Assembly (NCBI RefSeq): GCF_026625745.1
Contig: NZ_CP113061.1
Coordinates: forward strand, 2,133,501-2,197,500
Direction of reading: 5' to 3'
DNA: 64,000 bases
Source: Asticcacaulis sp. SL142
GTDB lineage: Bacteria; Pseudomonadota; Alphaproteobacteria; Caulobacterales; Caulobacteraceae
Under the pieces are notes generated by a model. The model saw only the letters and a program-made list of their open reading frames with translations, made no database searches and had not been told where the DNA came from. Shown one piece after another: positions 1 to 64,000 of the stretch (within the stretch, counting starts at the first letter, position 1; every line of letters starts with the position of its first letter). The translations under genes and the position numbers were made by a program.

Positions 1-156
1 GCGCTCTATGAGGCAGGCACCAAGCTGGTCGTTCTGGCCGAGGCCGAACCGGCGGATCTCTACCCCAAGGGCGACGGCGCGTTTGAGTTCGAGCGTACGG
101 TGTCACGATTGGAAGAGATGCGCTCGGAAGCCTACCTTGATCGCGTGGCTCAATGA
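1..156 (+). CDS. zapE: Cell division ATPase ZapE (AFG1 family), C-terminal end only
   Basis: The window opens inside this gene; only the last 51 codons and the TGA stop are present. The visible tail (ALYEAG, then LYPKGDGAFEFERT and SRLEEMRSEAYL) matches my memory of the conserved C-terminus of AFG1/ZapE P-loop ATPases, where the FEF-RT-SRL-EM-S-YL pattern closes the protein. ZapE acts at the divisome in Proteobacteria, and relatives act in membrane-protein quality control. The Walker motifs lie outside the window, so the call rests on the tail alone. A strong dyad element follows directly after the stop. Confidence 0.75.
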   Translation, partial: ALYEAGTKLVVLAEAEPADLYPKGDGAFEFERTVSRLEEMRSEAYLDRVAQ

Positions 157-159
157 GAA

Positions 160-207
160 CTCCCCCTGTTGCAGGGGGAGCTGATATAAATCATTGATTT
201 ATATCAG
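160..207. repeat. Two adjacent perfect hairpins after zapE
   Basis: Positions 160-168 and 172-180 form a perfect 9-bp GC-rich stem with a 3-nt loop. Directly adjacent, 181-193 and 195-207 form a perfect 13-bp AT-rich stem around one base. A further partial copy of the G-run (207-213) follows. No clean T-run follows the hairpins, so this looks more like a dispersed intergenic palindromic element that may also stop transcription between the convergent zapE and serine hydrolase genes than like a simple terminator. Confidence 0.6.
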
Positions 208-236
208 AGGGGGTATCCCTTCTCTGAAAAAAGCAT

Positions 237-1361
237 TTAAATACAGTTATAAACACAATCCATCAGCCGTACCGAGCGCGGATCACCGATCAGGTAATTG
301 GATTGCCGGTTCATGGCATAGGCCGCCGACAGCTTCTTATCCGGATCGGCCATGACCATCGACCCGCCATTGCCGGAATGACCGACAGCGCGTTCGTTCT
401 TGCCGTAGATGAGAATGTTTTTATTGCGCAGGAAGCCTGCCGCCCACGACAGCTTAAAGGGCAGGACGCGGTCGGGGCCATAGACGCGTTCACGCAAGGC
501 CTGCCCTAACGCGCTCAAAGATATCACCCGATCCCCGCCGATAAAGCCGCCGGTGGCAATGATGTTCATGTACTTCGCCAGCGCTTCAGAGGTGGCATGA
601 CCGTTGGCGGCAGGCATTTCAAGCGAGCGCCACTCCGCCGATCCGCGACCGCCGGGGAAAGCGCCTTTGTTCAGAAACGCCGCTTTTTTGATGTCATCGA
701 CCTCACCGAAATTGGGCACGGTTGAGGGTTTTTGCAGGTCGCTGATCCTGTCAAATTCACTTTCGGGCGTGCCTATATAGAGATCCAGATCGTACTTACC
801 CGCAATATCCTCACGCAACGCCGTCCCCAGCGTGCGGCCATCGGCGCGTCTGAAAAGCTCGCCCAGCATAAAGCCGGTCGTATAGGGATGGTAACCTGAC
901 CCTTCGCCCGGCGTCCACAGCGGCGTTTGTTCGCAGATCGCCTCAAGCACCGCCGGAATATCGAACCACAGTTCCGGCGCGCGTGGCGGATCAAAACCCG
1001 GAATCCCGCCCTGATGAGAAATCAGTTGACCGAGCGTAATCTGATCCTTGCCGTTCTGACCAAATTCTGGCCAATAGCTGGCGACGGTGGCTTCATAATC
1101 CAGCTTACCCTGATCGACCAGCCGCGCGATCATCAGGGCGGTGACGGCCTTGGTCGAGGAAAACACCGGCACCAGTGTCTTATCGGTAAACGCAACCTCG
1201 CCGCCCCGGTCGACCGATCCAGCCCACAGGTCGAGGATCACCTCCCCGTCCTGCACCACCGTAAAGCGCGCCCCACGCTCATGACCTTCGGCAAAATTAG
1301 CCGCGAACGCATCTTTGACGGGGCCGAGATGAGCCGCTGCAAACCCGTGAATATCCGTCAT
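237..1361 (-). CDS. Serine hydrolase, class C beta-lactamase/esterase family
   Basis: The protein is 374 residues from the ATG at 1361. It carries the SxxK catalytic motif of penicillin-binding-protein-like hydrolases (S68-S-T-K71), a tyrosine-containing motif in SGYHPYTTG that fits the YxN position, and a C-terminal HSG box (GHSGNGG) where beta-lactamases have KTG. This is the family of EstB-type esterases, D-aminopeptidases and class C beta-lactamases; the substrate cannot be inferred. No signal peptide is evident, which argues for a cytoplasmic esterase rather than a periplasmic beta-lactamase. A TTG seven codons upstream is possible, but the ATG has an AAGGGG ribosome site just ahead of it. 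The gene is monocistronic and divergent from the next gene. Confidence 0.85.
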   Translation of the reverse strand: MTDIHGFAAAHLGPVKDAFAANFAEGHERGARFTVVQDGEVILDLWAGSVDRGGEVAFTDKTLVPVFSSTKAVTALMIARLVDQGKLDYEATVASYWPEFGQNGKDQITLGQLISHQGGIPGFDPPRAPELWFDIPAVLEAICEQTPLWTPGEGSGYHPYTTGFMLGELFRRADGRTLGTALREDIAGKYDLDLYIGTPESEFDRISDLQKPSTVPNFGEVDDIKKAAFLNKGAFPGGRGSAEWRSLEMPAANGHATSEALAKYMNIIATGGFIGGDRVISLSALGQALRERVYGPDRVLPFKLSWAAGFLRNKNILIYGKNERAVGHSGNGGSMVMADPDKKLSAAYAMNRQSNYLIGDPRSVRLMDCVYNCI

Positions 1362-1501
1362 GAAACTGTTCCCCTTAACCAACAGACTTGTGTTTATCCC
1401 GCGTTGCCAAAAACAGCAATAATGATGACCTGCAATATTGTTATGGCGACGGAAAGGGGCTCTAATGGCGTTAAACCAGCAGAGAATAACGGGAGCTATT
1501 C

Positions 1502-2302
1502 ATGACCAATTTCCATCGGATGTTCGGCGCAGCCCTCATGGGGGCGGCCATAGTTTGCGTAAGCGCACCGGCTATGGCCGAAGATGCAGCCCTGAAAGCC
1601 GCCGCCTCTGGCGCGTGGCGCGCGCCTGAAAATGCCGCCCGCGATCAGTACCGCCATCCGGTCGAAGCCCTGACCTTCTGGGGCCTTAAACCCGGCATGA
1701 CCGTGGTTGATGTCAACCCTGGCAACAAAGGCTGGTGGACCGAGATTCTGGCCCCCTACGCCAAGGCAACCGGCGGGGCCTATGTGGCAGCCGTCGGCAA
1801 TGTCGCCAACTATTCTGCCGGTGATCCGGCCATCATGGGCGATGTCAAAGCCTATACCCTGTCGCCCACGGTCAATGAAGTCCCGGCCGGTTCGGTCGAT
1901 ATGGTTCTGGTGGCGCGCTATTTCCACAACTGGGCCCGTCAGGACGGCACAACCGATGCCTATATGAGCGCGTTCAATACCATGCTTAAGCCCGGTGGCA
2001 TTTTAGCTGTCGAACAGCACCGCGCCCCGGAAGGCTCAGACCCGAAGGCCGGCACCGGCTATGTACCGGAATCCTATGTGATCGAAGCCGCAAAAAAAGC
2101 CGGGTTTGAACTGGTCGCGAAATCCGAAATCAACGCCAACCCCAAGGACACCAAAGACCATCCGTTTGGTGTCTGGACGCTTAAGCCCATTCGCACAAGT
2201 GCGGCCCGTGGTCAGGAACCCGCCGCGGACTTTGACCGCGCCAAATATGATGCGATTGGCGAGTCCGACCGCATGACCTTGAAGTTCAAAAAGGTGAAGT
2301 AA
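1502..2302 (+). CDS. Exported class I SAM-dependent methyltransferase-like protein
   Basis: The 266-residue protein begins with a classical signal peptide (positive N-terminus, hydrophobic core, AMA cleavage site at about residue 26). The remainder resembles the predicted methyltransferases of COG4798: a helix around residues 38-60 (W-AP-NAARD-YRHP), then a Rossmann-like strand GMTVVDVNPG at the SAM-binding position, and a later LKPGG-LAVEQH segment. A GGGAG ribosome site precedes the ATG. SAM is not known to be available in the periplasm, so either the protein lost catalysis or the signal is a membrane anchor. A strong terminator follows. The function is unknown. Confidence 0.75.
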   Translation: MTNFHRMFGAALMGAAIVCVSAPAMAEDAALKAAASGAWRAPENAARDQYRHPVEALTFWGLKPGMTVVDVNPGNKGWWTEILAPYAKATGGAYVAAVGNVANYSAGDPAIMGDVKAYTLSPTVNEVPAGSVDMVLVARYFHNWARQDGTTDAYMSAFNTMLKPGGILAVEQHRAPEGSDPKAGTGYVPESYVIEAAKKAGFELVAKSEINANPKDTKDHPFGVWTLKPIRTSAARGQEPAADFDRAKYDAIGESDRMTLKFKKVK

Positions 2303-2376
2303 ACACCGCCCTGATAAGTTCCTTACAAACAGACCGCGCCGGATATTGTGATACCGGCGCACAAGATACAGCTCTT

Positions 2377-2415
2377 ATGGCGTGTTAAGGTTTGCCCTTA
2401 ACACGCCATTTTTTT
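2377..2415 (+). terminator. Rho-independent terminator after the methyltransferase-like gene
   Basis: A perfect 14-bp stem (2377-2390 with 2396-2409) and a 5-nt loop are followed by a run of seven T. It separates the exported methyltransferase-like gene from the DUF3597 gene. Confidence 0.85.
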
Positions 2416-2440
2416 AACGCGCATTCCAAGGAGCCGGATC

Positions 2441-2833
2441 ATGGGTATTTTCTCAAAAATCAAGGACGCTATTTTCGGAAAGAAAAAGGCGGCACCTACG
2501 CCAGCGGCACCTTCCGCACCGGCAGCGGCGCAACCCGCGCCGACCGTGGCCCCCGCGCCGGTTGAGGTGATGGAACCCGTCGATGTCGAAGCCATTATGG
2601 AACAGTTGGCCAAAGACTATGGTCAGCCGTCAAACTGGCGCACCTCGATCGTCGATCTGATGAAGCTACTTGATCTTGATTCCAGCTATGCAGCGCGTAA
2701 AGAACTGGCCGAAGAGCTTGGATTCAGCGGGGCTTATGATGGCTCAGCCGATGACAATATCTGGCTGCACAAACAGGTCATGAAAAAGCTGGCCGAAAAC
2801 GGCGGCAAGGTGCCGAATGAATTAAAGGATTAA
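2441..2833 (+). CDS. DUF3597 domain-containing protein
   Basis: The 130-residue protein has an N-terminal MGIFSKIKDAIFGKKK segment, an Ala/Pro-rich linker at about residues 17-45, and a C-terminal helical domain from about residue 48 with the W-R-SIVDLMKLL-LD-S and ARK-LA-ELG patterns typical of DUF3597. The molecular role of this family is unknown; members are small cytoplasmic proteins. AAGGAG lies eight bases before the ATG, so the start is secure. It sits alone between a terminator and a convergent small gene. Confidence 0.85.
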   Translation: MGIFSKIKDAIFGKKKAAPTPAAPSAPAAAQPAPTVAPAPVEVMEPVDVEAIMEQLAKDYGQPSNWRTSIVDLMKLLDLDSSYAARKELAEELGFSGAYDGSADDNIWLHKQVMKKLAENGGKVPNELKD

Positions 2834-3114
2834 GGCGCTGTTTTGATGATGTTGATACCGGTATGTTTATCATTGAATAGCTGATCAGCACACCAAGCTG
2901 AGACGAGGCCGTTTAAGGCTGTTATTTCATCGTCATATTCTGTTAGTTCCGTGTAAACTTCATGTACTAAAGGTTTCACGTTTTGAGGCACCTTGTCCTC
3001 TAAAGGAAACGTTTGGCACCATTTTAATAAAGCTTGACGCTCGTCTTTAGCATTAACCTGACTAATATATGTGCCACCTTCGCATTCTACGATTATGGTA
3101 TAAAGTGCGTCCAT
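2830..3114 (-). CDS. Hypothetical 94-residue protein
   Basis: This is an acidic protein of 94 residues (MDALYTIIVECEGGTYISQ start) that I do not recognise. It has no signal peptide or membrane segment. Conserved-looking features are a beta-rich start (YTIIVECEGG-YISQV), an ALLKWC segment and a C-terminal WCADQLF, giving three cysteines. It converges with the DUF3597 gene and overlaps it by four bases. A longer reading with an upstream start would run through an inverted-repeat element and reads as low-complexity translation, so I reject it. The ATG and its GGAGGGGG ribosome site lie in the outer arm of that repeat. Confidence 0.6.
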   Translation of the reverse strand: MDALYTIIVECEGGTYISQVNAKDERQALLKWCQTFPLEDKVPQNVKPLVHEVYTELTEYDDEITALNGLVSAWCADQLFNDKHTGINIIKTAP

Positions 3115-3256
3115 TGCCCCCTCCGTCTGGCCTTCTGCCATCCACCTCCCCCGTAAACAGGGGAGGAGAAAGTCAGCATAATTCCTCCGCCCCTGCAAGC
3201 GTAGCTCTGCGGGGGAGGTGGCTTTTGAGCGTAGCGAGAAAGACGGAGGGGGCAAT
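3113..3256. repeat. Nested inverted-repeat element, about 144 bp
   Basis: Outer arms 3113-3128 and 3241-3256 are perfect 16-bp inverted repeats. Inside them, 3142-3152 and 3211-3221 are perfect 11-bp inverted repeats. The left end contains the ribosome-binding site and start codon of the small gene at 2830-3114. The structure resembles a miniature palindromic intergenic element; no coding capacity is evident. Confidence 0.7.
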
Positions 3257-3263
3257 CTGCAAA

Positions 3264-3297
3264 CAAAAAACCCCAAGCCGTTGGCTTGGGGTTTTTT
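3264..3297. terminator. Bidirectional terminator downstream of ahcY
   Basis: A 9-bp stem (3271-3279 with 3283-3291) and a 3-nt loop are flanked by A6 on the left and T6 on the right, so it can act on both strands. On the minus strand it lies about 50 bases past the ahcY stop. Confidence 0.8.
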
Positions 3298-3346
3298 AGT
3301 TTTCAATATCGAAAATACACTGAGCGACAGCGAAGGACTTTCGATA

Positions 3347-4738
3347 TTAGTATCTATAATGCTCCGGCTTATACGGGCCTTCGACCGGCACATTGATATA
3401 ATCGGCCTGCTCCTGATTGAGCATAGTCAGCTTAGCGCCCAGCTTTTCAAGGTGCAGAAGTGCGACCTTTTCATCCAGCTTCTTCGGCAGGGTATAAACC
3501 TGTTTTTCATAGGCCTTATTGTTGGTCCACAGCTCAATCTGCGCCAGGGTCTGGTTAGTGAACGATGCCGACATCACAAATGACGGGTGGCCGGTGGCGT
3601 TACCCAGATTGACCAGACGACCTTCGGACAAAAGGATGATCTTCTTGCCGTCCGGGAATTCGACGTGGTGCACCTGCGGCTTGATTTCGTCCCACTTGAA
3701 GTTCTTCAGCGACGCGACCTGAATCTCAGAGTCAAAGTGGCCGATGTTACAGACAATCGCGTTGTGCTTCATGGCGCGCATGTGCTCAAGGCGCAGCACA
3801 TCTTTGTTGCCGGTGGCGGTGACGAAAATGTCGGCCTGAGCGGCGGCGTCCTCAACCGTGCGGACTTCATAGCCTTCCATCGCGGCTTGCAAGGCGCAGA
3901 TCGGATCGACTTCAGTGACGATCACGCGCGCGCCGCCGTTACGAAGTGATGCGGCCGAACCCTTACCGACATCGCCATAGCCCAGCACAACCGCGACCTT
4001 ACCGGCCAGCATGACGTCAGTGGCGCGGCGGATAGCGTCGACCAGCGATTCGCGGCAGCCATAAAGGTTGTCGAACTTCGACTTGGTGACCGAGTCATTG
4101 ACGTTGATGGCCGGGAACGGCAGCTCGCCCTTTTGGGCCATCTGGTACAGGCGGTGGACGCCGGTGGTGGTTTCTTCCGATACGCCGATAATGGCGTCAC
4201 GGATGGCCGAATAGAAACCGGGCTTTTCCTTGAGATAGCGCTTCATGACCTTATAGAGCGCTTCTTCTTCCTCATTGGTCGGGTTGTCGAGCACGGAGGC
4301 ATCCTGTTCCGCTTTCGGGCCCAGAACGGTCAGCAGGGTCGCATCGCCACCGTCATCAAGGATCAGGTTCGGATAGCCGCCATCGTGCCACTCAAAAATC
4401 TTGTGCGCATAGTCCCAGTATTCTTCAAGGGTTTCACCCTTAATCGCAAATACCGGCGTGCCCTTGGCGGCAATCGCCGCGGCGGCATGGTCCTGGGTCG
4501 AGAAGATATTGCACGACGCCCAGCGCACTTCGGCGCCGAGGGCTTGCAGGGTTTCAATTAGCACACCGGTCTGAATAGTCATGTGCAGGGAGCCGGCGAT
4601 ACGCGCCCCTTTGAGGACCTGCTTAGGGCCATATTCTTCGCGGGTCGCCATCAGGCCGGGCATTTCGCCTTCGGCAATGTCCAGTTCCTTACGGCCCCAA
4701 TCGGCCAGGCCCAAGTCTTTTACAATATAGTCGCCCAT
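3347..4738 (-). CDS. ahcY: Adenosylhomocysteinase (S-adenosyl-L-homocysteine hydrolase)
   Basis: This cytoplasmic NAD-dependent enzyme splits S-adenosylhomocysteine into adenosine and homocysteine, clearing the product of SAM-dependent methylation. The protein is 463 residues from the ATG at 4738, the usual size in alphaproteobacteria. Visible family features are the N-terminal [11 protein letters not shown] segment, [15 protein letters not shown], the NAD-binding [10 protein letters not shown] loop, NCDD-equivalent [11 protein letters not shown], and the C-terminal YKPEHYRY. An alternative TTG eight codons upstream is less likely than the ATG, which has GAGGCG ahead of it. A 20-bp perfect palindrome lies about 70 bases upstream and is a candidate operator. 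Confidence 0.97.
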
Positions 4739-4807
4739 AGGGTTCGCCTCATCTCGTTTCAAATGTTCCCTGCTTTATAACGGCAGACGCGAGACGATGC
4801 AATAAAG

Positions 4808-4827
4808 ATATAAAGATATCTTTATAT
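4808..4827. promoter_or_regulatory. Perfect 20-bp AT-rich palindrome upstream of ahcY
   Basis: The sequence atataaagat followed by its exact reverse complement occupies 4808-4827, with an extra aaagatat half-copy next to it. It lies upstream of ahcY on the minus strand and overlaps the stop codon of the ExoD-family gene (4822-4824). Its form and location fit an operator for an ArsR-type regulator of SAM/SAH metabolism such as SahR, but that link is from memory and unproven. Confidence 0.5.
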
Positions 4828-5475
4828 GGGAAAGTTTTGGGCAATCTGTTCGATCCAACCCACGCTGGCCTGGTACGCCCAGATCGTGAAATCAACGACA
4901 TAGTGGGCAAAGTAATAGACATAGGCTACGGCGCCTGCGGCCACCGAAAGCCCCGCCAGCATGAAGATACCATCACGTTGCAGGATGGCCAGCCCGGTCA
5001 GCACCACCGCCACCCCCGGAATGACATTGGCCCCCGGCATGGGCAGCAATAGGATCAGGGCCATGACCAGGGTTTGTAAACCCAGATAGATCATGGCCGG
5101 CCCGCGCGTCAGAAACACCCAGCGCGGTCGCGCCAGATATTCAACCTTACGCAATACACCCGCGCAGGCCTTAAGCACCTTTCGGAAATCCTCCCCCTTG
5201 AAATCCCAGCGCTTGACGAAGCCCGGCATCCACAAAGCCTTATGGTGCAGCAGCATCTGGATCGACGGCGGCAGCAGCAAAAGGCCAAAGACTGTTGATA
5301 TGCCCGGCACGTTGGGAATACAGATCGGCAGGGCCAGAATGATCAGCAACAAACCGATCCCACGCCCTTCCAGCCGCGCCAGCAGGTCACCGACACTGAC
5401 CCGGTCGCCATCAAGGCTGCCCGCCAGTTCATCAATGATTTGCGACGCCGGAATCCGGTGCTGGCCCTTGGGCAT
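4822..5475 (-). CDS. ExoD family membrane protein
   Basis: The 217-residue protein belongs to the ExoD family, named for a Sinorhizobium gene needed for normal exopolysaccharide production and alkaline tolerance. It has a soluble N-terminus (about residues 1-35, SQIIDELAG-DGDRVSVGDLL) and several hydrophobic segments: LLLIILALPICIPNVPG with the STVFGLLLLPPSIQ stretch, then IYLGLQTLVMALILLLP and a final FMLAGLSVAAGAVAYVYYF. The conserved LPxxIPxxPG pattern is present. I chose the ATG at 5475, preceded by GGGGAA; longer versions would run into the divergent bioB leader. Biochemical function is unknown. Confidence 0.85.
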   Translation of the reverse strand: MPKGQHRIPASQIIDELAGSLDGDRVSVGDLLARLEGRGIGLLLIILALPICIPNVPGISTVFGLLLLPPSIQMLLHHKALWMPGFVKRWDFKGEDFRKVLKACAGVLRKVEYLARPRWVFLTRGPAMIYLGLQTLVMALILLLPMPGANVIPGVAVVLTGLAILQRDGIFMLAGLSVAAGAVAYVYYFAHYVVDFTIWAYQASVGWIEQIAQNFPI

Positions 5476-5589
5476 ATCGTTCCCCACACTAAGGCGCACA
5501 GCAAAGAATAGTCTGGCTGATTTGGCAAGCCCGTTTGACCTTACGGGGCGTTTCGGTCTAATCCATCGATCAAAGAAGGAGACCGTCTC

Positions 5590-6579
5590 TTGGCCGACAG
5601 CGTACATCCCGTTCAGGTTTCAGTTCGTCACGACTGGTCAAAGGCGGAGATCGCTGATCTGTTTGACCTGCCGTTCATGGAACTGGTGTTCCGCGCGGCC
5701 ACCGTCCATCGTCAGAGCTTTGATCCGTCTGAAGTTCAGCTATCGCAGCTTTTGTCGATCAAGACTGGCGGTTGCGCCGAAAACTGCGGTTATTGCTCCC
5801 AGTCGGCCAGCTTTAAAACTGGCCTTAAGGCCTCAAAACTGATGCCCGTGGATGAAGTCTTGGCCGCCGCCAAAGCCGCCCGTGACAGCGGAGCGCAACG
5901 CTTTTGCATGGGGGCGGCATGGCGCGATCTGAAAGACCGCGATGTCCCGGCCTTGGCCACCATGATCGGCGGCGTCAAAGCGCTGGGGCTTGAGACCTGC
6001 GCGACGCTTGGCATGATCACGCCGGATCAGGCCAAAACCCTTAAAGACGCAGGCCTTGATTACTACAACCACAACCTTGATACCTCGCCCGAATATTACG
6101 ACAGCGTGGTCACCACCCGCACCTATCAGGATCGCCTCGATACGCTCGAGGCCGTCAAAAATGTCGGCATGAAAACCTGCTGCGGCGGCATTACCGGCAT
6201 GGGGGAGGCCCGCGCTGATCGCGTCTCGTTCCTGCATCAACTGGCGACCCTGCGCCACCACCCGGATTCGATCCCGATCAATAATCTGGTGCCGGTGGCA
6301 GGCACGCCTCTGGGCGATAAGGCGCGCATTGAGGGCGGCATTTCAGGGATTGAATTTGTGCGCACTATCGCCGTCGCCCGCATCGTTTGCCCGCACTCAA
6401 TGGTGCGGCTGTCGGCAGGCCGGAATGAGATGAGCGAGGAGCTTCAGGCCTTATGTTTCATGGCAGGAGCCAATTCGATCTTTGTTGGCGATCAGTTGCT
6501 GACCACGCCCAACCCTGAGCGTGGATCGGACGCCCATCTGTTTGCCGAACTGGGCCTTAAACCCATGACCATGGCGTAA
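5590..6579 (+). CDS. bioB: Biotin synthase
   Basis: This radical-SAM enzyme inserts sulfur into dethiobiotin to form biotin, the last step of the pathway. The 329-residue protein shows the CxxxCxxC cluster motif (C62, C66, C69 in [13 protein letters not shown]), the downstream [13 protein letters not shown] segment, [10 protein letters not shown] and [11 protein letters not shown], all hallmarks of BioB. The start is TTG at 5590 with AAGGAGA about eight bases upstream; no nearby ATG fits better. No other biotin gene is in the window, so it stands alone here, divergent from the ExoD-family gene and followed after about 90 bases by the first polysaccharide gene. Confidence 0.97.
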
Positions 6580-6666
6580 CTATCCACCGCATCGCAGCAA
6601 GGGTTTACAGACCGTAAACACATCCGCCCTAAAGTCGCCCTATATCTGCGACAAAACCGGATCAGG

Positions 6667-7968
6667 ATGACCTTGCCCCCCGCCACGCCCGAAATGACTG
6701 GCCGTCCTTTAGTGTCCATTATTATGGCCAACTATCGCGGTGGCCGGTTTCTGAACGCGGCGCTGACCTCGGCCCTGTCGCAGACCGTGCGCGATATCGA
6801 AATCATCGTCTCGGATGATGCCTCCCCTGACAACAGTGTTGAAATTATTCGTGCCATCATGGCCGAAGACGACCGGGTCAGGCTGATCGAAGCGCCGGAA
6901 AATGGCGGCCCGGCCAGGGCCCGCAACCGCGCGCTTGATGCCGCTCGTGGCGAGTGGATCGCCATTGTCGATTCCGACGATTACCAGCACCCGCAACGGC
7001 TGGAGCGGCTTCTGGCTGCCGCCCGCGATCATAATGCCGATCTGGTGGCCGATGATCTCCTGCATTTCCATGATGACAACAGCCAGCCGATATCGTTCCT
7101 GATGCTGGATCATGGTTTGACCCAACCGTTTGACCTGACCACCGAGTTGTTTATTCGCGCCAATACGGCCCGCAGCGGACTGCCAACGCTGGGCTACATC
7201 AAGCCTCTGATCCGGCGGGAAAGCTTAAGCGCGCTGCGTTACGACACCGGTCTAAAGGTCGCCGAAGATTATGATCTGGTGGTGCGTCTGCTGGCGGGCG
7301 GAGCCAAAGGCTATGTCGTACCCGATCCGACCTATCTGTACCGTCGCCACGGCGGCTCGATCTCGCACCGCATGTCTAAGACAATCCTCACTGACATGAT
7401 CGATAATCATAACCGCTTTGTCGCGGACTGCGGCCCGTTTGATGCGCCGGTTCAGGCTGCGCTTAACGCCCGTATGAAGGGCATGGAAACCGATCTGGCC
7501 TATGAGCGGCTGGTCGCGGCCATTAAGGCGAAGCAGATGACTAAGGCGATTGGCATACTGGCCCGCGCCCCTGCCCTGATTGGGAATCTTTACCGCTCAT
7601 TGCGCGAACGCAGCGCCCGCCCAGAGGCCCTGCCATCCACTACCGCCTCTGCTGGCACGAAGGCTCAGGCCCTCATCCTGTGCGATAAAGCGCTGGGTGC
7701 GGATTCCCTCACCAGACTTAAAGCCCTTGCCATGCAACAGGAGGCTGATACATTCGCCACAGTCACTGTGCCTGACGGGTTTATGACGGAGCCGTTGTTG
7801 ACAGACCCTGCCACATACCGCGACCTTTGGAACCATGCCGAAAGGCTTGGCAATCCGGAAGCGCTGATCGTGGTGTGCGACGGACCGGCGGCGGTCAATG
7901 CGGCAGGGTATCTGCCGCGCAGAAACATAGCCGGACTTACCGGCACCAAAGAAAGACCTCTGTCATGA
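6667..7968 (+). CDS. Glycosyltransferase family 2 with C-terminal extension
   Basis: The 433-residue protein has an N-terminal GT-A fold: PLVSIIMANYRGG strand, nucleotide-binding IIVSDDASPDNS at about 47-57, GGPARARNRAL, and the DxD motif in VDSDDY (residues 102-105). A probable catalytic ED pair follows in VAEDYDLV. Beyond about residue 290 lies an extension of roughly 140 residues without a motif I recognise. It should transfer a sugar from a nucleotide donor to a lipid-linked polysaccharide intermediate at the inner membrane; donor and acceptor are unknown. The stop overlaps the start of the following polymerase gene (ATGA), which suggests translational coupling. This is the first gene of the polysaccharide locus. 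Confidence 0.88.
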   Translation: MTLPPATPEMTGRPLVSIIMANYRGGRFLNAALTSALSQTVRDIEIIVSDDASPDNSVEIIRAIMAEDDRVRLIEAPENGGPARARNRALDAARGEWIAIVDSDDYQHPQRLERLLAAARDHNADLVADDLLHFHDDNSQPISFLMLDHGLTQPFDLTTELFIRANTARSGLPTLGYIKPLIRRESLSALRYDTGLKVAEDYDLVVRLLAGGAKGYVVPDPTYLYRRHGGSISHRMSKTILTDMIDNHNRFVADCGPFDAPVQAALNARMKGMETDLAYERLVAAIKAKQMTKAIGILARAPALIGNLYRSLRERSARPEALPSTTASAGTKAQALILCDKALGADSLTRLKALAMQQEADTFATVTVPDGFMTEPLLTDPATYRDLWNHAERLGNPEALIVVCDGPAAVNAAGYLPRRNIAGLTGTKERPLS

Positions 7969-9305
7969 CGGCTACCCGCCAAGATGTTCAGGAAAAAGAC
8001 ACCCATAAGGGCCGCAGGGTTCCCTATGATCCCGGCGTCATTATGCGCTTTAATATTCCGATCATTCTGACCTGCCTGTGTCTGGCGGCCCTGATGCTGG
8101 AGCCTTTGTTTACCTCACGGGCGGCGCTGGCCTTTCTGGTTTTTGGCGCGCTGTTGATGCTTCATCGCACTAAGCTCAGCCTGATTGCGCTCAACAAGCA
8201 TTGGTATCTGCTGATCCTGCCGGTCTATTGCCTGCTGTCGATCTTCTGGTCGCAATATCCGGCGGTGACGGCGCGGCAGGGCTTTCAGTTGGCCCTGACC
8301 CTGATTATCGCCATTGTGATTGCCACCCGCGTCGCCCCGCGCAATCTGTTTTTCATACTGTTTGTCTGCAACCTGATGGTGCTGGCCCTGTGCCTGATTT
8401 TCGGTGCGCGTCCGGGAGCCGGTGCCTGGCAAGGGATTTTCGCCAGTAAGAACGCGTTTGCCACCGTCATCGCCATGGTGTTTCTGTTCTCGCTGGCGCT
8501 TATTTATGAGAAACGGGTCAAAATCACGCTTAAGATCGTGGCGCTTGGCATCATGTCGATCTGTCCGTTTCTGCTGCTTAAGGCGCAGTCGGCCGGGGTG
8601 ATCATGGGCCTTGTCCCGCCGGTCATGATGATGGTGCTGTTTCAGTTGACCCGTAGCTGGAAGCCCATTCAACGCATAACCATTCTGACCTTTGCCACCT
8701 GGGCGGCCATTGTCGCCGGTCTGGCGCTCGCCCCCTATTTCAGCGACATGTTCGCCAGCGTGCTGCGCTATTTTGGTAAGGACCCGACCCTGACCGGACG
8801 GACCGAATTGTGGGACATCGCCTTTGCCCACATCCGTGAACACCCGATGCTCGGCATTGGCTACCGCGCCTACTGGGTGATTGGCAATCCTGACGCCGAA
8901 GCCCTGTGGCTCAAGTTTGGCGTTAAATCCGGCGGCGGCTTCCATTTCCACAATCTCTATATTTCCAATGCGGTGGAAATCGGCATTATCGGCGTGGCGA
9001 TCCAGTCGGTGATCCTGCTCGGCACCTTCATTGCCGCACTTTATAAACTGATTATTGCCCCGACGACGGAGAAGATGTTCTTTGTCATGTTCATGCTGTT
9101 CATTCTTTACCGCAGCTTCGGCGAAGTGCAGGTCTTCTTCGGGTTCAGCGATGTGTCGATGCTGGTCTATGCCATCTGCGTCTACAGCCTGAAAAAGGAG
9201 GAGTCTGAGCGACGCCCATCCACGCGCTATGTCCGCAAACGCCTGCGCCCCGGCCCGCCGTCAAAGCCAAAATCTGAACCGACTGAGCCCGCGCCGGTTA
9301 CCTGA
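7965..9305 (+). CDS. O-antigen ligase/polymerase family (Wzy-like) membrane protein
   Basis: The 446-residue protein has about ten hydrophobic segments (for example NIPIILTCLCLAALML, ALAFLVFGALLML, LLILPVYCLLSIFW, LTLIIAIVIATRV, FVMFMLFILY) and a large periplasmic-type loop containing GRTELWDIAF-HIREHPMLGIGY, the pattern shared by WaaL ligases and Wzy polymerases. It likely joins repeat units in the periplasm or ligates polymer to an acceptor. The ATG at 7965 overlaps the TGA of the upstream GT2 gene; a longer upstream reading is rejected because it lies within that gene. The C-terminus is basic and proline-rich. It is one of two such proteins in the window. Confidence 0.85.
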   Translation: MTATRQDVQEKDTHKGRRVPYDPGVIMRFNIPIILTCLCLAALMLEPLFTSRAALAFLVFGALLMLHRTKLSLIALNKHWYLLILPVYCLLSIFWSQYPAVTARQGFQLALTLIIAIVIATRVAPRNLFFILFVCNLMVLALCLIFGARPGAGAWQGIFASKNAFATVIAMVFLFSLALIYEKRVKITLKIVALGIMSICPFLLLKAQSAGVIMGLVPPVMMMVLFQLTRSWKPIQRITILTFATWAAIVAGLALAPYFSDMFASVLRYFGKDPTLTGRTELWDIAFAHIREHPMLGIGYRAYWVIGNPDAEALWLKFGVKSGGGFHFHNLYISNAVEIGIIGVAIQSVILLGTFIAALYKLIIAPTTEKMFFVMFMLFILYRSFGEVQVFFGFSDVSMLVYAICVYSLKKEESERRPSTRYVRKRLRPGPPSKPKSEPTEPAPVT

Positions 9306-9310
9306 TTTTT

Positions 9311-9415
9311 AAAGCGTTTCGCCATCGCATGGCTTCATGTGATGGATTAAGAAGAGCGATAAAACAAAGAGTTAGAAAAAATTTCGATCAAATTGGATCG
9401 AAATTTTCTCTAAAG
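9311..9415. repeat. Dispersed double-hairpin repeat, copy 1
   Basis: About 105 bp made of an upstream imperfect hairpin (around 9321-9343), a central conserved block (agagcgataaaacaaag, 9353-9369), and a second hairpin whose arms (about 9373-9388 and 9396-9411) pair with few mismatches. The central block and second hairpin closely resemble the element at 38016-38120. It fills the gap between the polymerase gene and the next GT2 gene. Confidence 0.65.
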
Positions 9416-9450
9416 CGTACCGAGTTTATTTTATTTAAGGATATTTCATC

Positions 9451-10446
9451 ATGCCGGAATTACCCGACGGCCCTGAAACTGGCCTCGTCCATGTACGGAT
9501 GCCGACCTATAAGCGCCCGGAGCTTTTGCGGCGCGCCCTGACCTCTTTGCAGCAACAGACCTGGGAAAACTGGGTGTGCGACATCTACGACGATGACCCG
9601 GAAGCGGCGGGGGGTGAAGTGGTGCGCGAACTGGCCGATCCGCGTATTCACTACACACAAAACAAGCCGCAGAAATACGCCTCCGCCAACATCAATACCT
9701 GTTTCACCCTGAATAATCCGCGCGATGCCGACTATTTCTGTGTGCTGGAAGATGACAATTACCTGCTGCCGGAGTTTATGGCCGAAAACATCGCTGTCGT
9801 GCGCGACCATAAGGTCAATCTGGTCTTGCGCAACCAGATCACCGAGTTCAACAGCCATGTCGAGGTGCCGACCTTAAGCACAGACGGCGTACTCGATCAC
9901 CTATTCAAAGAGGGGATCTATACGCCGGAAATGTTCCGGCTGTCGCTGATCATGGGTATTGGCGTCTCCAATGGTGGCCTGTTCTGGACGCGTCATACAA
10001 AAAGCCCGATCGAGATCACCTGCACCTGCACCGCGGTATTGCAGGAATATATCCGCACCTTCATCCTGACCGAGCCGATCTATGTGGCCATGAAGCCTCT
10101 GGCGGTGTGGATGGAAAACGAAGCCGCGACCACCCGTAATGGCGGCGATAAGGCCGCCTATATGCAGCGCGAACTCAATCTGAAACGCGCTATCCAGACC
10201 CTGCAACGAGCCACATGGAAGGCGACGCCCGCCGCGGTGCGCCAGAATTTTCTGGAGCATCCGGCCTTCACCACCGCCGCTGATGCCCGTGAACGCGGTC
10301 TGATCAAGGCCCATCTGGGCGGTCTTGTCCCTAAAACCGTACCGCTGCGCGAAGCCATTGAGCTTATCTTACGAGGTAGCCTGATACGGTTCAGCGGTAA
10401 AACCGACGCCGACTTTGAGGCGCTGGTTAAAAATCAGGGTTTATAA
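9451..10446 (+). CDS. Glycosyltransferase family 2
   Basis: The 331-residue protein begins with VHVRMPTYKRPELLRRAL-SLQQQTW, the first strand and helix of a GT-A fold, followed by VCDIYDDDP and the metal-binding acidic motif in YFCVLEDDNYLLPEF. It lacks transmembrane segments, so it probably works on the cytoplasmic face of the inner membrane. AAGGA lies about eight bases before the ATG. Unlike its neighbours it has a short acidic DDDPEAAGG insertion after the second strand. Donor and acceptor are unknown. It stands between a dispersed repeat and a GT4 gene with similar orientation. Confidence 0.85.
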   Translation: MPELPDGPETGLVHVRMPTYKRPELLRRALTSLQQQTWENWVCDIYDDDPEAAGGEVVRELADPRIHYTQNKPQKYASANINTCFTLNNPRDADYFCVLEDDNYLLPEFMAENIAVVRDHKVNLVLRNQITEFNSHVEVPTLSTDGVLDHLFKEGIYTPEMFRLSLIMGIGVSNGGLFWTRHTKSPIEITCTCTAVLQEYIRTFILTEPIYVAMKPLAVWMENEAATTRNGGDKAAYMQRELNLKRAIQTLQRATWKATPAAVRQNFLEHPAFTTAADARERGLIKAHLGGLVPKTVPLREAIELILRGSLIRFSGKTDADFEALVKNQGL

Positions 10447-10582
10447 ATTCTTAATAAAGGTTAATATCAGGTCGAGTTTCCACCTCGGCATGCCTGCCAC
10501 ATCGTCGCTCTGGAGATGATAGTTCCTGCGTTGGTACAGTTTTTGCTCATCACGCCTGTAGTATCACTTCGAGACCAATACG

Positions 10583-11725
10583 ATGGACAAGCAAATCAAG
10601 GTGTTAGCACCTACCGGGTATCCTTGGGCCTTTAACGGTCCGCGCCGTTCGCGCCACAGGGTACGCAATCGCCGCTTCGTCCCGTTCAACCGGGTCAATG
10701 GCACACTGGACGGGGTGACGGTCTTTAATCCGGTCGATGAACTGGGTAGCGATCTGTTGCATGCCTTCAACCGTGTCCCCGTCACCACAAAGCCCTATAT
10801 TATCGGCTTTGAATCGCACCTGCCGCGCATTTTCGGCATCGAGGACAAACCCGCCTATCACCACTTTCTCTATAAGCGCCTGCTGTCGTCGAAGTGCCGT
10901 AAGATCATCGCCATTTCAGACTACGCCCTGAGAAACTTTGAACGTGATCTGGCCGCCAGTGACCTCAGCCCAGCCCAAAAAGCTACCCTGCGGGCCAAGG
11001 CCGAAGTGCGCTATCCCAATATGGTACTGCCGGAGGTGGCGGACATCGGCGATCTGCCGCAGCCTGATAATTACCAGATCAGCTTTATCGGCAATCACTT
11101 TGCCCGCAAAGGCGGCTGCGCCATGGCCCGCATGGCCGAACTGAGCCTTAAGAAAAAGCTGCCCTTTACCTTTACCATCGTGTCTTCGCTTCAGTACGGC
11201 GGCCATATCTGGTCAGACCCGACCAATCCGGAATTTTACGAGCCCTACCTGAAACTGCTCGACCTGCCCAATGTCCGCCATATCCCAAAGCTTGATAATA
11301 CCGGCGTCGTGAAACTGCTCGGCGACAGCTATGCCTCGACCCTTTTGACCTTCTCAGACACCTTTGGCTACAGCGCCATCGAATCCCTGGCCCAGGGTAC
11401 GCCGGTCATAGCCTCAGCTCAGGGGGCCCTGCCGGAGTTTATCAAGGACGGGGTTAACGGCATCATGCTTGACCCGGCCGTCACCGAAGGCGATCCCGAC
11501 TGGCGCCCGCACTGGTTCGCCCGCAGCACCCGCGCCTTCGAGGACTTGTTCGCCGGAAATGTTGAGCGCTTCGCTCGTCAGGGCATTGAACGGCTGGAGG
11601 CCCTGCTGGAATCCCCCGATCAGTACCGCACCATGCGCCATCAGGCCCGCGCGGGCTGTGACACCCAGTTCAGTTCTGAACGGGCCTCAGAATTCTGGGA
11701 CGATCTTTACCTTAAATCGGTGTGA
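10583..11725 (+). CDS. Glycosyltransferase family 4-like (GT-B fold)
   Basis: The 380-residue protein has the two-domain GT-B layout. The N-terminal part holds an acceptor-side domain (KVLAPTGYPWAFNGPRRSRH start and an ISDYALRNFERDL segment typical of GT4 enzymes). The C-terminal nucleotide-sugar half shows ISFIGNHFARKGG, then FGYSAIESLAQGTPVIAS followed by ALPEFIKDGVNGIML, the E-x7-E-like signature of GT4. The N-terminal half is divergent, so specificity is not inferable. The gene is monocistronic or second after the 9451 GT2, with about 136 bases between them. Confidence 0.82.
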   Translation: MDKQIKVLAPTGYPWAFNGPRRSRHRVRNRRFVPFNRVNGTLDGVTVFNPVDELGSDLLHAFNRVPVTTKPYIIGFESHLPRIFGIEDKPAYHHFLYKRLLSSKCRKIIAISDYALRNFERDLAASDLSPAQKATLRAKAEVRYPNMVLPEVADIGDLPQPDNYQISFIGNHFARKGGCAMARMAELSLKKKLPFTFTIVSSLQYGGHIWSDPTNPEFYEPYLKLLDLPNVRHIPKLDNTGVVKLLGDSYASTLLTFSDTFGYSAIESLAQGTPVIASAQGALPEFIKDGVNGIMLDPAVTEGDPDWRPHWFARSTRAFEDLFAGNVERFARQGIERLEALLESPDQYRTMRHQARAGCDTQFSSERASEFWDDLYLKSV

Positions 11726-11971
11726 AACCACATCTGTTTTTTACAGGTAATCAGGTAATATAGGATATCTTCCCGATATCGTCTTTGCCTTGTGCGCTCA
11801 GGCCTTTAAGTATAGCCTAAAGCCAGTTTGGTCTTGAGTATAAATCTGTCACGGAACGGGTTGATTATATTTGCACGCTTGTTAGTCTGAGCATGAGCGG
11901 TTCGCACTGCCCTTTGACCGTTTGAGGCGTCTGTCAGACTAAGCTATCGCCCCTTTCTGCGGAGACATGCC

Positions 11972-12778
11972 ATGACCGGATCAGTGTTAAAGCCCGTGCT
12001 CAAGCCGTTTCTGGCGGCCACCACCGCCGCCTTATCCCTGTTTGCGATACAACCAGCTACGGCTCAAGTCACCGGCGGCGCGTCCTTCGTCGATAACTTC
12101 GATAAGGTTGATAAGACCTTCTGGTACGTGTCCCACGGCTGGAGCAACGGTGCCCATCAAAACTGCGGCTGGTCGATGCATGAAACCTTTGCCTACAAAG
12201 GCAATCTGAACCTGCGCTTCCAGAAAAAACCCATGGCTGACCGTTTGTTTAGCTGCGGTGAAATCCAGACCAAGGCCACCTATGGCTATGGCACCTACGA
12301 AGCGCGCATGAAAACGCCCAAAGGTTCGGGCCTGAACGGTGCTTTCTTTACCTATATCGGGGCGACTCAGGGCAAACCGCACGATGAGATCGACTGGGAA
12401 GTCCTGCTGAAAGACACCAGCGTCGCCCAAAGCGGCGGTTATGTGAACGGCAAGGGCATGGGCGCTACCTTGCCTAAGCTGCCCTACAGTGCCGACAGCG
12501 ATTACATCAATTACGCCTTCGTCTGGGCACCCGACAGCATCAAATATTACATCAACGGCGTGCTGGTCCGCACGCTTGAAAGCCCCGCCCCCCTGCCGTC
12601 AAATGCCCAGAAAATCTTTTTCAGCCTGTGGGGCACCAATACCTTGACGGATTGGATGGGCACCTTCATTGAACCGGAAAAGCCTCTGTACATGCTGGTG
12701 GACTGGGTGGCCTATACCCGTCCCGGTGATGCCTGCCAGTTCCCGGAGTCGCTTGTCTGTAAACTCAACGGAGCCTAA
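11972..12778 (+). CDS. Secreted glycoside hydrolase family 16 (beta-glucanase type)
   Basis: The 268-residue protein has an N-terminal signal peptide ending near ATAQ (about residue 32). The catalytic GH16 signature ExDxE is present as HDEIDWEV with nucleophile E139 and acid/base E143. Substrate-binding aromatic patches include WYVSHGW and NYAFVWAPDSIKYYINGVLV. GH16 enzymes cleave beta-1,3, beta-1,4 or mixed beta-glucans and galactans; rhizobial ExoK and ExsH are exopolysaccharide-trimming relatives. Placed among polysaccharide genes, a role in setting chain length or releasing polymer is likely. A GT2 gene begins four bases after its stop. Confidence 0.92.
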   Translation: MTGSVLKPVLKPFLAATTAALSLFAIQPATAQVTGGASFVDNFDKVDKTFWYVSHGWSNGAHQNCGWSMHETFAYKGNLNLRFQKKPMADRLFSCGEIQTKATYGYGTYEARMKTPKGSGLNGAFFTYIGATQGKPHDEIDWEVLLKDTSVAQSGGYVNGKGMGATLPKLPYSADSDYINYAFVWAPDSIKYYINGVLVRTLESPAPLPSNAQKIFFSLWGTNTLTDWMGTFIEPEKPLYMLVDWVAYTRPGDACQFPESLVCKLNGA

Positions 12779-12782
12779 GTTT

Positions 12783-13748
12783 TTGCCCACCAGCGTCAGC
12801 GTGATTATTGCGGCCAAGGATTCGGCGGATACCATCGTCAGAGCCATCACGTCAGCCCTTAATCAACCTGAGGTTATACAGGTCATCGTCGTTGATGATG
12901 GCTCAAAAGATACGACCGCCCAGGTGGCGCGCGATGCCGATGATGGTAGCGGACGGGTTGAGGTCATGTCGCTTGGTAAAAACCATGGCCCCGCCTATGC
13001 CCGCAACCGGGCGCTTGAGGTCTGCCGCGGGCAGTTGGCCGCCATTCTCGATGCCGATGACTTTTTGTTGCCCGGTCGTTTTACCCGCCTGTTGCCGCAC
13101 GCCGACTGGGACATGATCGCTGATAATATCGCCTTTGTGCCAACGGGCTACGATGCGCCGCTTGAGATCAAGGGTACGGATGATGCCCACCCCCTAAGCC
13201 TTGAAGATTTTGTGCTGGGCAACCTGACGCGCGATGACATGCACCGCGGCGAACTGGGCTTTCTAAAACCCGTCATCCGTCTGGCCTTCCTCAAGGCCCA
13301 CAAGTTGTCCTATAATGAGGGCCTGCGGCTGGGCGAAGATTACGACCTCTATGCCCGTATGCTGGCGGCAGGCGGGCGGTTCAAAACCACACGGACCTTG
13401 GGTTATGGCGCGGTCGTGCGCCCCAATTCCTTAAGCGGTCAGCACCGCACCGAAGATCTGCGCCGGCTGGCCGATGCTGATCATGATCTGTTGGCCCTGC
13501 CCCTGTCGGCACCTGAGCGCCAAGCCATAGCCCTGCACGAAACCCAGACCCGTAACCGCTATCGCCATCGTCACTATCTTGATCTCAAACGCGATAAGGG
13601 GGCGGTGGCGACAGTAATGGCTCTGCTGGGCGATCCGGTCTCATGGCTGCCGGTCGTAAGCGGCGTGTTGCGCGACAAGTTATCGTCGCCGCCCGCGCCG
13701 CCCGCCAACAGCGATGTGCGTTATCTTTTCCCGCTGCCCGAAGCCTGA
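12783..13748 (+). CDS. Glycosyltransferase family 2
   Basis: The 321-residue protein shows the GT-A features SVSVIIAAKDSADTI, VIVVDDGSKDTT, GPAYARNRALE and the metal-binding AILDADDFL motif; a catalytic-type GEDYDLYARM follows. I place the start at the TTG at 12783, four bases after the GH16 stop, with ACGGAG about ten bases upstream; earlier starts lie inside the GH16 gene. Coupling to GH16 suggests co-regulation. The 3' end overlaps the convergent GT4 gene by 28 bases. Specificity is unknown. Confidence 0.82.
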   Translation: MPTSVSVIIAAKDSADTIVRAITSALNQPEVIQVIVVDDGSKDTTAQVARDADDGSGRVEVMSLGKNHGPAYARNRALEVCRGQLAAILDADDFLLPGRFTRLLPHADWDMIADNIAFVPTGYDAPLEIKGTDDAHPLSLEDFVLGNLTRDDMHRGELGFLKPVIRLAFLKAHKLSYNEGLRLGEDYDLYARMLAAGGRFKTTRTLGYGAVVRPNSLSGQHRTEDLRRLADADHDLLALPLSAPERQAIALHETQTRNRYRHRHYLDLKRDKGAVATVMALLGDPVSWLPVVSGVLRDKLSSPPAPPANSDVRYLFPLPEA

Positions 13749-14791
13749 ACCAAAATCGCTTCAAACTGATCGATCTGAGCCGCCGGATCGATCTCTGGCC
13801 GACGCGCATAGGCCCGCGCCGTCTGCGACAGGGCGGCATAATGATCGCTGTCCGACCACATCCGCTTTAACTCCGCCGCCCAATCCGCCGTGTCGCTTCC
13901 CACCGGCATCAAAACGCCACCGGGGCCGACCGCCTCGCCCAAGCCACCGACATTGGCCGCCAGCACAGGTATGCCGCTGCAATGAGCCTCAGACGCGACC
14001 CGCCCCCAGGTTTCTTCCCACTGGCTGGGGGCCAAAAGGATTTTGGTCTGGCCATAGACGTTGCGCATATCAGAGGTGCGGCGCATGAAGGTGATGTTTT
14101 TAAACGGCGCAATGGCCGCATTCAGCGACGCTTCCTGTTCGGCATTAAGTGGCCAGCCTTCAACAAACAGGAACTCTATCTCCGGGCACAGGGCCGCGAT
14201 CTCAAGGGCGCGGTCCAGCCCCTTTTTGGCGACCGGATTGATAAAGGTGACATAACGCCCGGTCGTCTCGGTTTCATATTTGGCCACATCGATCGACGGC
14301 GGGATGACGTGCGAGTCTATGCCAAACGCCTCACGATACCGGTTACGGGTAAACTGGGAGTTTGAGATAAACTGCGCGCCCTGAAACTGACGCGGATCGC
14401 CGCCCAGTTCCTCAAATTCGACATTGCGAAAATAGACCACCAGCGGCACGCCCTGCTTTTGCAGTTCAGCCCCAATCGGCACGGTGTTGTGACACTGCAC
14501 CACCGCCACATCGGGACGATCGTCTTTCACCAGCGTCGGCACCACGTCCAAAGCCTTCCATGCCCGCCGAACATCGTAGCCCAGACCAGTATCCGTCGCC
14601 CACGGTTTGCGGGTCAGCTTCATCTTCAAACGGGCCACAAGCCCGAAAGTACCGTCCCCGAACAGCGAACACAGCACCGACGCCTTATGGCCGCGTGCCT
14701 GCATGGCCTTGACCAGATAGTCGGTACTGGACTGCACCCCGCCGCTGAATTCCGGAAAGTGACCATTGCCGAAACTAAACAGGATATTCAT
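13721..14791 (-). CDS. Glycosyltransferase family 4
   Basis: The 356-residue protein has a GT-B fold. The N-terminus (MNILFSFGNGHFPEFSGGVQ) contains the glycine-rich acceptor loop, and the C-terminal half has ISNSQFTRNRY, VTFINPVAKKGLDRAL, LLAPSQWEETWGRVASEA and GIPVLAANVGGLGEAVGPGG, matching the GT4 donor site. GGGGCG precedes the ATG. It is the last gene of a minus-strand run that begins with the GT2 at 17898. It most likely adds a sugar to the polysaccharide repeat unit on the cytoplasmic face. Donor is not determinable. Confidence 0.88.
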   Translation of the reverse strand: MNILFSFGNGHFPEFSGGVQSSTDYLVKAMQARGHKASVLCSLFGDGTFGLVARLKMKLTRKPWATDTGLGYDVRRAWKALDVVPTLVKDDRPDVAVVQCHNTVPIGAELQKQGVPLVVYFRNVEFEELGGDPRQFQGAQFISNSQFTRNRYREAFGIDSHVIPPSIDVAKYETETTGRYVTFINPVAKKGLDRALEIAALCPEIEFLFVEGWPLNAEQEASLNAAIAPFKNITFMRRTSDMRNVYGQTKILLAPSQWEETWGRVASEAHCSGIPVLAANVGGLGEAVGPGGVLMPVGSDTADWAAELKRMWSDSDHYAALSQTARAYARRPEIDPAAQIDQFEAILVQASGSGKR

Positions 14792-14913
14792 GACGCTTAC
14801 GCCCCTAAACGGCTGGCTTTTATAAAGCCCTGTGAAATATGATTTAAGGAAAATTCAGATATTTATCGCATCCGCCATACCGCAACGCAAGACAAATGCA
14901 GTCCCCAAGTCTA

Positions 14914-15846
14914 TCAAACGAACGGCGGGCGCAAACGCTGAGCTGGTGCGAAAAAAAGCCTCAGCATCTTATACCAGCGCACCGGATCAGTCCGACCGGA
15001 TTTCAGCGCGTACTTGATCTCAGACTTGGCAAAGCCAATCGCGTTGCCGCGAATATGATTGCGGTTGCGCACCTTAAGCGGTTCCGGCATCTGCACCGCC
15101 CCGCTACCCAACAAGCGGTGATAATAGAGATTGCCTAACAAGGCTTCAGAGAACTGGATGCTGCCCGATTTATGATTGCGGTAAAGGTTATAACCATTAT
15201 TCAGGCACATGCCCATATGGTTATCAAAAACAACTCTTGCTCCCGCCTGAGCTATGGCCAGAAAGTACATCTGGTCTTCTGAGCTTCGGCGCAGACGCGT
15301 ATCGAACCGCAAGTGGCCCAGTGAACTTACACGTAGAACTGACGCTGAAATATGGGCCGGATATTGCGAAAAAATAACCTCAAAAAAATCCCGGCTCAGA
15401 TCGTAAAAATCGGCATGACCATTAAGCGGCGCACGGTTCTCAAACATTCGGCACTGGGTAAACCTTGTCGAGGATCGCCCCGGCCAGGAATAGTCGCACA
15501 GGTAAAAATCAAACCCACCCCTCAGGGCCGCCGTAGCCCGTTCAAGGTGGTGCGGTTCCCATTCGTCATCGGAGTCGAGATAGGCCACATATTTGGTATC
15601 CAGACTCAGGTTCATCAGCCCCCGATTGCGCGCAGCACCGGGGCCGCCATTAGGTTGGCGGATGATACGGATGCGCGCCCGCTCGGCCTCGGCTCTGATG
15701 GCCACCTCATTGTCCGGTGACAACGGACTGCTGTCGTCGATAATGATAATGTCAAATGGCTGAACCGTCTGCGCCGCGATATTGTCTAACGCGCGCGTTA
15801 AAATGCCGGTCTCTTTTTGAAAATATGGAATAATGACCGATATCAT
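14914..15846 (-). CDS. Glycosyltransferase family 2
   Basis: The 310-residue protein begins ISVIIPYFQKETGILTRAL, has IIIIDDSSPLSPDN, GGPGAARNRGL and the DxD motif in AYLDSDDEW. It is clearly paralogous to the next upstream gene (15941-16942): both share the IPYF/IPFYQ-KG-L-RAL start, DDSSPL and GGPGxARNxGL. I chose the ATG at 15846 because it aligns with the paralogue's start; an ATG four codons upstream is possible. Specificity is unknown. Confidence 0.85.
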   Translation of the reverse strand: MISVIIPYFQKETGILTRALDNIAAQTVQPFDIIIIDDSSPLSPDNEVAIRAEAERARIRIIRQPNGGPGAARNRGLMNLSLDTKYVAYLDSDDEWEPHHLERATAALRGGFDFYLCDYSWPGRSSTRFTQCRMFENRAPLNGHADFYDLSRDFFEVIFSQYPAHISASVLRVSSLGHLRFDTRLRRSSEDQMYFLAIAQAGARVVFDNHMGMCLNNGYNLYRNHKSGSIQFSEALLGNLYYHRLLGSGAVQMPEPLKVRNRNHIRGNAIGFAKSEIKYALKSGRTDPVRWYKMLRLFFAPAQRLRPPFV

Positions 15847-15940
15847 GACCACCGCCATTCTGCGCCAACGCCTCGCAGAACATGGTTATCAGTCATTAAC
15901 CTTTTAGTAAATTGTAATAGTCAGGCGATCAATTGAGGGT

Positions 15941-16942
15941 TTAACTCAGACCGGCCTGACGCCGCAGCGCCAGATAATGCAGCGGCAGGCTGATCACGGA
16001 CACCGGCAGAAACAGGCCAAACATTGGCACTTCGCGCACAAACCTGCCGATCGCCGCCTTTGCGATCTCAGGATTATGGCGCAGGTTTCTCAAAATCAGG
16101 AACAGCAGATGATCAACCCTTTGGCGGGCCGACCCGAAGATACGCAACTTTTTCGCCACCCCGAAATAGCTGACCGACATCATTTTTTGGCGAAAGCGCA
16201 ATTCTTCGATGACACGGTTGGGGGCGTTGGGTGATCCCCACGCCAGGGTTTCATCATAGATCGACACCCCTTTTCCGCGCTGTCCCATCAACCGTGTCGT
16301 ATAGACGATGCGGTCACATTCGCGGCTGAGATCCATGAAAAACAAGCGGTCTTCGCAGGCCTGACGAAAGGACGCATCAAAGCGCACCCGGCTGTGGCGG
16401 CGAAAATCATAAACGACCTGAGAGGCATGGGGCAGGCATTCATCGACGATGGCACTGACGGCCTCGGTTGAGGTCAGTTCGCCAAACTCAGGTGAATAGC
16501 TACCAAATGTGCCGTGACGAGCCTTGATGTAATTCCAGTGGCTGAAAGAGTCGACATCATTAAAGCCGCAATTGGCAAAGTAGAAATCCGCCCCGCCATT
16601 GAGCACCTTGAGCGCCTCAGCAATATGATCAGGCGACCAGGTGTCATCGGAATCCAGAAAGGCCACATAGTCGACCTCAGCCGGATCAAGATAGTCCAGC
16701 CCGCCGTTGCGCGCCCCGCCCGGCCCGCCATTGGCCTGCCGGATCGTGATCAACTGGTGCGGGGCCGGGAGGGTGACGCCTTCAAGCGCCTCCTTAGCCG
16801 GCAAGGGGGAACTGTCATCGACCACCACGACGACAAGCCGGACATCTTCCGGCAACGATTGCGCAGCCACAGACTCTAAGGCCTTGCTGAGGATTCCCTT
16901 TTCCCGCTGATAAAACGGTATGACAACGCCGATGGTAATCAT
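15941..16942 (-). CDS. Glycosyltransferase family 2
   Basis: The 333-residue protein shows GVVIPFYQREKGILSKALESV, VVVDDSSPLPAKE, NGGPGGARNGGLDYL and AFLDSDDTW, the GT-A metal-binding motif. A hydrophobic C-terminal stretch (PMFGLFLPVSVISLPLHYLAL) could be a membrane-associated helix. Its start codon overlaps the stop of the upstream GT2 gene (ATGA at 16939-16942), indicating translational coupling. It is a paralogue of the downstream gene at 14914-15846, perhaps adding a similar sugar at a different position. Confidence 0.86.
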   Translation of the reverse strand: MITIGVVIPFYQREKGILSKALESVAAQSLPEDVRLVVVVVDDSSPLPAKEALEGVTLPAPHQLITIRQANGGPGGARNGGLDYLDPAEVDYVAFLDSDDTWSPDHIAEALKVLNGGADFYFANCGFNDVDSFSHWNYIKARHGTFGSYSPEFGELTSTEAVSAIVDECLPHASQVVYDFRRHSRVRFDASFRQACEDRLFFMDLSRECDRIVYTTRLMGQRGKGVSIYDETLAWGSPNAPNRVIEELRFRQKMMSVSYFGVAKKLRIFGSARQRVDHLLFLILRNLRHNPEIAKAAIGRFVREVPMFGLFLPVSVISLPLHYLALRRQAGLS

Positions 16943-17898
16943 GCGGCGGGCCTTTTCTCACGGCGCCAGAAATCGGCCGCGCCCGAAAAATAGCTGTATT
17001 TGCGCCAGTGCCACAAAGAACTGCCGATATTGCCGGACATAGCCCTGACCTTATAGCCCAGCCAGTGCCGCAGCCGCCGTTTCAGCACCCACACCGGCAC
17101 ATTCCCAATTCTTACACCTGTAACAGGCACCGGATCGATGAAGTTTTCACGGCCATGATGCGCCAGATAGGCCCAGGTTTCCCCGACCGAGCGGTAATAA
17201 ACCCCCACATAGTCATAGGTCAGGCGCGCCGCCGGGATCATGTGACGCACGCGGGCACCGGGCACCCACACACCACTGCCGTCACGCATGATCGCACGGA
17301 TGACGGCGGTTTCTTCGCCCAGACGTTTATGGTGCGGCCCAACCCCAAGACCCGGATCGTAGAGATATTTGCGCTGCGCCTCACCGCGCAGGGCATAGTT
17401 GGCACCGTACGGCAGTATATGGCCTTCGAGTGACAAAGGACGCACGTCCGGCCCGAAATCACGGGCAGCCAATACATTCAATAAACCATCGGCATGTTCG
17501 CGCCACCACGCCGGCAATTCGGTTTCCGGCACGGGCTCAATCACCCCGCCAAAGACGCTGGCCTGCGGGTTTTGCGCAAAGGCTTGTGCATAGGCCGACA
17601 GCCAGTTCGGATCGATCAGCACATCATCATCGGTCCAGCAGATATATTCACCTGTGGCCTCCGCCACACCGCGGTTGCGGGCATTGGACAAACCCGCCTT
17701 CGGCTCCAGCACATAGCGGATCGGAATACGGTCAGCAAAACTTTGGACAACATCTGGCGTGTGATCGGAACTGCCGTTATCAATCAGCACCATTTCCCAG
17801 TCTAGCCCGTCCGGGACGGTCATGACGGCGGCCGTCTCCAGCACGCGCCGCAACTGTTCGGCGCGATTGCGGGTACACATAATAACGCTGATGAACAT
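16939..17898 (-). CDS. Glycosyltransferase family 2
   Basis: The 319-residue protein starts ISVIMCTRNRAEQLRRVLE and has VLIDNGSSDHTPDV, AGLSNARNRGV and a WTDDDVLIDPNWL acidic motif. GANYALRGEAQRKY and the GEETAVIRAI region form the acceptor side. I placed the start at the ATG at 17898 (MFISVIM), matching the family's first strand; ten further codons upstream look non-homologous. First gene of a four-gene minus-strand glycosyltransferase run (17898 to 13721). It resembles the frameshifted GT2 at 19757-20690 in its CTRNRA start and TDDD motif. Confidence 0.86.
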   Translation of the reverse strand: MFISVIMCTRNRAEQLRRVLETAAVMTVPDGLDWEMVLIDNGSSDHTPDVVQSFADRIPIRYVLEPKAGLSNARNRGVAEATGEYICWTDDDVLIDPNWLSAYAQAFAQNPQASVFGGVIEPVPETELPAWWREHADGLLNVLAARDFGPDVRPLSLEGHILPYGANYALRGEAQRKYLYDPGLGVGPHHKRLGEETAVIRAIMRDGSGVWVPGARVRHMIPAARLTYDYVGVYYRSVGETWAYLAHHGRENFIDPVPVTGVRIGNVPVWVLKRRLRHWLGYKVRAMSGNIGSSLWHWRKYSYFSGAADFWRREKRPAA

Positions 17899-18263
17899 AA
17901 AGCGTGCCCAAAATGAAGCCACGGACAATCATGGCCAGAGGTAATAAAGCCAAAGGTAATAACGATACTAATCGTTTAAAATTAAATGACGCCGCAGAGC
18001 CGATAAACCCTGCGCCAGAATGTGGGCTTAAAAGACCATTTTTCTCAGCCCTTGGCAAGCGGTTGTGCGATGCAAACAAAACGATCATTCAAATTGCACA
18101 AAGCCTGCGAACACTATAACGTCGCCCCAGCCTGTCACCGGACATTTCAAGCGTTACAGCCACATTTTACATAGTTTTCAATTATCTGCGTTTAAGTTGC
18201 CGCCGGAACATTCCGGTACGCAGCGCCCCCATGTATCACCTAATTTAGTTATGAGCCTTTAAT
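17899..18263. promoter_or_regulatory. Divergent intergenic region between GT2 operon and wzx
   Basis: This 365-bp AT-richer stretch separates the minus-strand GT2 run from the plus-strand flippase, so it should hold promoters for both. Visible features are a tandem aggtaataa (17939-17947 and 17954-17962) and a ccggaa/ttccgg palindrome at 18203-18216 about 48 bases before the wzx start. I see no convincing -35/-10 pair and no gene. Confidence 0.4.
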
Positions 18264-19760
18264 ATGAGTAAGACCGAGGCTGACGGTTATCAGGATCTGA
18301 AACAGCGCACCACCACCTCCATTCTATGGTCGGTCTTACGGGTGCTATGGTCCACGGGGGCGACCTTTGTCATCTTCGTCTGTCTGGCGCGGATATTGGG
18401 CCCCTCAGATTTTGGCCTGTTTGCGCTCGCAGCCCTTTTCCTTGATGTCAGCCGCATTTTCGCCAGCGCCGGTCTTGGCGATGCGATTATTCGCCAACAC
18501 GTTCTCGAAGAAGAAATGGCCGACACGGCGTTCTGGGCCAATTTTGGCCTGAGCACCATTGTAGCCACGATTGTGATCATCGCAGCCCCTTTTTACGCGC
18601 AGATGATCCATAACACCAACGTCACCCATATCCTTCAGGCGCTGGCCCTGACCCTGCCGATATCGTCACTGGCCGGTATTCACGGGGCGCGCCTGACGCG
18701 CGAATATAAGCATAAGCTGTTTGCGATTCAGGCCGCCATAGCCAGCATAGTCTCCGGCATCTCAGGCATTACCGCCGCCCTGATGGGGCTGGGGGTGTGG
18801 TCGCTGGTTGTGCAGGCCTGGGTCGGGGCCATACTCGGCGTTATCATGGCCTGGGTGGCCTCGCGCTGGGTGCCGAAGGTGCGGTTCTCGCCCTCGATGC
18901 TGCGCCAGATCGCCAGCTTCAGTTTCAGCACAACCTTCAATCAGCTTTTGTGGCTGCTGATGGGTCGTGTCGGTGACATTCTGATTTCGCGCAACTACGG
19001 TCAGGCCGAGGTTGGCCGATACCGCATTGCGTGGCGCATGTACGAACTGATCGGCCAACTGGCGCTGGCCCCGATCGGCAGCGTCTCCATGCTGACCTTC
19101 TCGAAATTGCAGCATGAGCCTGAAAAACTGAAAGCGGCCTATTATCGCATGATCAGCATAGTGGGGCTTTTGGTGCTGCCGCTGCTGCTGGGCTATGCGG
19201 CACTCGCCGAAGAAATTATCCAGCTCATATTCTCGGAACAATGGACGGGCACGGGCAAGATCTCGCAGGTGCTGGCCCTGATGATCGTGCCATTTGTGTT
19301 TAACTACATATCACCGGGTATGCTGGCCGCCGTCAATAAGCCGGGGGCCATCACCAAGGTGGCCGCCCTGCAACTGGCCCTGACCATATTGTTCACCTGG
19401 CTGGCCCTGCCGTGGGGTCTGGTGGGCATTGCCGCCGCCTATGCTCTCAGAAGCTATCTGACCCTGCCGTACCAGCAGTATCAGCTTAAGCGCTTTGTCG
19501 ACATTCCGGTGCTGACGGCGCTCAGTAAGCCCTTGGTGCCGTTGCTGGTTGCCCTGTTTATGGCCGCGGTGGTGTGGAGCCTGCGCCCGGTTCTGTTCGG
19601 TATCTATGACAATCTCTGGTTTGTCGTCATAACCGGCAGCTTTATCGGGGCGGTGATTTATGTGTCCGGTATTCTGATTTTCGGCAGGTCACTGGTGGCA
19701 CCGATCATAACTCAGGCCCAGCCGATACTTAACCGGATTTTGAAGCGTAAGCCGGTTTAA
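18264..19760 (+). CDS. Wzx-type polysaccharide repeat-unit flippase
   Basis: The 498-residue membrane protein belongs to the oligosaccharide flippase (MOP/WzxC-like) family. It has around twelve to fourteen hydrophobic helices (for example STGATFVIFVCLARIL at 28-43, GLSTIVATIVIIAAPFYA, IVGLLVLPLLLGYAALA, FVVITGSFIGAVIYVSGILIF). The family signatures are LARILGPSDFGLFALA near the N-terminus and the LGDAIIRQ segment. It should flip undecaprenyl-pyrophosphate-linked repeat units to the periplasm for Wzy polymerisation. It is the only flippase in the window although there are two polymerases. It overlaps the convergent GT2 by four bases at the stop codons. Confidence 0.9.
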   Translation: MSKTEADGYQDLKQRTTTSILWSVLRVLWSTGATFVIFVCLARILGPSDFGLFALAALFLDVSRIFASAGLGDAIIRQHVLEEEMADTAFWANFGLSTIVATIVIIAAPFYAQMIHNTNVTHILQALALTLPISSLAGIHGARLTREYKHKLFAIQAAIASIVSGISGITAALMGLGVWSLVVQAWVGAILGVIMAWVASRWVPKVRFSPSMLRQIASFSFSTTFNQLLWLLMGRVGDILISRNYGQAEVGRYRIAWRMYELIGQLALAPIGSVSMLTFSKLQHEPEKLKAAYYRMISIVGLLVLPLLLGYAALAEEIIQLIFSEQWTGTGKISQVLALMIVPFVFNYISPGMLAAVNKPGAITKVAALQLALTILFTWLALPWGLVGIAAAYALRSYLTLPYQQYQLKRFVDIPVLTALSKPLVPLLVALFMAAVVWSLRPVLFGIYDNLWFVVITGSFIGAVIYVSGILIFGRSLVAPIITQAQPILNRILKRKPV

Positions 19761-20690
19761 GACAGTTTGCGTTTAAGCCAGGTGACAACGATCAATACCG
19801 GCGCGACCACGCAGACCACAGCCATAGCCGCATATTCCCTGCGCGATTTCAACCAACGCAAGGCATAGCTCAGTTCGCGCTTACGGGCCTGAAACCCTTC
19901 AGGCCCGTAAGAGTGGCGCAGGCTGTCGCGCCACGCTGACATATAGGCCGCGCGGCTATCGGCCCGCAGGATATATTTCATGAAATAGGCCCCGCGCCCC
20001 CGATCATAGCCTTCCATAATACGCGGCACGTCGGCAGCTTTGCGGCCATGGTGGTGCGAGACCTGAAAGCGCGGATCAAAGCGCGCCGGATACCCGGCCC
20101 AGACCACCCGCCGCCACCGCATCAATATCCTCACACGGGAATTGTGTCCCCGCCCCCAGTTCAGGGTCGAACCCACCCGTGGCCTCCAGAACCTCACGAC
20201 GGAAGGTCAGGTTAGCACCATGCAGGGCCCCCGCCTTAAGGAACGCCCGCGCCGGATAGACCTCAGCCAGGTTGCGCTCATCAATGGTAATGGCGGCATC
20301 ATCAGGATCATGCAGCCGGATGCGCCCACCGATCACACCCGCATCGGGATAATCCGCCCACGCCTCAACCAGCCGGTCTATATAGTCTGGCTCAAGGTAG
20401 CAGTCATCGTCGGTAAAGGCGGTAATCCGCCCACGCGCCTGCCGCCAGGCAGCGTCACGCGCTGCCCCCAGCCCGATGCGCGTCACACTGAGATAGCGCA
20501 GATGCGGATCGCGTTGCGCCGCCGCGCTGATGACCTCGGCTGTGGCATCGGTCGAGGCATTATCGACCAGCAAGGCTTCCCAGCTATGCTTAGTACTTTG
20601 CGCCATAAGCGAGTCGATCGTCCCGCCCAGACTGTGGGCGCGGTTGCGGGTGCAGATGACTATCGATACCGTGATCTGATCATCAGTCAT
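19757..20690 (-). pseudogene. Glycosyltransferase family 2 with apparent +1 frameshift
   Basis: Two overlapping reading frames together make one GT2 enzyme. The 5' part (20690 to about 20110) encodes VSIVICTRNRAHSL, LLVDNASTDATAE and ITAFTDDDCY, ending in the acceptor-side GGFDPELGAG and FPCEDIDAVA. The 3' part (from about 20120 to 19757) continues with WAGYPARFDPRFQVSHHHGRK and a C-terminal membrane helix (AAMAVVCVVAPVLIVV). Removing one G within the G-rich stretch at 20108-20119 would join them into about 310 residues, normal for the family. As given, the frame stops at 20076. It is the last gene of the nonulosonate operon. A sequencing error or a true inactivating mutation are both possible. 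Confidence 0.75.
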
Positions 20691-21727
20691 CGGTTAACAA
20701 TTTCCGGCGCATAGTCGCCGACATTGGCCTTGGTCAGCAGCGGCTTCATGGCTTGCCAGTAGTCGCGCAATTTTTCATTCCCCCCCGGCCAGCGATCCAG
20801 CAACGGCGCCAGTGTATAGGCCTTGGTGCCAAACACCGCCGGCACATAGAAAAGAGTCGAGGACATAAAGCCGTATACATCGGTCGCGGGATGATGGCCG
20901 AGATAAAACTCTGCGGGCATACGGCTGTAGAATTCCGGCAAGGGCACGCATTTGGGCTGGCCCGCAATCACGCTCATCACCGCCTCACCGTCACGCGGAT
21001 GCGGCTTGAAATAGACACGGTCATAACGGGTGGCCAGATCGGCCAATATGGCCTCAAGCAGGCGCAGATATTCCGGGTCCGTCATCATGCCGAGATTGGA
21101 CAAAGGCTGCGACAGGAACAGACACTCCCCTACACCCGCTCTATCGGATTCGGGCTTAAACAGATTGTCCTTAAAGGCCTGTCGCGTTGAAAAATGCGGC
21201 GTCCCCAGCTTGAAACCGACCACATCAGGAAAAACGCTATAGACCTCGTGAAAGCGGCTCAGCCGGACAAATTTGGGCCGCGCCGAAGGTTTTAATCCGG
21301 TGGCTCGCGCCACGGCCTTGATCGCATCCGAGACGACATAGCGCGGATTGCGATCATTCAGGGATTTGTTGCCATAGTCATGATCGATATGCAGCGAAAA
21401 GCCGTCCTCATAGGCGCACAGGATTTCAGGCTTAAAGCGGTAATAGGTCTCGACCGCAAAGCGGTAAAACCGGTAGCTGATAAACAGGCGTTTGGGGCGC
21501 GGCAGATCAGACGCCAGCGCCTCATCAAAGCCCATATAATCAAACGGCGACGGCCCCAAAAACCGGGCGTCTATCTCATCGAAAATGGAGCGAAAATCAT
21601 GGCCGTCGCGGTACACCACCGCCAGATGCCGCCCCGGAAAATAGGCCGAGACAATCAGACGCGCCATGAGATACTGGATCGGCGTGCTGATCAGAAACAT
21701 CGTATCGTATCGGCCCCGCTCAGTCAT
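20687..21727 (-). CDS. Sialyltransferase-like (polysialyltransferase/GT52-type) enzyme
   Basis: The 346-residue protein starts MTERGRYDTMFLISTPIQYL, a start typical of bacterial polysialyltransferases. It contains the three motifs of bacterial sialyltransferases in order: the acidic-acidic-Gly motif as YEDGF (E107, D108, G109), the HP motif as KPHPR (H243-P244), and the paired serine motif as FMSSTLF (S289-S290). These hold the general base, CMP and phosphate contacts in the family. With NeuB-, NeuA- and acetyltransferase-like genes directly upstream, transfer of a CMP-nonulosonate to the polysaccharide is the natural role. Its start overlaps the acetyltransferase by 8 bases and its end overlaps the GT2 by 4. 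The linkage type is unknown. Confidence 0.78.
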   Translation of the reverse strand: MTERGRYDTMFLISTPIQYLMARLIVSAYFPGRHLAVVYRDGHDFRSIFDEIDARFLGPSPFDYMGFDEALASDLPRPKRLFISYRFYRFAVETYYRFKPEILCAYEDGFSLHIDHDYGNKSLNDRNPRYVVSDAIKAVARATGLKPSARPKFVRLSRFHEVYSVFPDVVGFKLGTPHFSTRQAFKDNLFKPESDRAGVGECLFLSQPLSNLGMMTDPEYLRLLEAILADLATRYDRVYFKPHPRDGEAVMSVIAGQPKCVPLPEFYSRMPAEFYLGHHPATDVYGFMSSTLFYVPAVFGTKAYTLAPLLDRWPGGNEKLRDYWQAMKPLLTKANVGDYAPEIVNR

Positions 21728-22544
21728 CCGCCGCTCCGGGTAATTCCACCACAGCCGGTTGCCACGGCGCTATGCGACCGGCGGCGACTGCATCCCTTAG
21801 CCCTTCGGCAAAGGCCACAGGTTGGGTGTAGTCTAAGCCTGCAAAATCGGCATGGGCATAGGTCCACCACCGCGCGGCCAGCAGCGCCTCGATCACCTCC
21901 GGCGCGAAGCGATATTTCAGAACCTTGGCGGGCAAACCACCGACTATGGCATAGGGTGGCACATCCTTGGTCACGGTGGCATTGGCGGCGATAACCGCAC
22001 CGGTGCCAATAGTTATCCCTAAGCCCAGCGTCACATTATCGCCGATCCAGACATCGTGTTCGATCACCGGATAGCCAAGCCCCCGGCGCGGATCATAAGC
22101 CGTCGGCGTAAATTCACCATTGCGCGCTTCAAGCGCATCATAAAGCGGCGACAGATAGGGCACATTGTCTGGCCGGAAAAACGCAATCGACGATGACACC
22201 CACTCGGTCGGATGGGCAAAATCGATAAAGCGCAGGCCCTTGCCGATCGAACAGTAACGCCCGACCGTCAAACCTTCGGGCAATGGGGAATGAGAGTAGG
22301 ACGCCGCCCCCAAGTCGCACAGGCCGCTGCCCGCAAACCAGCGGCTGGGGGAATAGGGCCCGCCGTAAAAAGCGCACGGCCCTTCGATACGGATCGGTTG
22401 TTTCACCGTGTAGCTCTCAAGCTGGCTCAGCCAGCCCTCGCCCTTGGCAATTTCCGCCCGGTCGTAGGAAAAGAGGACGCCCGCCGCGCGAAACCGTTCC
22501 AGCAGCGCCGCATCGACCCTAAGCTCAACCGGCGTCAGGCTCAT
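21720..22544 (-). CDS. Left-handed beta-helix (hexapeptide) O-acetyltransferase
   Basis: The 274-residue protein has a C-terminal hexapeptide-repeat domain: VIEHDVWIGDNVTLGLGITIGTGAVIAANATVTKDVPPYAIVGG carries the typical [I/V]G-x4 turns and the closing PYAIVGG-PAKVLKYRF of CatB/Vat-type acetyltransferases. An upstream FIDFAHPTEW supplies the candidate catalytic histidine. The N-terminal 60 residues are unusual, with RAAGVLFSYDRAEIAKGEGW. Overlaps of 4 bases with the CMP-sugar synthetase and 8 bases with the transferase place it in the nonulosonate operon, so it probably O- or N-acetylates the nonulosonate. Acetyl-CoA is the expected donor. Confidence 0.8.
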   Translation of the reverse strand: MSLTPVELRVDAALLERFRAAGVLFSYDRAEIAKGEGWLSQLESYTVKQPIRIEGPCAFYGGPYSPSRWFAGSGLCDLGAASYSHSPLPEGLTVGRYCSIGKGLRFIDFAHPTEWVSSSIAFFRPDNVPYLSPLYDALEARNGEFTPTAYDPRRGLGYPVIEHDVWIGDNVTLGLGITIGTGAVIAANATVTKDVPPYAIVGGLPAKVLKYRFAPEVIEALLAARWWTYAHADFAGLDYTQPVAFAEGLRDAVAAGRIAPWQPAVVELPGAADD

Positions 22545-23215
22545 GCGCCGAACCGCTTTTGGAACAGCAGTTGCGCCACCTCAAATTCCTCCAGCGTGTC
22601 GATATCCATGCCTTCGGTCGCGTCGGTGACGAAGAAGGCCGGACGGTCGCCAACCTGAAAACGGTTGCGCTTCATCACGCCTTTTTTGGCGACCCAAAAG
22701 GCGCAGTTCATCTGATACAGCGGCTTGATATTCTGGCTGTAGGAATGCCACGGCCCCCACTGATAATTGATCGGCAGGAAATCCGGGTTCAAAAAATAAT
22801 GCTTATGGGCGGTGAGCGACATCACACTGTCACGGCCATCCTGCTCCAGCATCGCCACCGCATCGCCGTAGCGATGAAACAGCGGCGTGGTCACGGGCAC
22901 TATGGCCACATAGGTGTCGTCATCGACCGGCATTTCGTCCAAAAGCCCAACCAGGGCTTCCGACCAGGGGGTGGCATCACTCGACCATTTCGGATTGCGC
23001 AGCAGGAAGTCTACGCCGTGACGGGTGGCGTATTCGGCAACCTTATCGGCCTCACTGGAGACATAAATTTCATCAAAAACACCGGACGCCTTACACTGCT
23101 CCAGCTTGACATCCAGCAGGGATTTTTCGCCGACAAACGGACGCAGATTCTTCTCAGGCAGACGCCCGGAATGGGCCTTGGCGGGCACTAAGGCCACACA
23201 TTTCGGTTTCGACAC
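22541..23215 (-). CDS. CMP-nonulosonate synthetase (NeuA-like cytidylyltransferase)
   Basis: The 224-residue protein begins VALVPAKAHSGRLPEKNLRPFVGEKSLLD, the nucleotide-binding loop of cytidylyltransferases (P-A-K/R-x-S-x-R-x-P-x-K-N). The DEIYVSSEAD segment, AIVPVTTPLF and a C-terminal FVTDATEGMDIDT-EEF complete the NeuA/PseF-type pattern, where the last segment binds the sugar. It activates a nonulosonic acid with CTP in the cytoplasm. The protein is slightly shorter than typical NeuA and lacks the C-terminal esterase domain. Located just downstream of the NeuB fusion and overlapping the acetyltransferase start by 4 bases. Whether the sugar is Neu5Ac, KDN, pseudaminic or legionaminic acid is unclear. 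Confidence 0.85.
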   Translation of the reverse strand: MSKPKCVALVPAKAHSGRLPEKNLRPFVGEKSLLDVKLEQCKASGVFDEIYVSSEADKVAEYATRHGVDFLLRNPKWSSDATPWSEALVGLLDEMPVDDDTYVAIVPVTTPLFHRYGDAVAMLEQDGRDSVMSLTAHKHYFLNPDFLPINYQWGPWHSYSQNIKPLYQMNCAFWVAKKGVMKRNRFQVGDRPAFFVTDATEGMDIDTLEEFEVAQLLFQKRFGA

Positions 23216-23234
23216 GTAAAGAACCTTTGACCTA

Positions 23235-24773
23235 TTAAGCCTGCGCCACGCGGTATTTGTGGTGCTCGCTTTTGTTGACGCGCTTTTCGCCGGAACCGAC
23301 CATGCGTTCGGTCAGGCGGATCTGATCGACATATTCCTTAAAGGCCGGGGTCGTCAAATCAACCGCCACGGCATCAAAGTGCGCCCATTCGGTATTGCCG
23401 AGCTTAACATGCTTTTCGACCATGCGCGCACCCGCCGCCACCGCCAGCGCCGAACCCAGCCAGCCGAAATCATGGCTCGAAAACGCCGGTACGATGCGCG
23501 GATTTTGTGCCGACAGTTCGTGGTAGCGTCGCACCACCGCGATATTGGTGTCTTCGGCCGGGGTCGGATAGGCCGAATTGGCCTGCATCAGAATCAGTTT
23601 TTCGCAAGCCGTGAAATTATCGAGCACCCAGCGCTCATAGGCCTCATCAGTCATGCCGGTCGATAACACCACCGAACCGGTATAGTTTTTCGAGACATAT
23701 TCCAGATAATCGGTGTGCTCTGAAATGGTCGACGGCAGTTTCACCATAGCCGGTTTGACATCCAGCATGAACTCAAACGATGGCTTATCGAGGATCGAGG
23801 CAAACCAGCCCATGCCAAGGCTTTTGCACAAGGTATCAACGAACACGAAATCGTACTTGCTCAGTTCCAACTGATGACGGTAATCGCCAAAGGTCGAGCC
23901 AAACGGCGATACATATGGGGCTTTGAGTTGCTCGGCCGAATAGAAGCTTTCAACATCGCGTTTTTGCAATTTGATGTAGTCTGCCCCGGCTGCCTTGGCG
24001 GAGCGAATCATACGCTCAAGCCGCAAACGGTCGCCAAAATGGTTGGTGGTCAGCTCAGCAATGACATCAACCTTATGGATATTGTCGCTGGCCGCAAGCG
24101 GCTCCGGCGTGCCCAGTTGCGCGTTCAGTTCGGTCGGCGATAGCGCGCTGAACGATTTGGTGCCGACGTGGCGAACTTCGATCTCAGAGCCCTTAAGGAC
24201 ATAGAGCGCGTTCAGGAAATAGAATTCCTGGGTGTTGAACACCATCTTACGGTCGGCGTCGCGGGCATGGGAAAAATCGCTGTCGATGCGCTCGCTATAG
24301 GCCTGACTGCCGTCATAGCTAAAATCAAGACCGACCATGTAAACCGTCTGCGGACGCCCCCGAACCGCGGCGACTTTACGCGCGACCTGCAAAGCCGTGA
24401 TGAACAGAATGTCCTCGATGACCAGATCACCGGCCTGAAAGCGCTGCATCATCAGATCAGCGGATTCTTGCGTCAGCGGCGTGTGCGGCAGTTGCACCAC
24501 CGACCGGTCAGCGGCCTTTAGCGGCGTCGAGGTCAGGTAGGCGCGCGATTTTAAACCATTGGCCTGCACGCTGTCAGCGGCCCATGCCGCATGGAACAGG
24601 CTGATGTCGGCGGGGGCGATGCGCTCGGCATCATTCATGGCAATGACCAGAGAACCCGCAAAAATCTGCGGATCGATCTGATCAATCGACGGGCCTTTAC
24701 CGAGGATGAAGATCGTGTCGGTGGCGTATGTCGAAGCGATGTTTCCGATCAGGTTCGAGATAGCGTCCGTCAT
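23235..24773 (-). CDS. NeuB-type nonulosonate synthase fused to N-terminal Rossmann-like domain
   Basis: The 512-residue protein is a fusion. Residues about 1-215 (TIFILGKGPSIDQID, VIAMNDAERI, YMVGLDFSYDGS) resemble a Rossmann-like domain seen in DUF115/MptE-like proteins or GT42-type sialyltransferases. Residues about 225-500 form a NeuB barrel: VIAELTTNHFGD, ADYIKLQKRDVE, VKLPST, SVVLSTGMTDEA, NSAYPTPAEDTN, FSSHDFG and GARMVEKH. NeuB condenses a six-carbon sugar with PEP. Normally a SAF domain follows; here the barrel is followed by only about 20 residues (MVGSGEKRVNKSEHHK). AAGGAG lies before the ATG at 24773. The start lies 77 bases inside the upstream phosphatase gene. Confidence 0.85.
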   Translation of the reverse strand: MTDAISNLIGNIASTYATDTIFILGKGPSIDQIDPQIFAGSLVIAMNDAERIAPADISLFHAAWAADSVQANGLKSRAYLTSTPLKAADRSVVQLPHTPLTQESADLMMQRFQAGDLVIEDILFITALQVARKVAAVRGRPQTVYMVGLDFSYDGSQAYSERIDSDFSHARDADRKMVFNTQEFYFLNALYVLKGSEIEVRHVGTKSFSALSPTELNAQLGTPEPLAASDNIHKVDVIAELTTNHFGDRLRLERMIRSAKAAGADYIKLQKRDVESFYSAEQLKAPYVSPFGSTFGDYRHQLELSKYDFVFVDTLCKSLGMGWFASILDKPSFEFMLDVKPAMVKLPSTISEHTDYLEYVSKNYTGSVVLSTGMTDEAYERWVLDNFTACEKLILMQANSAYPTPAEDTNIAVVRRYHELSAQNPRIVPAFSSHDFGWLGSALAVAAGARMVEKHVKLGNTEWAHFDAVAVDLTTPAFKEYVDQIRLTERMVGSGEKRVNKSEHHKYRVAQA

Positions 24774-25404
24774 AAGCAGCTCCTTCAACAATAACTTCAC
24801 AGCCGTGCTCACGCGCAAGCTGAACACCCGCCAGCATGTCCCAGCTTTTGGCACCGGCCGGATTGACAAACCGCGCCAGCGATCCGCGCACGACATTAAA
24901 CAGGTTATAAACGGCACAGCCCATGATGCGGGCTTCGCCGCCGACGGGGATCATTTCGACCAGCCTGTCGTTTATCGAGGACGAGAAGCCCATGATCCGC
25001 GACGTCTGGTACTCAATTGTATCGCCGGTCATGAGCTTTAAGCCCATTTCCGGCACCATCAGCATCGAAGCGGCATGTTCGCGCTTATGCCAGATCGACA
25101 GAGACACGCCCCATTCAGGCAAGCCGGAACAGAAATTCTCCGTGCCATCGATCGGATCAAGTACCGCCGTCCAGTCCTTATCGTCCGCCGCCCCTACTGC
25201 GTAACTTTCTTCGCCGACGAAATTGATATCGCCCATCAGGCCGGTCAGATGATCCTTAATGGCATTTTCCAGAAAGACATCGGCGACCGTTACGGGGCTG
25301 CCGTCCTCTTTCCAGGTCACATCGCGACGGTTGGCCAGAACATAGGGCAGGTGTTGCTGTACGACCCCGGCCACACTGCCGAGGATTTTTATCGCGTCGG
25401 TCAT
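24697..25404 (-). CDS. Inositol monophosphatase-family phosphatase
   Basis: The 235-residue protein has the metal-binding signatures of the FIG superfamily: GEES at residues 64-67, DPIDGTENF at 83-91 and WDMLAG at 188-193. Family members include IMPase, CysQ/BPNT1 and fructose-1,6-bisphosphatases; specificity cannot be read. The position upstream of the NeuB-fusion suggests dephosphorylation of a nonulosonate phosphate, the step a NeuC/NeuB pathway of the KDN-9-phosphate or Neu5Ac-9-phosphate kind would need. I chose the ATG at 25404. Its last 25 codons overlap the beginning of the NeuB-fusion in another frame. It is the first gene of the operon. Confidence 0.85.
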   Translation of the reverse strand: MTDAIKILGSVAGVVQQHLPYVLANRRDVTWKEDGSPVTVADVFLENAIKDHLTGLMGDINFVGEESYAVGAADDKDWTAVLDPIDGTENFCSGLPEWGVSLSIWHKREHAASMLMVPEMGLKLMTGDTIEYQTSRIMGFSSSINDRLVEMIPVGGEARIMGCAVYNLFNVVRGSLARFVNPAGAKSWDMLAGVQLAREHGCEVIVEGAAYDGRYLEPDRKHRFDIRHRHDLHPR

Positions 25405-25556
25405 TGAAGCCGGCCTTGGAAAAATCGGTAATAACAAAAATCAAAATCTATAGGCTCAGACTTTAGTGGCAAACGGGGGGATCGTAAAATTCTTTTTGCA
25501 GCGCACCCAACAAAAATCCTATTGAAAAGCCTGAATTAACCACACCGAGACCGCTT

Positions 25557-26450
25557 TCAGTATTGACTTATTTCTTTGGAGCCCGACAGGCCGGAAATCG
25601 TCCCCAGATGGAGCGCACCGCGTAAGATATTGCGTCGCCGCTTGACGCGGGACCAGAAGGTCAACGCCGCTGACGCAAAACTGAAACCGGCCTTACCAGC
25701 CGCAATCGCCTGCTCAACCACGATCGGACGCGTCAGGCCACCCTCACGGATCAAGCGGCCGTGGGTCTGGCCTGACCGAAACCGGCGGTCGCGCAGCCAC
25801 CTGAAACTGGCGCGCGCAGGCGGCACAGGTTCCTCGATCCAGGCGTCACGCGCATAGGCGATTGTGCCGCCGCGTCGATAGATTTGCGTGAAAAAGTCGG
25901 TATCCTCGCCGCCACTTTTGCCGCGCGACAGATCAAACCTTAAGCCCTTAACCTTATCCGACTGGCGATCCAGCAGTGCGTTGCAGGTATAGCCGGTCAG
26001 TATCTCATCACCGACAATCACCGGGTAGGTCGAATGGAAATCCCCGTCCCTGATCCAGGTGTCTATCCCATCAGGATATAGCGCCCTCACCGGCCCCAGA
26101 ACGGCATCGGCACCGCTGGATTGCGCGGTCGTTACCATCTCTTTCAACCATGCGGGCGTGACCAGTTCATCGTCATCGATAAACAGGGTATAGCGCCCGG
26201 TCGCCGCCTCAAGGCAGGCATTGCGCGCCACGGAAATATTGGCCTTTGGGGCATGGATATAGCTGATCGGAAACGGCACCTCCGGCCCCATCGCCTCGAC
26301 CCGGTCTCTGGCCGACGGCACCTCATCATTGTCGGCAACAATCACCCGCACGGAATGGTTCGCGGGCACGTCAAGCCCCACAAGTGAGCGCAGGGTGGTG
26401 ACAATATGCTCACGCCGGAACGTACAGATACAGATATCGATATCGGCCAT
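25557..26450 (-). CDS. Glycosyltransferase family 2, ExoM-like
   Basis: The 297-residue protein starts DIDICICTFRREHIVTTLRSL, the start shared with rhizobial ExoM, followed by VIVADNDEVPSARD, ANISVARNACLEAA, LFIDDDELVTPAWL (metal-binding DDD) and GGEDTDFFTQI, the catalytic-base region. ExoM adds the fourth glucose of succinoglycan; here the sugar is unknown. It follows the ExoA-like gene on the minus strand by about 46 bases and probably belongs with it and the GT4 upstream in one transcript. Confidence 0.85.
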   Translation of the reverse strand: MADIDICICTFRREHIVTTLRSLVGLDVPANHSVRVIVADNDEVPSARDRVEAMGPEVPFPISYIHAPKANISVARNACLEAATGRYTLFIDDDELVTPAWLKEMVTTAQSSGADAVLGPVRALYPDGIDTWIRDGDFHSTYPVIVGDEILTGYTCNALLDRQSDKVKGLRFDLSRGKSGGEDTDFFTQIYRRGGTIAYARDAWIEEPVPPARASFRWLRDRRFRSGQTHGRLIREGGLTRPIVVEQAIAAGKAGFSFASAALTFWSRVKRRRNILRGALHLGTISGLSGSKEISQY

Positions 26451-26495
26451 GTGAGCCCTAAAAATAACAGAATAAAATAAGGTGGGCCTTAAGCC

Positions 26496-27518
26496 CTAAG
26501 CCGCTTTAAATTTCAGCTCAAACCACTTTTTCCAGAACCCGACCGACCAGGCAACGTGCATGGTCATGGCGGCATAGCCGGACATGACTCCCTCAACCGA
26601 GCGCGTCCGCACCCCCTCGATCACCGACAACCCGCCCCACAGGCACAGCCATCCGATCAGCGGCAGGGCGCACACCCACCAGATCGCGGCCAGCGGCGCC
26701 ATCACGATCGACGGCAGCACCATGGCCGGAATGATCTGACGCAGGCCCGGCGTCTGTTTATGCTTGAGGATATTCTGAATACGGCCACTGCCATAGCCGC
26801 GGTACTGTTTAAACAGGCCCTTAGCGGTGGTGCGCGGCAGATATTCCATAACGGTTTTCGGTGTCATCCAGATGTAGTAGCCGATCTTGCGCAACCGGAA
26901 ATCCAGTTCCGCGTCTTCGTTGTGGGCAAAGCTTTCGTCATAACCGCCCACTTCGCGGAACGCCTTAATACGCATCAGGGCATGGTGGCCGTGATCGACA
27001 AATTCGCCCTTATTGACCACGCGGTGTTTTGAGCCGCCATTGCCGAGCGGGGAATTTTGGGCGATGGCTACGGCCTTCTGGAATGCGCCTGCGCCGATAG
27101 TGTTCATCGACACCACGATCGACGCACAGCCGACCTTGCGGGCCTCGTCCATCAGTTGCTCGCAAAAATCCTCCGGATAGGTGCCGTGAGCATCGATGCG
27201 GATCAGATATTCGGCATCATTCCCATAGCGCTCGACCGCCAGATTGATACCCGCGCTCTGGATTTTCTTCGGATTGTGCAGCAACCGTACCGGCGCGCCA
27301 TCATCGACATAGCGGCGCACAATATCCTGCGTGCCATCGCTCGATCCTCCATCGGCAACCACGATCAGAGACCCGGCCTCGCCTTCGGTACGCAGCAGCC
27401 AGTCCAGCAGCTTACCGATGTGGGCGGCCTCATTCAGGCACGGCACTACCACCAATACCTTTTCGGTACGCACAGGGTCTGCCGTCGGTAAATTCATAGC
27501 CAGTCCCGCGTCACGCAT
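26496..27518 (-). CDS. Glycosyltransferase family 2, ExoA-like (succinoglycan-type)
   Basis: The protein has up to 340 residues. It shows VLVVVPCLNEAAHIGKLLDWL, VVADGGSSDGTQDIV, the RIDAHGTYP acidic motif, GNGGSKHRV, FVDHGHHALMR and AHNEDAELDFRLR, followed by three C-terminal membrane segments (about residues 250-300, VLPSIVMAPLAAIWWVCAL-LIGWLCLWGG). This matches ExoA-type membrane glycosyltransferases and the paralogue at 49387-50427. Two starts are possible: the ATG at 27518 (AGGTGG upstream, overlapping the previous stop by 8 bases) and the ATG at 27497. I favour 27518 because of the ribosome site and overlap. Confidence 0.87.
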   Translation of the reverse strand: MRDAGLAMNLPTADPVRTEKVLVVVPCLNEAAHIGKLLDWLLRTEGEAGSLIVVADGGSSDGTQDIVRRYVDDGAPVRLLHNPKKIQSAGINLAVERYGNDAEYLIRIDAHGTYPEDFCEQLMDEARKVGCASIVVSMNTIGAGAFQKAVAIAQNSPLGNGGSKHRVVNKGEFVDHGHHALMRIKAFREVGGYDESFAHNEDAELDFRLRKIGYYIWMTPKTVMEYLPRTTAKGLFKQYRGYGSGRIQNILKHKQTPGLRQIIPAMVLPSIVMAPLAAIWWVCALPLIGWLCLWGGLSVIEGVRTRSVEGVMSGYAAMTMHVAWSVGFWKKWFELKFKAA

Positions 27519-28647
27519 GCGCCACCTGCAATGTTTTCAGGCGGTCGACAAAACCCACACAATCGTCACGGGTGGCGGTAAACAGAGACGGCGGACAGGC
27601 CTTAAGGGTCGCCCGCAAGGCCGACAGGCAATCCGGGGTGAGCGTCTCAAACAGCGCCATCAAGGCCTGCGGTGTAGCCTCATCCAGGGTCAGGCCGAGG
27701 CCGTGACGGCTGACAAAACTTCCGGTTTCCGTGCCACTCATGGCAATCGGCACCGAACCATAGCGGCTGCCTTCATAAAGCCGGTTGGGCAGCAGCCATT
27801 TTGAGTTCTGGCCTTCTTCAAAGAAATCAATCGCCCAGGTCAGATCGACCGCGGCATAAAGCGCGCTCAAATCTTCGGCACTGTACGGGCCCTCAAATGT
27901 GATATGGGGCTCAGCCGCGACCTGTGCGTCGAAGTCCTCAAACTCATTATAGGCGGGCTTGCCGCGCATAACGACCTTGACCCTGCCCGCCATGAGGCGT
28001 GTTAACGCGGACAGCAGGTCCAGTGATTTCCGGCAGCGCAGGGCCCCGAACCAGCCGATGGTGATAACCCCGTCTGTCTTTTTAGCCGCCGGAACGCCCA
28101 CAACGCGGCCGCTCAAGTCCAGCACCTTATTCTCCAGCAGGAAAACCGGCAGGGTCAGGTTCTGCATGGGCACGAAATAGTTCTCAACAAAGGCCGGGGA
28201 ACTGGTGACGACCAGCGATGCCCGCGACATCAGACTGCGTTCAGCCCCACGCAATAGGGCGCCGATAAAATCGCGGCGCAGCAGCAGGCGATGGATATCG
28301 AGGCTTTCGTAAACAATGACGGGGGCGGGCTTGAACCGGCGGGCGACCTGACGGGCCAGAAACAGCATCTCCAGATTACGGGCGATGATAATGTCGGGCT
28401 TACTATCCCCCAGCGCCCGGATCAGCGACGGCGCGGTGGTCAGGGTTTTGGCGGCGCGATGGGCAAAGGCACCGTTACGGGTTTCGCCCAGATCGATGAT
28501 CTTATCCGTAGACTCTGAGACCGGTTTTGGTCCTCGCCGAAAGCCCGCCAGATAGACGCTCGCCCCACCCGCCTCAAGCATAAGGGTTCGGCGACGTACC
28601 GCCGCATCTTCCAGATCATGCACAAGATAGAGTACCCGCATGGTCAC
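27511..28647 (-). CDS. Glycosyltransferase family 4-like
   Basis: The 378-residue protein reads MTMRVLYLVHDLEDAAVRRR, then IIIARNLEMLFLARQ, ITIGWFGALRCRKSLDLL and WLLPNRLYEGSRYGSVPIAM, consistent with a GT-B fold. The usual E-x7-E donor signature is replaced by N-R-L-YEG, as in some ExoL-type succinoglycan enzymes; this resemblance is from memory. Its end overlaps the ExoA-like gene by 8 bases. The donor sugar is unknown. The next gene upstream on the strand is the ABC transporter of the lasso cluster, about 117 bases away, so it may be read through from there. Confidence 0.75.
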   Translation of the reverse strand: MTMRVLYLVHDLEDAAVRRRTLMLEAGGASVYLAGFRRGPKPVSESTDKIIDLGETRNGAFAHRAAKTLTTAPSLIRALGDSKPDIIIARNLEMLFLARQVARRFKPAPVIVYESLDIHRLLLRRDFIGALLRGAERSLMSRASLVVTSSPAFVENYFVPMQNLTLPVFLLENKVLDLSGRVVGVPAAKKTDGVITIGWFGALRCRKSLDLLSALTRLMAGRVKVVMRGKPAYNEFEDFDAQVAAEPHITFEGPYSAEDLSALYAAVDLTWAIDFFEEGQNSKWLLPNRLYEGSRYGSVPIAMSGTETGSFVSRHGLGLTLDEATPQALMALFETLTPDCLSALRATLKACPPSLFTATRDDCVGFVDRLKTLQVAHA

Positions 28648-28764
28648 ACTAATGAGTTCCGGAAAATTAAAAACCTATACGATTCACTTAAAACCTGAGC
28701 CATAATAGCCCGTGAACCAAAACAATTCATAAACGGACTAAGGCAAGCCTTGCTCGCACAGTAT

Positions 28765-30561
28765 TTAGTCATGAGCCTCACCATGATCTAATACGCGCCC
28801 GCCCTCAACCGTGATCACCTTATCGGCGCATTCAACCACGACCGGATTATGAGTGATCAAAAGCACGGTCATCTGACCGCGTAAGCCATCAATGGTCGAC
28901 AAAATGCCTTGGGTATTTTCGCGGTCGAGCGCGCTGGTCGATTCATCAAGGATAAGCAGCGCCGGCTGACGCAGCAGAGCGCGCGCCAGCGCCACCCGCT
29001 GACGCTCTCCGCCCGACAGTTTGATACCGCCGTCGCCGACCGGTGTCTCCAGCCCCTGCGGCAGGCGCTCAATAAAAGCCGCCGCCTGTGCTTGCCGCAG
29101 CGCGTGCCACATATCCTCCACCGTGGCATGGGGCGCTGCGATTTTCAGGTTTTCCGCTACGGTTGCCGACAGCAGATAGGTTTCCTGCGGGACGTAAGCA
29201 ATGTGAGTGCGCCATGACGGCCCATGCGCGGCCTCTAAAGCCACCCCATCAATCAGGATGCGCCCGCTATCAGGCATCAACAGGCCCATGACCAGATCGG
29301 CCATGGTGCTCTTGCCGCCGCCGGAGGGGCCAACAATGGCCGTTATCTGGCGGGCGGGCAGGCTGAAGCTAACGGCATCGACCGCCAGATGATCACCGTA
29401 TGAAAAACTCACCGCCTCGAAATCAAGGCTGTGCTTTAGCCCCGACGGGGACAGCGTCGTCGCGGCCTGCGGGATTTCCACGGCGGCGTCACAGTCAGCC
29501 TTGACGCGCTGCATGGTCTCAAACGCCGGTAAATTGATAATGGCGTTCTGCAGATGATCCTGCGTGCCGGTAAAGCGCGGCGACAGGCGCATGAAGATCA
29601 CCAGCAGCACGATGATGCGCGAAAACGGCATGGCGTAGACGGCATAGGCGACATAGATAAACACGCACACCATGACCGCGCTTAAGATCTGAAACAGCGT
29701 CGTCCCGAGCGAATTGATGCGGGTATAACGCATCAGATCGCCGCGCATCCGCTCTAACGTGCCGTTCAGTTCGGCGATGTAGCGCGGTTCGGCGTTGAAG
29801 CTTTTGGTGACCTTAAGGCCCGCCAGAAAATCGCTGATGGTGCGGTACTGGCGCTGGCGCTCGGTCGTCAGCTTATCGCCAAAGATAGCGCCCTGCTTAC
29901 GGATCGGGCGCAAGGCCACAAACACCAGGGCCCCGGCCACCGCCGCAATCGCCGTCATCTGCCACGAGATCATCAGCGACAGCAGCATGTAGGCGCATAA
30001 AAACACCGCGTTCTGGATCAGCAGAAACAGACTGGCCGTCGCCGTCTGCACCCGGTCGATATCGCCGGTTAGGACGTGATCGAGGTCCGCCGTACGTTTG
30101 CGCGCCACCGCCGACCATCTGGCCTTTGATATGCTGGCAAACAGGTCGATGCGCAGGCGGTTGACCGTATCGACCAGCAGCGCCGACATGTAGATATTCT
30201 TGAACCGCGCAAACAGTGCCCCGACGGTCACCACCGCGACAAAGACAGCCAGAATCAGCCACAGCTCAATCTGAAACGACGCCCCCAGCACCGGTGCCAA
30301 TGGCCCGGTCGGCAGGTCGAGGACTGTGCCGCCACCCTGCGCGCTGATGAACTGCAACAGCGGCAACAGCAGCAGCAGCGATACCCCTTCGCTGAAGCTG
30401 CCCAAAATCAGGAAGACAACGGATAAGATTGAGCGTTTGCGCGATACCGACAGAACGTAAGCCGCCAAGGACCGGCAGCGCTGCCAGGTCTTAAGGCCAC
30501 TTTGCATTCCGGTTTTTTGGCCGGTTTTTGGGGGCGAATCGCGGGTATCAGCCAAGGTCAT
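28765..30561 (-). CDS. ABC transporter (fused membrane and ATPase domains), lasso peptide exporter candidate
   Basis: The 598-residue protein has six N-terminal membrane helices (about residues 45-325) and a C-terminal ATPase. The Walker A motif GPSGGGKST spans 411-419, the LSGGE signature 515-519, and LLILDE (Walker B) 535-540, with the H-loop histidine in ITHN. It is of the MsbA/McjD type that exports peptides or lipids as a homodimer. Its start overlaps the kinase gene by 14 bases, and the set forms the D function of a lasso-peptide operon, so export of the mature peptide and self-immunity is the likely role. No C39 peptidase domain is present, consistent with leader removal by the separate B2 protease. 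Confidence 0.87.
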   Translation of the reverse strand: MTLADTRDSPPKTGQKTGMQSGLKTWQRCRSLAAYVLSVSRKRSILSVVFLILGSFSEGVSLLLLLPLLQFISAQGGGTVLDLPTGPLAPVLGASFQIELWLILAVFVAVVTVGALFARFKNIYMSALLVDTVNRLRIDLFASISKARWSAVARKRTADLDHVLTGDIDRVQTATASLFLLIQNAVFLCAYMLLSLMISWQMTAIAAVAGALVFVALRPIRKQGAIFGDKLTTERQRQYRTISDFLAGLKVTKSFNAEPRYIAELNGTLERMRGDLMRYTRINSLGTTLFQILSAVMVCVFIYVAYAVYAMPFSRIIVLLVIFMRLSPRFTGTQDHLQNAIINLPAFETMQRVKADCDAAVEIPQAATTLSPSGLKHSLDFEAVSFSYGDHLAVDAVSFSLPARQITAIVGPSGGGKSTMADLVMGLLMPDSGRILIDGVALEAAHGPSWRTHIAYVPQETYLLSATVAENLKIAAPHATVEDMWHALRQAQAAAFIERLPQGLETPVGDGGIKLSGGERQRVALARALLRQPALLILDESTSALDRENTQGILSTIDGLRGQMTVLLITHNPVVVECADKVITVEGGRVLDHGEAHD

Positions 30562-31453
30562 GCTCTATAATAGCCACAGCTTCGCCTAAGCGCTCCAGCG
30601 AATCCGGCACAACCAACCGCCGGACCACACCTAATTCGGCCAGATAGGCGCATTGCTGCATAAATCCCGGCGCACTGCCCGCCGACAAAGCCTCTTTGCC
30701 AAAACGGATCAGATAGGAAAAGCGCATCAGGGCGCGAAACGCCTCAAGCGGGCTTAAGTCGATGATCTGCGCCTGCGGCCCGCGTTCCAGCACATATAGA
30801 CGCCCCGGCACGGCATAGTCATTGGAAAAATGCGCACTGACGCTGTGCTGGCGTTTATCAAAGCCCGGCACGTCGATCATTTCCAGCCGGCGGGCGTGTT
30901 CAATCGCCACGGACGCCGCCGATTCATCGGTCAGCTTCATCTGCGGAAAGCCCGGCAGGATGCGCACATCCGGCTTAAAATCAAAAGCCAGCACATCATC
31001 GGTCAGCAGCGGATAACCCTTACCGACCAAAGCCCCGGCGGTGGTTGATTTTCCAGCGCGTTTGTCACCCAGAAAGCCCGCGCCCTTGCCATTAATCAGC
31101 ACCGCGCTGGCGTGGAGCACCATCAGGCTGCGCACATGCAACAGCATGGCCATAACCGGCCCCAGCAGCGGCAGGCGCACGATCTTTTCCGGCACATCAG
31201 CGCGCGCATCGACCACAATTTCAGATGATCCACGGATCTCAAACTTACCGACCGCGGCCCAGTCCAGCATCTGAAGGTCGCGGCTAAACTCAAAGAAGGT
31301 CCCAGGTGCCCCCACCGGCAGGTCACGCCCGATCGGCGCGCACCGGATCACCAGATCGGCTACGTCATTATCTGACGGCAAAAGCTCCGGCAGTTCGATC
31401 TCGGAATGGATCGTCAGCCCATAGGCTGTGTGACGAAAGAGAGGCTTGGTCAT
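30548..31453 (-). CDS. Lasso peptide kinase (HPr kinase-like)
   Basis: The 301-residue protein resembles the C-terminal HPr kinase fold. It contains LHASAVLINGKGAGFLGDKRAGKSTTAGAL with Walker A GDKRAGKST (129-137), and TDDVLAFDFK (152 onward). Such kinases in lasso clusters, for example the paeninodin cluster, phosphorylate the C-terminal serine of the precursor. That precursor here ends in Ser48. Its end overlaps the ABC transporter start by 14 bases. I chose the ATG at 31453 over the one nine codons upstream because it is nearer to a typical start, but ribosome signals are weak for both. A gap of 87 bases separates it from the cyclase. Confidence 0.83.
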   Translation of the reverse strand: MTKPLFRHTAYGLTIHSEIELPELLPSDNDVADLVIRCAPIGRDLPVGAPGTFFEFSRDLQMLDWAAVGKFEIRGSSEIVVDARADVPEKIVRLPLLGPVMAMLLHVRSLMVLHASAVLINGKGAGFLGDKRAGKSTTAGALVGKGYPLLTDDVLAFDFKPDVRILPGFPQMKLTDESAASVAIEHARRLEMIDVPGFDKRQHSVSAHFSNDYAVPGRLYVLERGPQAQIIDLSPLEAFRALMRFSYLIRFGKEALSAGSAPGFMQQCAYLAELGVVRRLVVPDSLERLGEAVAIIEHDLG

Positions 31454-31540
31454 CAAAGGTTTTCCAGTGAGCGTACGCATTAAATTTTACAAAAACGCCA
31501 CTCCTGCCGGGCTCAGACCACGGCACCACCAAATTGTGTA

Positions 31541-33412
31541 TCAATTTGAATGGGTTTTACCCTGGCTGTGCCGCAGCCAGAGCGATAAGGCGACGGTTCG
31601 CCATACCGCTTGCAAATCATAGGCCGAAACCTTCGCCCCCTTTTGCCGCAACCGATTGAGCGATGTTTTCACCCGTTCAAGGTCAACGAAGGTCGCAACA
31701 TTATCACGGTTATGCTCAATCACGTCACGCATCAGGTCTTGGTGATGCGCCAACAGACCCGAGGCGATATGGGGCGCGAAATCGAACTTGCTGCGCCGCC
31801 ATTGGACTTTGGGGGGCAAAACGCCCTCCATCGCCTGACGCAGGATCAGGCGGACATGGCCCTGATCGAGCTTGGCTTCTGACGGTAGAGACAAACAAAA
31901 CTCGACCACCCGCTTATCAAAGAACGGAAAGCGCGCTTCAAGGCCGGCCCCGGCGGCAGCGGCCTCAAGCACCTCAAGGCTGGACGCCAGCCCCGGCGAT
32001 TGCAGAAAGGCCGTATGCTGGGACGCTTCGTCCTGATGCTGAGGGCGGTGGTCCGCCGCTGCGCGCGCGCGAAACTCTGGCGTCAATAAAACGTCGCGAT
32101 CAGCCTTGGGCCAGCGCTTTTGAAACCACGCGGCCATACGCCGCAAGCTATGGGAACCCTTGAAACGGGCATAACGAATGAACAACAGGATAAACAGCCC
32201 CAGCCGCCCCTGCCCATACAGGCCGGAAAAGGCACGGGTCTGCGCCCACAGATCCCGCCAGCGGCCTTGCTGCGCCAGTTCATGAAACCGGCCGTAGCCG
32301 TGCGATAATACCTCATCGCCGCCGTGGCCTTCAAAGACGACGCGAAAGCCCTCAGCCCCGACCCGCTGGAACAGAGAACTGGTCATCCGCAGACCCGGCG
32401 CGCCGAACAGCCGCCCCTCAAGCGCCAGAAGCGCCTCGAAATCACCAAACGGTGCGTAACCATCCATGGCCACATGGCGCGGACGGAAATGGGCGTGGGC
32501 GATACCGGCATCTATATAGTCGCGCTCGCTCAATTCCGGCGTCTTGTCGAACACTACGGAAAAACTGTCGATGGGATCACCGGGTTGCAACTGGCTGGCC
32601 AGACAGGCGATCGAGGTTGAATCCAGCCCGCCACTGAGCAGAGCCGCCACCGGCTGAGTGGAACGCAGGCGGCAACGCACCGCCTCGGTCAGCAAGGCGC
32701 GCAAGGCCTGCGGGCTTTTGTCGGTTATCGTCGCATCTGGGGCGGCCTGCCAGTAACAGGTCAAGGTCGGCACATGATCTGGGCCCGCCGTCAGTATGTG
32801 TCCCGGCGGCACCCGCCACAGGCCGTCATAAACCACCCGGTGATCGCGCGGCAGTTGCCCGGTCATGAAATCGGCCACATCGGCCTCAATCAGTCCGACC
32901 TGCGCCAGATCACTGAACGGCGCACCCGGTGCGGCCAGCACCTTGGGTTCACTGGCCAAGGCCAGTCCGGCCCCGTCGGCGCGATAGAATAGCGGCTTAA
33001 CGCCCATATGGTCGCGGGCGGCAAAAATGCGCCCCGTGTCGGCATCATATATAATGAACGCAAAATCACCAATGAAATGATCTACGCAGTCATCGCCCCA
33101 CCGCCGCCATGCCGCCAATATCAGCGCCCCTTCGGACAGGCTTTCGTTCGTGATATCGAGGGCGGCCAGCAATTGGGGGCGGTTATCCAGCCGTGCATCG
33201 ACCACGGCGCGCACAGTACGGCCTTCAAAAATGGTCGGCTGAGCCGGGTCTTCGGGCAGGGTGCGCATCAGCCCCATACCCAGGGCAGAGCGCCCCTCCG
33301 CCCAGACCTCGGTTCCATCCGGCGCACGATAGGGCATGGCCCGCAACATGGTTAATACCAGATCACGCGCTGAGGCCTCAAACGTCAGGAAAACACCGGC
33401 AATTGCGCTCAA
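31541..33412 (-). CDS. Lasso cyclase (asparagine synthetase-like, C protein)
   Basis: The 623-residue protein has an N-terminal class II amidotransferase-like domain and a C-terminal ATP-pyrophosphatase domain. Its start MSAIAGVF replaces the nucleophile Cys2 of asparagine synthetase (MCGIAG) with Ser, so ammonia cannot be made from glutamine, as expected for a lasso cyclase. The adenylation loop SGGLDST is at residues 260-266; FEGHGGDEVLSHGY gives the second conserved motif. It adenylates the Asp/Glu side chain and closes the macrolactam ring. The start is TTG, overlapping the TGA of B2 (TTGA at 33409-33412). Confidence 0.9.
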   Translation of the reverse strand: MSAIAGVFLTFEASARDLVLTMLRAMPYRAPDGTEVWAEGRSALGMGLMRTLPEDPAQPTIFEGRTVRAVVDARLDNRPQLLAALDITNESLSEGALILAAWRRWGDDCVDHFIGDFAFIIYDADTGRIFAARDHMGVKPLFYRADGAGLALASEPKVLAAPGAPFSDLAQVGLIEADVADFMTGQLPRDHRVVYDGLWRVPPGHILTAGPDHVPTLTCYWQAAPDATITDKSPQALRALLTEAVRCRLRSTQPVAALLSGGLDSTSIACLASQLQPGDPIDSFSVVFDKTPELSERDYIDAGIAHAHFRPRHVAMDGYAPFGDFEALLALEGRLFGAPGLRMTSSLFQRVGAEGFRVVFEGHGGDEVLSHGYGRFHELAQQGRWRDLWAQTRAFSGLYGQGRLGLFILLFIRYARFKGSHSLRRMAAWFQKRWPKADRDVLLTPEFRARAAADHRPQHQDEASQHTAFLQSPGLASSLEVLEAAAAGAGLEARFPFFDKRVVEFCLSLPSEAKLDQGHVRLILRQAMEGVLPPKVQWRRSKFDFAPHIASGLLAHHQDLMRDVIEHNRDNVATFVDLERVKTSLNRLRQKGAKVSAYDLQAVWRTVALSLWLRHSQGKTHSN

Positions 33413-33828
33413 GGGATCCGTGCACCCATCCGGGTCAGCAGCTTATAGCGCTCAAGCTCACCCGATTCATTGCCAACCACGACCTGATCGCCGCTCATGA
33501 CCCAGGCGTGGGCCAACAGCCCCTTGTCGCCCGGTTTATCGCTCTGGGCGACACCGAGACATAACGATGACCCGAAACCATGCCGTTTCAGGATATATTG
33601 TGCGGTCATGGCCCGTGACAGGCAGGTCGCGCCGGGAATGGGTTTGGCGGTTTTAAACACAAACCATCCGACCCGGCGGGCTTCCCACGGCGGGGCCGGA
33701 GGCCCCTCAATTTCACGGATGTGCTGCTTTATTCGCTTGTATCCAAAGGCAAGGATATAGGCGCGGAAATAGAGGTTCAGCGCGAAATATTTGGTTCCCG
33801 ACAGGATATTTTTCCAAGCCGTCTGCAT
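33409..33828 (-). CDS. Lasso peptide leader protease (transglutaminase-like, B2 protein)
   Basis: The 139-residue protein shows the transglutaminase-like catalytic triad of lasso B proteins: Cys69 in GATCLSRAM, His107 in LLAHAWV, and an acidic partner such as Asp114 in MSGDQV. It removes the leader from the precursor, working with the RRE protein B1. It lacks an RRE domain, which fits the split B1/B2 architecture. Its stop overlaps the cyclase TTG start, giving coupled translation. A gap of about 39 bases separates it from B1. Confidence 0.9.
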   Translation of the reverse strand: MQTAWKNILSGTKYFALNLYFRAYILAFGYKRIKQHIREIEGPPAPPWEARRVGWFVFKTAKPIPGATCLSRAMTAQYILKRHGFGSSLCLGVAQSDKPGDKGLLAHAWVMSGDQVVVGNESGELERYKLLTRMGARIP

Positions 33829-33867
33829 GGCTTTATGTATCCAAGTTTGGGCCGACGGTCAGACGCT

Positions 33868-34152
33868 TTACGCGCTGACGGCAATCAGGCCCTGTTCTGA
33901 CAATTGCGTCAGCAAAGTCTGCAAATCCTGTTCCAGAACGTCGGCACTGACATCATAGGCCTGCGTCATCGCGCCCAAAATATCGCCAATCGTCTTGGCC
34001 GAGCCTTCGATCTGCGACCAGACATAGGCGCCGGTCTGATTGAGGTTAAAATAGCTGCCGGTGCGTAAATCCAGCAGAGCCAGCCCACCGGCCAGTTCCG
34101 TGCCGACCACATCGCCCGACGCCGTAATGATTGAAGAATTCACCAGCGCCAC
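33868..34152 (-). CDS. PqqD-family RiPP recognition element (lasso B1)
   Basis: The 94-residue protein has the PqqD fold: GDVVGTELAGGLALLDLRTGSYFNLNQTGAYVWSQIEG, then TIGDILGAMTQAYDVSADVLEQDL and a terminal helix. The LLDLxTGxYFxLNxTGxxVW pattern is diagnostic. It binds the leader peptide and delivers it to the B2 protease and cyclase. It lies between the terminator that follows the precursor gene and the B2 gene. Confidence 0.92.
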   Translation of the reverse strand: MALVNSSIITASGDVVGTELAGGLALLDLRTGSYFNLNQTGAYVWSQIEGSAKTIGDILGAMTQAYDVSADVLEQDLQTLLTQLSEQGLIAVSA

Positions 34153-34197
34153 GCAACCACTCCGGATTAAAAATTTTGAAACTAAGATAATATATGT

Positions 34198-34236
34198 AAA
34201 AAATGCCCGGCGACATAAAACCCGCCGGGCATTTTA
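34198..34236 (-). terminator. Terminator/attenuator between lasso precursor and B1 genes
   Basis: Arms 34204-34212 and 34223-34231 form a perfect 9-bp GC-rich stem, extended by A/T pairs, with a 10-nt loop. On the minus strand it ends in a U-run. It lies just after the precursor stop and before B1, so most transcripts should end after the precursor, giving more precursor than enzymes. Confidence 0.8.
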
Positions 34237-34261
34237 GAACTCTTTACTCACAGGCCCGGCC

Positions 34262-34408
34262 TTAAGAGAAGGTCAGATCCGCAAACGGGGTGCCAACCGG
34301 GAAGGAGGCATCCAGCGTACCACCGGTACCCGTGTTCTGGGTGGTGGTTTCAAAGTCGCCGACCTTAGCAACGGTCGGGGCTTCGTAAACAGCCTTAACT
34401 TGCGTCAT
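34262..34408 (-). CDS. Lasso peptide precursor (A peptide)
   Basis: The 48-residue precursor begins MTQVKAVYEAPTVAKVGDF. Its leader fits the YxxPxLxxxGxFxxxT pattern (Y8, P11, V13, G17, F19, T23) bound by PqqD-type B1 proteins. T23 would be the conserved penultimate leader residue, so cleavage after Q24 gives a 24-residue core starting at N25 with a 9-residue ring closed at D33. An alternative is a core from G27 with a 7-residue ring to D33. The tail PVGTPFADLTFS ends in Ser48, a possible phosphorylation site for the kinase. CGGAG lies about nine bases before the ATG at 34408. A longer upstream start is rejected. Confidence 0.88.
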   Translation of the reverse strand: MTQVKAVYEAPTVAKVGDFETTTQNTGTGGTLDASFPVGTPFADLTFS

Positions 34409-34572
34409 TTCAATAATCTCCGATATGGGGCGTACCCCTTTGGATAACGAAAAAAATCTCTCATATTCAGTGCTTAAAGTCAAGCCTAAGGATTTCTCAA
34501 CATAAATGATGTATAGTGCTGCCAACTACTTTACATCCGTTTTTATCATTTCTTTTTATTGAGGACCGGCGC
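34409..34572. promoter_or_regulatory. Divergent promoter region, lasso precursor and nucleotidyltransferase
   Basis: This 164-bp AT-rich region must hold promoters for both directions. On the minus strand TTGACT (complement of 34478-34483) could be a -35 box, but no good -10 lies at the right spacing. On the plus strand TATAGT at 34512-34517 resembles a -10 box. A small gggg/cccc hairpin (34427-34438) lies in the precursor's 5' leader near its ribosome site. Confidence 0.35.
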
Positions 34573-35610
34573 ATGAGCCTTCTGTGTCTGAATCTGGCCC
34601 AACTGCTTGATCCCGGACACGCGCCCAAATCCCCAATTGACGCGCCTAAAAATACTGAAAAATCAATTGATTATGCCCGCAAAAACAAGCTTGGTGTGCT
34701 TTTTGCACGCACCCTCCCCCCCTACGAGCATGATGCACCGCACTATAAAGACTTCATAAGTGAAACCAAGAAGGTCGCATTAACCAATTCCCGCATCCTT
34801 CACCTGGTTCACAAAACTCACCTGACGCTAGAATCTGCGGGCATTAACCACGTATTTTATAAGGGTCCGCTGCAACAAAAAATTCTCTACGGCGACTTTT
34901 TTTCGAAAAAAAGTGTCGATGCCGACCTGCTCGTGGCCAGAAAAGACTTCTCCCGCGCCCGCGAAGTGCTTGTCGCCGCTGGATTTTCAGTTCCGGCAGA
35001 ATGTCACCGTCTATGGTGGCGTCTGTTTCTGGGTGAGCAACACCTGTTCACTGATTCGTCCGGCCCCCATTCGGTCGATCTGCACCACCGTCTGCAGCAG
35101 CCCGGATCGCCCGCACCCCGCCGAGTTGACAGATTTATGAGCAATCCTGTTAAGGTTAATTTGGGCTCAAACAGTATTCCAACCCCAAACACAAAGTATA
35201 TCGCGCTTATCTCGGCGATGAATCTTGTGAAAGCTATTTACAACCGTCAACCGGGTGGTAGCTATGCTATGGATCTGCTGACAGCCCTGCGCCAGATGTC
35301 GCCCGCAGAAATCAACGCCCTGCAACAGGAGGCCCGCCTTCAGGGGCTTTTCAATACTACACAATTTGCGGCACGTCTTTCGGCGCTTGTCTTTGGGGTC
35401 AGCGATCTGTTCTCGGACGAAGCCCTGACTTTACCGATCTCTGATGATAAACTCGAGCAGCTACTCTTGGCACCCGATGAAATGCTGGCGGACATGCCGC
35501 GCCGCCGGACGATGCTGCGCACCTTAAGCGATCACCCCGTCACGGATTTCCCCCTTGAGAGTGCGCGCTGGCTGATCTCGGAAACCGCCCGAATCACCCC
35601 CTGGCTGTAG
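34573..35610 (+). CDS. Nucleotidyltransferase family protein of lasso cluster
   Basis: The 345-residue protein matches the NTP_transf_5-type (PF14907) nucleotidyltransferases that recur in lasso clusters with kinases. It shows the YKGPLQQKILYGDFFSKKSVDADLLV pattern in pieces: K97-G98, the YGD turn, and the acidic pair D116-x-D118. GAGG lies about eight bases before the ATG at 34573; an upstream in-frame start is not needed. It is divergent from the precursor, and its base composition and codon use look more AT-rich than neighbouring genes. It may modify the phosphorylated peptide; the substrate is not known. Confidence 0.75.
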   Translation: MSLLCLNLAQLLDPGHAPKSPIDAPKNTEKSIDYARKNKLGVLFARTLPPYEHDAPHYKDFISETKKVALTNSRILHLVHKTHLTLESAGINHVFYKGPLQQKILYGDFFSKKSVDADLLVARKDFSRAREVLVAAGFSVPAECHRLWWRLFLGEQHLFTDSSGPHSVDLHHRLQQPGSPAPRRVDRFMSNPVKVNLGSNSIPTPNTKYIALISAMNLVKAIYNRQPGGSYAMDLLTALRQMSPAEINALQQEARLQGLFNTTQFAARLSALVFGVSDLFSDEALTLPISDDKLEQLLLAPDEMLADMPRRRTMLRTLSDHPVTDFPLESARWLISETARITPWL

Positions 35611-35649
35611 GGCGTCGATATTTATCCGTTTGTGAAGCGCAGCAGGTGC

Positions 35650-35673
35650 GTGTTAACATTATGTGTTAACATT
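35650..35673 (+). repeat. Tandem 11-bp direct repeat upstream of a Wzc-like gene
   Basis: The sequence gtgttaacatt occurs at 35650-35660 and again at 35663-35673, with two bases between. Each contains a palindromic gttaac core. It lies about 105 bases before the Wzc-like start and could be a binding site for a dimeric regulator. Confidence 0.5.
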
Positions 35674-35777
35674 CTGGTCATAAATAATACCTGAAATAGA
35701 CTGGCTACGGCCGCGTGCGGGCACCGGTCAGCCTTTTATATCTGACGCGCTCATATTTCAGCGGAAAAGCATTTTAC

Positions 35778-37958
35778 ATGAAGCCTGAAACCTTCGACAT
35801 CGCGGCGGATCGCGAAGATATTCTGCAAATCCGCCTTGATCTGCGCTCCATCGGCTTTGATTATCGCCGTTATATATGGATATTTTTAGCGCTGTTTGTG
35901 GGCGTATTTGCGCTCACCTATCTCTATCTGAGCAGCCGCCCCAAGCTATATACCGCCACCGCGATCGTAGCCCTCGATGCCCGCAATGTGGCCCTGACCC
36001 CCGAAAATGAGGCTCTGGTGCAACTGCCTCAGGATGACACGCCGGAATCGCTTCAGGTCAATACGGAACTGGTGCTGCTGCAACAGGTGTCTTTGGCCGA
36101 GCGCGTTGTTGAGTCGCTAAAACTGGATCAGCATCCGGCCTTTGCGCCGCAACCGGTTGATCCCAAAACGGCAAACAAGACTGACACCAGCGCGCAATCC
36201 TCGCAACCCGCCCAAACGCCAGAGGAAAAGGCAGCCCAAAGACGGCGCGCCATTGCCGGGGCGCTATTGTATGGTCTGAAGATCAAACGCCAGGAAACCA
36301 CTCGCATCGTCTATCTGAACTATTCATCGCCGTCGCCCGAACTGGCCGCCGATGTCGCCAATGAATGGAGCCTGCAATATATCGCCCAGAAGATCGATCA
36401 GAATCAGGCCGAACTGCAAAGTGCCGGCAGCGGTATGGCCGAACGGCTGGATAAACTGCGCGGCGAAGTGCTGGCCCGCGAAGAAGCTCTGGCTAATTAT
36501 AAGGTCGCCAATAACCTGATGACGGTGGGCACAGCCACCCTGACTGAAAGCGAAATCTCAGCCCTGAACCGGCAGGTCGCCAGTAACAAACTCGATCTGG
36601 CCGAGCAGGAGGCAAAACTCGCCACCGCCCGCCAGCAATTGCAAAATACCGGCGTCAGCGCCGAAATGGCAGGCCCCGTTGGCTCACGCGTCCTGACGAC
36701 CTTGCGCTTAAAACGCGCCCAGATCACGCGCCAGATTGCCGACCTGCAAACGACCTATGGCCCGCGCCACCCGCAGGTCATCGCCGCTCAGGATCAGCTT
36801 TCCGATATCGATCAGCAAATTCGTACCGAAGGCGACCGGCTTTTGTCCAGTCTCGAAGCCGAGGTTGATATTGACCGCCGCCGCCTCAGCCAGACCCAGT
36901 CCAGTCTGGGGGCCGCCACCGGCCAACTGGTCTACGCCAATAGCGCCAGCGCCGGTCTCAGCCAGCTTGAAAATGATGCGGCTGTGGCTCAGGAAATCTT
37001 TGAGCACTATCTTGACCTTTATAAACAATCCCTTACGGCCAATCCGGCGCAGAACATTCATGCCCGCCTGATCTCTCTGGCCCGTATCCCCGCGGCACCC
37101 AGCTCCCCCAATCTGATATTGGCCTTTGTCATTGCGCTGGGCCTCGGCACGGTGGCCGGTGTTGGCGGCGTGTTCACTCGTCAGATTTTTGAAACCGGCA
37201 TCATCGCCCCCGGCGATATCGGCTATAAGCTGGGGCTGCCGCATCTGGCGACGCTCGTTAAGGTCAAATCCCCGTCCAAAAATGCGCCCCCCTCCTTGCC
37301 CGCCCCCCTGTCCCTGCCCGATTATGTCATTCAGAATCCGGGTTCCGCCTTTGCCGAGGGGCTTCGAGGTTTGCGCACCTCCCTGCTCTATACGGCCAAT
37401 GATCATGGCGGGATTATCGCCATCACTTCGCCCCTGCCGTCGGAGGGCAAATCGACCACTTCGGTCTGTCTGGCCAGAGTCATGGCCATGTCCGGTCAGT
37501 CAGTGATTGTGGTTGAATGCGATCTGCGCCGCCCGGGCTTGAGCCGCGCTTTGGGGCGTCGGGCCGAAAACGGCCTGATCGAAGTGCTGCAAGGCGATGC
37601 CAATCTGGAAGATGTGATCCTTAATGACGATATCGGCGTTGATTATCTGCTGGCGCCGCGCAAGGATCGCGATGTCACCGGCGTATTCGAAGCCCCGATC
37701 ATGGATCGCTTCATTACCTATCTGCGCCACAAGTACGATATTGTTATTCTCGATACGCCGCCGGTTCTGGCCATTGCCGAAACCCAGATTCTCACAAAAT
37801 TTGCCGATCAGACCATTATGCTGGTGCGCTGGGCCAAGACCCCGATGCGGGCCGTCAAAGCCGCCCTGTCCAGTTTGAGACAAACCGGCGGCCCGGTGAT
37901 CGGCATCGTCCTCACCCAGATGGATGAGCGGCTGTTCAAGAAAAGCTCAATGTACTGA
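35778..37958 (+). CDS. Wzc/ExoP-like polysaccharide co-polymerase, tyrosine autokinase type
   Basis: The 726-residue protein combines an N-terminal Wzz-type domain and a C-terminal P-loop kinase. A first membrane helix (YIWIFLALFVGVFALTYLYL) lies near residue 35, a periplasmic coiled-coil region follows, and a second membrane helix (LILAFVIALGLGTVAGVGG) precedes the kinase. The Walker A motif is in LPSEGKSTTS, Walker A' in VVECDLRRPG, and Walker B in YDIVILDTPPVL. Unlike the other two copies in the window it ends with one tyrosine (KSSMY) instead of a Tyr cluster. The ATG at 35778 is preferred. A terminator follows. Confidence 0.88.
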   Translation: MKPETFDIAADREDILQIRLDLRSIGFDYRRYIWIFLALFVGVFALTYLYLSSRPKLYTATAIVALDARNVALTPENEALVQLPQDDTPESLQVNTELVLLQQVSLAERVVESLKLDQHPAFAPQPVDPKTANKTDTSAQSSQPAQTPEEKAAQRRRAIAGALLYGLKIKRQETTRIVYLNYSSPSPELAADVANEWSLQYIAQKIDQNQAELQSAGSGMAERLDKLRGEVLAREEALANYKVANNLMTVGTATLTESEISALNRQVASNKLDLAEQEAKLATARQQLQNTGVSAEMAGPVGSRVLTTLRLKRAQITRQIADLQTTYGPRHPQVIAAQDQLSDIDQQIRTEGDRLLSSLEAEVDIDRRRLSQTQSSLGAATGQLVYANSASAGLSQLENDAAVAQEIFEHYLDLYKQSLTANPAQNIHARLISLARIPAAPSSPNLILAFVIALGLGTVAGVGGVFTRQIFETGIIAPGDIGYKLGLPHLATLVKVKSPSKNAPPSLPAPLSLPDYVIQNPGSAFAEGLRGLRTSLLYTANDHGGIIAITSPLPSEGKSTTSVCLARVMAMSGQSVIVVECDLRRPGLSRALGRRAENGLIEVLQGDANLEDVILNDDIGVDYLLAPRKDRDVTGVFEAPIMDRFITYLRHKYDIVILDTPPVLAIAETQILTKFADQTIMLVRWAKTPMRAVKAALSSLRQTGGPVIGIVLTQMDERLFKKSSMY

Positions 37959-37978
37959 TATGACACTCTGGCAACAAA

Positions 37979-38012
37979 AAAGCCCGCGACCATAATGATC
38001 GCGGGCTTTTTT
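37979..38012 (+). terminator. Rho-independent terminator after the plus-strand Wzc-like gene
   Basis: Arms 37981-37989 and 37999-38007 form a perfect 9-bp stem with a 9-nt loop, followed by a run of T. A-rich sequence on the left makes it potentially bidirectional. Confidence 0.8.
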
Positions 38013-38015
38013 GTT

Positions 38016-38120
38016 TAGAGCGTTTTCCCAAAAAGTGGATCCACTTTTTGGATCAGAAAGAGCGACAAAACAAAGAATTAGAGCAAATTTCGGATCAATT
38101 CGATCGAAATTTGCTCTAAC
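38016..38120. repeat. Dispersed double-hairpin repeat, copy 2
   Basis: About 105 bp containing a perfect 24-bp palindrome (38028-38051, ccaaaaagtgga and complement), a conserved linker (gaaagagcgacaaaacaaag), and a second hairpin with 15-bp arms (ttagagcaaatttcg and its complement) around a 12-nt loop. The linker and second hairpin match copy 1 at 9311-9415. It lies between the convergent Wzc-like genes. Confidence 0.75.
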
Positions 38121-38133
38121 ATGTCCGGGTGAC

Positions 38134-40335
38134 CTACTCGGTGTAGTAGCCCTTGTAAGCCTTATAGTAGAAGCCGGAGTCGCCGTAGGCATATTTGGCC
38201 TGCTGGTTGACGTCGATCTGGCTGAGGGCCACACCGGCCATCGGCGCATCGGCACTGATAAGCAGATCAAGGGCCTTCTGGGCGGCGTCACGCGGCGTTT
38301 TACGCCAGTGTACCAGCATGACCACGGCATCGACCTTACGCACCAGAATACGGGTATCAACCACCGGCAGCACCGGCGCGGTATCCATAATGACCACATC
38401 AAAGCGCTCTTTGAGTTCAGCGATCAGGCCGTCCATCGACGGATCACCAAATACGTCGCGGGTGGTATAGCTTTCCGGCTTGACCGGCAGGAGCTTGACC
38501 TTACCGCCAGGACCATCGGTCAGGGCCTGATCAAGCGTGGCCGAGCCGTCCAGTACTTCCAGAATACCGGCTTCGGGTTGATCCTGAACATAGGCGTTGA
38601 TCGACTTACGGCGCAGGTCGCAATCAACCACAACCACCGTCTGCCCCGCCATAGCGACAATCTGAGCCAGACACATGGACGCCGTGGTCTTACCTTCGCC
38701 GGGCAGGCAGGAGGTCAGGGCGATGACACGGGCCTGCTCGCCGTCACGGGTATAGAGCAGGGACGCTCTCAGGCTGCGGAAGCCTTCGGCAAAGACCGAC
38801 AGGGGCTTCTCGGTCACATAGGTGACCGGGTCGGTGCGCTTATGACCCTTTTCAACCGTCGAGGCCAGATCCGGCAGACCAGCCAGATAAGGCTGGCGCA
38901 GATGACGCTCAACGTCCGTCGAGGTGGTCAGGACGCTGTCGAAGGCCCGACGCCCCAGAACCGCGGCGGCACCGGCCCCAAAGGCCCCAACCAGCGCCAG
39001 AGCGACGCTTAAGGAGACCTTGGGCGACGATGGGCCCATCGGCAGCTTAGCCTTAGCCACGATACGGGCGTCGGACTTAGCCATGCCTTCCTGCGACGAG
39101 GTTTCCTTGAAACGCTCCAGATAGGATTCGTAGAGGCTGCGGACGGCCTGAGCGTCACGCTCAAGCTCGTTCAGGCGAACCTGAGCGCGGTTATTACCGG
39201 CCAGCACGCCACGGGCGTTACCGACGCTGCCCGCCAGAGACGAGGTACGTTGACGCTGAACCTGAACCTGGGCTTCAAGGTTAGAGATGATACGGGCGAT
39301 TTCGTTGCGGATTTGCTGATCTATATCGGCCTTTTCGCGCTTGGCCTTGATGATTTCAGGATGCAGCGGGCCGTAACGGGCCTCCAGCTCAGCCACGCGG
39401 CGGCTGACCTCGGCGCTTTGCGAGCGCAGATTGGCAACCACGCCGGAGTTCAGAGCTTCACCGACATCTTCACCGGTCGAACCGGCGGCAAGCTGACGGC
39501 GGGCGGTAGCCAGACGGGCTTCGCTTTCGGCTTCGTCAACACGAACCACGGCCAGTTGCTGATTGAGGCTGGAGATTTCCTGCTCGGTCAGGGTAGAGCC
39601 GGTCGAGCTCATCAGGTTATTGGCGATTTTATATTGCTGAACCGCACGTTCGGCAGCTTCGACCTGACCGCGCAGCTCATCAAGGCGCGAGTCGAGCCAG
39701 CCGGAGGCACTGCGGGTCGCTTCAAAGCGCGCTTCCATTTGCTGAGCCAGATAGAAGTTGGCCCACTCATCGGCGATGCGCATGGCCTTTTCCGGCGAGG
39801 TGCTGGAATAGCTGATATTGATGACGCGTGTCGTGCCCTCACGGCGCACGGTCAGACCGCCCAGCACGATATTGGTGATGATCTGCTGGCGAGCCTTTTT
39901 CTCCAGCGGCGTCAAGGCCGCTTCGGGGCGCTGAGGCTCGGTCACCAGACCAAAATATTTCTTGCGGGGATTAAGGAACGGGTTGAACTCCGGGTCCTTA
40001 TCCAGTTCCAGCTCCCGAATGGCCATCTCCGCCAGTGAGGCCGACTTGATCAGGGACACTTCGGTATCGATGGTGGCGGCGTCCTGCGGCAAATCCGACA
40101 GCACCTGCTCACTGGCATTGGTGATATTGACAGAGCGCGGATCGATCATCACGGCTGATGATGCCACATATCTCGGTGTCTGAGACAGCAGCGGAAACAG
40201 GATCAGGACAAAGGCGGTGCAGAACACCACGCCAAATAGCAGCGAGTAACGCCGGAAATCAGCGATTAACCCGCGAAGGTCCAGACCGGCTTCGTCGTCC
40301 GAGCTGCTTTTTCCATAATTATCACGCGTTTTCAT
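38134..40335 (-). CDS. Wzc/ExoP-like tyrosine autokinase and co-polymerase
   Basis: The 733-residue protein begins with a short soluble stretch, then a membrane helix (LLFGVVFCTAFVLILFPLL), a Wzz-type periplasmic domain with long coiled coils, and a P-loop kinase: Walker A in LPGEGKTTASM, VVVDCDLRRKS (Walker A') and FDVVIMDTAPVLPV (Walker B). The C-terminus carries a Tyr-rich tail (KYAYGDSGFYYKAYKGYYTE), the site of autophosphorylation that tunes polymer length. It is very close to the copy at 50494-52692 across the whole length. It follows the beta-barrel gene and the Wza-like gene on the same strand. Confidence 0.92.
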   Translation of the reverse strand: MKTRDNYGKSSSDDEAGLDLRGLIADFRRYSLLFGVVFCTAFVLILFPLLSQTPRYVASSAVMIDPRSVNITNASEQVLSDLPQDAATIDTEVSLIKSASLAEMAIRELELDKDPEFNPFLNPRKKYFGLVTEPQRPEAALTPLEKKARQQIITNIVLGGLTVRREGTTRVINISYSSTSPEKAMRIADEWANFYLAQQMEARFEATRSASGWLDSRLDELRGQVEAAERAVQQYKIANNLMSSTGSTLTEQEISSLNQQLAVVRVDEAESEARLATARRQLAAGSTGEDVGEALNSGVVANLRSQSAEVSRRVAELEARYGPLHPEIIKAKREKADIDQQIRNEIARIISNLEAQVQVQRQRTSSLAGSVGNARGVLAGNNRAQVRLNELERDAQAVRSLYESYLERFKETSSQEGMAKSDARIVAKAKLPMGPSSPKVSLSVALALVGAFGAGAAAVLGRRAFDSVLTTSTDVERHLRQPYLAGLPDLASTVEKGHKRTDPVTYVTEKPLSVFAEGFRSLRASLLYTRDGEQARVIALTSCLPGEGKTTASMCLAQIVAMAGQTVVVVDCDLRRKSINAYVQDQPEAGILEVLDGSATLDQALTDGPGGKVKLLPVKPESYTTRDVFGDPSMDGLIAELKERFDVVIMDTAPVLPVVDTRILVRKVDAVVMLVHWRKTPRDAAQKALDLLISADAPMAGVALSQIDVNQQAKYAYGDSGFYYKAYKGYYTE

Positions 40336-40445
40336 ATGACAGATCTTTCCGGCACTTGTTCAGTTATGGAACCCGTGAGCCATTTTTTGGGAACCCAAAG
40401 GCCATTTTGCAAAATAGGGGCCAAGACATAGGGACCAGAAAATGC

Positions 40446-40476
40446 GGGCCATGACATCAAAACGATATCATGGCCC
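40446..40476 (-). terminator. Probable terminator after the beta-barrel gene
   Basis: Arms 40446-40454 and 40468-40476 pair perfectly over 9 bp, with a 13-nt loop; on the minus strand a short T-run follows. It lies between the beta-barrel gene and the Wzc-like gene, which suggests partial transcription stop. Confidence 0.5.
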
Positions 40477-40484
40477 GGCATGCG

Positions 40485-41774
40485 TTAATATTGCACGCCT
40501 AAAGTAAACTTAATGCTGTTATGAGTATAATCACGGAAGGCCGAGGCCCCCTCGGAACCCAGCTTTGAATGCATATATTCGCCCTTAAGGGTCAGACGGC
40601 GGTTAATAAGATAGCGTCCGCCCAAGGTTAAGCTATCGCGTGTATCATTACGGTCCAGACCCCGGTATTCATCATCAAAGTGAAGCACCCCGGCTGACAG
40701 TACCAGATTGCGCAGCAGTTCATGGTCAACCGTCACGCTAAGCTGGGTCGACAGGAAGCCTGATGCCCCGGCGTAGGGCGTTTCGTTGATAGAACGGCCC
40801 GCGTTGAAGTTAACCGTCGTTAGACGGGTCGGGAACCATTCGATCTGCGCATTAAAGGACGAGCCGCGCGCCGTGGCATAGGCGAAGTTGTCATAGTCCT
40901 GCATCAGGTAGCCGGCCCGCACTTCACCGCGCAGAAGATCCGTCAGGTCGAACGCCGCACCGACCGAGATATTGTAGCCGTTGGAGTCACGCTCAGCCGC
41001 CGCTGAGGCCAGATCATATTTGCGCTCATTATATTCATAGGTGACAAAGACCGACGTATCCGGGCTCAGGGCGTAATCACCGCGCAGGCCCAGACGATGG
41101 AACTTCACGTCGCGATTGTCCTGATCCTGAATCCCGGATGGGAAATTGACCAGATCGGTTGTGCGCACATCGGTGTAGTCCAGCTCGCTGATGCCGCCAT
41201 CGACGCCAAAGCGCAGGCGGTTGAAGGTGAACTGCCCGCCCAGCACAAAGCCGTTGTTTTTCACCTTGACCGGCTCAGCGATGTTTTCGCTCAACGACGG
41301 GTCACCGCGCGATTCACTGTTACGACCCAGATTGATCGTCCCGTAAACATTGCTGAACCGCGTAATGTCGGCGCGGCCATAGGCGTTGGCGCCCCAGTCT
41401 TCGGAATTTTGGGTGTCGTTATCACCGTAGCGGCGGATATTGCTGTAAACCGACCCCATCAGGGCGTGGCGGCTCCAGCGTGATTGAGCGCGAACCTCCG
41501 GGCGGGCCGTAAAGATCATGTCTTCTTCTTTGGCCGTATCACTAAAGAAGATGTTGTCCGAGCGCTCAAGCCCCATATCGACCTTGGGATAGATGTCAAA
41601 ACCGCCGGTGCGGATGCCCAAAGGTTCATAGCCCGCCGGTACGCGCGCAGCCACCGACGAATTCTTGTCCTTTTCCTGTACAAAGTAATCTTGAGCTCCG
41701 GCGATTCCGGCCGTAGCGCACATAGCCGGGATCAGCGTCAGCGTGAGGAGTTTCTTTTTTTGCATAAGGTCCAT
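40485..41774 (-). CDS. Outer-membrane beta-barrel protein of polysaccharide locus
   Basis: The protein of about 429 residues has a signal peptide (MQKKKLLTLTLIPAMCATAGIAGAQ) and a long series of amphipathic strands ending in the aromatic IKFTLGVQY, the C-terminal signature of outer-membrane beta-barrels. The central YPKVDMGLERSDNIFF and later SRGDPSL segments fit the BBP2-type barrels often found in exopolysaccharide loci, thought to help polymer export. Start choice between 41774 and 41765 is uncertain. It is placed between the Wza-like and Wzc-like genes. Confidence 0.8.
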   Translation of the reverse strand: MDLMQKKKLLTLTLIPAMCATAGIAGAQDYFVQEKDKNSSVAARVPAGYEPLGIRTGGFDIYPKVDMGLERSDNIFFSDTAKEEDMIFTARPEVRAQSRWSRHALMGSVYSNIRRYGDNDTQNSEDWGANAYGRADITRFSNVYGTINLGRNSESRGDPSLSENIAEPVKVKNNGFVLGGQFTFNRLRFGVDGGISELDYTDVRTTDLVNFPSGIQDQDNRDVKFHRLGLRGDYALSPDTSVFVTYEYNERKYDLASAAAERDSNGYNISVGAAFDLTDLLRGEVRAGYLMQDYDNFAYATARGSSFNAQIEWFPTRLTTVNFNAGRSINETPYAGASGFLSTQLSVTVDHELLRNLVLSAGVLHFDDEYRGLDRNDTRDSLTLGGRYLINRRLTLKGEYMHSKLGSEGASAFRDYTHNSIKFTLGVQY

Positions 41775-41898
41775 GCCAGAGAGTAAAGTTTTACGTGCCT
41801 TCCCAATGAAGGTCACGACGGGTATGCCATAATGGTAAACGACCAGTCTGATAACCGGTCTATAATCTTAAACGCTTAACTAAATCTTGGTTGCGCCA

Positions 41899-42544
41899 TC
41901 AGAAATATCGTTCTGTTACGCGGATAGTATCGCCAGGTTGCACCGTCAGGGTCTGGGTCAGTTCAACTGCACGTTCCTCAGCGGAATTGGCACTTTTGAT
42001 GTAGACCTTCTTTTTGTTAGCCCGATAGGTAAAGCCCTGCGCGCGGGCAATCGCATTCATGACCGTCATGCCGTTAACGTAAGGATATTCACCCGGACGG
42101 CTAACCTCGCCCCAAAACATAGAAGGGTCGGAAGGTCAGAACTTCGATGCTGACGCGCGGGTCTTTGAGGTAGCCTTCACGTAAGACCGCGGCATACTTA
42201 TCCTGCAATTCGGTGACGGTCAGGCCCGCCGCCTTGATCTCACCGATCAGTGGTAGGGCAACCGTACCCTGACCATTGACGACAAATTCACCACTCAGGT
42301 TGGGCTCACCAAAGACAATAACGCGAATCTTGTCGTCGGCGCCCATTTTATAACTGTAAGCGTCAGCACTTACCGTCTGAGTTTGAGGTGTCTGGGCCTG
42401 ATATGTCTGGGTTTGGGACACGGCCCCTGCCCCCTGCGTCTCGGTGCCCTGTGCATAGGCCAGTCCCGCTGTCCCCAAACCGGTCAGCGTCAAACTTATT
42501 ATCACAAACCAAAAAGATACTAATCTTGCGAAAAAGGTCGACAT
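41899..42544 (-). pseudogene. Wza-like polysaccharide export protein with apparent +1 frameshift
   Basis: Two frames together encode a full export protein of about 214 residues. The first (from the ATG at 42544) has a signal peptide (MSTFFARLVSFWFVIISLTL, ending near AYAQG), the Poly_export signature MGADDKIRVIVFGEP, and FRPFYVLG; then it hits a stop. The second resumes at EVSRPGEYPYVNGMTVMNA with the SLBB segment and ends VTERYF. The join requires removal of one G from the G4 run at 42110-42113. The intact copy at 52826-53464 aligns throughout. Restart at the ATG at 42120 is conceivable. Sequencing error is a real possibility. Confidence 0.8.
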
Positions 42545-42936
42545 GTTTCGGCTCTCGTCCCATCGTCTCATAGTTAATTGTGCGGCGCAATATCGATTTT
42601 GACACGCATCTGAACTAATGGTAGTGAAATAATTGCAAAAAGCTGTTAAGTCCAAACAAAACAAATTAGCGGCATCAAAACGATGCACAGGGCTTCATTT
42701 TTAACACATAAGATGCCCTTTTGATTGAAAAGATTAATCAACCATCAGGGGAATCCCATTGCGAGCGAAGCTGTTAACCAACAGTTTTTCGCAAGTTTTT
42801 ATATTCTGGTCGCCATCAGTTGCGCAAAGAGCGCAAGCTGAAATTTTTTATGGCATACATTGTGCAATGCGGGACAAATCATTGACAGTTTGCCCGTCAA
42901 TTTAAATACTGACTGTGCAGTTTTGGAGAGGTGATC
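42545..42936. promoter_or_regulatory. Divergent region upstream of the Wza-like and priming transferase genes
   Basis: The 392-bp gap separates the minus-strand export gene from the plus-strand priming transferase. TTGACA at 42882-42887 followed 17 bases later by AATACT (42905-42910) is a fair sigma-70-type promoter for the transferase, about 27 bases ahead of its start codon. An attgac/gtcaat inverted repeat (42881-42886 and 42896-42901) and a ctgtt/aacag dyad around 42758 could bind a regulator. No gene is evident. Confidence 0.4.
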
Positions 42937-43662
42937 ATGTTGATCAATACGCCGTCTGCGGCAAGTATGGAAAACAGCGTCTCCGTCGGATTTAAGGTAC
43001 GCACCCCACAGGCGCGCGAGAAGGCCGGAAAGCGGGCCAGACTGCGTCGCCTGAATCATGGTGTTATTCGTTGCCTTGATCTGATGATTAGTTTGAGCGC
43101 GTTGATATTTCTGGCGCCGGCGATTGTGGTGATCGCCCTGCTGATTCGCTTTCAGGATGGCGGGCCTGCCCTTTATCGTCAAAAGCGTATCGGCCTGAAC
43201 GGCCGTGAGTTTAGTTGCTTCAAATTACGCAGTATGCATGTGCGCTCTGATGAGATTTTACGTGAAATCCTGCTGAACGATCCGGTAGCCCGCGCCGAGT
43301 GGGACGCTGAACAAAAGCTCAAGAATGACCCGCGCATTACCGTTTTGGGACGCATCTTACGTAAAACCAGCGTCGACGAACTGCCTCAGTTGCTCAATGT
43401 CATTCGCGGTGAAATGAGCCTTGTCGGGCCACGCCCGATTGTTAACTCCGAAGTGGTCAAATATGGCCGCTCCTTCAAAAACTACGTGTCCGTGCTGCCT
43501 GGCATTACCGGCCTGTGGCAGGTTATGGGACGTAACGATGTCAGCTACAGCCGCCGCGTAGCCATGGATCGCCTGTTTGCCCGCAAGCATTCGTGTGGCA
43601 TATATATCATGATCCTGGTAAAAACGTTACCGGCGGTACTGTTACAAAAGGGCTCATATTAG
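42937..43662 (+). CDS. Polyprenyl-phosphate sugar-1-phosphate transferase (ExoY/WcaJ type)
   Basis: This 241-residue membrane enzyme starts the repeat unit by moving a sugar-1-phosphate from a UDP-sugar to undecaprenyl phosphate. Visible features are an N-terminal hydrophobic helix (LMISLSALIFLAPAIVVIALLI), then the catalytic motifs PALYRQKRIGLNG-F-CFKLRSM, the KLKNDPRITVLGRILRKTSVDELPQL stretch, and the family signature SLVGPRP. It lacks the CoA-binding-like domain of WcaJ, fitting the short ExoY type. GGAGAGG precedes the ATG at 42937; a GTG two codons upstream is less likely. It is the only priming transferase in the window. Confidence 0.93.
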   Translation: MLINTPSAASMENSVSVGFKVRTPQAREKAGKRARLRRLNHGVIRCLDLMISLSALIFLAPAIVVIALLIRFQDGGPALYRQKRIGLNGREFSCFKLRSMHVRSDEILREILLNDPVARAEWDAEQKLKNDPRITVLGRILRKTSVDELPQLLNVIRGEMSLVGPRPIVNSEVVKYGRSFKNYVSVLPGITGLWQVMGRNDVSYSRRVAMDRLFARKHSCGIYIMILVKTLPAVLLQKGSY

Positions 43663-43690
43663 GGCTTACGGCGCACCTCAAAAACCCAAG

Positions 43691-43717
43691 GCGGCAGGCT
43701 CACCTGCCGCTTTTTTT
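43691..43717 (+). terminator. Rho-independent terminator after the priming transferase
   Basis: A perfect 8-bp stem (43691-43698 with 43703-43710), a 4-nt loop and seven T residues. Confidence 0.88.
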
Positions 43718-43978
43718 GTGTGCTGCAAAATAAAAATTCAATAAATTTCGGGGACAAGCTGCGACATAGCTTCGCATGGCACTCTTCTTGCTGAAATTGG
43801 CTATAGCCGGGATTGATGGCACGGCGCATATGTTCACTGCGTTTTTTACGGAATCGAAAATCCAGTGAGTTCAGCAGCTTATTGCCTTTGACAAACCCAC
43901 GTTATACAACCGTAATATGTGTTAACCATTATTAACTGACACATTACCAATTCACGCCGAAGGACGCGCAGTTACGCA
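43718..43978 (+). promoter_or_regulatory. Intergenic promoter region before the GT4 pair
   Basis: After the terminator the rest of this 316-bp gap holds no gene. TTGACA at 43888-43893 and CGTAAT at 43911-43916 have 17-bp spacing and make a good sigma-70-type promoter. The predicted start region contains an imperfect inverted repeat, gtaat-gtgttaa (43912-43925) against taactgacacattac (43933-43947), a candidate operator. Confidence 0.45.
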
Positions 43979-45148
43979 ATGAAAGTCGCCCTTGTACATT
44001 ACTGGCTTGTCGGCATGCGCGGGGGCGAGCGGGTACTTGAAGCATTGTGTGAGCTTTATCCGGATGCGGATATTTTCACTTTGGTGGCCGATCCGGCTAA
44101 GCTGTCGCCCACAATCCTGAAACATAAAATCCACACCTCGTTCCTGCAAAAATTCGGTGGGGTGAAACACTATAAGGCCATGCTGCCGCTCATGCCGTTC
44201 GCCATCGAATCGTTCGATGTGACCGGCTATGATCTGGTGATCTCCAGCGAAGCCGGCCCTGCCAAGGCGATCGTGACCCGCCCGGATGCGACCCATATCT
44301 GCTATTGCCATTCGCCTATGCGCTACATCTGGGATCTGTACGACCAGTACCGCTCCAGCATGGGCTTTATGGGCCGCCTGGTCATGTCAATCGCCGCCCC
44401 CATGTTGCGGGTGTGGGATGTGACGACGGCCTCACGGGTCGACCATTTCATCGCCAATTCGCACTATGTCGCCAAGCGCATTGAGAAATTCTACCGCCGG
44501 GAAGCCAAGGTCATTAATCCGCCGGTCGATACCTCGCGCTTTGTGCCTCTGGCCAGCAATGCTGACGGCCCCGGTGACTATTACCTGTGTGCCGGTCAGA
44601 TCACGCCCTATAAAAAGGTCAGTCTGGCGGTTGAAACCTTCACCAAGTCCGGCAAGCCGCTGGTGGTGATCGGTGCCGGTGCCGACTCAAAACTCAAAGC
44701 CTCGGCGGGCCCGAATGTGCAGTTTCTGGACTCAGTTGATGATAAGGCCATGGCCCATCACTTTGCCCATTGCCGCGCTCTGGTTTTCCCCGGCGTTGAG
44801 GACTTCGGTATCATCCCGCTTGAAGTCATGGCCAGCGGACGGCCTGTGATTGCCTACGCCAAGGGCGGCGCGCTTGAAACCGTCGTGGATGGCAAGACCG
44901 GCATATTGTTCAAAGAACAGACGGTTGAATCGTTGCTGGCTGCCGTCGAAGAGATGGAAACCCGCCACGAAAGCTTCGATCCCGCGACCTTAAGCGCCCA
45001 CGCCGCCAGCTTTGCCAAGCCGATCTTCGTTGAGCGCCTGCGCCGTCATATCGAAGACTGCCTCAGGGCCGACAACCTACCACCCAGTCCGGTGATTGAA
45101 CTGAAACCCGGCCCGGTCATGCTGGAAAAACAGGCTATGCGCGGTTAG
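43979..45148 (+). CDS. Glycosyltransferase family 4 (WbaZ/mannosyltransferase-like)
   Basis: The 389-residue GT-B protein reads MKVALVHYWLVGMRGGERVLEAL, with the glycine-rich loop of GT4 mannosyltransferases, ICYCHSPMRYIWDLY, VANSHYVAKRIEKFY, YYLCAGQITPYKKVSLAVE and FPGVEDFGIIPLEVMASGRPVIAYAKGG (E-x7-E). The MRGGE and YCHSP-RY-W motifs are typical of WbaZ-type GDP-mannose enzymes. A GDP-mannose pathway is encoded at 59.3-61.9 kb, so mannose is a plausible donor. It is followed 9 bases later by a second GT4. Confidence 0.87.
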   Translation: MKVALVHYWLVGMRGGERVLEALCELYPDADIFTLVADPAKLSPTILKHKIHTSFLQKFGGVKHYKAMLPLMPFAIESFDVTGYDLVISSEAGPAKAIVTRPDATHICYCHSPMRYIWDLYDQYRSSMGFMGRLVMSIAAPMLRVWDVTTASRVDHFIANSHYVAKRIEKFYRREAKVINPPVDTSRFVPLASNADGPGDYYLCAGQITPYKKVSLAVETFTKSGKPLVVIGAGADSKLKASAGPNVQFLDSVDDKAMAHHFAHCRALVFPGVEDFGIIPLEVMASGRPVIAYAKGGALETVVDGKTGILFKEQTVESLLAAVEEMETRHESFDPATLSAHAASFAKPIFVERLRRHIEDCLRADNLPPSPVIELKPGPVMLEKQAMRG

Positions 45149-45157
45149 GCTATAACT

Positions 45158-46273
45158 ATGCATCCGGTTCGCGTAACACTTAATGGCAAGTTCATGGGCG
45201 CCCATATGACCGGCGTTCAGCGCGTGGCTATGGAAATCGTGCGCGAGCTTGACCGCCTCATCACCCTTGATTCGGCGCTTCGTGATCAGATCACTTTTGA
45301 ACTGGTCGCCCCTAAATCCGCCACCGAAGCCATTGTCGGACTGGGCCTCAAAACCATTCCTACCCGCACGGCCGGTCGCTTTGGCGGCAATGTCTGGGAA
45401 CAGGTCGACCTGCCGTACCTGGCGCGCGGCACGCGACTGCTGAACCTGTGCAACCTCGGTCCGGCCTTAAGCCTGGATGCCGTGACCATGCTGCATGACG
45501 CGCAAGTGCACGCCTCGCCCAAATCCTACAGTGTCCCGTTTCGGCTGTGGTATCGCTTTATCCAGCCGTGGCTTGGTCATCGCAGCCAGCAGATATTGTC
45601 GGTGTCGGAATTCTCTAAACAGGAACTGATCCACTATGGCATAGCCCCCGCCGCCAAAATCACCGCGGTGCACAATGGCGTAGACCATGTCCTGCGGGTG
45701 CGGCCGGATCGGTCCGTGCTTGAGCGACTTCATCTGAGCGAAGGCGGCTATGTCATCGGCCTGGCCAATACCCAGAGCCACAAGAATATCAAAGTGCTGC
45801 TGGAAGCCTTTACCGACCTGCCGAACCTTAAGCTGGTTCTGTTCGGCCGCGCTGATCGCAACGCCCTGCAATCCCTGACCGAGGTGCGCTTAAGTGACAA
45901 CATCATCGCCGCCGGGCCCATCAGCGATGAAGCCTTAAGCGCGCTCATGACCTCCGCCCTGTGCATTGCCTTTCCGTCGCGCACAGAGGGGTTTGGTCTG
46001 CCGCCGCTTGAGGCCATGCTGCTGGGCTGCCCGGCGATAGTAGCCCCGTGCGGCGCGTTACCGGAAGTGTGCGGTGAGGCGGTGCTCTATGCCGACCCTG
46101 ATCAGCCCCAGGACTGGGTCCGCCAGATCAGCGCCCTCACTACCGATCCGACTTTGCGTCAGGCCTATGTCAGCCTTGGGCGGCTCAAAGCGTCCCACTA
46201 TAGCTGGGCCCGCACGGCGCGTCAGATTCTCGAACTGCTGGCCCCCGCCGCTACCCCGGGAAAAGCCGCTTGA
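45158..46273 (+). CDS. Glycosyltransferase family 4
   Basis: The 371-residue GT-B protein starts VRVTLNGKFMGAHMTGVQRVAMEI, shows SVSEFSKQELIHYGI, the VHNGVDH loop, YVIGLANTQSHKNIKVLLEAF and FPSRTEGFGLPPLEAMLLGCPAIVAPCGALPEV (E-x7-E donor signature). It resembles WbpY/MtfB-type enzymes. It forms an operon with the upstream GT4, and the polymerase gene follows about 77 bases downstream. Donor unknown; mannose is plausible from the local GDP-mannose genes. Confidence 0.87.
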   Translation: MHPVRVTLNGKFMGAHMTGVQRVAMEIVRELDRLITLDSALRDQITFELVAPKSATEAIVGLGLKTIPTRTAGRFGGNVWEQVDLPYLARGTRLLNLCNLGPALSLDAVTMLHDAQVHASPKSYSVPFRLWYRFIQPWLGHRSQQILSVSEFSKQELIHYGIAPAAKITAVHNGVDHVLRVRPDRSVLERLHLSEGGYVIGLANTQSHKNIKVLLEAFTDLPNLKLVLFGRADRNALQSLTEVRLSDNIIAAGPISDEALSALMTSALCIAFPSRTEGFGLPPLEAMLLGCPAIVAPCGALPEVCGEAVLYADPDQPQDWVRQISALTTDPTLRQAYVSLGRLKASHYSWARTARQILELLAPAATPGKAA

Positions 46274-46349
46274 AAAATGCCGCCGTTATGAATAACCCTG
46301 TTCGGGCTTCCCGACGGGCGCCCTCAAGGGCGCGAAAAGGACCAAAGAC

Positions 46350-47786
46350 GTGACCCCAATTTCGATACTCTGTCTGCTGATCCTGATTTACGGCCTGACG
46401 CGGCCTCCGTCTTTCCTGCTGATCACGGCACTGGTCTATACCAGCTTCGGCGCTCTGGCGCTCATTCCCCCTGCCCTGACCGCAGGCGCCAGTATTCTGG
46501 CAGCCCCGGTGGCGTTTCTGTTCCTGATCGGCAAGCTTTTGTGGATGCAGAAAACCGCGCAAATCTATACGCGGACTCTGGTTAACCCCAGTCGGGTCGG
46601 TATCTTAGGCCTGTTCACCCTGGTGGCGGTGGTGGGCGCTTTTATTCTGCCGAGCCTGTTTGCCGGTGAGATGTACGTCATCCCGATGCGTCTGGCCACC
46701 AGCTATTCTTACGCCCTGACGCCGCTCTATCCGACGACCTCCAATATCACCCAGTCGCTGTACCTGATCATCTCATTCATGATTGTCACCGCCATGGCGA
46801 CTATGGCGCGTTTGCCGGATTTCAAAGAGACCTTCACCAAGGCGATTTTGTACGCCATGATCGCTGCCATCGCGACCGGCATGATAGATTTCGTTTTCGG
46901 CATAGCTGGCAAGACCGACATGCTCAAAATGTTCCGTAACGCCAGCTATGCCATGCTGGTCGATCAGGAAGTCAGCGGCGGCGTGCGCCGCACGGTCGGT
47001 CTGATGCCGGAAGCGTCATCCTATGGTACGCTGGTCATCGCCCTGCTCGGCCCGCTATTGTTCATGCGTCAGCTCTATTCGCCCAAGATGACCAAGTGGG
47101 TGGTCATGCCCGCCATTGGTCTGGGCTTTCTGTTTGCTGGCCTGTCTACGTCATCGACGGCCTATGTCGGTATTATTGTCATCGTCGGCCTGCATTTTGC
47201 CGACAGCATCCATAAGGCCATTAATGGCGACATGGCCTTGCGCGCCCGTGTGGCCAAGGAACTGGGGGTCATCTCCATTCTGGGGCTTCTCGGCTTCATC
47301 GGCCTGATGGCCCTGCCCGCCACGCGAGAGATCATTTTCAATCTGGTCGATGAGATGCTGCTCAACAAGACCCAGTCCCTGTCCTATCTGGAGCGGTCAT
47401 CATGGAACACCTACGCCCTGCAGAATTTCTGGGACACTAAGGGCTTTGGTGTGGGGGCCGGCTCGGTGCGAACGTCGAACTTCTTCGTCAATATTCTGGC
47501 GGCAACCGGCTTTATCGGCGCCCTGTTGTTCGCCATCTTCCTGATCCAGCTTATCTCGGCCCGCGTCAGGCCTGAGCAAAAAGAGCTTAAGGTGATTTTG
47601 CACGGTGCCAAGTTGTCCGTCCTGCCGGTTCTGGTCTGCGCATCTCTGGTCGGGACGACACCGGATTACGGCATCTTCGTAGCCTGTCTGTTCGGGGTGA
47701 TCGCGGGCACCAAATATGTCGTCCCGCCGCGCGTCGTCGGCCATATTCACCGATCATCGGAAACGGACGATCTCCAGACATCATAA
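46350..47786 (+). CDS. Wzy-like polysaccharide polymerase, second copy
   Basis: The 478-residue membrane protein has about ten to twelve hydrophobic segments (SILCLLILIYGL, FLLITALVYTSFGALALIP, LGLFTLVAVVGAFIL) and a loop with SSWNTYALQNFWDTKGFGVGAGSVRTSNFFVNILAATGF, which corresponds to the catalytic-type loop of O-antigen polymerases. It differs greatly in sequence from the copy at 7965-9305. The start is GTG at 46350 with AAGGA upstream. It likely works with the ExoY-like and GT4 enzymes upstream, which are on the same strand, while the first copy serves the other branch. The stop is followed by a hairpin. Confidence 0.82.
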   Translation: MTPISILCLLILIYGLTRPPSFLLITALVYTSFGALALIPPALTAGASILAAPVAFLFLIGKLLWMQKTAQIYTRTLVNPSRVGILGLFTLVAVVGAFILPSLFAGEMYVIPMRLATSYSYALTPLYPTTSNITQSLYLIISFMIVTAMATMARLPDFKETFTKAILYAMIAAIATGMIDFVFGIAGKTDMLKMFRNASYAMLVDQEVSGGVRRTVGLMPEASSYGTLVIALLGPLLFMRQLYSPKMTKWVVMPAIGLGFLFAGLSTSSTAYVGIIVIVGLHFADSIHKAINGDMALRARVAKELGVISILGLLGFIGLMALPATREIIFNLVDEMLLNKTQSLSYLERSSWNTYALQNFWDTKGFGVGAGSVRTSNFFVNILAATGFIGALLFAIFLIQLISARVRPEQKELKVILHGAKLSVLPVLVCASLVGTTPDYGIFVACLFGVIAGTKYVVPPRVVGHIHRSSETDDLQTS

Positions 47787-47811
47787 AAAAAGCGGCCTTT
47801 AGCGGGCCGCT
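47785..47811 (-). terminator. Terminator after the minus-strand VanZ-family gene
   Basis: Arms 47791-47797 and 47805-47811 form a 7-bp GC-rich stem with a 7-nt loop; the A-run at 47785-47790 becomes a U-run on the minus strand. It overlaps the last codon of the polymerase gene. Confidence 0.7.
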
Positions 47812-47820
47812 GTTCTGTAT

Positions 47821-48297
47821 TTAAGACACTTCGCTGGTTCGGCGGCGACGCACCCCGGCCAGGGTCGGCGGTGTAGGTCGGCGGGCGATGACCTCCTTGG
47901 CAAACTGATCCGTAGCCCGACGCTTCCAGCGCTTACCCCCGCGCATCTGAGCGCGCCAGGCGGCAAAGTTCATGGGCGCAATCGCCATGACCACCCCGGT
48001 CGCATCAGCCAGCCAGTCATAAAGGCTGGCGCTGCGGCCGGTAAACATCTGAATGATTTCGCTTAAGCCCGCAACGATCAGGCAGGCCAGACCGACATCC
48101 CACTTACGGACACGCGGAAAGGCCGTCACCGCCAGCAAGCTCAAGACAAAGAAGGCCAGAACGTGCGCCTCTTTATCACTTAGTCCCAATTCCTGCTCGC
48201 GCCCCTGAAACGGCCCAAACATCAGAACCGCCAAAATGACCGCCAGTACAGCAACGGCCATGCGCACAAGGAAAACTGCCTGAGATTGCCTGCTCAT
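47821..48297 (-). CDS. VanZ-family membrane protein
   Basis: The 158-residue protein has a hydrophobic N-terminus (VFLVRMAVAVLAVILAVLMFGPFQ), then LGLSDKEAHVLAFFVLSLLAVTAFP, LACLIVAGLSEIIQMFTGRSASLYDWLADATGVVMAI. The SDKxAHxLAFF, SExxQ and D-xxAN/T-G patterns identify the VanZ-like family, named for a teicoplanin-resistance protein; the general function is unknown. The C-terminus is highly basic (RRPTPPTLAGVRRRRT). It is paralogous to the plus-strand gene at 48974, which has the same SDKEAHVL core. Confidence 0.78.
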   Translation of the reverse strand: MSRQSQAVFLVRMAVAVLAVILAVLMFGPFQGREQELGLSDKEAHVLAFFVLSLLAVTAFPRVRKWDVGLACLIVAGLSEIIQMFTGRSASLYDWLADATGVVMAIAPMNFAAWRAQMRGGKRWKRRATDQFAKEVIARRPTPPTLAGVRRRRTSEVS

Positions 48298-48480
48298 ATT
48301 ACCACCTCATCTTGCCCTAACCTTTAGCGGATTCACAAATAAGGTGACGTTAAATTTCATGGTTAATAGAGATATAATTTACAGCCCTCTTATATTTACC
48401 TTCCGTTTATTAAGGTTTGAAACGATTACTTAAGGCCGATGAGTTACTGTAGGATTATAGATTTTTTGCAGGGATAGAAT

Positions 48481-48795
48481 ATGCCTGAGCTCAACTTAGT
48501 CCCGTCATTCGAAGACGCCACCGATGTCGTGACGCGCGATGTCACCAGACCGGCCGCACCCGCCAAGCGCGACCGCAGCCATCTGACCCAAGTTTCAGAC
48601 GCCGCGCACTACGTTCATGTGCCATCTCCGGCGCAAAAGCTTCAGGACAATCTGCGCACACAGTTGTCGATGCCGTTTCCTGATCCGTCGCCGGAAACCC
48701 AAAAAATTCCGACCGTCTATACGGTGACGGCTCTGGTGCTGTTTTGCGGATCGGTGTGGACGGCCGTTGTCATGGGACTGGCTAATCTGTTGTAA
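48481..48795 (+). CDS. Hypothetical protein with C-terminal membrane helix
   Basis: The 104-residue protein starts MPELNLVPSFEDATDVVTRD, has a basic and proline-rich central part (DVTRPAAPAKRDRS, PSPAQKLQD), and ends in one predicted membrane helix (VTALVLFCGSVWTAVVMGLANLL). AGGGA lies about seven bases before the ATG. I do not recognise the family. The topology fits a small tail-anchored protein, and it sits between the two VanZ paralogues. It may be a polysaccharide-locus accessory protein. Confidence 0.55.
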   Translation: MPELNLVPSFEDATDVVTRDVTRPAAPAKRDRSHLTQVSDAAHYVHVPSPAQKLQDNLRTQLSMPFPDPSPETQKIPTVYTVTALVLFCGSVWTAVVMGLANLL

Positions 48796-48857
48796 GCATT
48801 TTTCGACGAAGTGGACACCGGTTCGTCGTTAAAAAATGCGGCAAAACAAAAAACCTT
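48792..48857. repeat. Dispersed hairpin repeat, copy 3 (degenerate)
   Basis: The start (gcatttttcgacgaagtgg) and the aaaatgcggcaaaacaaa end resemble the left half of the elements at 9311 and 38016, with a cgacgaa/ttcgtcg hairpin and 11-nt loop. The second hairpin seen in the other copies is missing. Confidence 0.45.
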
Positions 48858-48973
48858 ACACAGATAAAGACCCACGTTACGCAATCGCAACATTTTTCCT
48901 TGTTTAGACTCACGCTTTGGCTTTAATAGGATTAATTAAATCCTAATAAGCCTTATCGTGAGGATGGCAAACC

Positions 48974-49369
48974 ATGACCCTGTCCCTGCCTGTGCTGGCG
49001 TTGCGCGGACTCGTGCTTATGGTGTCTATCTGGCTGTTCGTGTTTCTGCTTGGGCCATATCAGACCCTGCCGTTTGAACTGGGCATGAGCGACAAAGAGG
49101 CCCACGTCCTGACCTTTTACTGCTTTGCGTCGCTGTTGCTGCTGGCGACCCAAACCACGCGCCGGGGCAGTATTCTGTTATTCTGCATCACCATTAGCGC
49201 GGTGGCCGAAGTGCTGCAAACCAGCACCGGACGCGATGGCAATGTCGCTGATTTCCTGGCCAGTAGCCTGGGCTCGACCATGGCAGTTCTGCCGACACTG
49301 ATCGGCTTTGTGCGCCAGAAGTTCAAGCGCAATGTTGCCGATAACAAACGCCTGCAAATCAGGTTGTAG
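48974..49369 (+). CDS. VanZ-family membrane protein, second copy
   Basis: The 131-residue protein has LRGLVLMVSIWLFVFLLGPYQ, LGMSDKEAHVLTFYCFASLLLLA, LLFCITISAVAEVLQTSTGRDGNVADFLASSLGSTMAVL, the same core as the protein at 47821-48297 (SDKEAHVL, E-LQ-TGR, D-A). GAGGATGG lies before the ATG. It has about four hydrophobic segments and a short basic C-terminus. Function is unknown; a role in envelope or polysaccharide biology is only an inference from location. Confidence 0.78.
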   Translation: MTLSLPVLALRGLVLMVSIWLFVFLLGPYQTLPFELGMSDKEAHVLTFYCFASLLLLATQTTRRGSILLFCITISAVAEVLQTSTGRDGNVADFLASSLGSTMAVLPTLIGFVRQKFKRNVADNKRLQIRL

Positions 49370-49386
49370 TTTTAGGTCGTAAACGC

Positions 49387-50427
49387 CTAGGAAAGGCTTT
49401 CGGTAACGACGGCCGGGGTCACCACATCTTCGGGGATCCATCGGCGTTCGCGGACGGCCAGAAACCCATAGAAGAACCCCAGCGCCCAGCCGGTATGCAT
49501 GGCAAAGGCCGCAGGCCCCGCCAACAGTCCGCACGCCGATTTACGCTTGGCCGTGATCATCAGCGAATAGATGGTCAGCACAAACAGATAGGTCAGCGGC
49601 CACAGCCCGAACACACCTGACACCGGCAGCAGGGCCAGAGAGGTCAGCAGCAATATCAGATGCAGCGGCACCGCCATCTGACGCAGGCGGATAGAGCCCG
49701 GATGACGACGGACGGTACGTGACCGCCCGCAGCCATAGTTGAAATATTGCCGAAACAGTTTAATCAGGCTGTCGCGGGGGAAATATTTCAGGCGGATATC
49801 GCTATCCATATAGATACGGCCACCACGCGCCCGCAGACGATTATCGAATTCACCGTCTTCATTGTGCGAAAAGGTCGGGTCATAGCCGCCGGCATGGATG
49901 AAGCTGGCGACCTTGAACGCCGCATGATGGCCGTGATCGACAAAGCCTTTGACATGACCACCGCGGTGGGCGGCCCCGCCGGAGCCCAGCGGCGTATCAG
50001 ACACCCACGCCACCGCCTTTTGCAGGCAGCTAAAGCCCACCGAATCCATCGGCACGACCACAGAATCCGCGCCAGTGTCATTAAGCGTCGTCAACAGCCG
50101 GGTGATGAAATCGGCCCGATAATCCGAATGGGCATCACAGCGGATGAGAACCCCTTGCGGATGGGCAAATTCCTGCACACACAGATTGACCCCGGCACTT
50201 TGCAGCTTCCCCGGATTATGAAGCAGTTTGACGCGCTCATGATCGCCAAACCGATTGCGTACAATATCAGCCGTACCATCGCTGGAGCCGCCATCAGCAA
50301 CCACCACGACACAGGATTGAATGTCGGCGGAACTATCAAGCAGGTTTTGCACCACCCCCTCGATAACCCCGGCCTCATTGAGAACCGGGACCGCGATAAC
50401 TACATTAAATTTAAGCTTTACCAACAT
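49387..50427 (-). CDS. Glycosyltransferase family 2, ExoA-like
   Basis: The 346-residue protein has FNVVIAVPVLNEAGVIEGVV, VVVADGGSSDGTADIV, LIRCDAHSDYR (acidic motif), GSGGAAHRGG, FVDHGHHAAFK and SHNEDGEFDNRLR, then two to three C-terminal membrane segments (VPLHLILLLTSLALLPVSGV, LTYLFVLTIYSLMI). It is a paralogue of the ExoA-like gene at 26496-27518. It follows the second wza-wzc module on the minus strand. ExoA adds beta-1,3-linked glucose in succinoglycan; the donor here is not known. Confidence 0.87.
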   Translation of the reverse strand: MLVKLKFNVVIAVPVLNEAGVIEGVVQNLLDSSADIQSCVVVVADGGSSDGTADIVRNRFGDHERVKLLHNPGKLQSAGVNLCVQEFAHPQGVLIRCDAHSDYRADFITRLLTTLNDTGADSVVVPMDSVGFSCLQKAVAWVSDTPLGSGGAAHRGGHVKGFVDHGHHAAFKVASFIHAGGYDPTFSHNEDGEFDNRLRARGGRIYMDSDIRLKYFPRDSLIKLFRQYFNYGCGRSRTVRRHPGSIRLRQMAVPLHLILLLTSLALLPVSGVFGLWPLTYLFVLTIYSLMITAKRKSACGLLAGPAAFAMHTGWALGFFYGFLAVRERRWIPEDVVTPAVVTESLS

Positions 50428-50493
50428 AGGCTTTGATACCCATAAAAAGGCTGCCCCGGAGGATTGCCTGACGCATATTATGCGCCAGCGGGG

Positions 50494-52692
50494 TTACTGC
50501 ATGTAATAGTCTTTATATTCCTCGTAGTAGAACGCACCTTCACCGTAAGCATACTTGGCCTGCTTATGGACATCGATCTGGCTCAGGGCCACGCCGCTAA
50601 GCGGGGCCTGTGAGTCAATCAGAATTTGCAACGCGCTGCGGGCGGCTTCGCGTGGGGTCTTGCGCCAGCGTACCAGCATGGCGACCACGTCGGCCTTGCG
50701 TGCCAGAACCCGCGTATCCACCACCGGCAGAACCGGCGCCGTATCCAGAATAACAATATCATAGCGGCGGCGCAGACGGTGGATAAGATAGTCCATAACC
50801 AGAGAGCCAAAGACGTCCTTAGTGGTATCCGTATCCTGCGCCAGAGGCAGCAGTTTGAGCTTGCCGCCGGGTCCATCGACCACGACATCATCAATGGTCG
50901 CCATACCCGCCAGAACCTCAAGCAAGCCCTGCTCAACCTTATGGCCGATGAACTTATTCAATGACTTACGGCGCAGGTCGCAATCGACCACCACCACCGA
51001 TTGACCGGCCATGGCAATGACCTGGGCCAGGCAGATTGAGGCTGTCGTCTTACCCTCACCCGGCAGGGCGGAGGTGACGGCGATAACCTGTGCGCGCTCA
51101 CCATTACGGCCATAGATCAGCGAGGTTTTAAGTGTCCGGAAACCTTCGGCAAACACCGACAGCGGTTTTTCCATCAGATAGGTGGACGGGTCCATTTTGG
51201 CCGCCGCCTTATCGAGCGAGACATTCAACAGCGGCAGACCGGCTAGATAGGGCTGGGCCAGATGCAGTTCAACTTCGTTAGAGGTCGTAATCGTCCGGTC
51301 AAGGGCGCGGCGGCCCATCACGACGGTCGTTGCCGCCCCCAGCGCCCCGCAGAACGCCAGGGCAATGCTAAGCGGAATACGCGGCTCGCTCGGATTGGTC
51401 GGACGCTTGGCGGTGGCGACAATGCGGGCATCAGCGCGGTTATTGCCTTCCTGAGAGGAGGTTTCCTTGAAGCGTTCCAGATAGGAATTATAGATGGTGC
51501 GCGCGGCCATGGCGTCGCGTTCCAGCTCATTCAGCCGCACCTGAGCGCGGTTATTACCGGCCAGAGTGCCGCGGGTCTGGGATACGCTTTGCTCCAGCGC
51601 ACCGCGGCGCTGACGCTGCACCTGAACCTGCGCCTCAAGGTTTGAGATGATGCGCGTGATTTCGGCACGGATTTGCGCATCGATGTCTTCTTTTTCACGC
51701 TTGGCCTTGAGGATTTCCGGGTGCCGTGGCCCATAACGGGACTCCAGTTCGGCCACTTTGCGGCTGACCTCGGCGCTTTGGGTGCGCAGCGAATGGACGA
51801 CGCCGGAATTGAGCGCCTCACCGACATCATCGCCGGACGAGCCCGTCGCCAGTTGGCGCTTGGCGGTCGCCAGACGGGCGGCGGCGGCGGCTTCGTCGAG
51901 CTTAACCCCGGCCATCTGAGTATTGAGATTGGAGATTTCCTGCTCGGTTAGGGTCGCGCCCTCGGAACTCATCAGGTTGTTGGCGATCTTATATTGCTGC
52001 ACGGCGCGCTCAGCCGTCTCGACCTGCGCCCGCAGTTCGGTCAGGCGCGAATCGAGCCAGTTCGAGGCATCGCGGGTCGTGCTGACACGGGCTTCCTGCT
52101 GCTGCACCAGATAGAGCCGCGCCCAGGCATCGGCAATCGTGGCCGCCTTTGACGGCGACAGACTGGTAAAGCGGATATTGATGACGCGGGTAGCGCCCTG
52201 ACGTTTAACCGAAACCCGCTTGAGAATCTTGTTGATGATCACCTGACGGCGGGCATCGGCCTCGTCAGCGGTGGCCGCTTTTTTGATCGGCTGGTTGTCG
52301 CCGATAAAGCCCAGAAACTTTTTACGTTCACCGATATAGGGGTTGAATTCAGGATCCTGATCCAGATCAAGATCCGTCATAACCCGTTCCGCCAGAGCGG
52401 TCGATTTCAGGATTTCAACCTCGGTATCGATGGTCGCGGTATCTGCAGGCAGGTCAGAGACAACTTCCTTGCCCGGCGAGGTATTGACGATGCGCGGATC
52501 GATCATGACGCTGGCTTCGGCGGTGTATTTCGGCGCCTGAGTGACCAGAGGCACCAGAATGAGCGCGAATATAGCTATAAAGACCAGACCGAACAGCAGA
52601 ATATAGCGGCGGAAATCGGCAATGAAACTTAACACATCAAAGCCCGCATCATCAATGTCACGCGCTTCGACTGGGTTCACGACTTCCGCCAT
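50494..52692 (-). CDS. Wzc/ExoP-like tyrosine autokinase and co-polymerase, third copy
   Basis: The 732-residue protein has LLFGLVFIAIFALILVPLV as the first membrane helix, a Wzz-type periplasmic domain with coiled coils, a second helix near residue 440, and a P-loop kinase: LPGEGKTTAS (Walker A), VVVDCDLRRKS, YDIVILDTAPVLPV (Walker B). The C-terminal tail KYAYGEGAFYYEEYKDYYMQ carries the Tyr cluster for autophosphorylation. It is closely related to the protein at 38134-40335, with conserved Lys/Gly/Tyr spacing. It follows the intact Wza-like gene on the same strand. Confidence 0.92.
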   Translation of the reverse strand: MAEVVNPVEARDIDDAGFDVLSFIADFRRYILLFGLVFIAIFALILVPLVTQAPKYTAEASVMIDPRIVNTSPGKEVVSDLPADTATIDTEVEILKSTALAERVMTDLDLDQDPEFNPYIGERKKFLGFIGDNQPIKKAATADEADARRQVIINKILKRVSVKRQGATRVINIRFTSLSPSKAATIADAWARLYLVQQQEARVSTTRDASNWLDSRLTELRAQVETAERAVQQYKIANNLMSSEGATLTEQEISNLNTQMAGVKLDEAAAAARLATAKRQLATGSSGDDVGEALNSGVVHSLRTQSAEVSRKVAELESRYGPRHPEILKAKREKEDIDAQIRAEITRIISNLEAQVQVQRQRRGALEQSVSQTRGTLAGNNRAQVRLNELERDAMAARTIYNSYLERFKETSSQEGNNRADARIVATAKRPTNPSEPRIPLSIALAFCGALGAATTVVMGRRALDRTITTSNEVELHLAQPYLAGLPLLNVSLDKAAAKMDPSTYLMEKPLSVFAEGFRTLKTSLIYGRNGERAQVIAVTSALPGEGKTTASICLAQVIAMAGQSVVVVDCDLRRKSLNKFIGHKVEQGLLEVLAGMATIDDVVVDGPGGKLKLLPLAQDTDTTKDVFGSLVMDYLIHRLRRRYDIVILDTAPVLPVVDTRVLARKADVVAMLVRWRKTPREAARSALQILIDSQAPLSGVALSQIDVHKQAKYAYGEGAFYYEEYKDYYMQ

Positions 52693-52825
52693 AGGCTATT
52701 GCTCTTCTTAAAAAAATTCATGTCGATACGCCACACACACAAAGACGCCCGACATTTTCGTCATGCACACCTTCATTACAAGTTCAGGTGCGCATTAATG
52801 GGCGGGAATCACCCCGCGCATCATA

Positions 52826-53464
52826 TCAGAAATATCGTTCCGTGACCCGAATGGTGTCGCCGGGTTGCACGGTTAGAGTTTGCGTCAGATCGACAGCGCG
52901 CTCCTCAGCAGAGTCAGCACTTTTTATATAGACCTTTTTCTTGTTCGCGCGATAGGTGAAACCTTGTGCTCGCGCCACCGCATTCATCACGGTCATGCCG
53001 TTGACGTAAGGATATTCGCCCGGACGGCTGACTTCACCCAGAACATAGAAGGGCCGGAACGTCAGAATTTCGATGCTGACGCGCGGGTCCTTAAGATAGC
53101 CTTCGCGCAGGACGGCTGCATATTGTTCCTGCAGCTCTCTCACACTCAGGCCCATCGCCTTAACTTCGCCTATCAGGGGCAGGGCGACCGTGCCCTGACC
53201 ATTGACGACGAATTCGCCGCTCAGGTCAGGTTCACCAAAGACGATGACCCGGATCTTATCGTCGGCGCCCATTTTATATTTATAGGCGTCAACGCTCGCA
53301 ACTGCGGTAGATAAGGTCGTCACCGGCGCCACTTGGGCCGCGGACTCAGACGCAGATGTCTGGGTTTGGGCCTGAATCTGGGCAAAGGCAAGACCGCCCG
53401 ACCCGACCGAAACCATGAGTATCGTTGCCAATACTAAGAAAATCTTTTTTACGTATACGTGCAC
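52826..53464 (-). CDS. Wza-like polysaccharide export protein (intact copy)
   Basis: The 212-residue protein has a signal peptide ending near residue 28 (GGLAFA-QIQ), the Poly_export motif MGADDKIRVIVFGEPDLSG, GQGTVALPLIGEV, and an SLBB domain (VLGEVSRPGEYPYVNGMTV). It should form part of the periplasmic/outer-membrane export channel in partnership with the Wzc-like kinase just downstream. It is shorter than E. coli Wza and lacks its C-terminal helix, as in alphaproteobacterial and GumB-like versions. The start is GTG at 53464 with a perfect AGGAGG about six bases upstream. Confidence 0.9.
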   Translation of the reverse strand: MHVYVKKIFLVLATILMVSVGSGGLAFAQIQAQTQTSASESAAQVAPVTTLSTAVASVDAYKYKMGADDKIRVIVFGEPDLSGEFVVNGQGTVALPLIGEVKAMGLSVRELQEQYAAVLREGYLKDPRVSIEILTFRPFYVLGEVSRPGEYPYVNGMTVMNAVARAQGFTYRANKKKVYIKSADSAEERAVDLTQTLTVQPGDTIRVTERYF

Positions 53465-53648
53465 GCTAAGCCTCCTGCCTCAACCCAAAAATATCTTTCA
53501 ATTTTTTGTTGCGGCGCAAATTCAGATAACGGATACGGATATAAAGTTCCAATTATGATATGTGTTTTTCCATGACTTTTAATAAGTAAATGGTTAACTT
53601 CACAACAGAACTACCCGGCGTGTAAACTGTGCAATTAATATGCCATTT

Positions 53649-54410
53649 TTATGTTACGTGGATAAATTGGCGCGTTTCATTATGAAGTCGCACACAGGTT
53701 AAGACCCCCGTGGCATAGGCGCCGGTATCTACCCCGACCCGCCAGGTAGAGTTAAAGGGTTCGGGCGTCGGCGTGTGGCCATGAACGACGACATAGTTGC
53801 AGGATTTGGTCGCCGATAAGAACTCAGCCCGTATCCACAACAGGGTCGTGGCGTCCTGATCATCCAGCGGCACACCGGGTTTGACCCCGGCATGGACAAA
53901 TACATAGTCCCCGCCGTAGACAATCAGCTTCATAGCGCAGATGGCCTCGAGGTGGGCGCGCGGCAAATTATTGCCAAACTGGTCGCGCGCCTCGATCCAG
54001 GCCTCAGCATCACTGCGCAAAGGCGGTGCCTGAACCCCATAATTCATAAGGGTTGTACCACCCCCGTGCTGCACCCAGGTCGCCCCGCTTTCGGGATCTT
54101 CGAGGAAGTTGATCAGCGACATCTCATGGTTACCCATCAGGACTTCGAGGTCGCACCAGATCTCGTCCTTAAGCTTTAGGATCGTTTCGATCACCTTGTC
54201 AGAGGCCGGTCCGCGATCGACATAATCGCCCAGCAACACCACCCTGGGCTTTTCCTGATAGGCGTAGGAGTCTTCGCGGATGGTATCAAGCATGCGGCTG
54301 AACAAATCAGCCCGGCCATGGATATCGCCGATGGCATAGGTCAGCCGGTCAACGATCGGCACAGGGTCACTCTTGCGCTTTGAAAACAGATTTTTGAAAA
54401 AGCTAATCAT
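53649..54410 (-). CDS. Metallophosphoesterase (PP2A/diadenosine tetraphosphatase-like)
   Basis: The 253-residue protein carries the calcineurin-type metal-binding motifs in order: GDIHGRADL, VVLLGDYVDRGP, VLMGNHEMS and VVHGHTPT. Such phosphoesterases include Ser/Thr protein phosphatases and Ap4A hydrolases; the substrate is unknown. It lies next to Wza/Wzc genes with tyrosine kinases, so a role in dephosphorylation of cell-envelope proteins or in signalling is possible but unproven. I use the ATG at 54410; a GTG eight codons upstream is less convincing. A basic N-terminus (FFKNLFSKRKSD) lacks a signal peptide. Confidence 0.88.
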   Translation of the reverse strand: MISFFKNLFSKRKSDPVPIVDRLTYAIGDIHGRADLFSRMLDTIREDSYAYQEKPRVVLLGDYVDRGPASDKVIETILKLKDEIWCDLEVLMGNHEMSLINFLEDPESGATWVQHGGGTTLMNYGVQAPPLRSDAEAWIEARDQFGNNLPRAHLEAICAMKLIVYGGDYVFVHAGVKPGVPLDDQDATTLLWIRAEFLSATKSCNYVVVHGHTPTPEPFNSTWRVGVDTGAYATGVLTCVRLHNETRQFIHVT

Positions 54411-54792
54411 GAAAACGCAATCAATCCGCCGCACAGGCTTTATGGTTATGAAGCCAGTCTAAACCAAAGATCACCTAAGTTCGCAATCTGAAAAGGGTTG
54501 CTGAAAATATTTCTTATCAAATTGCGGGGACAGAATAGATCATAAACCTTAACTTATGACCTTCAGTTTCATACATCAGGCGAGCGCACGGTTTGAGCGT
54601 GGTAAATCTATTGACAATCGCGCGCGAAGCCGCCAACAGATTTAGGGATTACCCCGTAGCTACGCTTCATCAGGTTTAGGATTTAATCCATATTTTTCAC
54701 AGCGTGATGCCCGGACATGCCCGGCGCGTTCACGATTTCTGACAGCATTTCCGGCATATTCGTCCGGTATTTTTAGACATTAGGATATAGTC
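54411..54792. promoter_or_regulatory. Intergenic region upstream of ugd
   Basis: The 382-bp gap separates the divergent phosphoesterase and ugd genes. I see a TTGACA at 54611-54616 without a clear -10 partner and an imperfect direct repeat around cagatttagggatta (54637) and caggtttaggattta (54671), 34 bp apart. No reading frame of note is present. Confidence 0.35.
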
Positions 54793-56097
54793 ATGCGCGT
54801 AACCATGATCGGTACAGGATATGTAGGCCTCGTCAGCGGCGCCTGCTTTGCAGATTTCGGCCATATCGTGACCTGCGTCGATAAGGACGCCTCAAAGATT
54901 GAGCGGCTGCAAGCCGGGGAAATTCCGATTTTTGAGCCGGGCCTTGATAAACTGGTCGAAACCAATGTGCGCGAAGGCCGCCTGTTCTTTGCCGTCGATC
55001 CGAAAGAAGCCATCGCCTCGGCCGATGCGATCTTTATTGCGGTTGGCACGCCGTCACGGCGCGGCGATGGCCATGCTGACCTGTCTTACGTCTATGCCGC
55101 CGCCGAAGAAATCGCCGATCTGATGGATGGCTTTACCGTCATCGTCAATAAATCGACCGTTCCGGTGGGCACCGGCGATGAGGTCGAAGCCATCATCAAA
55201 AAGCGCCGCCCGGACGCCGAATTTGCGGTCGTCTCCAACCCGGAATTCCTGCGCGAAGGGGCCGCCATCAGCGACTTCAAGCGCCCTGACCGCGTCGTCG
55301 TCGGCACCGAGGATGAACGCGCCCGCAATGTGATGCGTGAGCTCTACCGTCCGCTGAACCTGAATGAGAGCCCGCTGCTGTTTGTCGGTCGCCGCACCTC
55401 AGAACTGATCAAATATGCCGCCAACGCCTTCCTGGCCATGAAGATCACCTTCATCAACGAAATGGCCGATTTATCCGAAGCTGTCGGGGCTGACGTGCAG
55501 GCTGTGGCCCGTGGCATTGGGCTGGACAACCGGATCGGCACCAAGTTCCTGCACGCTGGCCCCGGTTATGGCGGTTCGTGCTTCCCCAAGGATACGCTGG
55601 CTCTGGTGAAAACCGCTGCCGACTATGGCACGCCGACCAAGCTGATCGAAGCCACCGTAGCGGTCAACGCCTCACGCAAAAAGGCCATGGCCGAAAAGAT
55701 CAAAAAGGCGCTCGGTGGTGATGTTTCCGGCAAGACAATTGGAATCTTAGGCCTGACCTTTAAGCCCAACACCGATGATATGCGCGACGCCCCGTCGCTG
55801 GATATCGTGCCCGCCCTTCAGGCTGCCGGTGCCACCATTCAGGCCTATGACCCCGAAGGCCGCCATGAAGCCGAAAAGCTGCTGAGCGATGTGGACTATA
55901 AGGCCAATCCGTATGATGCGGTGGCCGGTGCTGACGCCATGGTCATCCTGACTGAGTGGGATCAGTTCCGCGCCCTTGACCTCGACCGCGTCAAATCGGT
56001 CATGAAGGCCCCGGTCATGGTCGATCTGCGCAATGTCTATAAACCCTCCGAAGTGCGCTCGAAGAATTTTGATTACACCAGCATCGGTCGCCCCTGA
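54793..56097 (+). CDS. ugd: UDP-glucose 6-dehydrogenase
   Basis: The 434-residue enzyme oxidises UDP-glucose to UDP-glucuronate with NAD. It shows the GTGYVGLVSGACFADFGH NAD-binding motif at the N-terminus, PIFEPGLDKLV, NKSTVPVGTGD, SNPEFLREGAA, the catalytic Cys263 in GPGYGGSCFPKDT, and GLTFKPNTDDMRDAPS. AGGA precedes the ATG. It is followed by a bidirectional terminator and a convergent gene using its product. It lies upstream of the sugar precursor cluster. UDP-glucuronate could be used directly in an acidic polysaccharide. Confidence 0.96.
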   Translation: MRVTMIGTGYVGLVSGACFADFGHIVTCVDKDASKIERLQAGEIPIFEPGLDKLVETNVREGRLFFAVDPKEAIASADAIFIAVGTPSRRGDGHADLSYVYAAAEEIADLMDGFTVIVNKSTVPVGTGDEVEAIIKKRRPDAEFAVVSNPEFLREGAAISDFKRPDRVVVGTEDERARNVMRELYRPLNLNESPLLFVGRRTSELIKYAANAFLAMKITFINEMADLSEAVGADVQAVARGIGLDNRIGTKFLHAGPGYGGSCFPKDTLALVKTAADYGTPTKLIEATVAVNASRKKAMAEKIKKALGGDVSGKTIGILGLTFKPNTDDMRDAPSLDIVPALQAAGATIQAYDPEGRHEAEKLLSDVDYKANPYDAVAGADAMVILTEWDQFRALDLDRVKSVMKAPVMVDLRNVYKPSEVRSKNFDYTSIGRP

Positions 56098-56106
56098 TCA
56101 AGAAAA

Positions 56107-56132
56107 AGCCCGCCTCACCGGCGGGCTTTTTT
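56107..56132. terminator. Bidirectional terminator between ugd and the UDP-GlcA decarboxylase gene
   Basis: Arms 56107-56114 and 56120-56127 form a perfect 8-bp stem with a 5-nt loop; A5 on the left and T6 on the right let it work in both directions. Confidence 0.85.
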
Positions 56133-56153
56133 ATTTCGCTATCGACTGTGGGA

Positions 56154-57128
56154 TCAAAACTTGAACATGCCCTCAAGCGCGCCGTTTTTCACCAGCCCAT
56201 CGAAATAGTTGACGGTTTTGGTCAGGCCCTCACGCAGCGGCACCTTCGGCTCCCAGCCCAGCTTTTCCTGCGCCTGAGTGATGTCCGGGCGGCGCTGCTT
56301 GGGGTCATCCTGCGGCAGGGGCATGTGGACGATCTTTGATTTCGAGCCAGTGATGTCGATCACCATCTGCGCCAGTTCCAGCATGGTAAACTCCCCCGGA
56401 TTGCCGATATTGATCGGGCCGGTGATGTCATCGGGGGTGTTCATCAGGCGCACAAAGCCTTCGATCAGGTCATCGGCATAGCAGAATGAGCGGGTCTGCA
56501 GGCCTTCGCCGAAGATGGTGATGTCGCGCCCCATCAGGGCCTGCACGATAAAGCTTGAGACCACCCGGCCATCATTGGGGTGCATGCGCGGGCCGTAGGT
56601 GTTGAATATCCGCACCACCTTGATGTTCAGGCCATGCTGGCGGCGATAATCAAAAAACAGGGTCTCAGCGCAGCGCTTGCCCTCATCATAGCAGGAGCGT
56701 GGACCGATAGTGTTGACATTGCCCCAGTAGGATTCCGGCTGAGGGTGGACGCTGGGGTCGCCGTAAACTTCTGAGGTTGAGGCCTGAAAAATCTTGGCCT
56801 TCAGGCGCTTGGCCAGGCCCAGCATGTTGACCGAGCCCATGACCGAAGTTTTGATCGTCTGCACCGGATCGCGCTGATAGTGAATGGGTGAGGCCGGACA
56901 GGCCAGATTGTAGATCTCATCGCACTCGATAAACAGCGGATGGGTAATATCGTGGCGCAGCAGTTCAAAATTCGGATGGTCGCGCAGGTGCTGAATATTG
57001 ACATGCGCGCCGGTGTAAAAATTGTCGAGGCAGATGACATGGGCCCCTTCGCCCAGCAGCCGCTCACACAGGTGAGACCCTAAAAAGCCGGCCCCGCCGG
57101 TAACCAGAATACGCTTCATTAAATGCAT
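56154..57128 (-). CDS. UDP-glucuronate decarboxylase (UDP-xylose synthase)
   Basis: The 324-residue protein is an extended SDR. It shows [12 protein letters not shown] (NAD loop, 10-20), the catalytic Y147-x3-K151 in SCYDEGKR, and [11 protein letters not shown]. The CDNF-type LDNFYTG and the [14 protein letters not shown] segment are typical of UDP-xylose synthase. It converts UDP-glucuronate to UDP-xylose. It converges with ugd, whose product it uses. GGAG precedes the ATG at 57128; an internal ATG three codons later is possible. A dTDP-glucose 4,6-dehydratase annotation is less likely. Confidence 0.92.
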
Positions 57129-57217
57129 GGTGAAACTCCGGAAAATATATAATTAAAAAAGGATAGCTTAAGACGCTTACCGTTAGCGGGCCTTTAATAG
57201 ACCCGTATCATCTCAGA

Positions 57218-58198
57218 TTAATAAGGCCGTGTTTTTTGCCAATGGGCCGCCGTGCGGATCAGGGTTTCCAGATCACTGTATTTCGGCTGCCAGTCCAGCA
57301 TGGACTTGATCTTGGCCACATCAGCCACCAGCGCCTGAGGGTCCCCCTCACGGCGCGGGCCAAAGCTGTGCGGCACCTCTATGCCCAACACCTTCTCGGC
57401 CATTTTGATGACCTCCAGCACCGTCAGGCCCTCACCCGTGCCAACGTTGAAAATCTGGCTGTCGCCGCCATCCAATAAGCGCTCAATCGCGGCCACATGG
57501 GCGGTGGCCAGATCGACGACGTGGATATAGTCGCGCACTGGCGTGCCGTCGCGGGTGTCATAGTCGGTGCCAAAAACGGTCAGCGGCTTGCCCTTACCCA
57601 AAGCGGCCTGACACATCAGCGGAATGAGATGGGTCTCGCACAGGTGGCTTTCGCCGATCTCACCGTCCGGGTCAGCGCCAGCGGCATTGAAATAGCGCAG
57701 AATGGTGTGCTTGAGGCCGTGGGCCTGCCCCATCCAGTACAGCGCCTGCTCAAAGGCCAGCTTGGACGCCCCATATGGGTTGATCGGCAAGGTCGGGTGG
57801 GTTTCCGGGATCAGATCGCTTTGCGGCGTCCCATAGGTGGCCGCCGTCGATGAAAACACCATCGCCTTAACGCCGCCCTCGATCAGGGCCGAGGTAAAGG
57901 CGGTCGCCGCCGCGACATTGTTATCGTAATATTTGGCCGGATCGCGCGTGCTTTCGCCGACAAGGCTAAAGGCTGCGAAATGGATGGCCGAGGTGATGCC
58001 GTAAGTCTCGATGGCCTTAAGGATCGCCTCGCGGTCACGCAGGTCTGCCTTGATCAGCGGCCCCCACTTGACGGCCCCTTCATGGCCGGTCACCAAACTG
58101 TCAAGCGTTACAGGTATATAACCCGACTGGTGCAAGACTTTGCAGGTCTGCGCCCCGATATAACCCGCACCGCCCGCCACCAATACAGCTTTTGACAT
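57218..58198 (-). CDS. galE: UDP-glucose 4-epimerase
   Basis: The 326-residue extended SDR interconverts UDP-glucose and UDP-galactose. It shows GGAGYIGAQTC, HFAAFSLVGES, the catalytic Y142-x3-K146 in PYGASKLAFE, and the C-terminal VLEVIKMAEKV-G plus GPRREGDPQALVADVAK region typical of GalE. It is minus-strand and divergent from galU. UDP-galactose supply links it to the galactose component of the polymer. Confidence 0.95.
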   Translation of the reverse strand: MSKAVLVAGGAGYIGAQTCKVLHQSGYIPVTLDSLVTGHEGAVKWGPLIKADLRDREAILKAIETYGITSAIHFAAFSLVGESTRDPAKYYDNNVAAATAFTSALIEGGVKAMVFSSTAATYGTPQSDLIPETHPTLPINPYGASKLAFEQALYWMGQAHGLKHTILRYFNAAGADPDGEIGESHLCETHLIPLMCQAALGKGKPLTVFGTDYDTRDGTPVRDYIHVVDLATAHVAAIERLLDGGDSQIFNVGTGEGLTVLEVIKMAEKVLGIEVPHSFGPRREGDPQALVADVAKIKSMLDWQPKYSDLETLIRTAAHWQKTRPY

Positions 58199-58399
58199 AT
58201 AAAATCGCTCCGGATATCGCGCGGCCTGATTTTCTTAACCTTAACCGCTTCAATTTAAATAAAATTTACATTCGTGATGCTAAAAAATTACAAATGGGCC
58301 ATTGCGGTTCCCGTCATCTGGCTTTAGCCTATTATTTTGCATAAGCGAAATATTTTTGTAGCCCATTTCTTTTGTTTTTCTTATTTCGAGAGGTCTCAC

Positions 58400-59275
58400 T
58401 TGACCAAATCCAAAGTTCGTAAAGCGGTCCTGCCGGTTGCCGGTCTGGGGACGCGTGTGTTGCCGGGCACCAAGGTTGTCCCCAAAGAATTACTGAACGT
58501 CGTTGACCGCCCGATCCTGTCCTATGTGGTGGCCGAAGCGCGCGCCGCCGGGATTGAGCATTTCGTCTTCGTCACTGGCCGCGCCAAGGGCTCGATCGAA
58601 GACTATTTCGACCATCAGGTCGAGCTTGAGGCGCAGTTACGCGCCAAGAATAAAACCGCTATTCTGGATGAACTTCTGGCTGAATTGCCAAAGCCCGGTG
58701 AGATGAGCTTCATCCGCCAGATGCAGCCGCTCGGCCTCGGCCACGCGGTTTATGCCGCCCGCGACATTATTGGTGATGAACCGTTCGCCGTCCTGCTGCC
58801 CGACATGGTGATGGATTCTGAGGTCTCCGCCCTGAAACAGGCCATCAATGCCTATGATCAAGTCGGCGGCAATATCATCGTCGTTGAGCAGGTGCCGCAC
58901 GACCAGACCCACCAGTACGGCGTGGTCGCCCTTGAATCGCAAAATGGCCGCCTCAACAAGATGACCGGCATGGTCGAAAAACCAGCCAAGGGTACCGCCC
59001 CGTCCAATCTGATTGTCTCTGGTCGCTATATCCTTCAGCCGGAAATTTTCGATTATCTGGCCACCCAGGAAAAAGGTGCTGGCGGTGAGATCCAGCTTAC
59101 CGATTCCATGTTCAAGCTGATGCAGGACCAAAGCTTCCATGCGCTTGAATATGATGGCACCACTTATGACTGCGGCGACAAGATCGGCCTTCTGCGGGCC
59201 AATGTCGCCATGGCCTTGAAGCGTGCCGATCTGGGTGATGCGGCCCGCGCCGCCCTCTCGCCCTTTTTTAATTAA
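58400..59275 (+). CDS. galU: UTP-glucose-1-phosphate uridylyltransferase
   Basis: The 291-residue protein makes UDP-glucose. It shows RKAVLPVAGLGTRVLPGTKVVPKELL (nucleotide-binding loop), VFVTGRAKGSIEDYFD and MVEKPAKG, matching bacterial GalU. The TTG at 58400 with GAGAGG six bases upstream is the best start; the TTG 21 codons upstream lacks a ribosome site and its extra residues look non-homologous. It supplies UDP-glucose to ugd and galE, and is followed 24 bases later by the phosphohexomutase. Confidence 0.95.
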   Translation: MTKSKVRKAVLPVAGLGTRVLPGTKVVPKELLNVVDRPILSYVVAEARAAGIEHFVFVTGRAKGSIEDYFDHQVELEAQLRAKNKTAILDELLAELPKPGEMSFIRQMQPLGLGHAVYAARDIIGDEPFAVLLPDMVMDSEVSALKQAINAYDQVGGNIIVVEQVPHDQTHQYGVVALESQNGRLNKMTGMVEKPAKGTAPSNLIVSGRYILQPEIFDYLATQEKGAGGEIQLTDSMFKLMQDQSFHALEYDGTTYDCGDKIGLLRANVAMALKRADLGDAARAALSPFFN

Positions 59276-59299
59276 TCCGCGATCACTGACGGACACCCC

Positions 59300-60802
59300 A
59301 TGACTCTGAAACCCAGAACTGACATCAAAGCCAATACGTTTGAAAACGAAACTCAGGCCTTTGTTAAGACCACAGGCTTTCGTGAATATGACGCGCGCTG
59401 GCTGTTTGGCGACGAAATCAACCTTCTGGGCATTCAGGCTCTGGGGCTTGGCCTTGGCACCTATGTGCAGGAACGCGGGGTAAAGCCGCGCATCGTGGTC
59501 GGGCACGACTACCGTTCCTATTCGATCAATATCAAGAACGCCCTGATCATCGGCCTGCTGCAATCGGGCTGCGAAGTGCTCGATATCGGGCTGTGCCTGT
59601 CGCCGATCGCTTACTTTGCGCAGTTTGATCTGGACGCGCCGTGCGTGGCCATGGTCACCGCTTCCCACAATGACAACGGCTGGACCGGCGTCAAGATGGG
59701 CTGTCAGGCCCCGCTGACCTTCGGGCCGGACGAGATGGGCCGCCTGAAAGAGATCGTCATGGGCGGTCTGGGTGTCGAAAAATCCGGTGGCAGCCTGACG
59801 CTGGTTGAGGGCGTTCAGGAACGCTATCTGGCCGATGTGGTCGCCAAGACCAAAGTCACCCGTCCGCTTAAGGTCATTTGCGCCTGTGGCAACGGCACGG
59901 CGGGCGCCTTTGCGCCTCAGGCCCTGCGCGCTATGGGCGTTGAGGTGATCGAGATGGATTGCGAGCTTGACAACACCTTCCCGAAATATAATCCGAACCC
60001 GGAAGACCACGAAATGCTGGTCGAAATGTCGAAGGCCGTCAAAGAATACGGCGCCGATCTGGCGCTCGGTTTCGATGGCGACGGCGACCGCTGCGGCGTG
60101 GTCGATAATACCGGCGAAGAAATCTTTGCTGATAAGATCGGCCTGATGCTGGCCCGCGACCTGAGCGAAATTTATAAGGACGCGACCTTCATCGTCGATG
60201 TCAAATCGACCGGCCTTTATAAGACCGACGAAATCCTCAAGAAGAACGGGGCCACCACCGTCTATTGGAAAACCGGCCACTCCTACATCAAGCGCAAGAC
60301 CGCCGAACTGAACGCTCTGGCCGGGTTTGAAAAGTCGGGCCACTTCTTCCTGGCCGGTGATATTGGCCGCGGTTATGACGATGGTCTGGTCGCCGCCGGT
60401 GCAATCCTTGCCATGATGGAACGTAATCCGGGCAAGTCCTTGTCAGAACTGAAATCGGCCCTGCCGCAGGCCTTTACGTCGCTGACCATGTCGCCCCATT
60501 GCGGCGACGAAGTGAAGTATCAGGTGCTGGAACGCATCGTTCAGGAATATGTCGATCTGCATGCCGCCGGTGGTGAAATTCTGGGCCGCAAGATCCTTGA
60601 GGTCATCACGGTCAATGGCGCTCGCGTCCATTTAGACGACGGCTCATGGGTGCTGGTGCGGGCCTCCTCGAACAAGCCGGAACTGGTGGTTGTGGTCGAA
60701 TCCTTACGCTCCGAAGACGACATGCGCGATCTGTTCCGTAAGGAAATCAAACCGCGTCTGGCGAATTATTCCGAGATCGGCAAATTCAACCAGGAGATTT
60801 AA
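59300..60802 (+). CDS. Phosphomannomutase/phosphoglucomutase
   Basis: The 500-residue protein has the alpha-D-phosphohexomutase features: phosphoserine S122 in TASHNDNGW, the Mg-binding loop DGDGDR at 259-264, and a sugar-binding AGFEKSGHFF segment. It interconverts hexose 6- and 1-phosphates; similar AlgC/PMM-PGM proteins use both mannose and glucose forms. It lies between galU and manC, so it probably supplies both glucose-1-phosphate and mannose-1-phosphate to the neighbours. Confidence 0.93.
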   Translation: MTLKPRTDIKANTFENETQAFVKTTGFREYDARWLFGDEINLLGIQALGLGLGTYVQERGVKPRIVVGHDYRSYSINIKNALIIGLLQSGCEVLDIGLCLSPIAYFAQFDLDAPCVAMVTASHNDNGWTGVKMGCQAPLTFGPDEMGRLKEIVMGGLGVEKSGGSLTLVEGVQERYLADVVAKTKVTRPLKVICACGNGTAGAFAPQALRAMGVEVIEMDCELDNTFPKYNPNPEDHEMLVEMSKAVKEYGADLALGFDGDGDRCGVVDNTGEEIFADKIGLMLARDLSEIYKDATFIVDVKSTGLYKTDEILKKNGATTVYWKTGHSYIKRKTAELNALAGFEKSGHFFLAGDIGRGYDDGLVAAGAILAMMERNPGKSLSELKSALPQAFTSLTMSPHCGDEVKYQVLERIVQEYVDLHAAGGEILGRKILEVITVNGARVHLDDGSWVLVRASSNKPELVVVVESLRSEDDMRDLFRKEIKPRLANYSEIGKFNQEI

Positions 60803-60886
60803 TCCCGTAAGGGGTAAATCCTCTTGGCGGACGTCCATAGACGCCATACTATAACTATAAATACAGACTAACTGGGGTTGAGGTAC

Positions 60887-61951
60887 ATGACGTTAAAAAT
60901 TCTGCCGGTGATCATGTCGGGCGGTTCAGGCACGCGCCTGTGGCCGATGTCGACCCCTGAAAAGCCCAAGCAGTTCCATGCCCTCGGCACCGAAAACACC
61001 ATGATTCAGGAAACCGCCCTGCGTTTGTCGGGCGACAATTTCCTGAAACCCATGGTGATCTGTGGCAAGTCCCACCGGGCGGTGGCGCTTGATCAATTAA
61101 CTGAGGCCGGTCGCAGCCCGCAGGCTATTATTGTCGAGCCGATGGCCCGCAATACCGCCGCGGTTGCCGCCGTCGCAGCCCTGGCCGCCATGGAGTACGA
61201 TCCCGAAGCCTTGGTGCTGATGGCCCCAGCCGATCACGTCATCACCCGCCCGCTGGCCTTCCGTCAGGTGGTGCTGGCCTCCGCCGACGTGGCGCGCGAG
61301 CGGATCGTGACCTTTGGTATCCGCCCGCTTAGCCCTGAAACCGGCTACGGCTATATTCAACGCGGCGAGGCCTTAACGGACAGTATTTTTGCCGTGCGCC
61401 GCTTCCTTGAAAAGCCCAATCTGGACACCGCCAGAACCTATCTGGAGGACGGCAGCTATGACTGGAACGCCGGGATTTTCCTGTTCTCCCCGCAGGTGAT
61501 GATCGAAGAACTGCGCGCTTATGCCCCCGAAGTTCTGTCGGCCTCTGAGGCGGCGTTTGCCAAGGCCCACCGCCACGCCGAGACCATTGAGTTGGAAGCC
61601 GAAGCGTTTTCGATGTGCCCGTCGATCTCCATCGACTACGCAGTCATGGAAAACACCGAAAAGGCCGCAGTCGCGCCCTGTCATATCGGCTGGGCCGATG
61701 TCGGCGGTTTCAGCGAACTGTGGCGTCTGGGCGCCAAGGATGAAAACGGCAACCACAGCATGGGCCCAAAAATCCTGATCGATGCCGAGAACTGCCTGAT
61801 CCGCGCCGAAGGCCCGCCGGTGGCCGTGATCGGCATGCGGGATACTATGATCATCTCGACACCTGCCGGGGTGCTGGTAGCACCCTTGTCGCTGGCGCAA
61901 GAGGTCAAAAAAGCCGCCGAAGCCGCAAAGTCCCTGCCGCCACACGCCTGA
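60887..61951 (+). CDS. manC: Mannose-1-phosphate guanylyltransferase
   Basis: The 354-residue protein makes GDP-mannose. It begins LKILPVIMSGGSGTRLWPMS with the nucleotidyltransferase loop, includes VEPMARNTAAVAAVAALAA, VLMAPADHVI, PETGYGYI and a RRFLEKPN segment. It has no C-terminal isomerase domain, so the bifunctional type is excluded. The ATG at 60887 with GAGG just upstream is preferred. It is followed by the AGE-family gene after only a few bases. Confidence 0.95.
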   Translation: MTLKILPVIMSGGSGTRLWPMSTPEKPKQFHALGTENTMIQETALRLSGDNFLKPMVICGKSHRAVALDQLTEAGRSPQAIIVEPMARNTAAVAAVAALAAMEYDPEALVLMAPADHVITRPLAFRQVVLASADVARERIVTFGIRPLSPETGYGYIQRGEALTDSIFAVRRFLEKPNLDTARTYLEDGSYDWNAGIFLFSPQVMIEELRAYAPEVLSASEAAFAKAHRHAETIELEAEAFSMCPSISIDYAVMENTEKAAVAPCHIGWADVGGFSELWRLGAKDENGNHSMGPKILIDAENCLIRAEGPPVAVIGMRDTMIISTPAGVLVAPLSLAQEVKKAAEAAKSLPPHA

Positions 61952-61963
61952 TTGAGCCCCATC

Positions 61964-63112
61964 ATGTCCGCCTTAACCGATACGCAAAACCGCCTGAAAT
62001 TCTGGTTGTTCAACCATGCTCTCCCTATGTGGTGGGAGGTCGGCGGCGACGTTGAAAAAGGCGGATTTTTTGAGAAGCTTGGGCTGGACGCAAAGCCCGT
62101 TGATGATCCGCGCCGCACCCGTGTCGCGGCTCGTCAGGTCTATTCTTATGCCCTCGCCCAGCGCATGGGCTATTCGGGTGAGACCAACGCCGCCATTGAT
62201 CAGGGCCTTAAGTGGCTATCCGGCCCGGCCCGCACACCCGAAGGCCTGCTCTATGCCGTGCTGGCCCCCGACGGCAGCGTCATCAAGGGTGAATTCGATT
62301 TCTACGACCACGCCTTTGCCCTTTTGGCCTATGCGTCGGCGTTTACGGTGCGCCCGCACGATAAATCGCTGGAAGCCGCCGGTGTGGCCATTCGCGACCA
62401 TTTGCTGACCCACTATAAGCATCCGGTGCGCGGCTTTGAAGAAGCCAATCCCCGCACCCTGCCGCTCAAGACCAACCCGCACATGCACATGTTTGAGGCC
62501 TGTCTGGCGTGGATCGAAGCGGGGGGCGATCACAAATGGCATGAGGTTGCCGCAGAGATTTCGGCCCTTTGCCTCGATAAGTTTTTGCACCCTGAAACGG
62601 GATCTTTGCGCGAATATTTCGACGGCGACTGGAACCCGGTTGAGGGTGAGATGGGCCGCATCATTGAACCCGGCCATCAGTTTGAATGGGCGTGGCTGCT
62701 GATCCGCTGGGCTGGAATTACCGGTGATACCCGCTTTATCGCGCCCGCCAAACGGCTGATCGAGATTGCCGAAAACCACGGCACTGACCATGACCGCAAT
62801 GTGACCATTTTTGAACTGTGGGACGACTTCTCACCCAAGGATCAAAAGGCCCGCCTGTGGGCGCAGACCGAACGCATGAAAGCCTATGTGGCCCTTTATA
62901 GCGTGGCCGAAACAGATGAGGATAAAGCATTTGCAGTCGGTAAGGCCGTCACCGCCGCGCGTGGGTTAGAGCTTTACCTGAACACCGATATTGCCGGTCT
63001 TTATCTTGATAAGATGAACCCCGATGGGTCGTTTGTCGATGAACCGGCACCGGCGTCGAGCCTTTATCACATCATCTGCGCCATAGATGAACTGCACCTG
63101 CTCGCGGATTAA
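61964..63112 (+). CDS. AGE-family epimerase/isomerase
   Basis: The 382-residue protein belongs to the N-acylglucosamine 2-epimerase superfamily with an (alpha/alpha)6 barrel. Seen are NHALPMWWEVGGDVEKGGFFEKL, RVAARQVYSYALAQRMGY, FYDHAFALLAYASAF, NPHMHMFEACLAWIEA, EPGHQFEWAWLL and QTERMKAYVALY. Catalytic histidines are candidates in the DHAF, HMHMFEA and GHQFEW motifs. It could be a mannose-6-phosphate isomerase supplying the adjacent manC, or an N-acylglucosamine 2-epimerase supplying ManNAc to the NeuB pathway. The immediate manC neighbour favours the mannose-6-phosphate route. The ATG at 61964 is preferred. Confidence 0.85.
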   Translation: MSALTDTQNRLKFWLFNHALPMWWEVGGDVEKGGFFEKLGLDAKPVDDPRRTRVAARQVYSYALAQRMGYSGETNAAIDQGLKWLSGPARTPEGLLYAVLAPDGSVIKGEFDFYDHAFALLAYASAFTVRPHDKSLEAAGVAIRDHLLTHYKHPVRGFEEANPRTLPLKTNPHMHMFEACLAWIEAGGDHKWHEVAAEISALCLDKFLHPETGSLREYFDGDWNPVEGEMGRIIEPGHQFEWAWLLIRWAGITGDTRFIAPAKRLIEIAENHGTDHDRNVTIFELWDDFSPKDQKARLWAQTERMKAYVALYSVAETDEDKAFAVGKAVTAARGLELYLNTDIAGLYLDKMNPDGSFVDEPAPASSLYHIICAIDELHLLAD

Positions 63113-63138
63113 TCATTATTTTTAGTCCCTCGCCGGGC

Positions 63139-63176
63139 GGTGGCTACGCCACCTTGGCCGCCGCCTCAGTGGCGGC
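63139..63176. repeat. Two small hairpins between AGE-family and GH5 genes
   Basis: ggtggc/gccacc at 63139-63144 and 63148-63153, and gccgcc/ggcggc at 63160-63165 and 63171-63176, form two stem-loops between the convergent genes. No T-run follows, so a dispersed palindromic element or weak terminator is likely. Confidence 0.4.
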
Positions 63177-63187
63177 TTGAGCGGAAG

Positions 63188-64000
63188 TCATTCCGCTCCA
63201 AACCAGCGGCTGAATATATTACGGGCCGGCGGTTTTTCGGTGGCTTGCCCAAAAATCGCCGCCGGTTTTGAGGTCGCTTTGATGCCCCCCTCACCGTGAA
63301 TGATACGCTCGCCCCACGGCGTTATGTGGCGGGCATTAAACTTCACCGTCATATCCAGATCACGCGCCTTTGGCCCATTACCCGACCATGACCAGCCCAG
63401 ATAGCCGATGCCATGCTGGTTCGTCAGGTCAAAGATCGTCGCCTCATCGACCGGTTCGCCCTCGTGATCCGGTCCAAATTCACCGACTACCAAGGCTAGT
63501 CCCTGCGACCGAAACCCGTCGAGATAGGCCCTGATCACGGCGTCATTGCTATAGACCTGATACATATGGACGCTGAACATCGTCGCCTTCAGCGGGTCAG
63601 CCTCAAACACCTCCCGCGCCCGACGCAGCATGGTTTGCGATCCGTCCTGCCCCCAATTCGGGCCATCGACCATGATGACGTTTTTTAAGCCAGCTGCCCG
63701 TAAGCGGACAATGGCGGCCTTATGTTCATCCACCCAGTAGCTTTCCGCCACCCCGTTGCCTGATGGCTCATTGGCGATGTTGAGGATGACATAATCCTCC
63801 TGACCGATCAGGGCGTCTTTAATCTCAATCCAATAGTCCGTAGCCTGAGCGATGGTGGCGGCATCCTTGGCCGCGCCGTCTCCGGTCTGGCCGTAGCCGG
63901 TCGTGTCATGGACCTCCAGCACCGTGATCAAACCGGCGGCCTTTGAGCGTGCAATCAGTTGGCGCACCGTCCGCTCAGACGTCCGGTTCCAGCGCACACC
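63188..64000 (-). CDS. Glycoside hydrolase family 5 (endoglucanase/mannanase type), N-terminus outside window
   Basis: The visible 270 residues lie in a GH5-like TIM barrel: ITVLEVHDTTGYG, VILNIANEPSGNG with the acid/base Glu in NEP, MFSVHMYQVYSND, and VVGEFGPDHEGEP with the nucleophile Glu. The first residues at the window edge (RWNRTSERTVRQL) are mid-domain, so the gene continues past 64000 and its signal peptide, if any, is not visible. GH5 enzymes cleave beta-glucans or mannans; the fold resembles beta-mannanases. It may trim the polymer or degrade plant material. Confidence 0.85.
   Translation of the reverse strand, partial: GVRWNRTSERTVRQLIARSKAAGLITVLEVHDTTGYGQTGDGAAKDAATIAQATDYWIEIKDALIGQEDYVILNIANEPSGNGVAESYWVDEHKAAIVRLRAAGLKNVIMVDGPNWGQDGSQTMLRRAREVFEADPLKATMFSVHMYQVYSNDAVIRAYLDGFRSQGLALVVGEFGPDHEGEPVDEATIFDLTNQHGIGYLGWSWSGNGPKARDLDMTVKFNARHITPWGERIIHGEGGIKATSKPAAIFGQATEKPPARNIFSRWFGAE

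Follow-up and report, generated by a model that had tools for sequence, protein, structure and literature searches.

A probable cassette for a phosphorylated lasso peptide in a surface-polysaccharide locus of Asticcacaulis and other Alphaproteobacteria

Gene content of the cassette and of its host locus

The window analysed in this study is a 64,000-nucleotide stretch of the Asticcacaulis sp. SL142 genome (contig NZ_CP113061.1, positions 2,133,501 to 2,197,500). Positions 28765-35610 of this window hold seven genes, six of them in the order A-B1-B2-C-K-D on the minus strand and the seventh, N, divergent (Table 1). An earlier note made from the sequence alone had described this order and had called it a complete lasso-peptide cluster with a kinase and a nucleotidyltransferase; all seven genes were confirmed where the note had placed them, and family-profile matches of the cassette genes support the description. 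B1 and B2, which had been named as PqqD-type and transglutaminase-like, matched PF05402 (3.2e-20) and lasso_biosyn_B2 NF033537 (60.5 bits, cut-off 33), respectively, and one Cys and one His of B2 are invariant among 10 loci. The best NCBIfam match of C was the lasso cyclase family NF033535 (1.2e-153), at 513 bits just (12 bits) below the cut-off of 525, followed by asparagine synthase TIGR01536 at 237 bits. C was rejected as an ordinary asparagine synthetase or as the XrtA amidotransferase of exopolysaccharide loci because the lasso-cyclase score is far higher and because A, B1 and B2 lie alongside. C is indeed asparagine-synthetase-like and without Cys2, but the lack of Cys2 is no peculiarity, as Cys2 was missing from all 10 cyclases compared, five of which are near-identical. 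The RRE (B1), leader peptidase (B2) and macrolactam cyclase (C) of a lasso cluster are thus all present according to these best matches.

Table 1. Features of the cassette and of the surrounding locus (window coordinates)
Feature	Position	Strand	Description	Basis
A	34262..34408	-	Lasso precursor, 48 aa; leader 1-24 and 24-aa core	lasso_leader_L3 NF033521
Inverted repeat	34200..34235	-	Terminator/attenuator-like	Not listed by hairpin scan with loop limit 8
B1	33868..34152	-	Discrete RRE (PqqD-like)	PqqD PF05402, 3.2e-20
B2	33409..33828	-	Leader peptidase, transglutaminase-like	NF033537
C	31541..33412	-	Lasso (macrolactam) cyclase; SGGLDS ATP motif, without Cys2	NF033535
K	30548..31480	-	HPr-kinase-like precursor-peptide kinase; H, P-loop and Asp-Asp motif	Hpr_kinase_C, weak
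D	28765..30561	-	ABC exporter, permease-ATPase fusion	Profile matches
N	34573..35610	+	NTP_transf_5 nucleotidyltransferase-like tailoring enzyme	PF14907, 1.6e-23
GT1	27511..28647	-	GT4-like glycosyltransferase, downstream of D	Profile match
GT2	26496..27518	-	Glycosyltransferase family 2; 8-bp overlap with GT1	Profile match
Wzc-like	35715..37958	+	Chain-length/tyrosine autokinase of the host locus, adjoins N	Profile matches
ExoK-type	11972..13748	+	GH16 glycanase and adjacent GT2-family gene	NF052392 above cut-off
Bac_transf	42931..43662	+	Initiating sugar-phosphate transferase of the host locus (WbaP/ExoY-like)	Profile match

The match of K to Hpr_kinase_C is weak (8.4e-4, under the Pfam cut-off), but residues H123, G138, G143, K144, S145, D161 and D162 occur in the published BsfK spacing, and H123, G138, K144, S145, D161 and D162 do not vary among 11 aligned sequences, that of the window among them. 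K was therefore rightly described as HPr-kinase-like, with the His, P-loop Lys/Ser and Asp-Asp residues by which PadeK, ThcoK, SyanK and PsmK are recognized. For N, translation most likely starts at ATG 34573 and not at GTG 34516, because a stop breaks the 5' extension in the close relative G026. Counted from this ATG, N has a conserved DxD at D116/D118. A structure model of N (pLDDT 89) predicts a nucleotidyltransferase fold, the best fold matches being nucleotidyltransferases and FKRP; a glycosyltransferase fold was rejected, as none was among the 50 matches listed of 173. A PDB sequence search with N gave a single chance match only. A perfect 13-bp inverted repeat followed by T-rich sequence on the minus strand lies between A and B1, and this putative terminator or attenuator may raise expression of A over that of B1-D.

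The ExoK equivalog above cut-off together with a Bac_transf protein, present both here and in the M. amorphae locus, marks an ExoK-containing (succinoglycan-type) exo-locus, a type called from genes and not from polysaccharide chemistry, with ExoK and the initiating sugar transferase about 30 kb apart in the window. GT1 and GT2 were rejected as obligatory cassette members. GT1 occurs in 10 of 10 genomes with strong K and N but also in 24 of the 380 others in the window's own family (390 genomes), no close homologue of GT1 or GT2 was found in 66 Mesorhizobium-type loci (two have a weak GT2 match), and a neighbouring glycosyltransferase is kept where the cassette is absent. In two loci (L080 and L216) N, GT1 and GT2 are consecutive with 4-bp overlaps.

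The precursor, its predicted product and known systems

The precursor consists of the leader MTQVKAVYEAPTVAKVGDFETTTQ and the core NTGTGGTLDASFPVGTPFADLTFS and matches lasso_leader_L3 NF033521 with an E-value of 3.7e-6 (26.7 bits, cut-off 19). The 48-residue precursor claimed earlier stands, although its leader deviates from the YxxPxLxxxGxFxxxT motif given for it at the sixth position, which is V and not L (YEAPTV). An isopeptide ring N1-D9 is predicted, and the sequence has the YxxP leader, the Thr(-2) and the Asp/Glu at core position 7-9 that are expected of a lasso precursor, as well as the C-terminal Ser (Ser48) typical of the substrates of PadeK, ThcoK, SyanK and PsmK. The computed monoisotopic mass of the predicted lasso product is 2354.107, rising to 2434.073 with a phosphate and to 2596.126 with a phosphate and a hexose.

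When the core start of 47 distinct precursors was set by the published rule Y=-17, Thr(-2) and Asp9 were found in all 47, so the precursor match is not due to chance. All have the Tyr of the leader motif, and 46 end in Ser, the exception (L102) ending in Ser-Asn. For the ring-forming residue 1, Asn is an uncommon choice that occurs in only two of the 47, both from close relatives of the window. Across 32 distinct 24-residue cores D9, F12, T16, P17, T22 and S24 are invariant, and dN/dS in the 66 Mesorhizobium-type loci is 0.02 for the leader, 0.31 for the ring and 0.13 for the tail. It should be noted that look-alikes are favored in this set, because all precursors but one were recovered by similarity to A of the window; tblastn with the precursor found none in L080, L225 and L228, and that of L080 was located by eye. 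Distant kinases with other gene orders (L081-L101) were excluded from the precursor and polysaccharide-neighbour counts.

Lasso clusters with both a kinase and a nucleotidyltransferase are already known from pseudomycoidin and bsf. The earlier note held that kinase-containing lasso clusters are best described from Firmicutes, which is overstated, as SyanK and BsfK are experimentally known from Proteobacteria. According to reviews of pseudomycoidin (psm, Bacillus pseudomycoides; PsmK and PsmN), the C-terminal Ser is (poly)phosphorylated and hexoses are added to the phosphorylated Ser. The window shares with psm the HPr-kinase-like K, the nucleotidyltransferase N and the C-terminal Ser, but psm is from Bacillota, and the Firmicutes N genes described there lie between B2 and D or are fused to B2 whereas N is divergent here. 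N of the window, with PF14907, the conserved DxD and the predicted nucleotidyltransferase fold, is likened to PsmN by description and not by sequence. In Sphingobium yanoikuyae, SyanK reportedly polyphosphorylates the C-terminal Ser of SyanA; this is also an alphaproteobacterial lasso cluster with a kinase and a C-terminal Ser, and it is a possible but uncertain member of the tail family described here. In the bsf cluster of Bradymonas sediminis, genes A, B1, B2, C, D, K and N are likewise all present, YxxPxL occupies positions -17 to -12 and the kinase motif is shared. However, it has Ile(-2), a phosphorylated Ser3, a C-terminal Asp and a G1-D8 ring and is not bordered by polysaccharide genes, whereas A of the window has Thr(-2), Gly3 and a C-terminal Ser and so falls outside the Bsf subfamily.

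In Bacilli, a 2026 study (PMC13381572) reported paeninodin-like clusters and LPPs with kinase, N, MsbA-like exporter and RRE within capsular polysaccharide loci. The paeninodins have Trp-type leaders and an extremely patchy occurrence, whereas the alphaproteobacterial family has Tyr leaders, a single conserved tail family and a cassette in most Mesorhizobium sampled. The window cluster is thus outside the paeninodin family as defined there (Trp leader, paeninodin-type RRE, Bacillota), and its B1 scores 49.8 bits against lasso_PqqD_Bac NF033536, under the cut-off of 80. Among PMC9266682, PMC8498205, PMC10368454, PMC12325987 and PMC13381572, all from the open-licence PMC literature, only the last links lasso peptides to polysaccharide loci. 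As far as our searches reach, an alphaproteobacterial lasso family with a conserved core tail, found with polysaccharide genes, is new.

The Caulobacterales have lasso peptides of their own, among them the astexins, and astexin-type clusters have an isopeptidase and a TonB receptor beside the lasso genes. The window shares the bacterial group and the lasso chemistry but has K and N instead, and neither an isopeptidase nor a TonB receptor was found among its long complete ORFs, as every complete ORF of sufficient length is a gene otherwise identified. The claim that the cluster is not of the astexin type therefore stands.

Distribution, genomic setting and empty sites

The placement of the cluster inside a polysaccharide locus, also claimed earlier, recurs across orders. 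When 26 proteins from the host locus in the window served as polysaccharide queries, homologues were found at 81 of 82 cassette loci and at none of 40 control regions, which were spaced by hand, not at random, in eight cassette-bearing genomes (G695, G038, G022, G170, G177, G395, G023 and G026). The count includes 15 non-Mesorhizobium loci, each with at least two matches, a set that omits L212 (a 4.5-kb contig with zero matches) and the untitled L157 and L164, which have a Mesorhizobium-type precursor. Of 105 related loci the best 80 were considered, and 76 of these contain all seven cassette genes. Since 64 of the 80 carry the title Mesorhizobium, a single genus dominates any pooled count.

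Lasso peptides are often antibiotics, and this one could be a diffusible antimicrobial or signalling peptide for which the polysaccharide locus is a mere landing place for gene exchange, a variable island. Strong K (E below 1e-40) is patchy in the window's own family (10 of 390 genomes, with K near N in all 10 genomes that have strong N), and some clusters are plasmid-borne, in Paracoccus and Sulfitobacter (kinase matches fell in 12 plasmid records, of which five were examined; a plasmid search with N gave 4 records, none from Bacillus), both of which favor this explanation. However, the similar setting in several orders, set against the 0/40 control regions, argues against it, as do indications that in Mesorhizobium the cassette and the exo-type locus have long been inherited together. 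Toxin cores change fast, whereas the tail is almost fixed across genera. The lack of an isopeptidase and of a TonB receptor in the window also speaks against an antibiotic, though D could confer immunity. On balance an antimicrobial or signalling role is unlikely.

In Mesorhizobium, 47 of 61 genomes sampled have a close kinase beside an ExoK-type locus, and the cassette adjoins homologues of the window's ExoK-type glycanase and adjacent GT2-family gene, lying between this ExoK-GT pair and a small ORF that is conserved and precedes SugT. In 10 of the 14 kinase-less genomes ExoK-GT and SugT-Wza-Wzy are kept, while N, A, B1, B2, C, K and D are all absent between them. N, being missing together with the other genes, is thus a cassette member, the cassette is a dispensable component of a polysaccharide system, and the peptide is not needed to keep the polysaccharide genes. 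Five of six closer empty sites retain fragments similar to the 3' end of D, which points to probable loss of the cassette at these sites. A match of the L284 empty site to the cassette was rejected as a remnant, as it falls within a B1-B2 spacer and resembles a dispersed repeat. Distances of K, C, N and D track the GTa and SugT distances of the host locus (r 0.93-0.945), an agreement that would be expected under vertical descent and under joint transfer alike because host locus and cassette are linked. The 66 cassette-plus rows of the tree and distance comparison contain one duplicate (L285 is the L159 contig), and the tree omits L157, chosen by hand, and L185, which has no GTa.

The peptide might instead regulate polysaccharide assembly, for example by putative binding to Wzc, the porin-like export protein or an ExoY-type transferase, the phosphate or sugar merely tuning export or stability. 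The position of the Mesorhizobium cassette between ExoK-GT and the small ORF before SugT fits such a regulator, and so does an element of roughly 60 bases that is found upstream of N and, at the closer empty sites, upstream of the GT gene. However, the locus is retained without the cassette in 10 genomes, and we regard a regulatory role as quite improbable.

Proposed function and its implications

The gene set, the motifs, the positions of the ring residues, Ser and Thr, their conservation and the cassette limits can be read from the DNA itself. The cassette probably codes for a phosphorylated and tail-decorated lasso peptide. For K, B1, B2 and C the chemistry is taken by analogy from characterized relatives. 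The RRE of B1 would bind the YxxP leader, K would phosphorylate the C-terminal Ser of the linear precursor, possibly several times, B2 would cleave after Thr-Gln (Thr at -2), and C would form the N1-D9 ring with the tail threaded through it. With the Ser-phosphate as acceptor, N would then add a sugar(-phosphate) or nucleotidyl group, and D would export the product to the surface, where polysaccharide is made. The partner machinery would read mainly the conserved tail and to a lesser degree the ring. (Poly)phosphorylation of the C-terminal Ser by K and coupling of a sugar or nucleotidyl group to the phosphate by N are the most likely reactions, though for Asticcacaulis we infer both the reaction of N and the role with the polysaccharide.

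The near-relatives of the cassette lie within surface-sugar clusters of many Alphaproteobacteria, most of all Mesorhizobium, and this suggests a peptide that acts with the polysaccharide rather than a stray antibiotic. Overall, we consider it fairly probable that the cassette is complete, looks functional and makes a lasso peptide which is phosphorylated and additionally tailored and which serves as an accessory of a surface-polysaccharide system. More tentatively, and rather doubtfully, the peptide could be covalently built into the surface polysaccharide as a knotted cap or anchor on the exopolysaccharide. K would furnish the C-terminal Ser with a (poly)phosphate, N, whose predicted fold is nucleotidyltransferase/FKRP-like, would link this Ser to a sugar by a phosphodiester or pyrophosphate bond, and the adjoining glycosyltransferases would extend or attach it. 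These would be the kind of partner outside the core cluster that the authors of PMC13381572 suggest LppN needs.

Cassette-plus and cassette-minus Mesorhizobium share flanking genes, so the effect of the peptide on the polysaccharide and the group attached by N should be answerable by simple deletions and natural pairs. Mesorhizobium are legume symbionts, and exopolysaccharide matters for symbiosis. In tractable bacteria, the family described here connects paeninodin-type phosphorylated lasso peptides, whose role is in question (PMC13381572), with a polysaccharide locus of the ExoK type.

Gene set and conserved residues of the cassette

Profile searches matched every gene name proposed in the earlier note for the precursor (A), RRE protein (B1), leader peptidase (B2), cyclase (C), kinase (K), ABC exporter (D) and nucleotidyltransferase-like gene (N), and the coordinates and strands bear out its order A-B1-B2-C-K-D with a divergent N. 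The check it had named, RRE and lasso-cyclase scores for B1 and C, returned a PqqD match and 513 bits against NF033535 (cut-off 525), respectively. Because C is 12 bits short of this cut-off and the K match lies under the Pfam cut-off, both identities lean also on context and motifs. The SGGLDS motif of C is almost fully kept across 10 loci, five of them near-identical. Cys2 is absent from C as claimed, but it occurs in none of these 10 cyclases, so its absence is ordinary. One Cys and one His of B2 are invariant across 10 loci.

Lasso cassette and sialic-acid-type genes in the window
Gene	Position	Strand	Remark
A, precursor	34262-34408	-	first in order; lasso leader NF033521
B1	33868-34152	-	PqqD
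B2	33409-33828	-	lasso B2 NF033537
C	31541-33412	-	lasso cyclase NF033535
K	30548-31480	-	weak Hpr_kinase_C match
D	28765-30561	-	ABC exporter
N	ORF 34516-35610	+	divergent; start most likely ATG 34573; NTP_transf_5
NeuB-like, cytidylyltransferase, alpha-2,8-polysialyltransferase-like	20687-24917		

In BsfK, the kinase of the Bradymonas lasso cluster, PMC10368454 names H148, G163, G168, K169, S170, D186 and D187. With identical spacing, K has H123, G138, G143, K144, S145, D161 and D162, all invariant in alignments of 8 and 11 sequences (window included). K has Arg at the place of BsfK G166, where a G-to-A change was reported by the same authors to be almost harmless.

The same study (2023) also places YxxPxL at -17 to -12 in the Bradymonas cluster. 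Applied to the window, this rule gives the core NTGTGGTLDASFPVGTPFADLTFS, which ends in Ser and has Asp9, and puts Thr at -2. Among 47 distinct precursors, all but one found through similarity to the window's and thus biased towards look-alikes, Thr(-2) and Asp9 occur in 47 and the C-terminal Ser in 46 (locus L102 ends Ser-Asn); residue 1 is Gly in 39 and Asn in two, the window and one close relative. Core length differs from 24 in five of the 47. In the 32 distinct 24-residue cores D9, F12, T16, P17, T22 and S24 are invariant, and L21 and F23 almost so. The ring (residues 1-8) is 32% identical and the tail (10-24) 62% among nine representatives, three from the Asticcacaulis group, and dN/dS is 0.02 for the leader, 0.31 for the ring and 0.13 for the tail in 66 Mesorhizobium-type loci. 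This greater conservation makes the tail look like the part read by something conserved. The Porphyrobacter precursor (L217) has an altered, longer tail (30-residue core, ...DLTCGPEDGMS), with Ser still last.

Distribution and natural empty sites

Among 390 genomes of the window's family (Caulobacteraceae), 29 have a kinase match and 20 an N match, 10 of these strong; K lies close to N in all 10. When genome contigs were scanned with the kinase alignment and the best 80 of 105 loci kept, 64 titles were Mesorhizobium, the others being Asticcacaulis, Caulobacter, Brevundimonas, Porphyrobacter, Erythrobacter, Sphingomonas, Pseudaestuariivita and less precisely named records. All seven cassette genes were found in 76 of these best 80; the four incomplete loci (L185, L212, L225, L228) all extend to a contig end or come close to one. 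Loci with distant kinases in the window's family (L081-L101) have other gene orders, such as K-B1-C-..-B2, or several kinases, and may be further peptide systems.

The genus of M. amorphae was sampled with 61 genomes; a kinase of at least 66% identity is present in 47 and a weak match only in two more. The strong kinase is missing from the other 14 Mesorhizobium genomes, of which 10 keep the neighbouring glycosyltransferase (GT) and four lack it. Six of the 10 are closer (GT identity 82-86%), the gap lying between UGD, ExoK (GH16) and GT at one end and SugT, Wza and Wzy at the opposite end, order kept; four are distant (58-61%), with the same flanks but UGD outside the stretch and Wzy inverted. 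None of N, A, B1, B2, C, K and D was detected in the 10 empty-site stretches (K alone was sought in the remaining genome), while the same comparison detected all seven in two cassette-bearing controls. Since N is missing together with A to D from all 10, N goes with the cassette. Scraps matching the 3' end of D in five of the six closer genomes (weakest L276, E 1.7e-4) point to a probable loss of the cassette in this group. All six closer sites also keep a stretch of about 60 bases that lies upstream of GT where N is absent and upstream of N where it is present, suggesting that N may head the transcription unit of GT.

Cassette presence changes at least 3 times on the GT and SugT tree (76 rows, one duplicate) versus 9.6 in shuffles. 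Distances of K, C, N and D track those of host-locus genes (r 0.93-0.945), although linked genes would also match under joint transfer. A small membrane-protein-like ORF of about 100 aa, reminiscent of exoX-type repressors, lies between GT and SugT in L275-L284; eight cassette-plus Mesorhizobium loci were compared, and each has such an ORF between D and SugT.

Polysaccharide setting

The earlier placement of the cassette inside a polysaccharide locus agrees with the window's other genes over much of its length: glycosyltransferases, Wzx-type, Wzy-type, three Wzc-like, two Wza-like, a BBP2_2 porin, an initiating sugar transferase, NeuB, a cytidylyltransferase, a polysialyltransferase-like gene, ExoK and ExoD. 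A sialic-acid-like sugar in this polysaccharide is indicated by the NeuB-like gene together with the genes for a cytidylyltransferase and an alpha-2,8-polysialyltransferase-like protein. With 26 window proteins as queries, 81 of 82 lasso loci had a polysaccharide match (the exception is a 4.5-kb contig) versus none of 40 control regions of 20 kb each, which were spaced by hand in eight genomes that carry the cassette.

Five plasmid records were also compared. The Paracoccus 41.8-kb plasmid carries N, GT2, GH16, O-antigen ligase, a sugar transferase, B1 to D and further GTs together, with a 45-aa ORF, a candidate A by its place, and the Sulfitobacter plasmid is similar. Glycosyltransferases and a flippase adjoin the lasso genes in Halopiger; galE and one GT are within reach in Thalassobaculum, and galU and a polysaccharide gene in Priestia. 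The haloarchaeal Halopiger xanaduensis plasmid locus (L232, 10743-18483) has a PqqD-like B1, lasso B2, NTP-transferase, ABC exporter, asparagine-synthase-like cyclase candidate and uninterrupted 299-aa kinase ORF; at 12920-13081(-) it also has a small ORF whose leader is of the YxxP type but whose core departs from the D9/C-terminal-Ser pattern. Atypical paeninodin-like clusters inside capsular polysaccharide loci of Bacilli, very patchy in occurrence, are already reported in PMC13381572; no report of the alphaproteobacterial cassette was found in the open-licence literature searched.

The nucleotidyltransferase-like gene and the predicted peptide product

A 15-sequence alignment (window included) shows Lys97-Gly98, Asp116-x-Asp118, Asp169-x-His171 and Gln-Gln-x-Gly-x-Pro-x-Pro conserved in N. 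Its structure model (mean pLDDT 89.1, pTM 0.90) matches the nucleotidyltransferases MenT1, ANT(2'') and LnuA and, less closely, FKRP, of which a crystal structure with CDP-ribitol exists, with low TM-scores of 0.25-0.43 over the whole query. These fold matches favour transfer of a nucleotidyl or sugar-phosphate group over classical glycosyl transfer.

GT1, a GT4-like gene downstream of D, occurs in seven of 25 genomes of the genus, exactly those with K and strong N; in the family it occurs in all 10 with strong K and N, but 24 of the remaining 380 genomes carry it as well. N, GT1 and GT2 follow one another in L080 and L216, with an overlap of 4 bases at each junction. Deletion of lppN in a foreign host had no effect, and the authors suppose a partner outside the core cluster (PMC13381572); GT1 and GT2 are candidates for such a partner.

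Two reviews, PMC9266682 and PMC8498205, describe C-terminal Ser phosphorylation, polyphosphorylation by SyanK and hexosylation via PsmN. The sequences establish which genes are present, their motifs, the positions of ring, leader and Ser, the limits of the cassette and its setting. By analogy with studied relatives, phosphorylation, removal of the leader and closure of the ring would follow in this order; N would act on the Ser-phosphate, and the product would work together with the polysaccharide. What speaks most against a tight partnership is the persistence of the exo-type locus in genomes that lack the cassette. What speaks most for it is the same kind of setting across several orders, combined with a nearly fixed tail.
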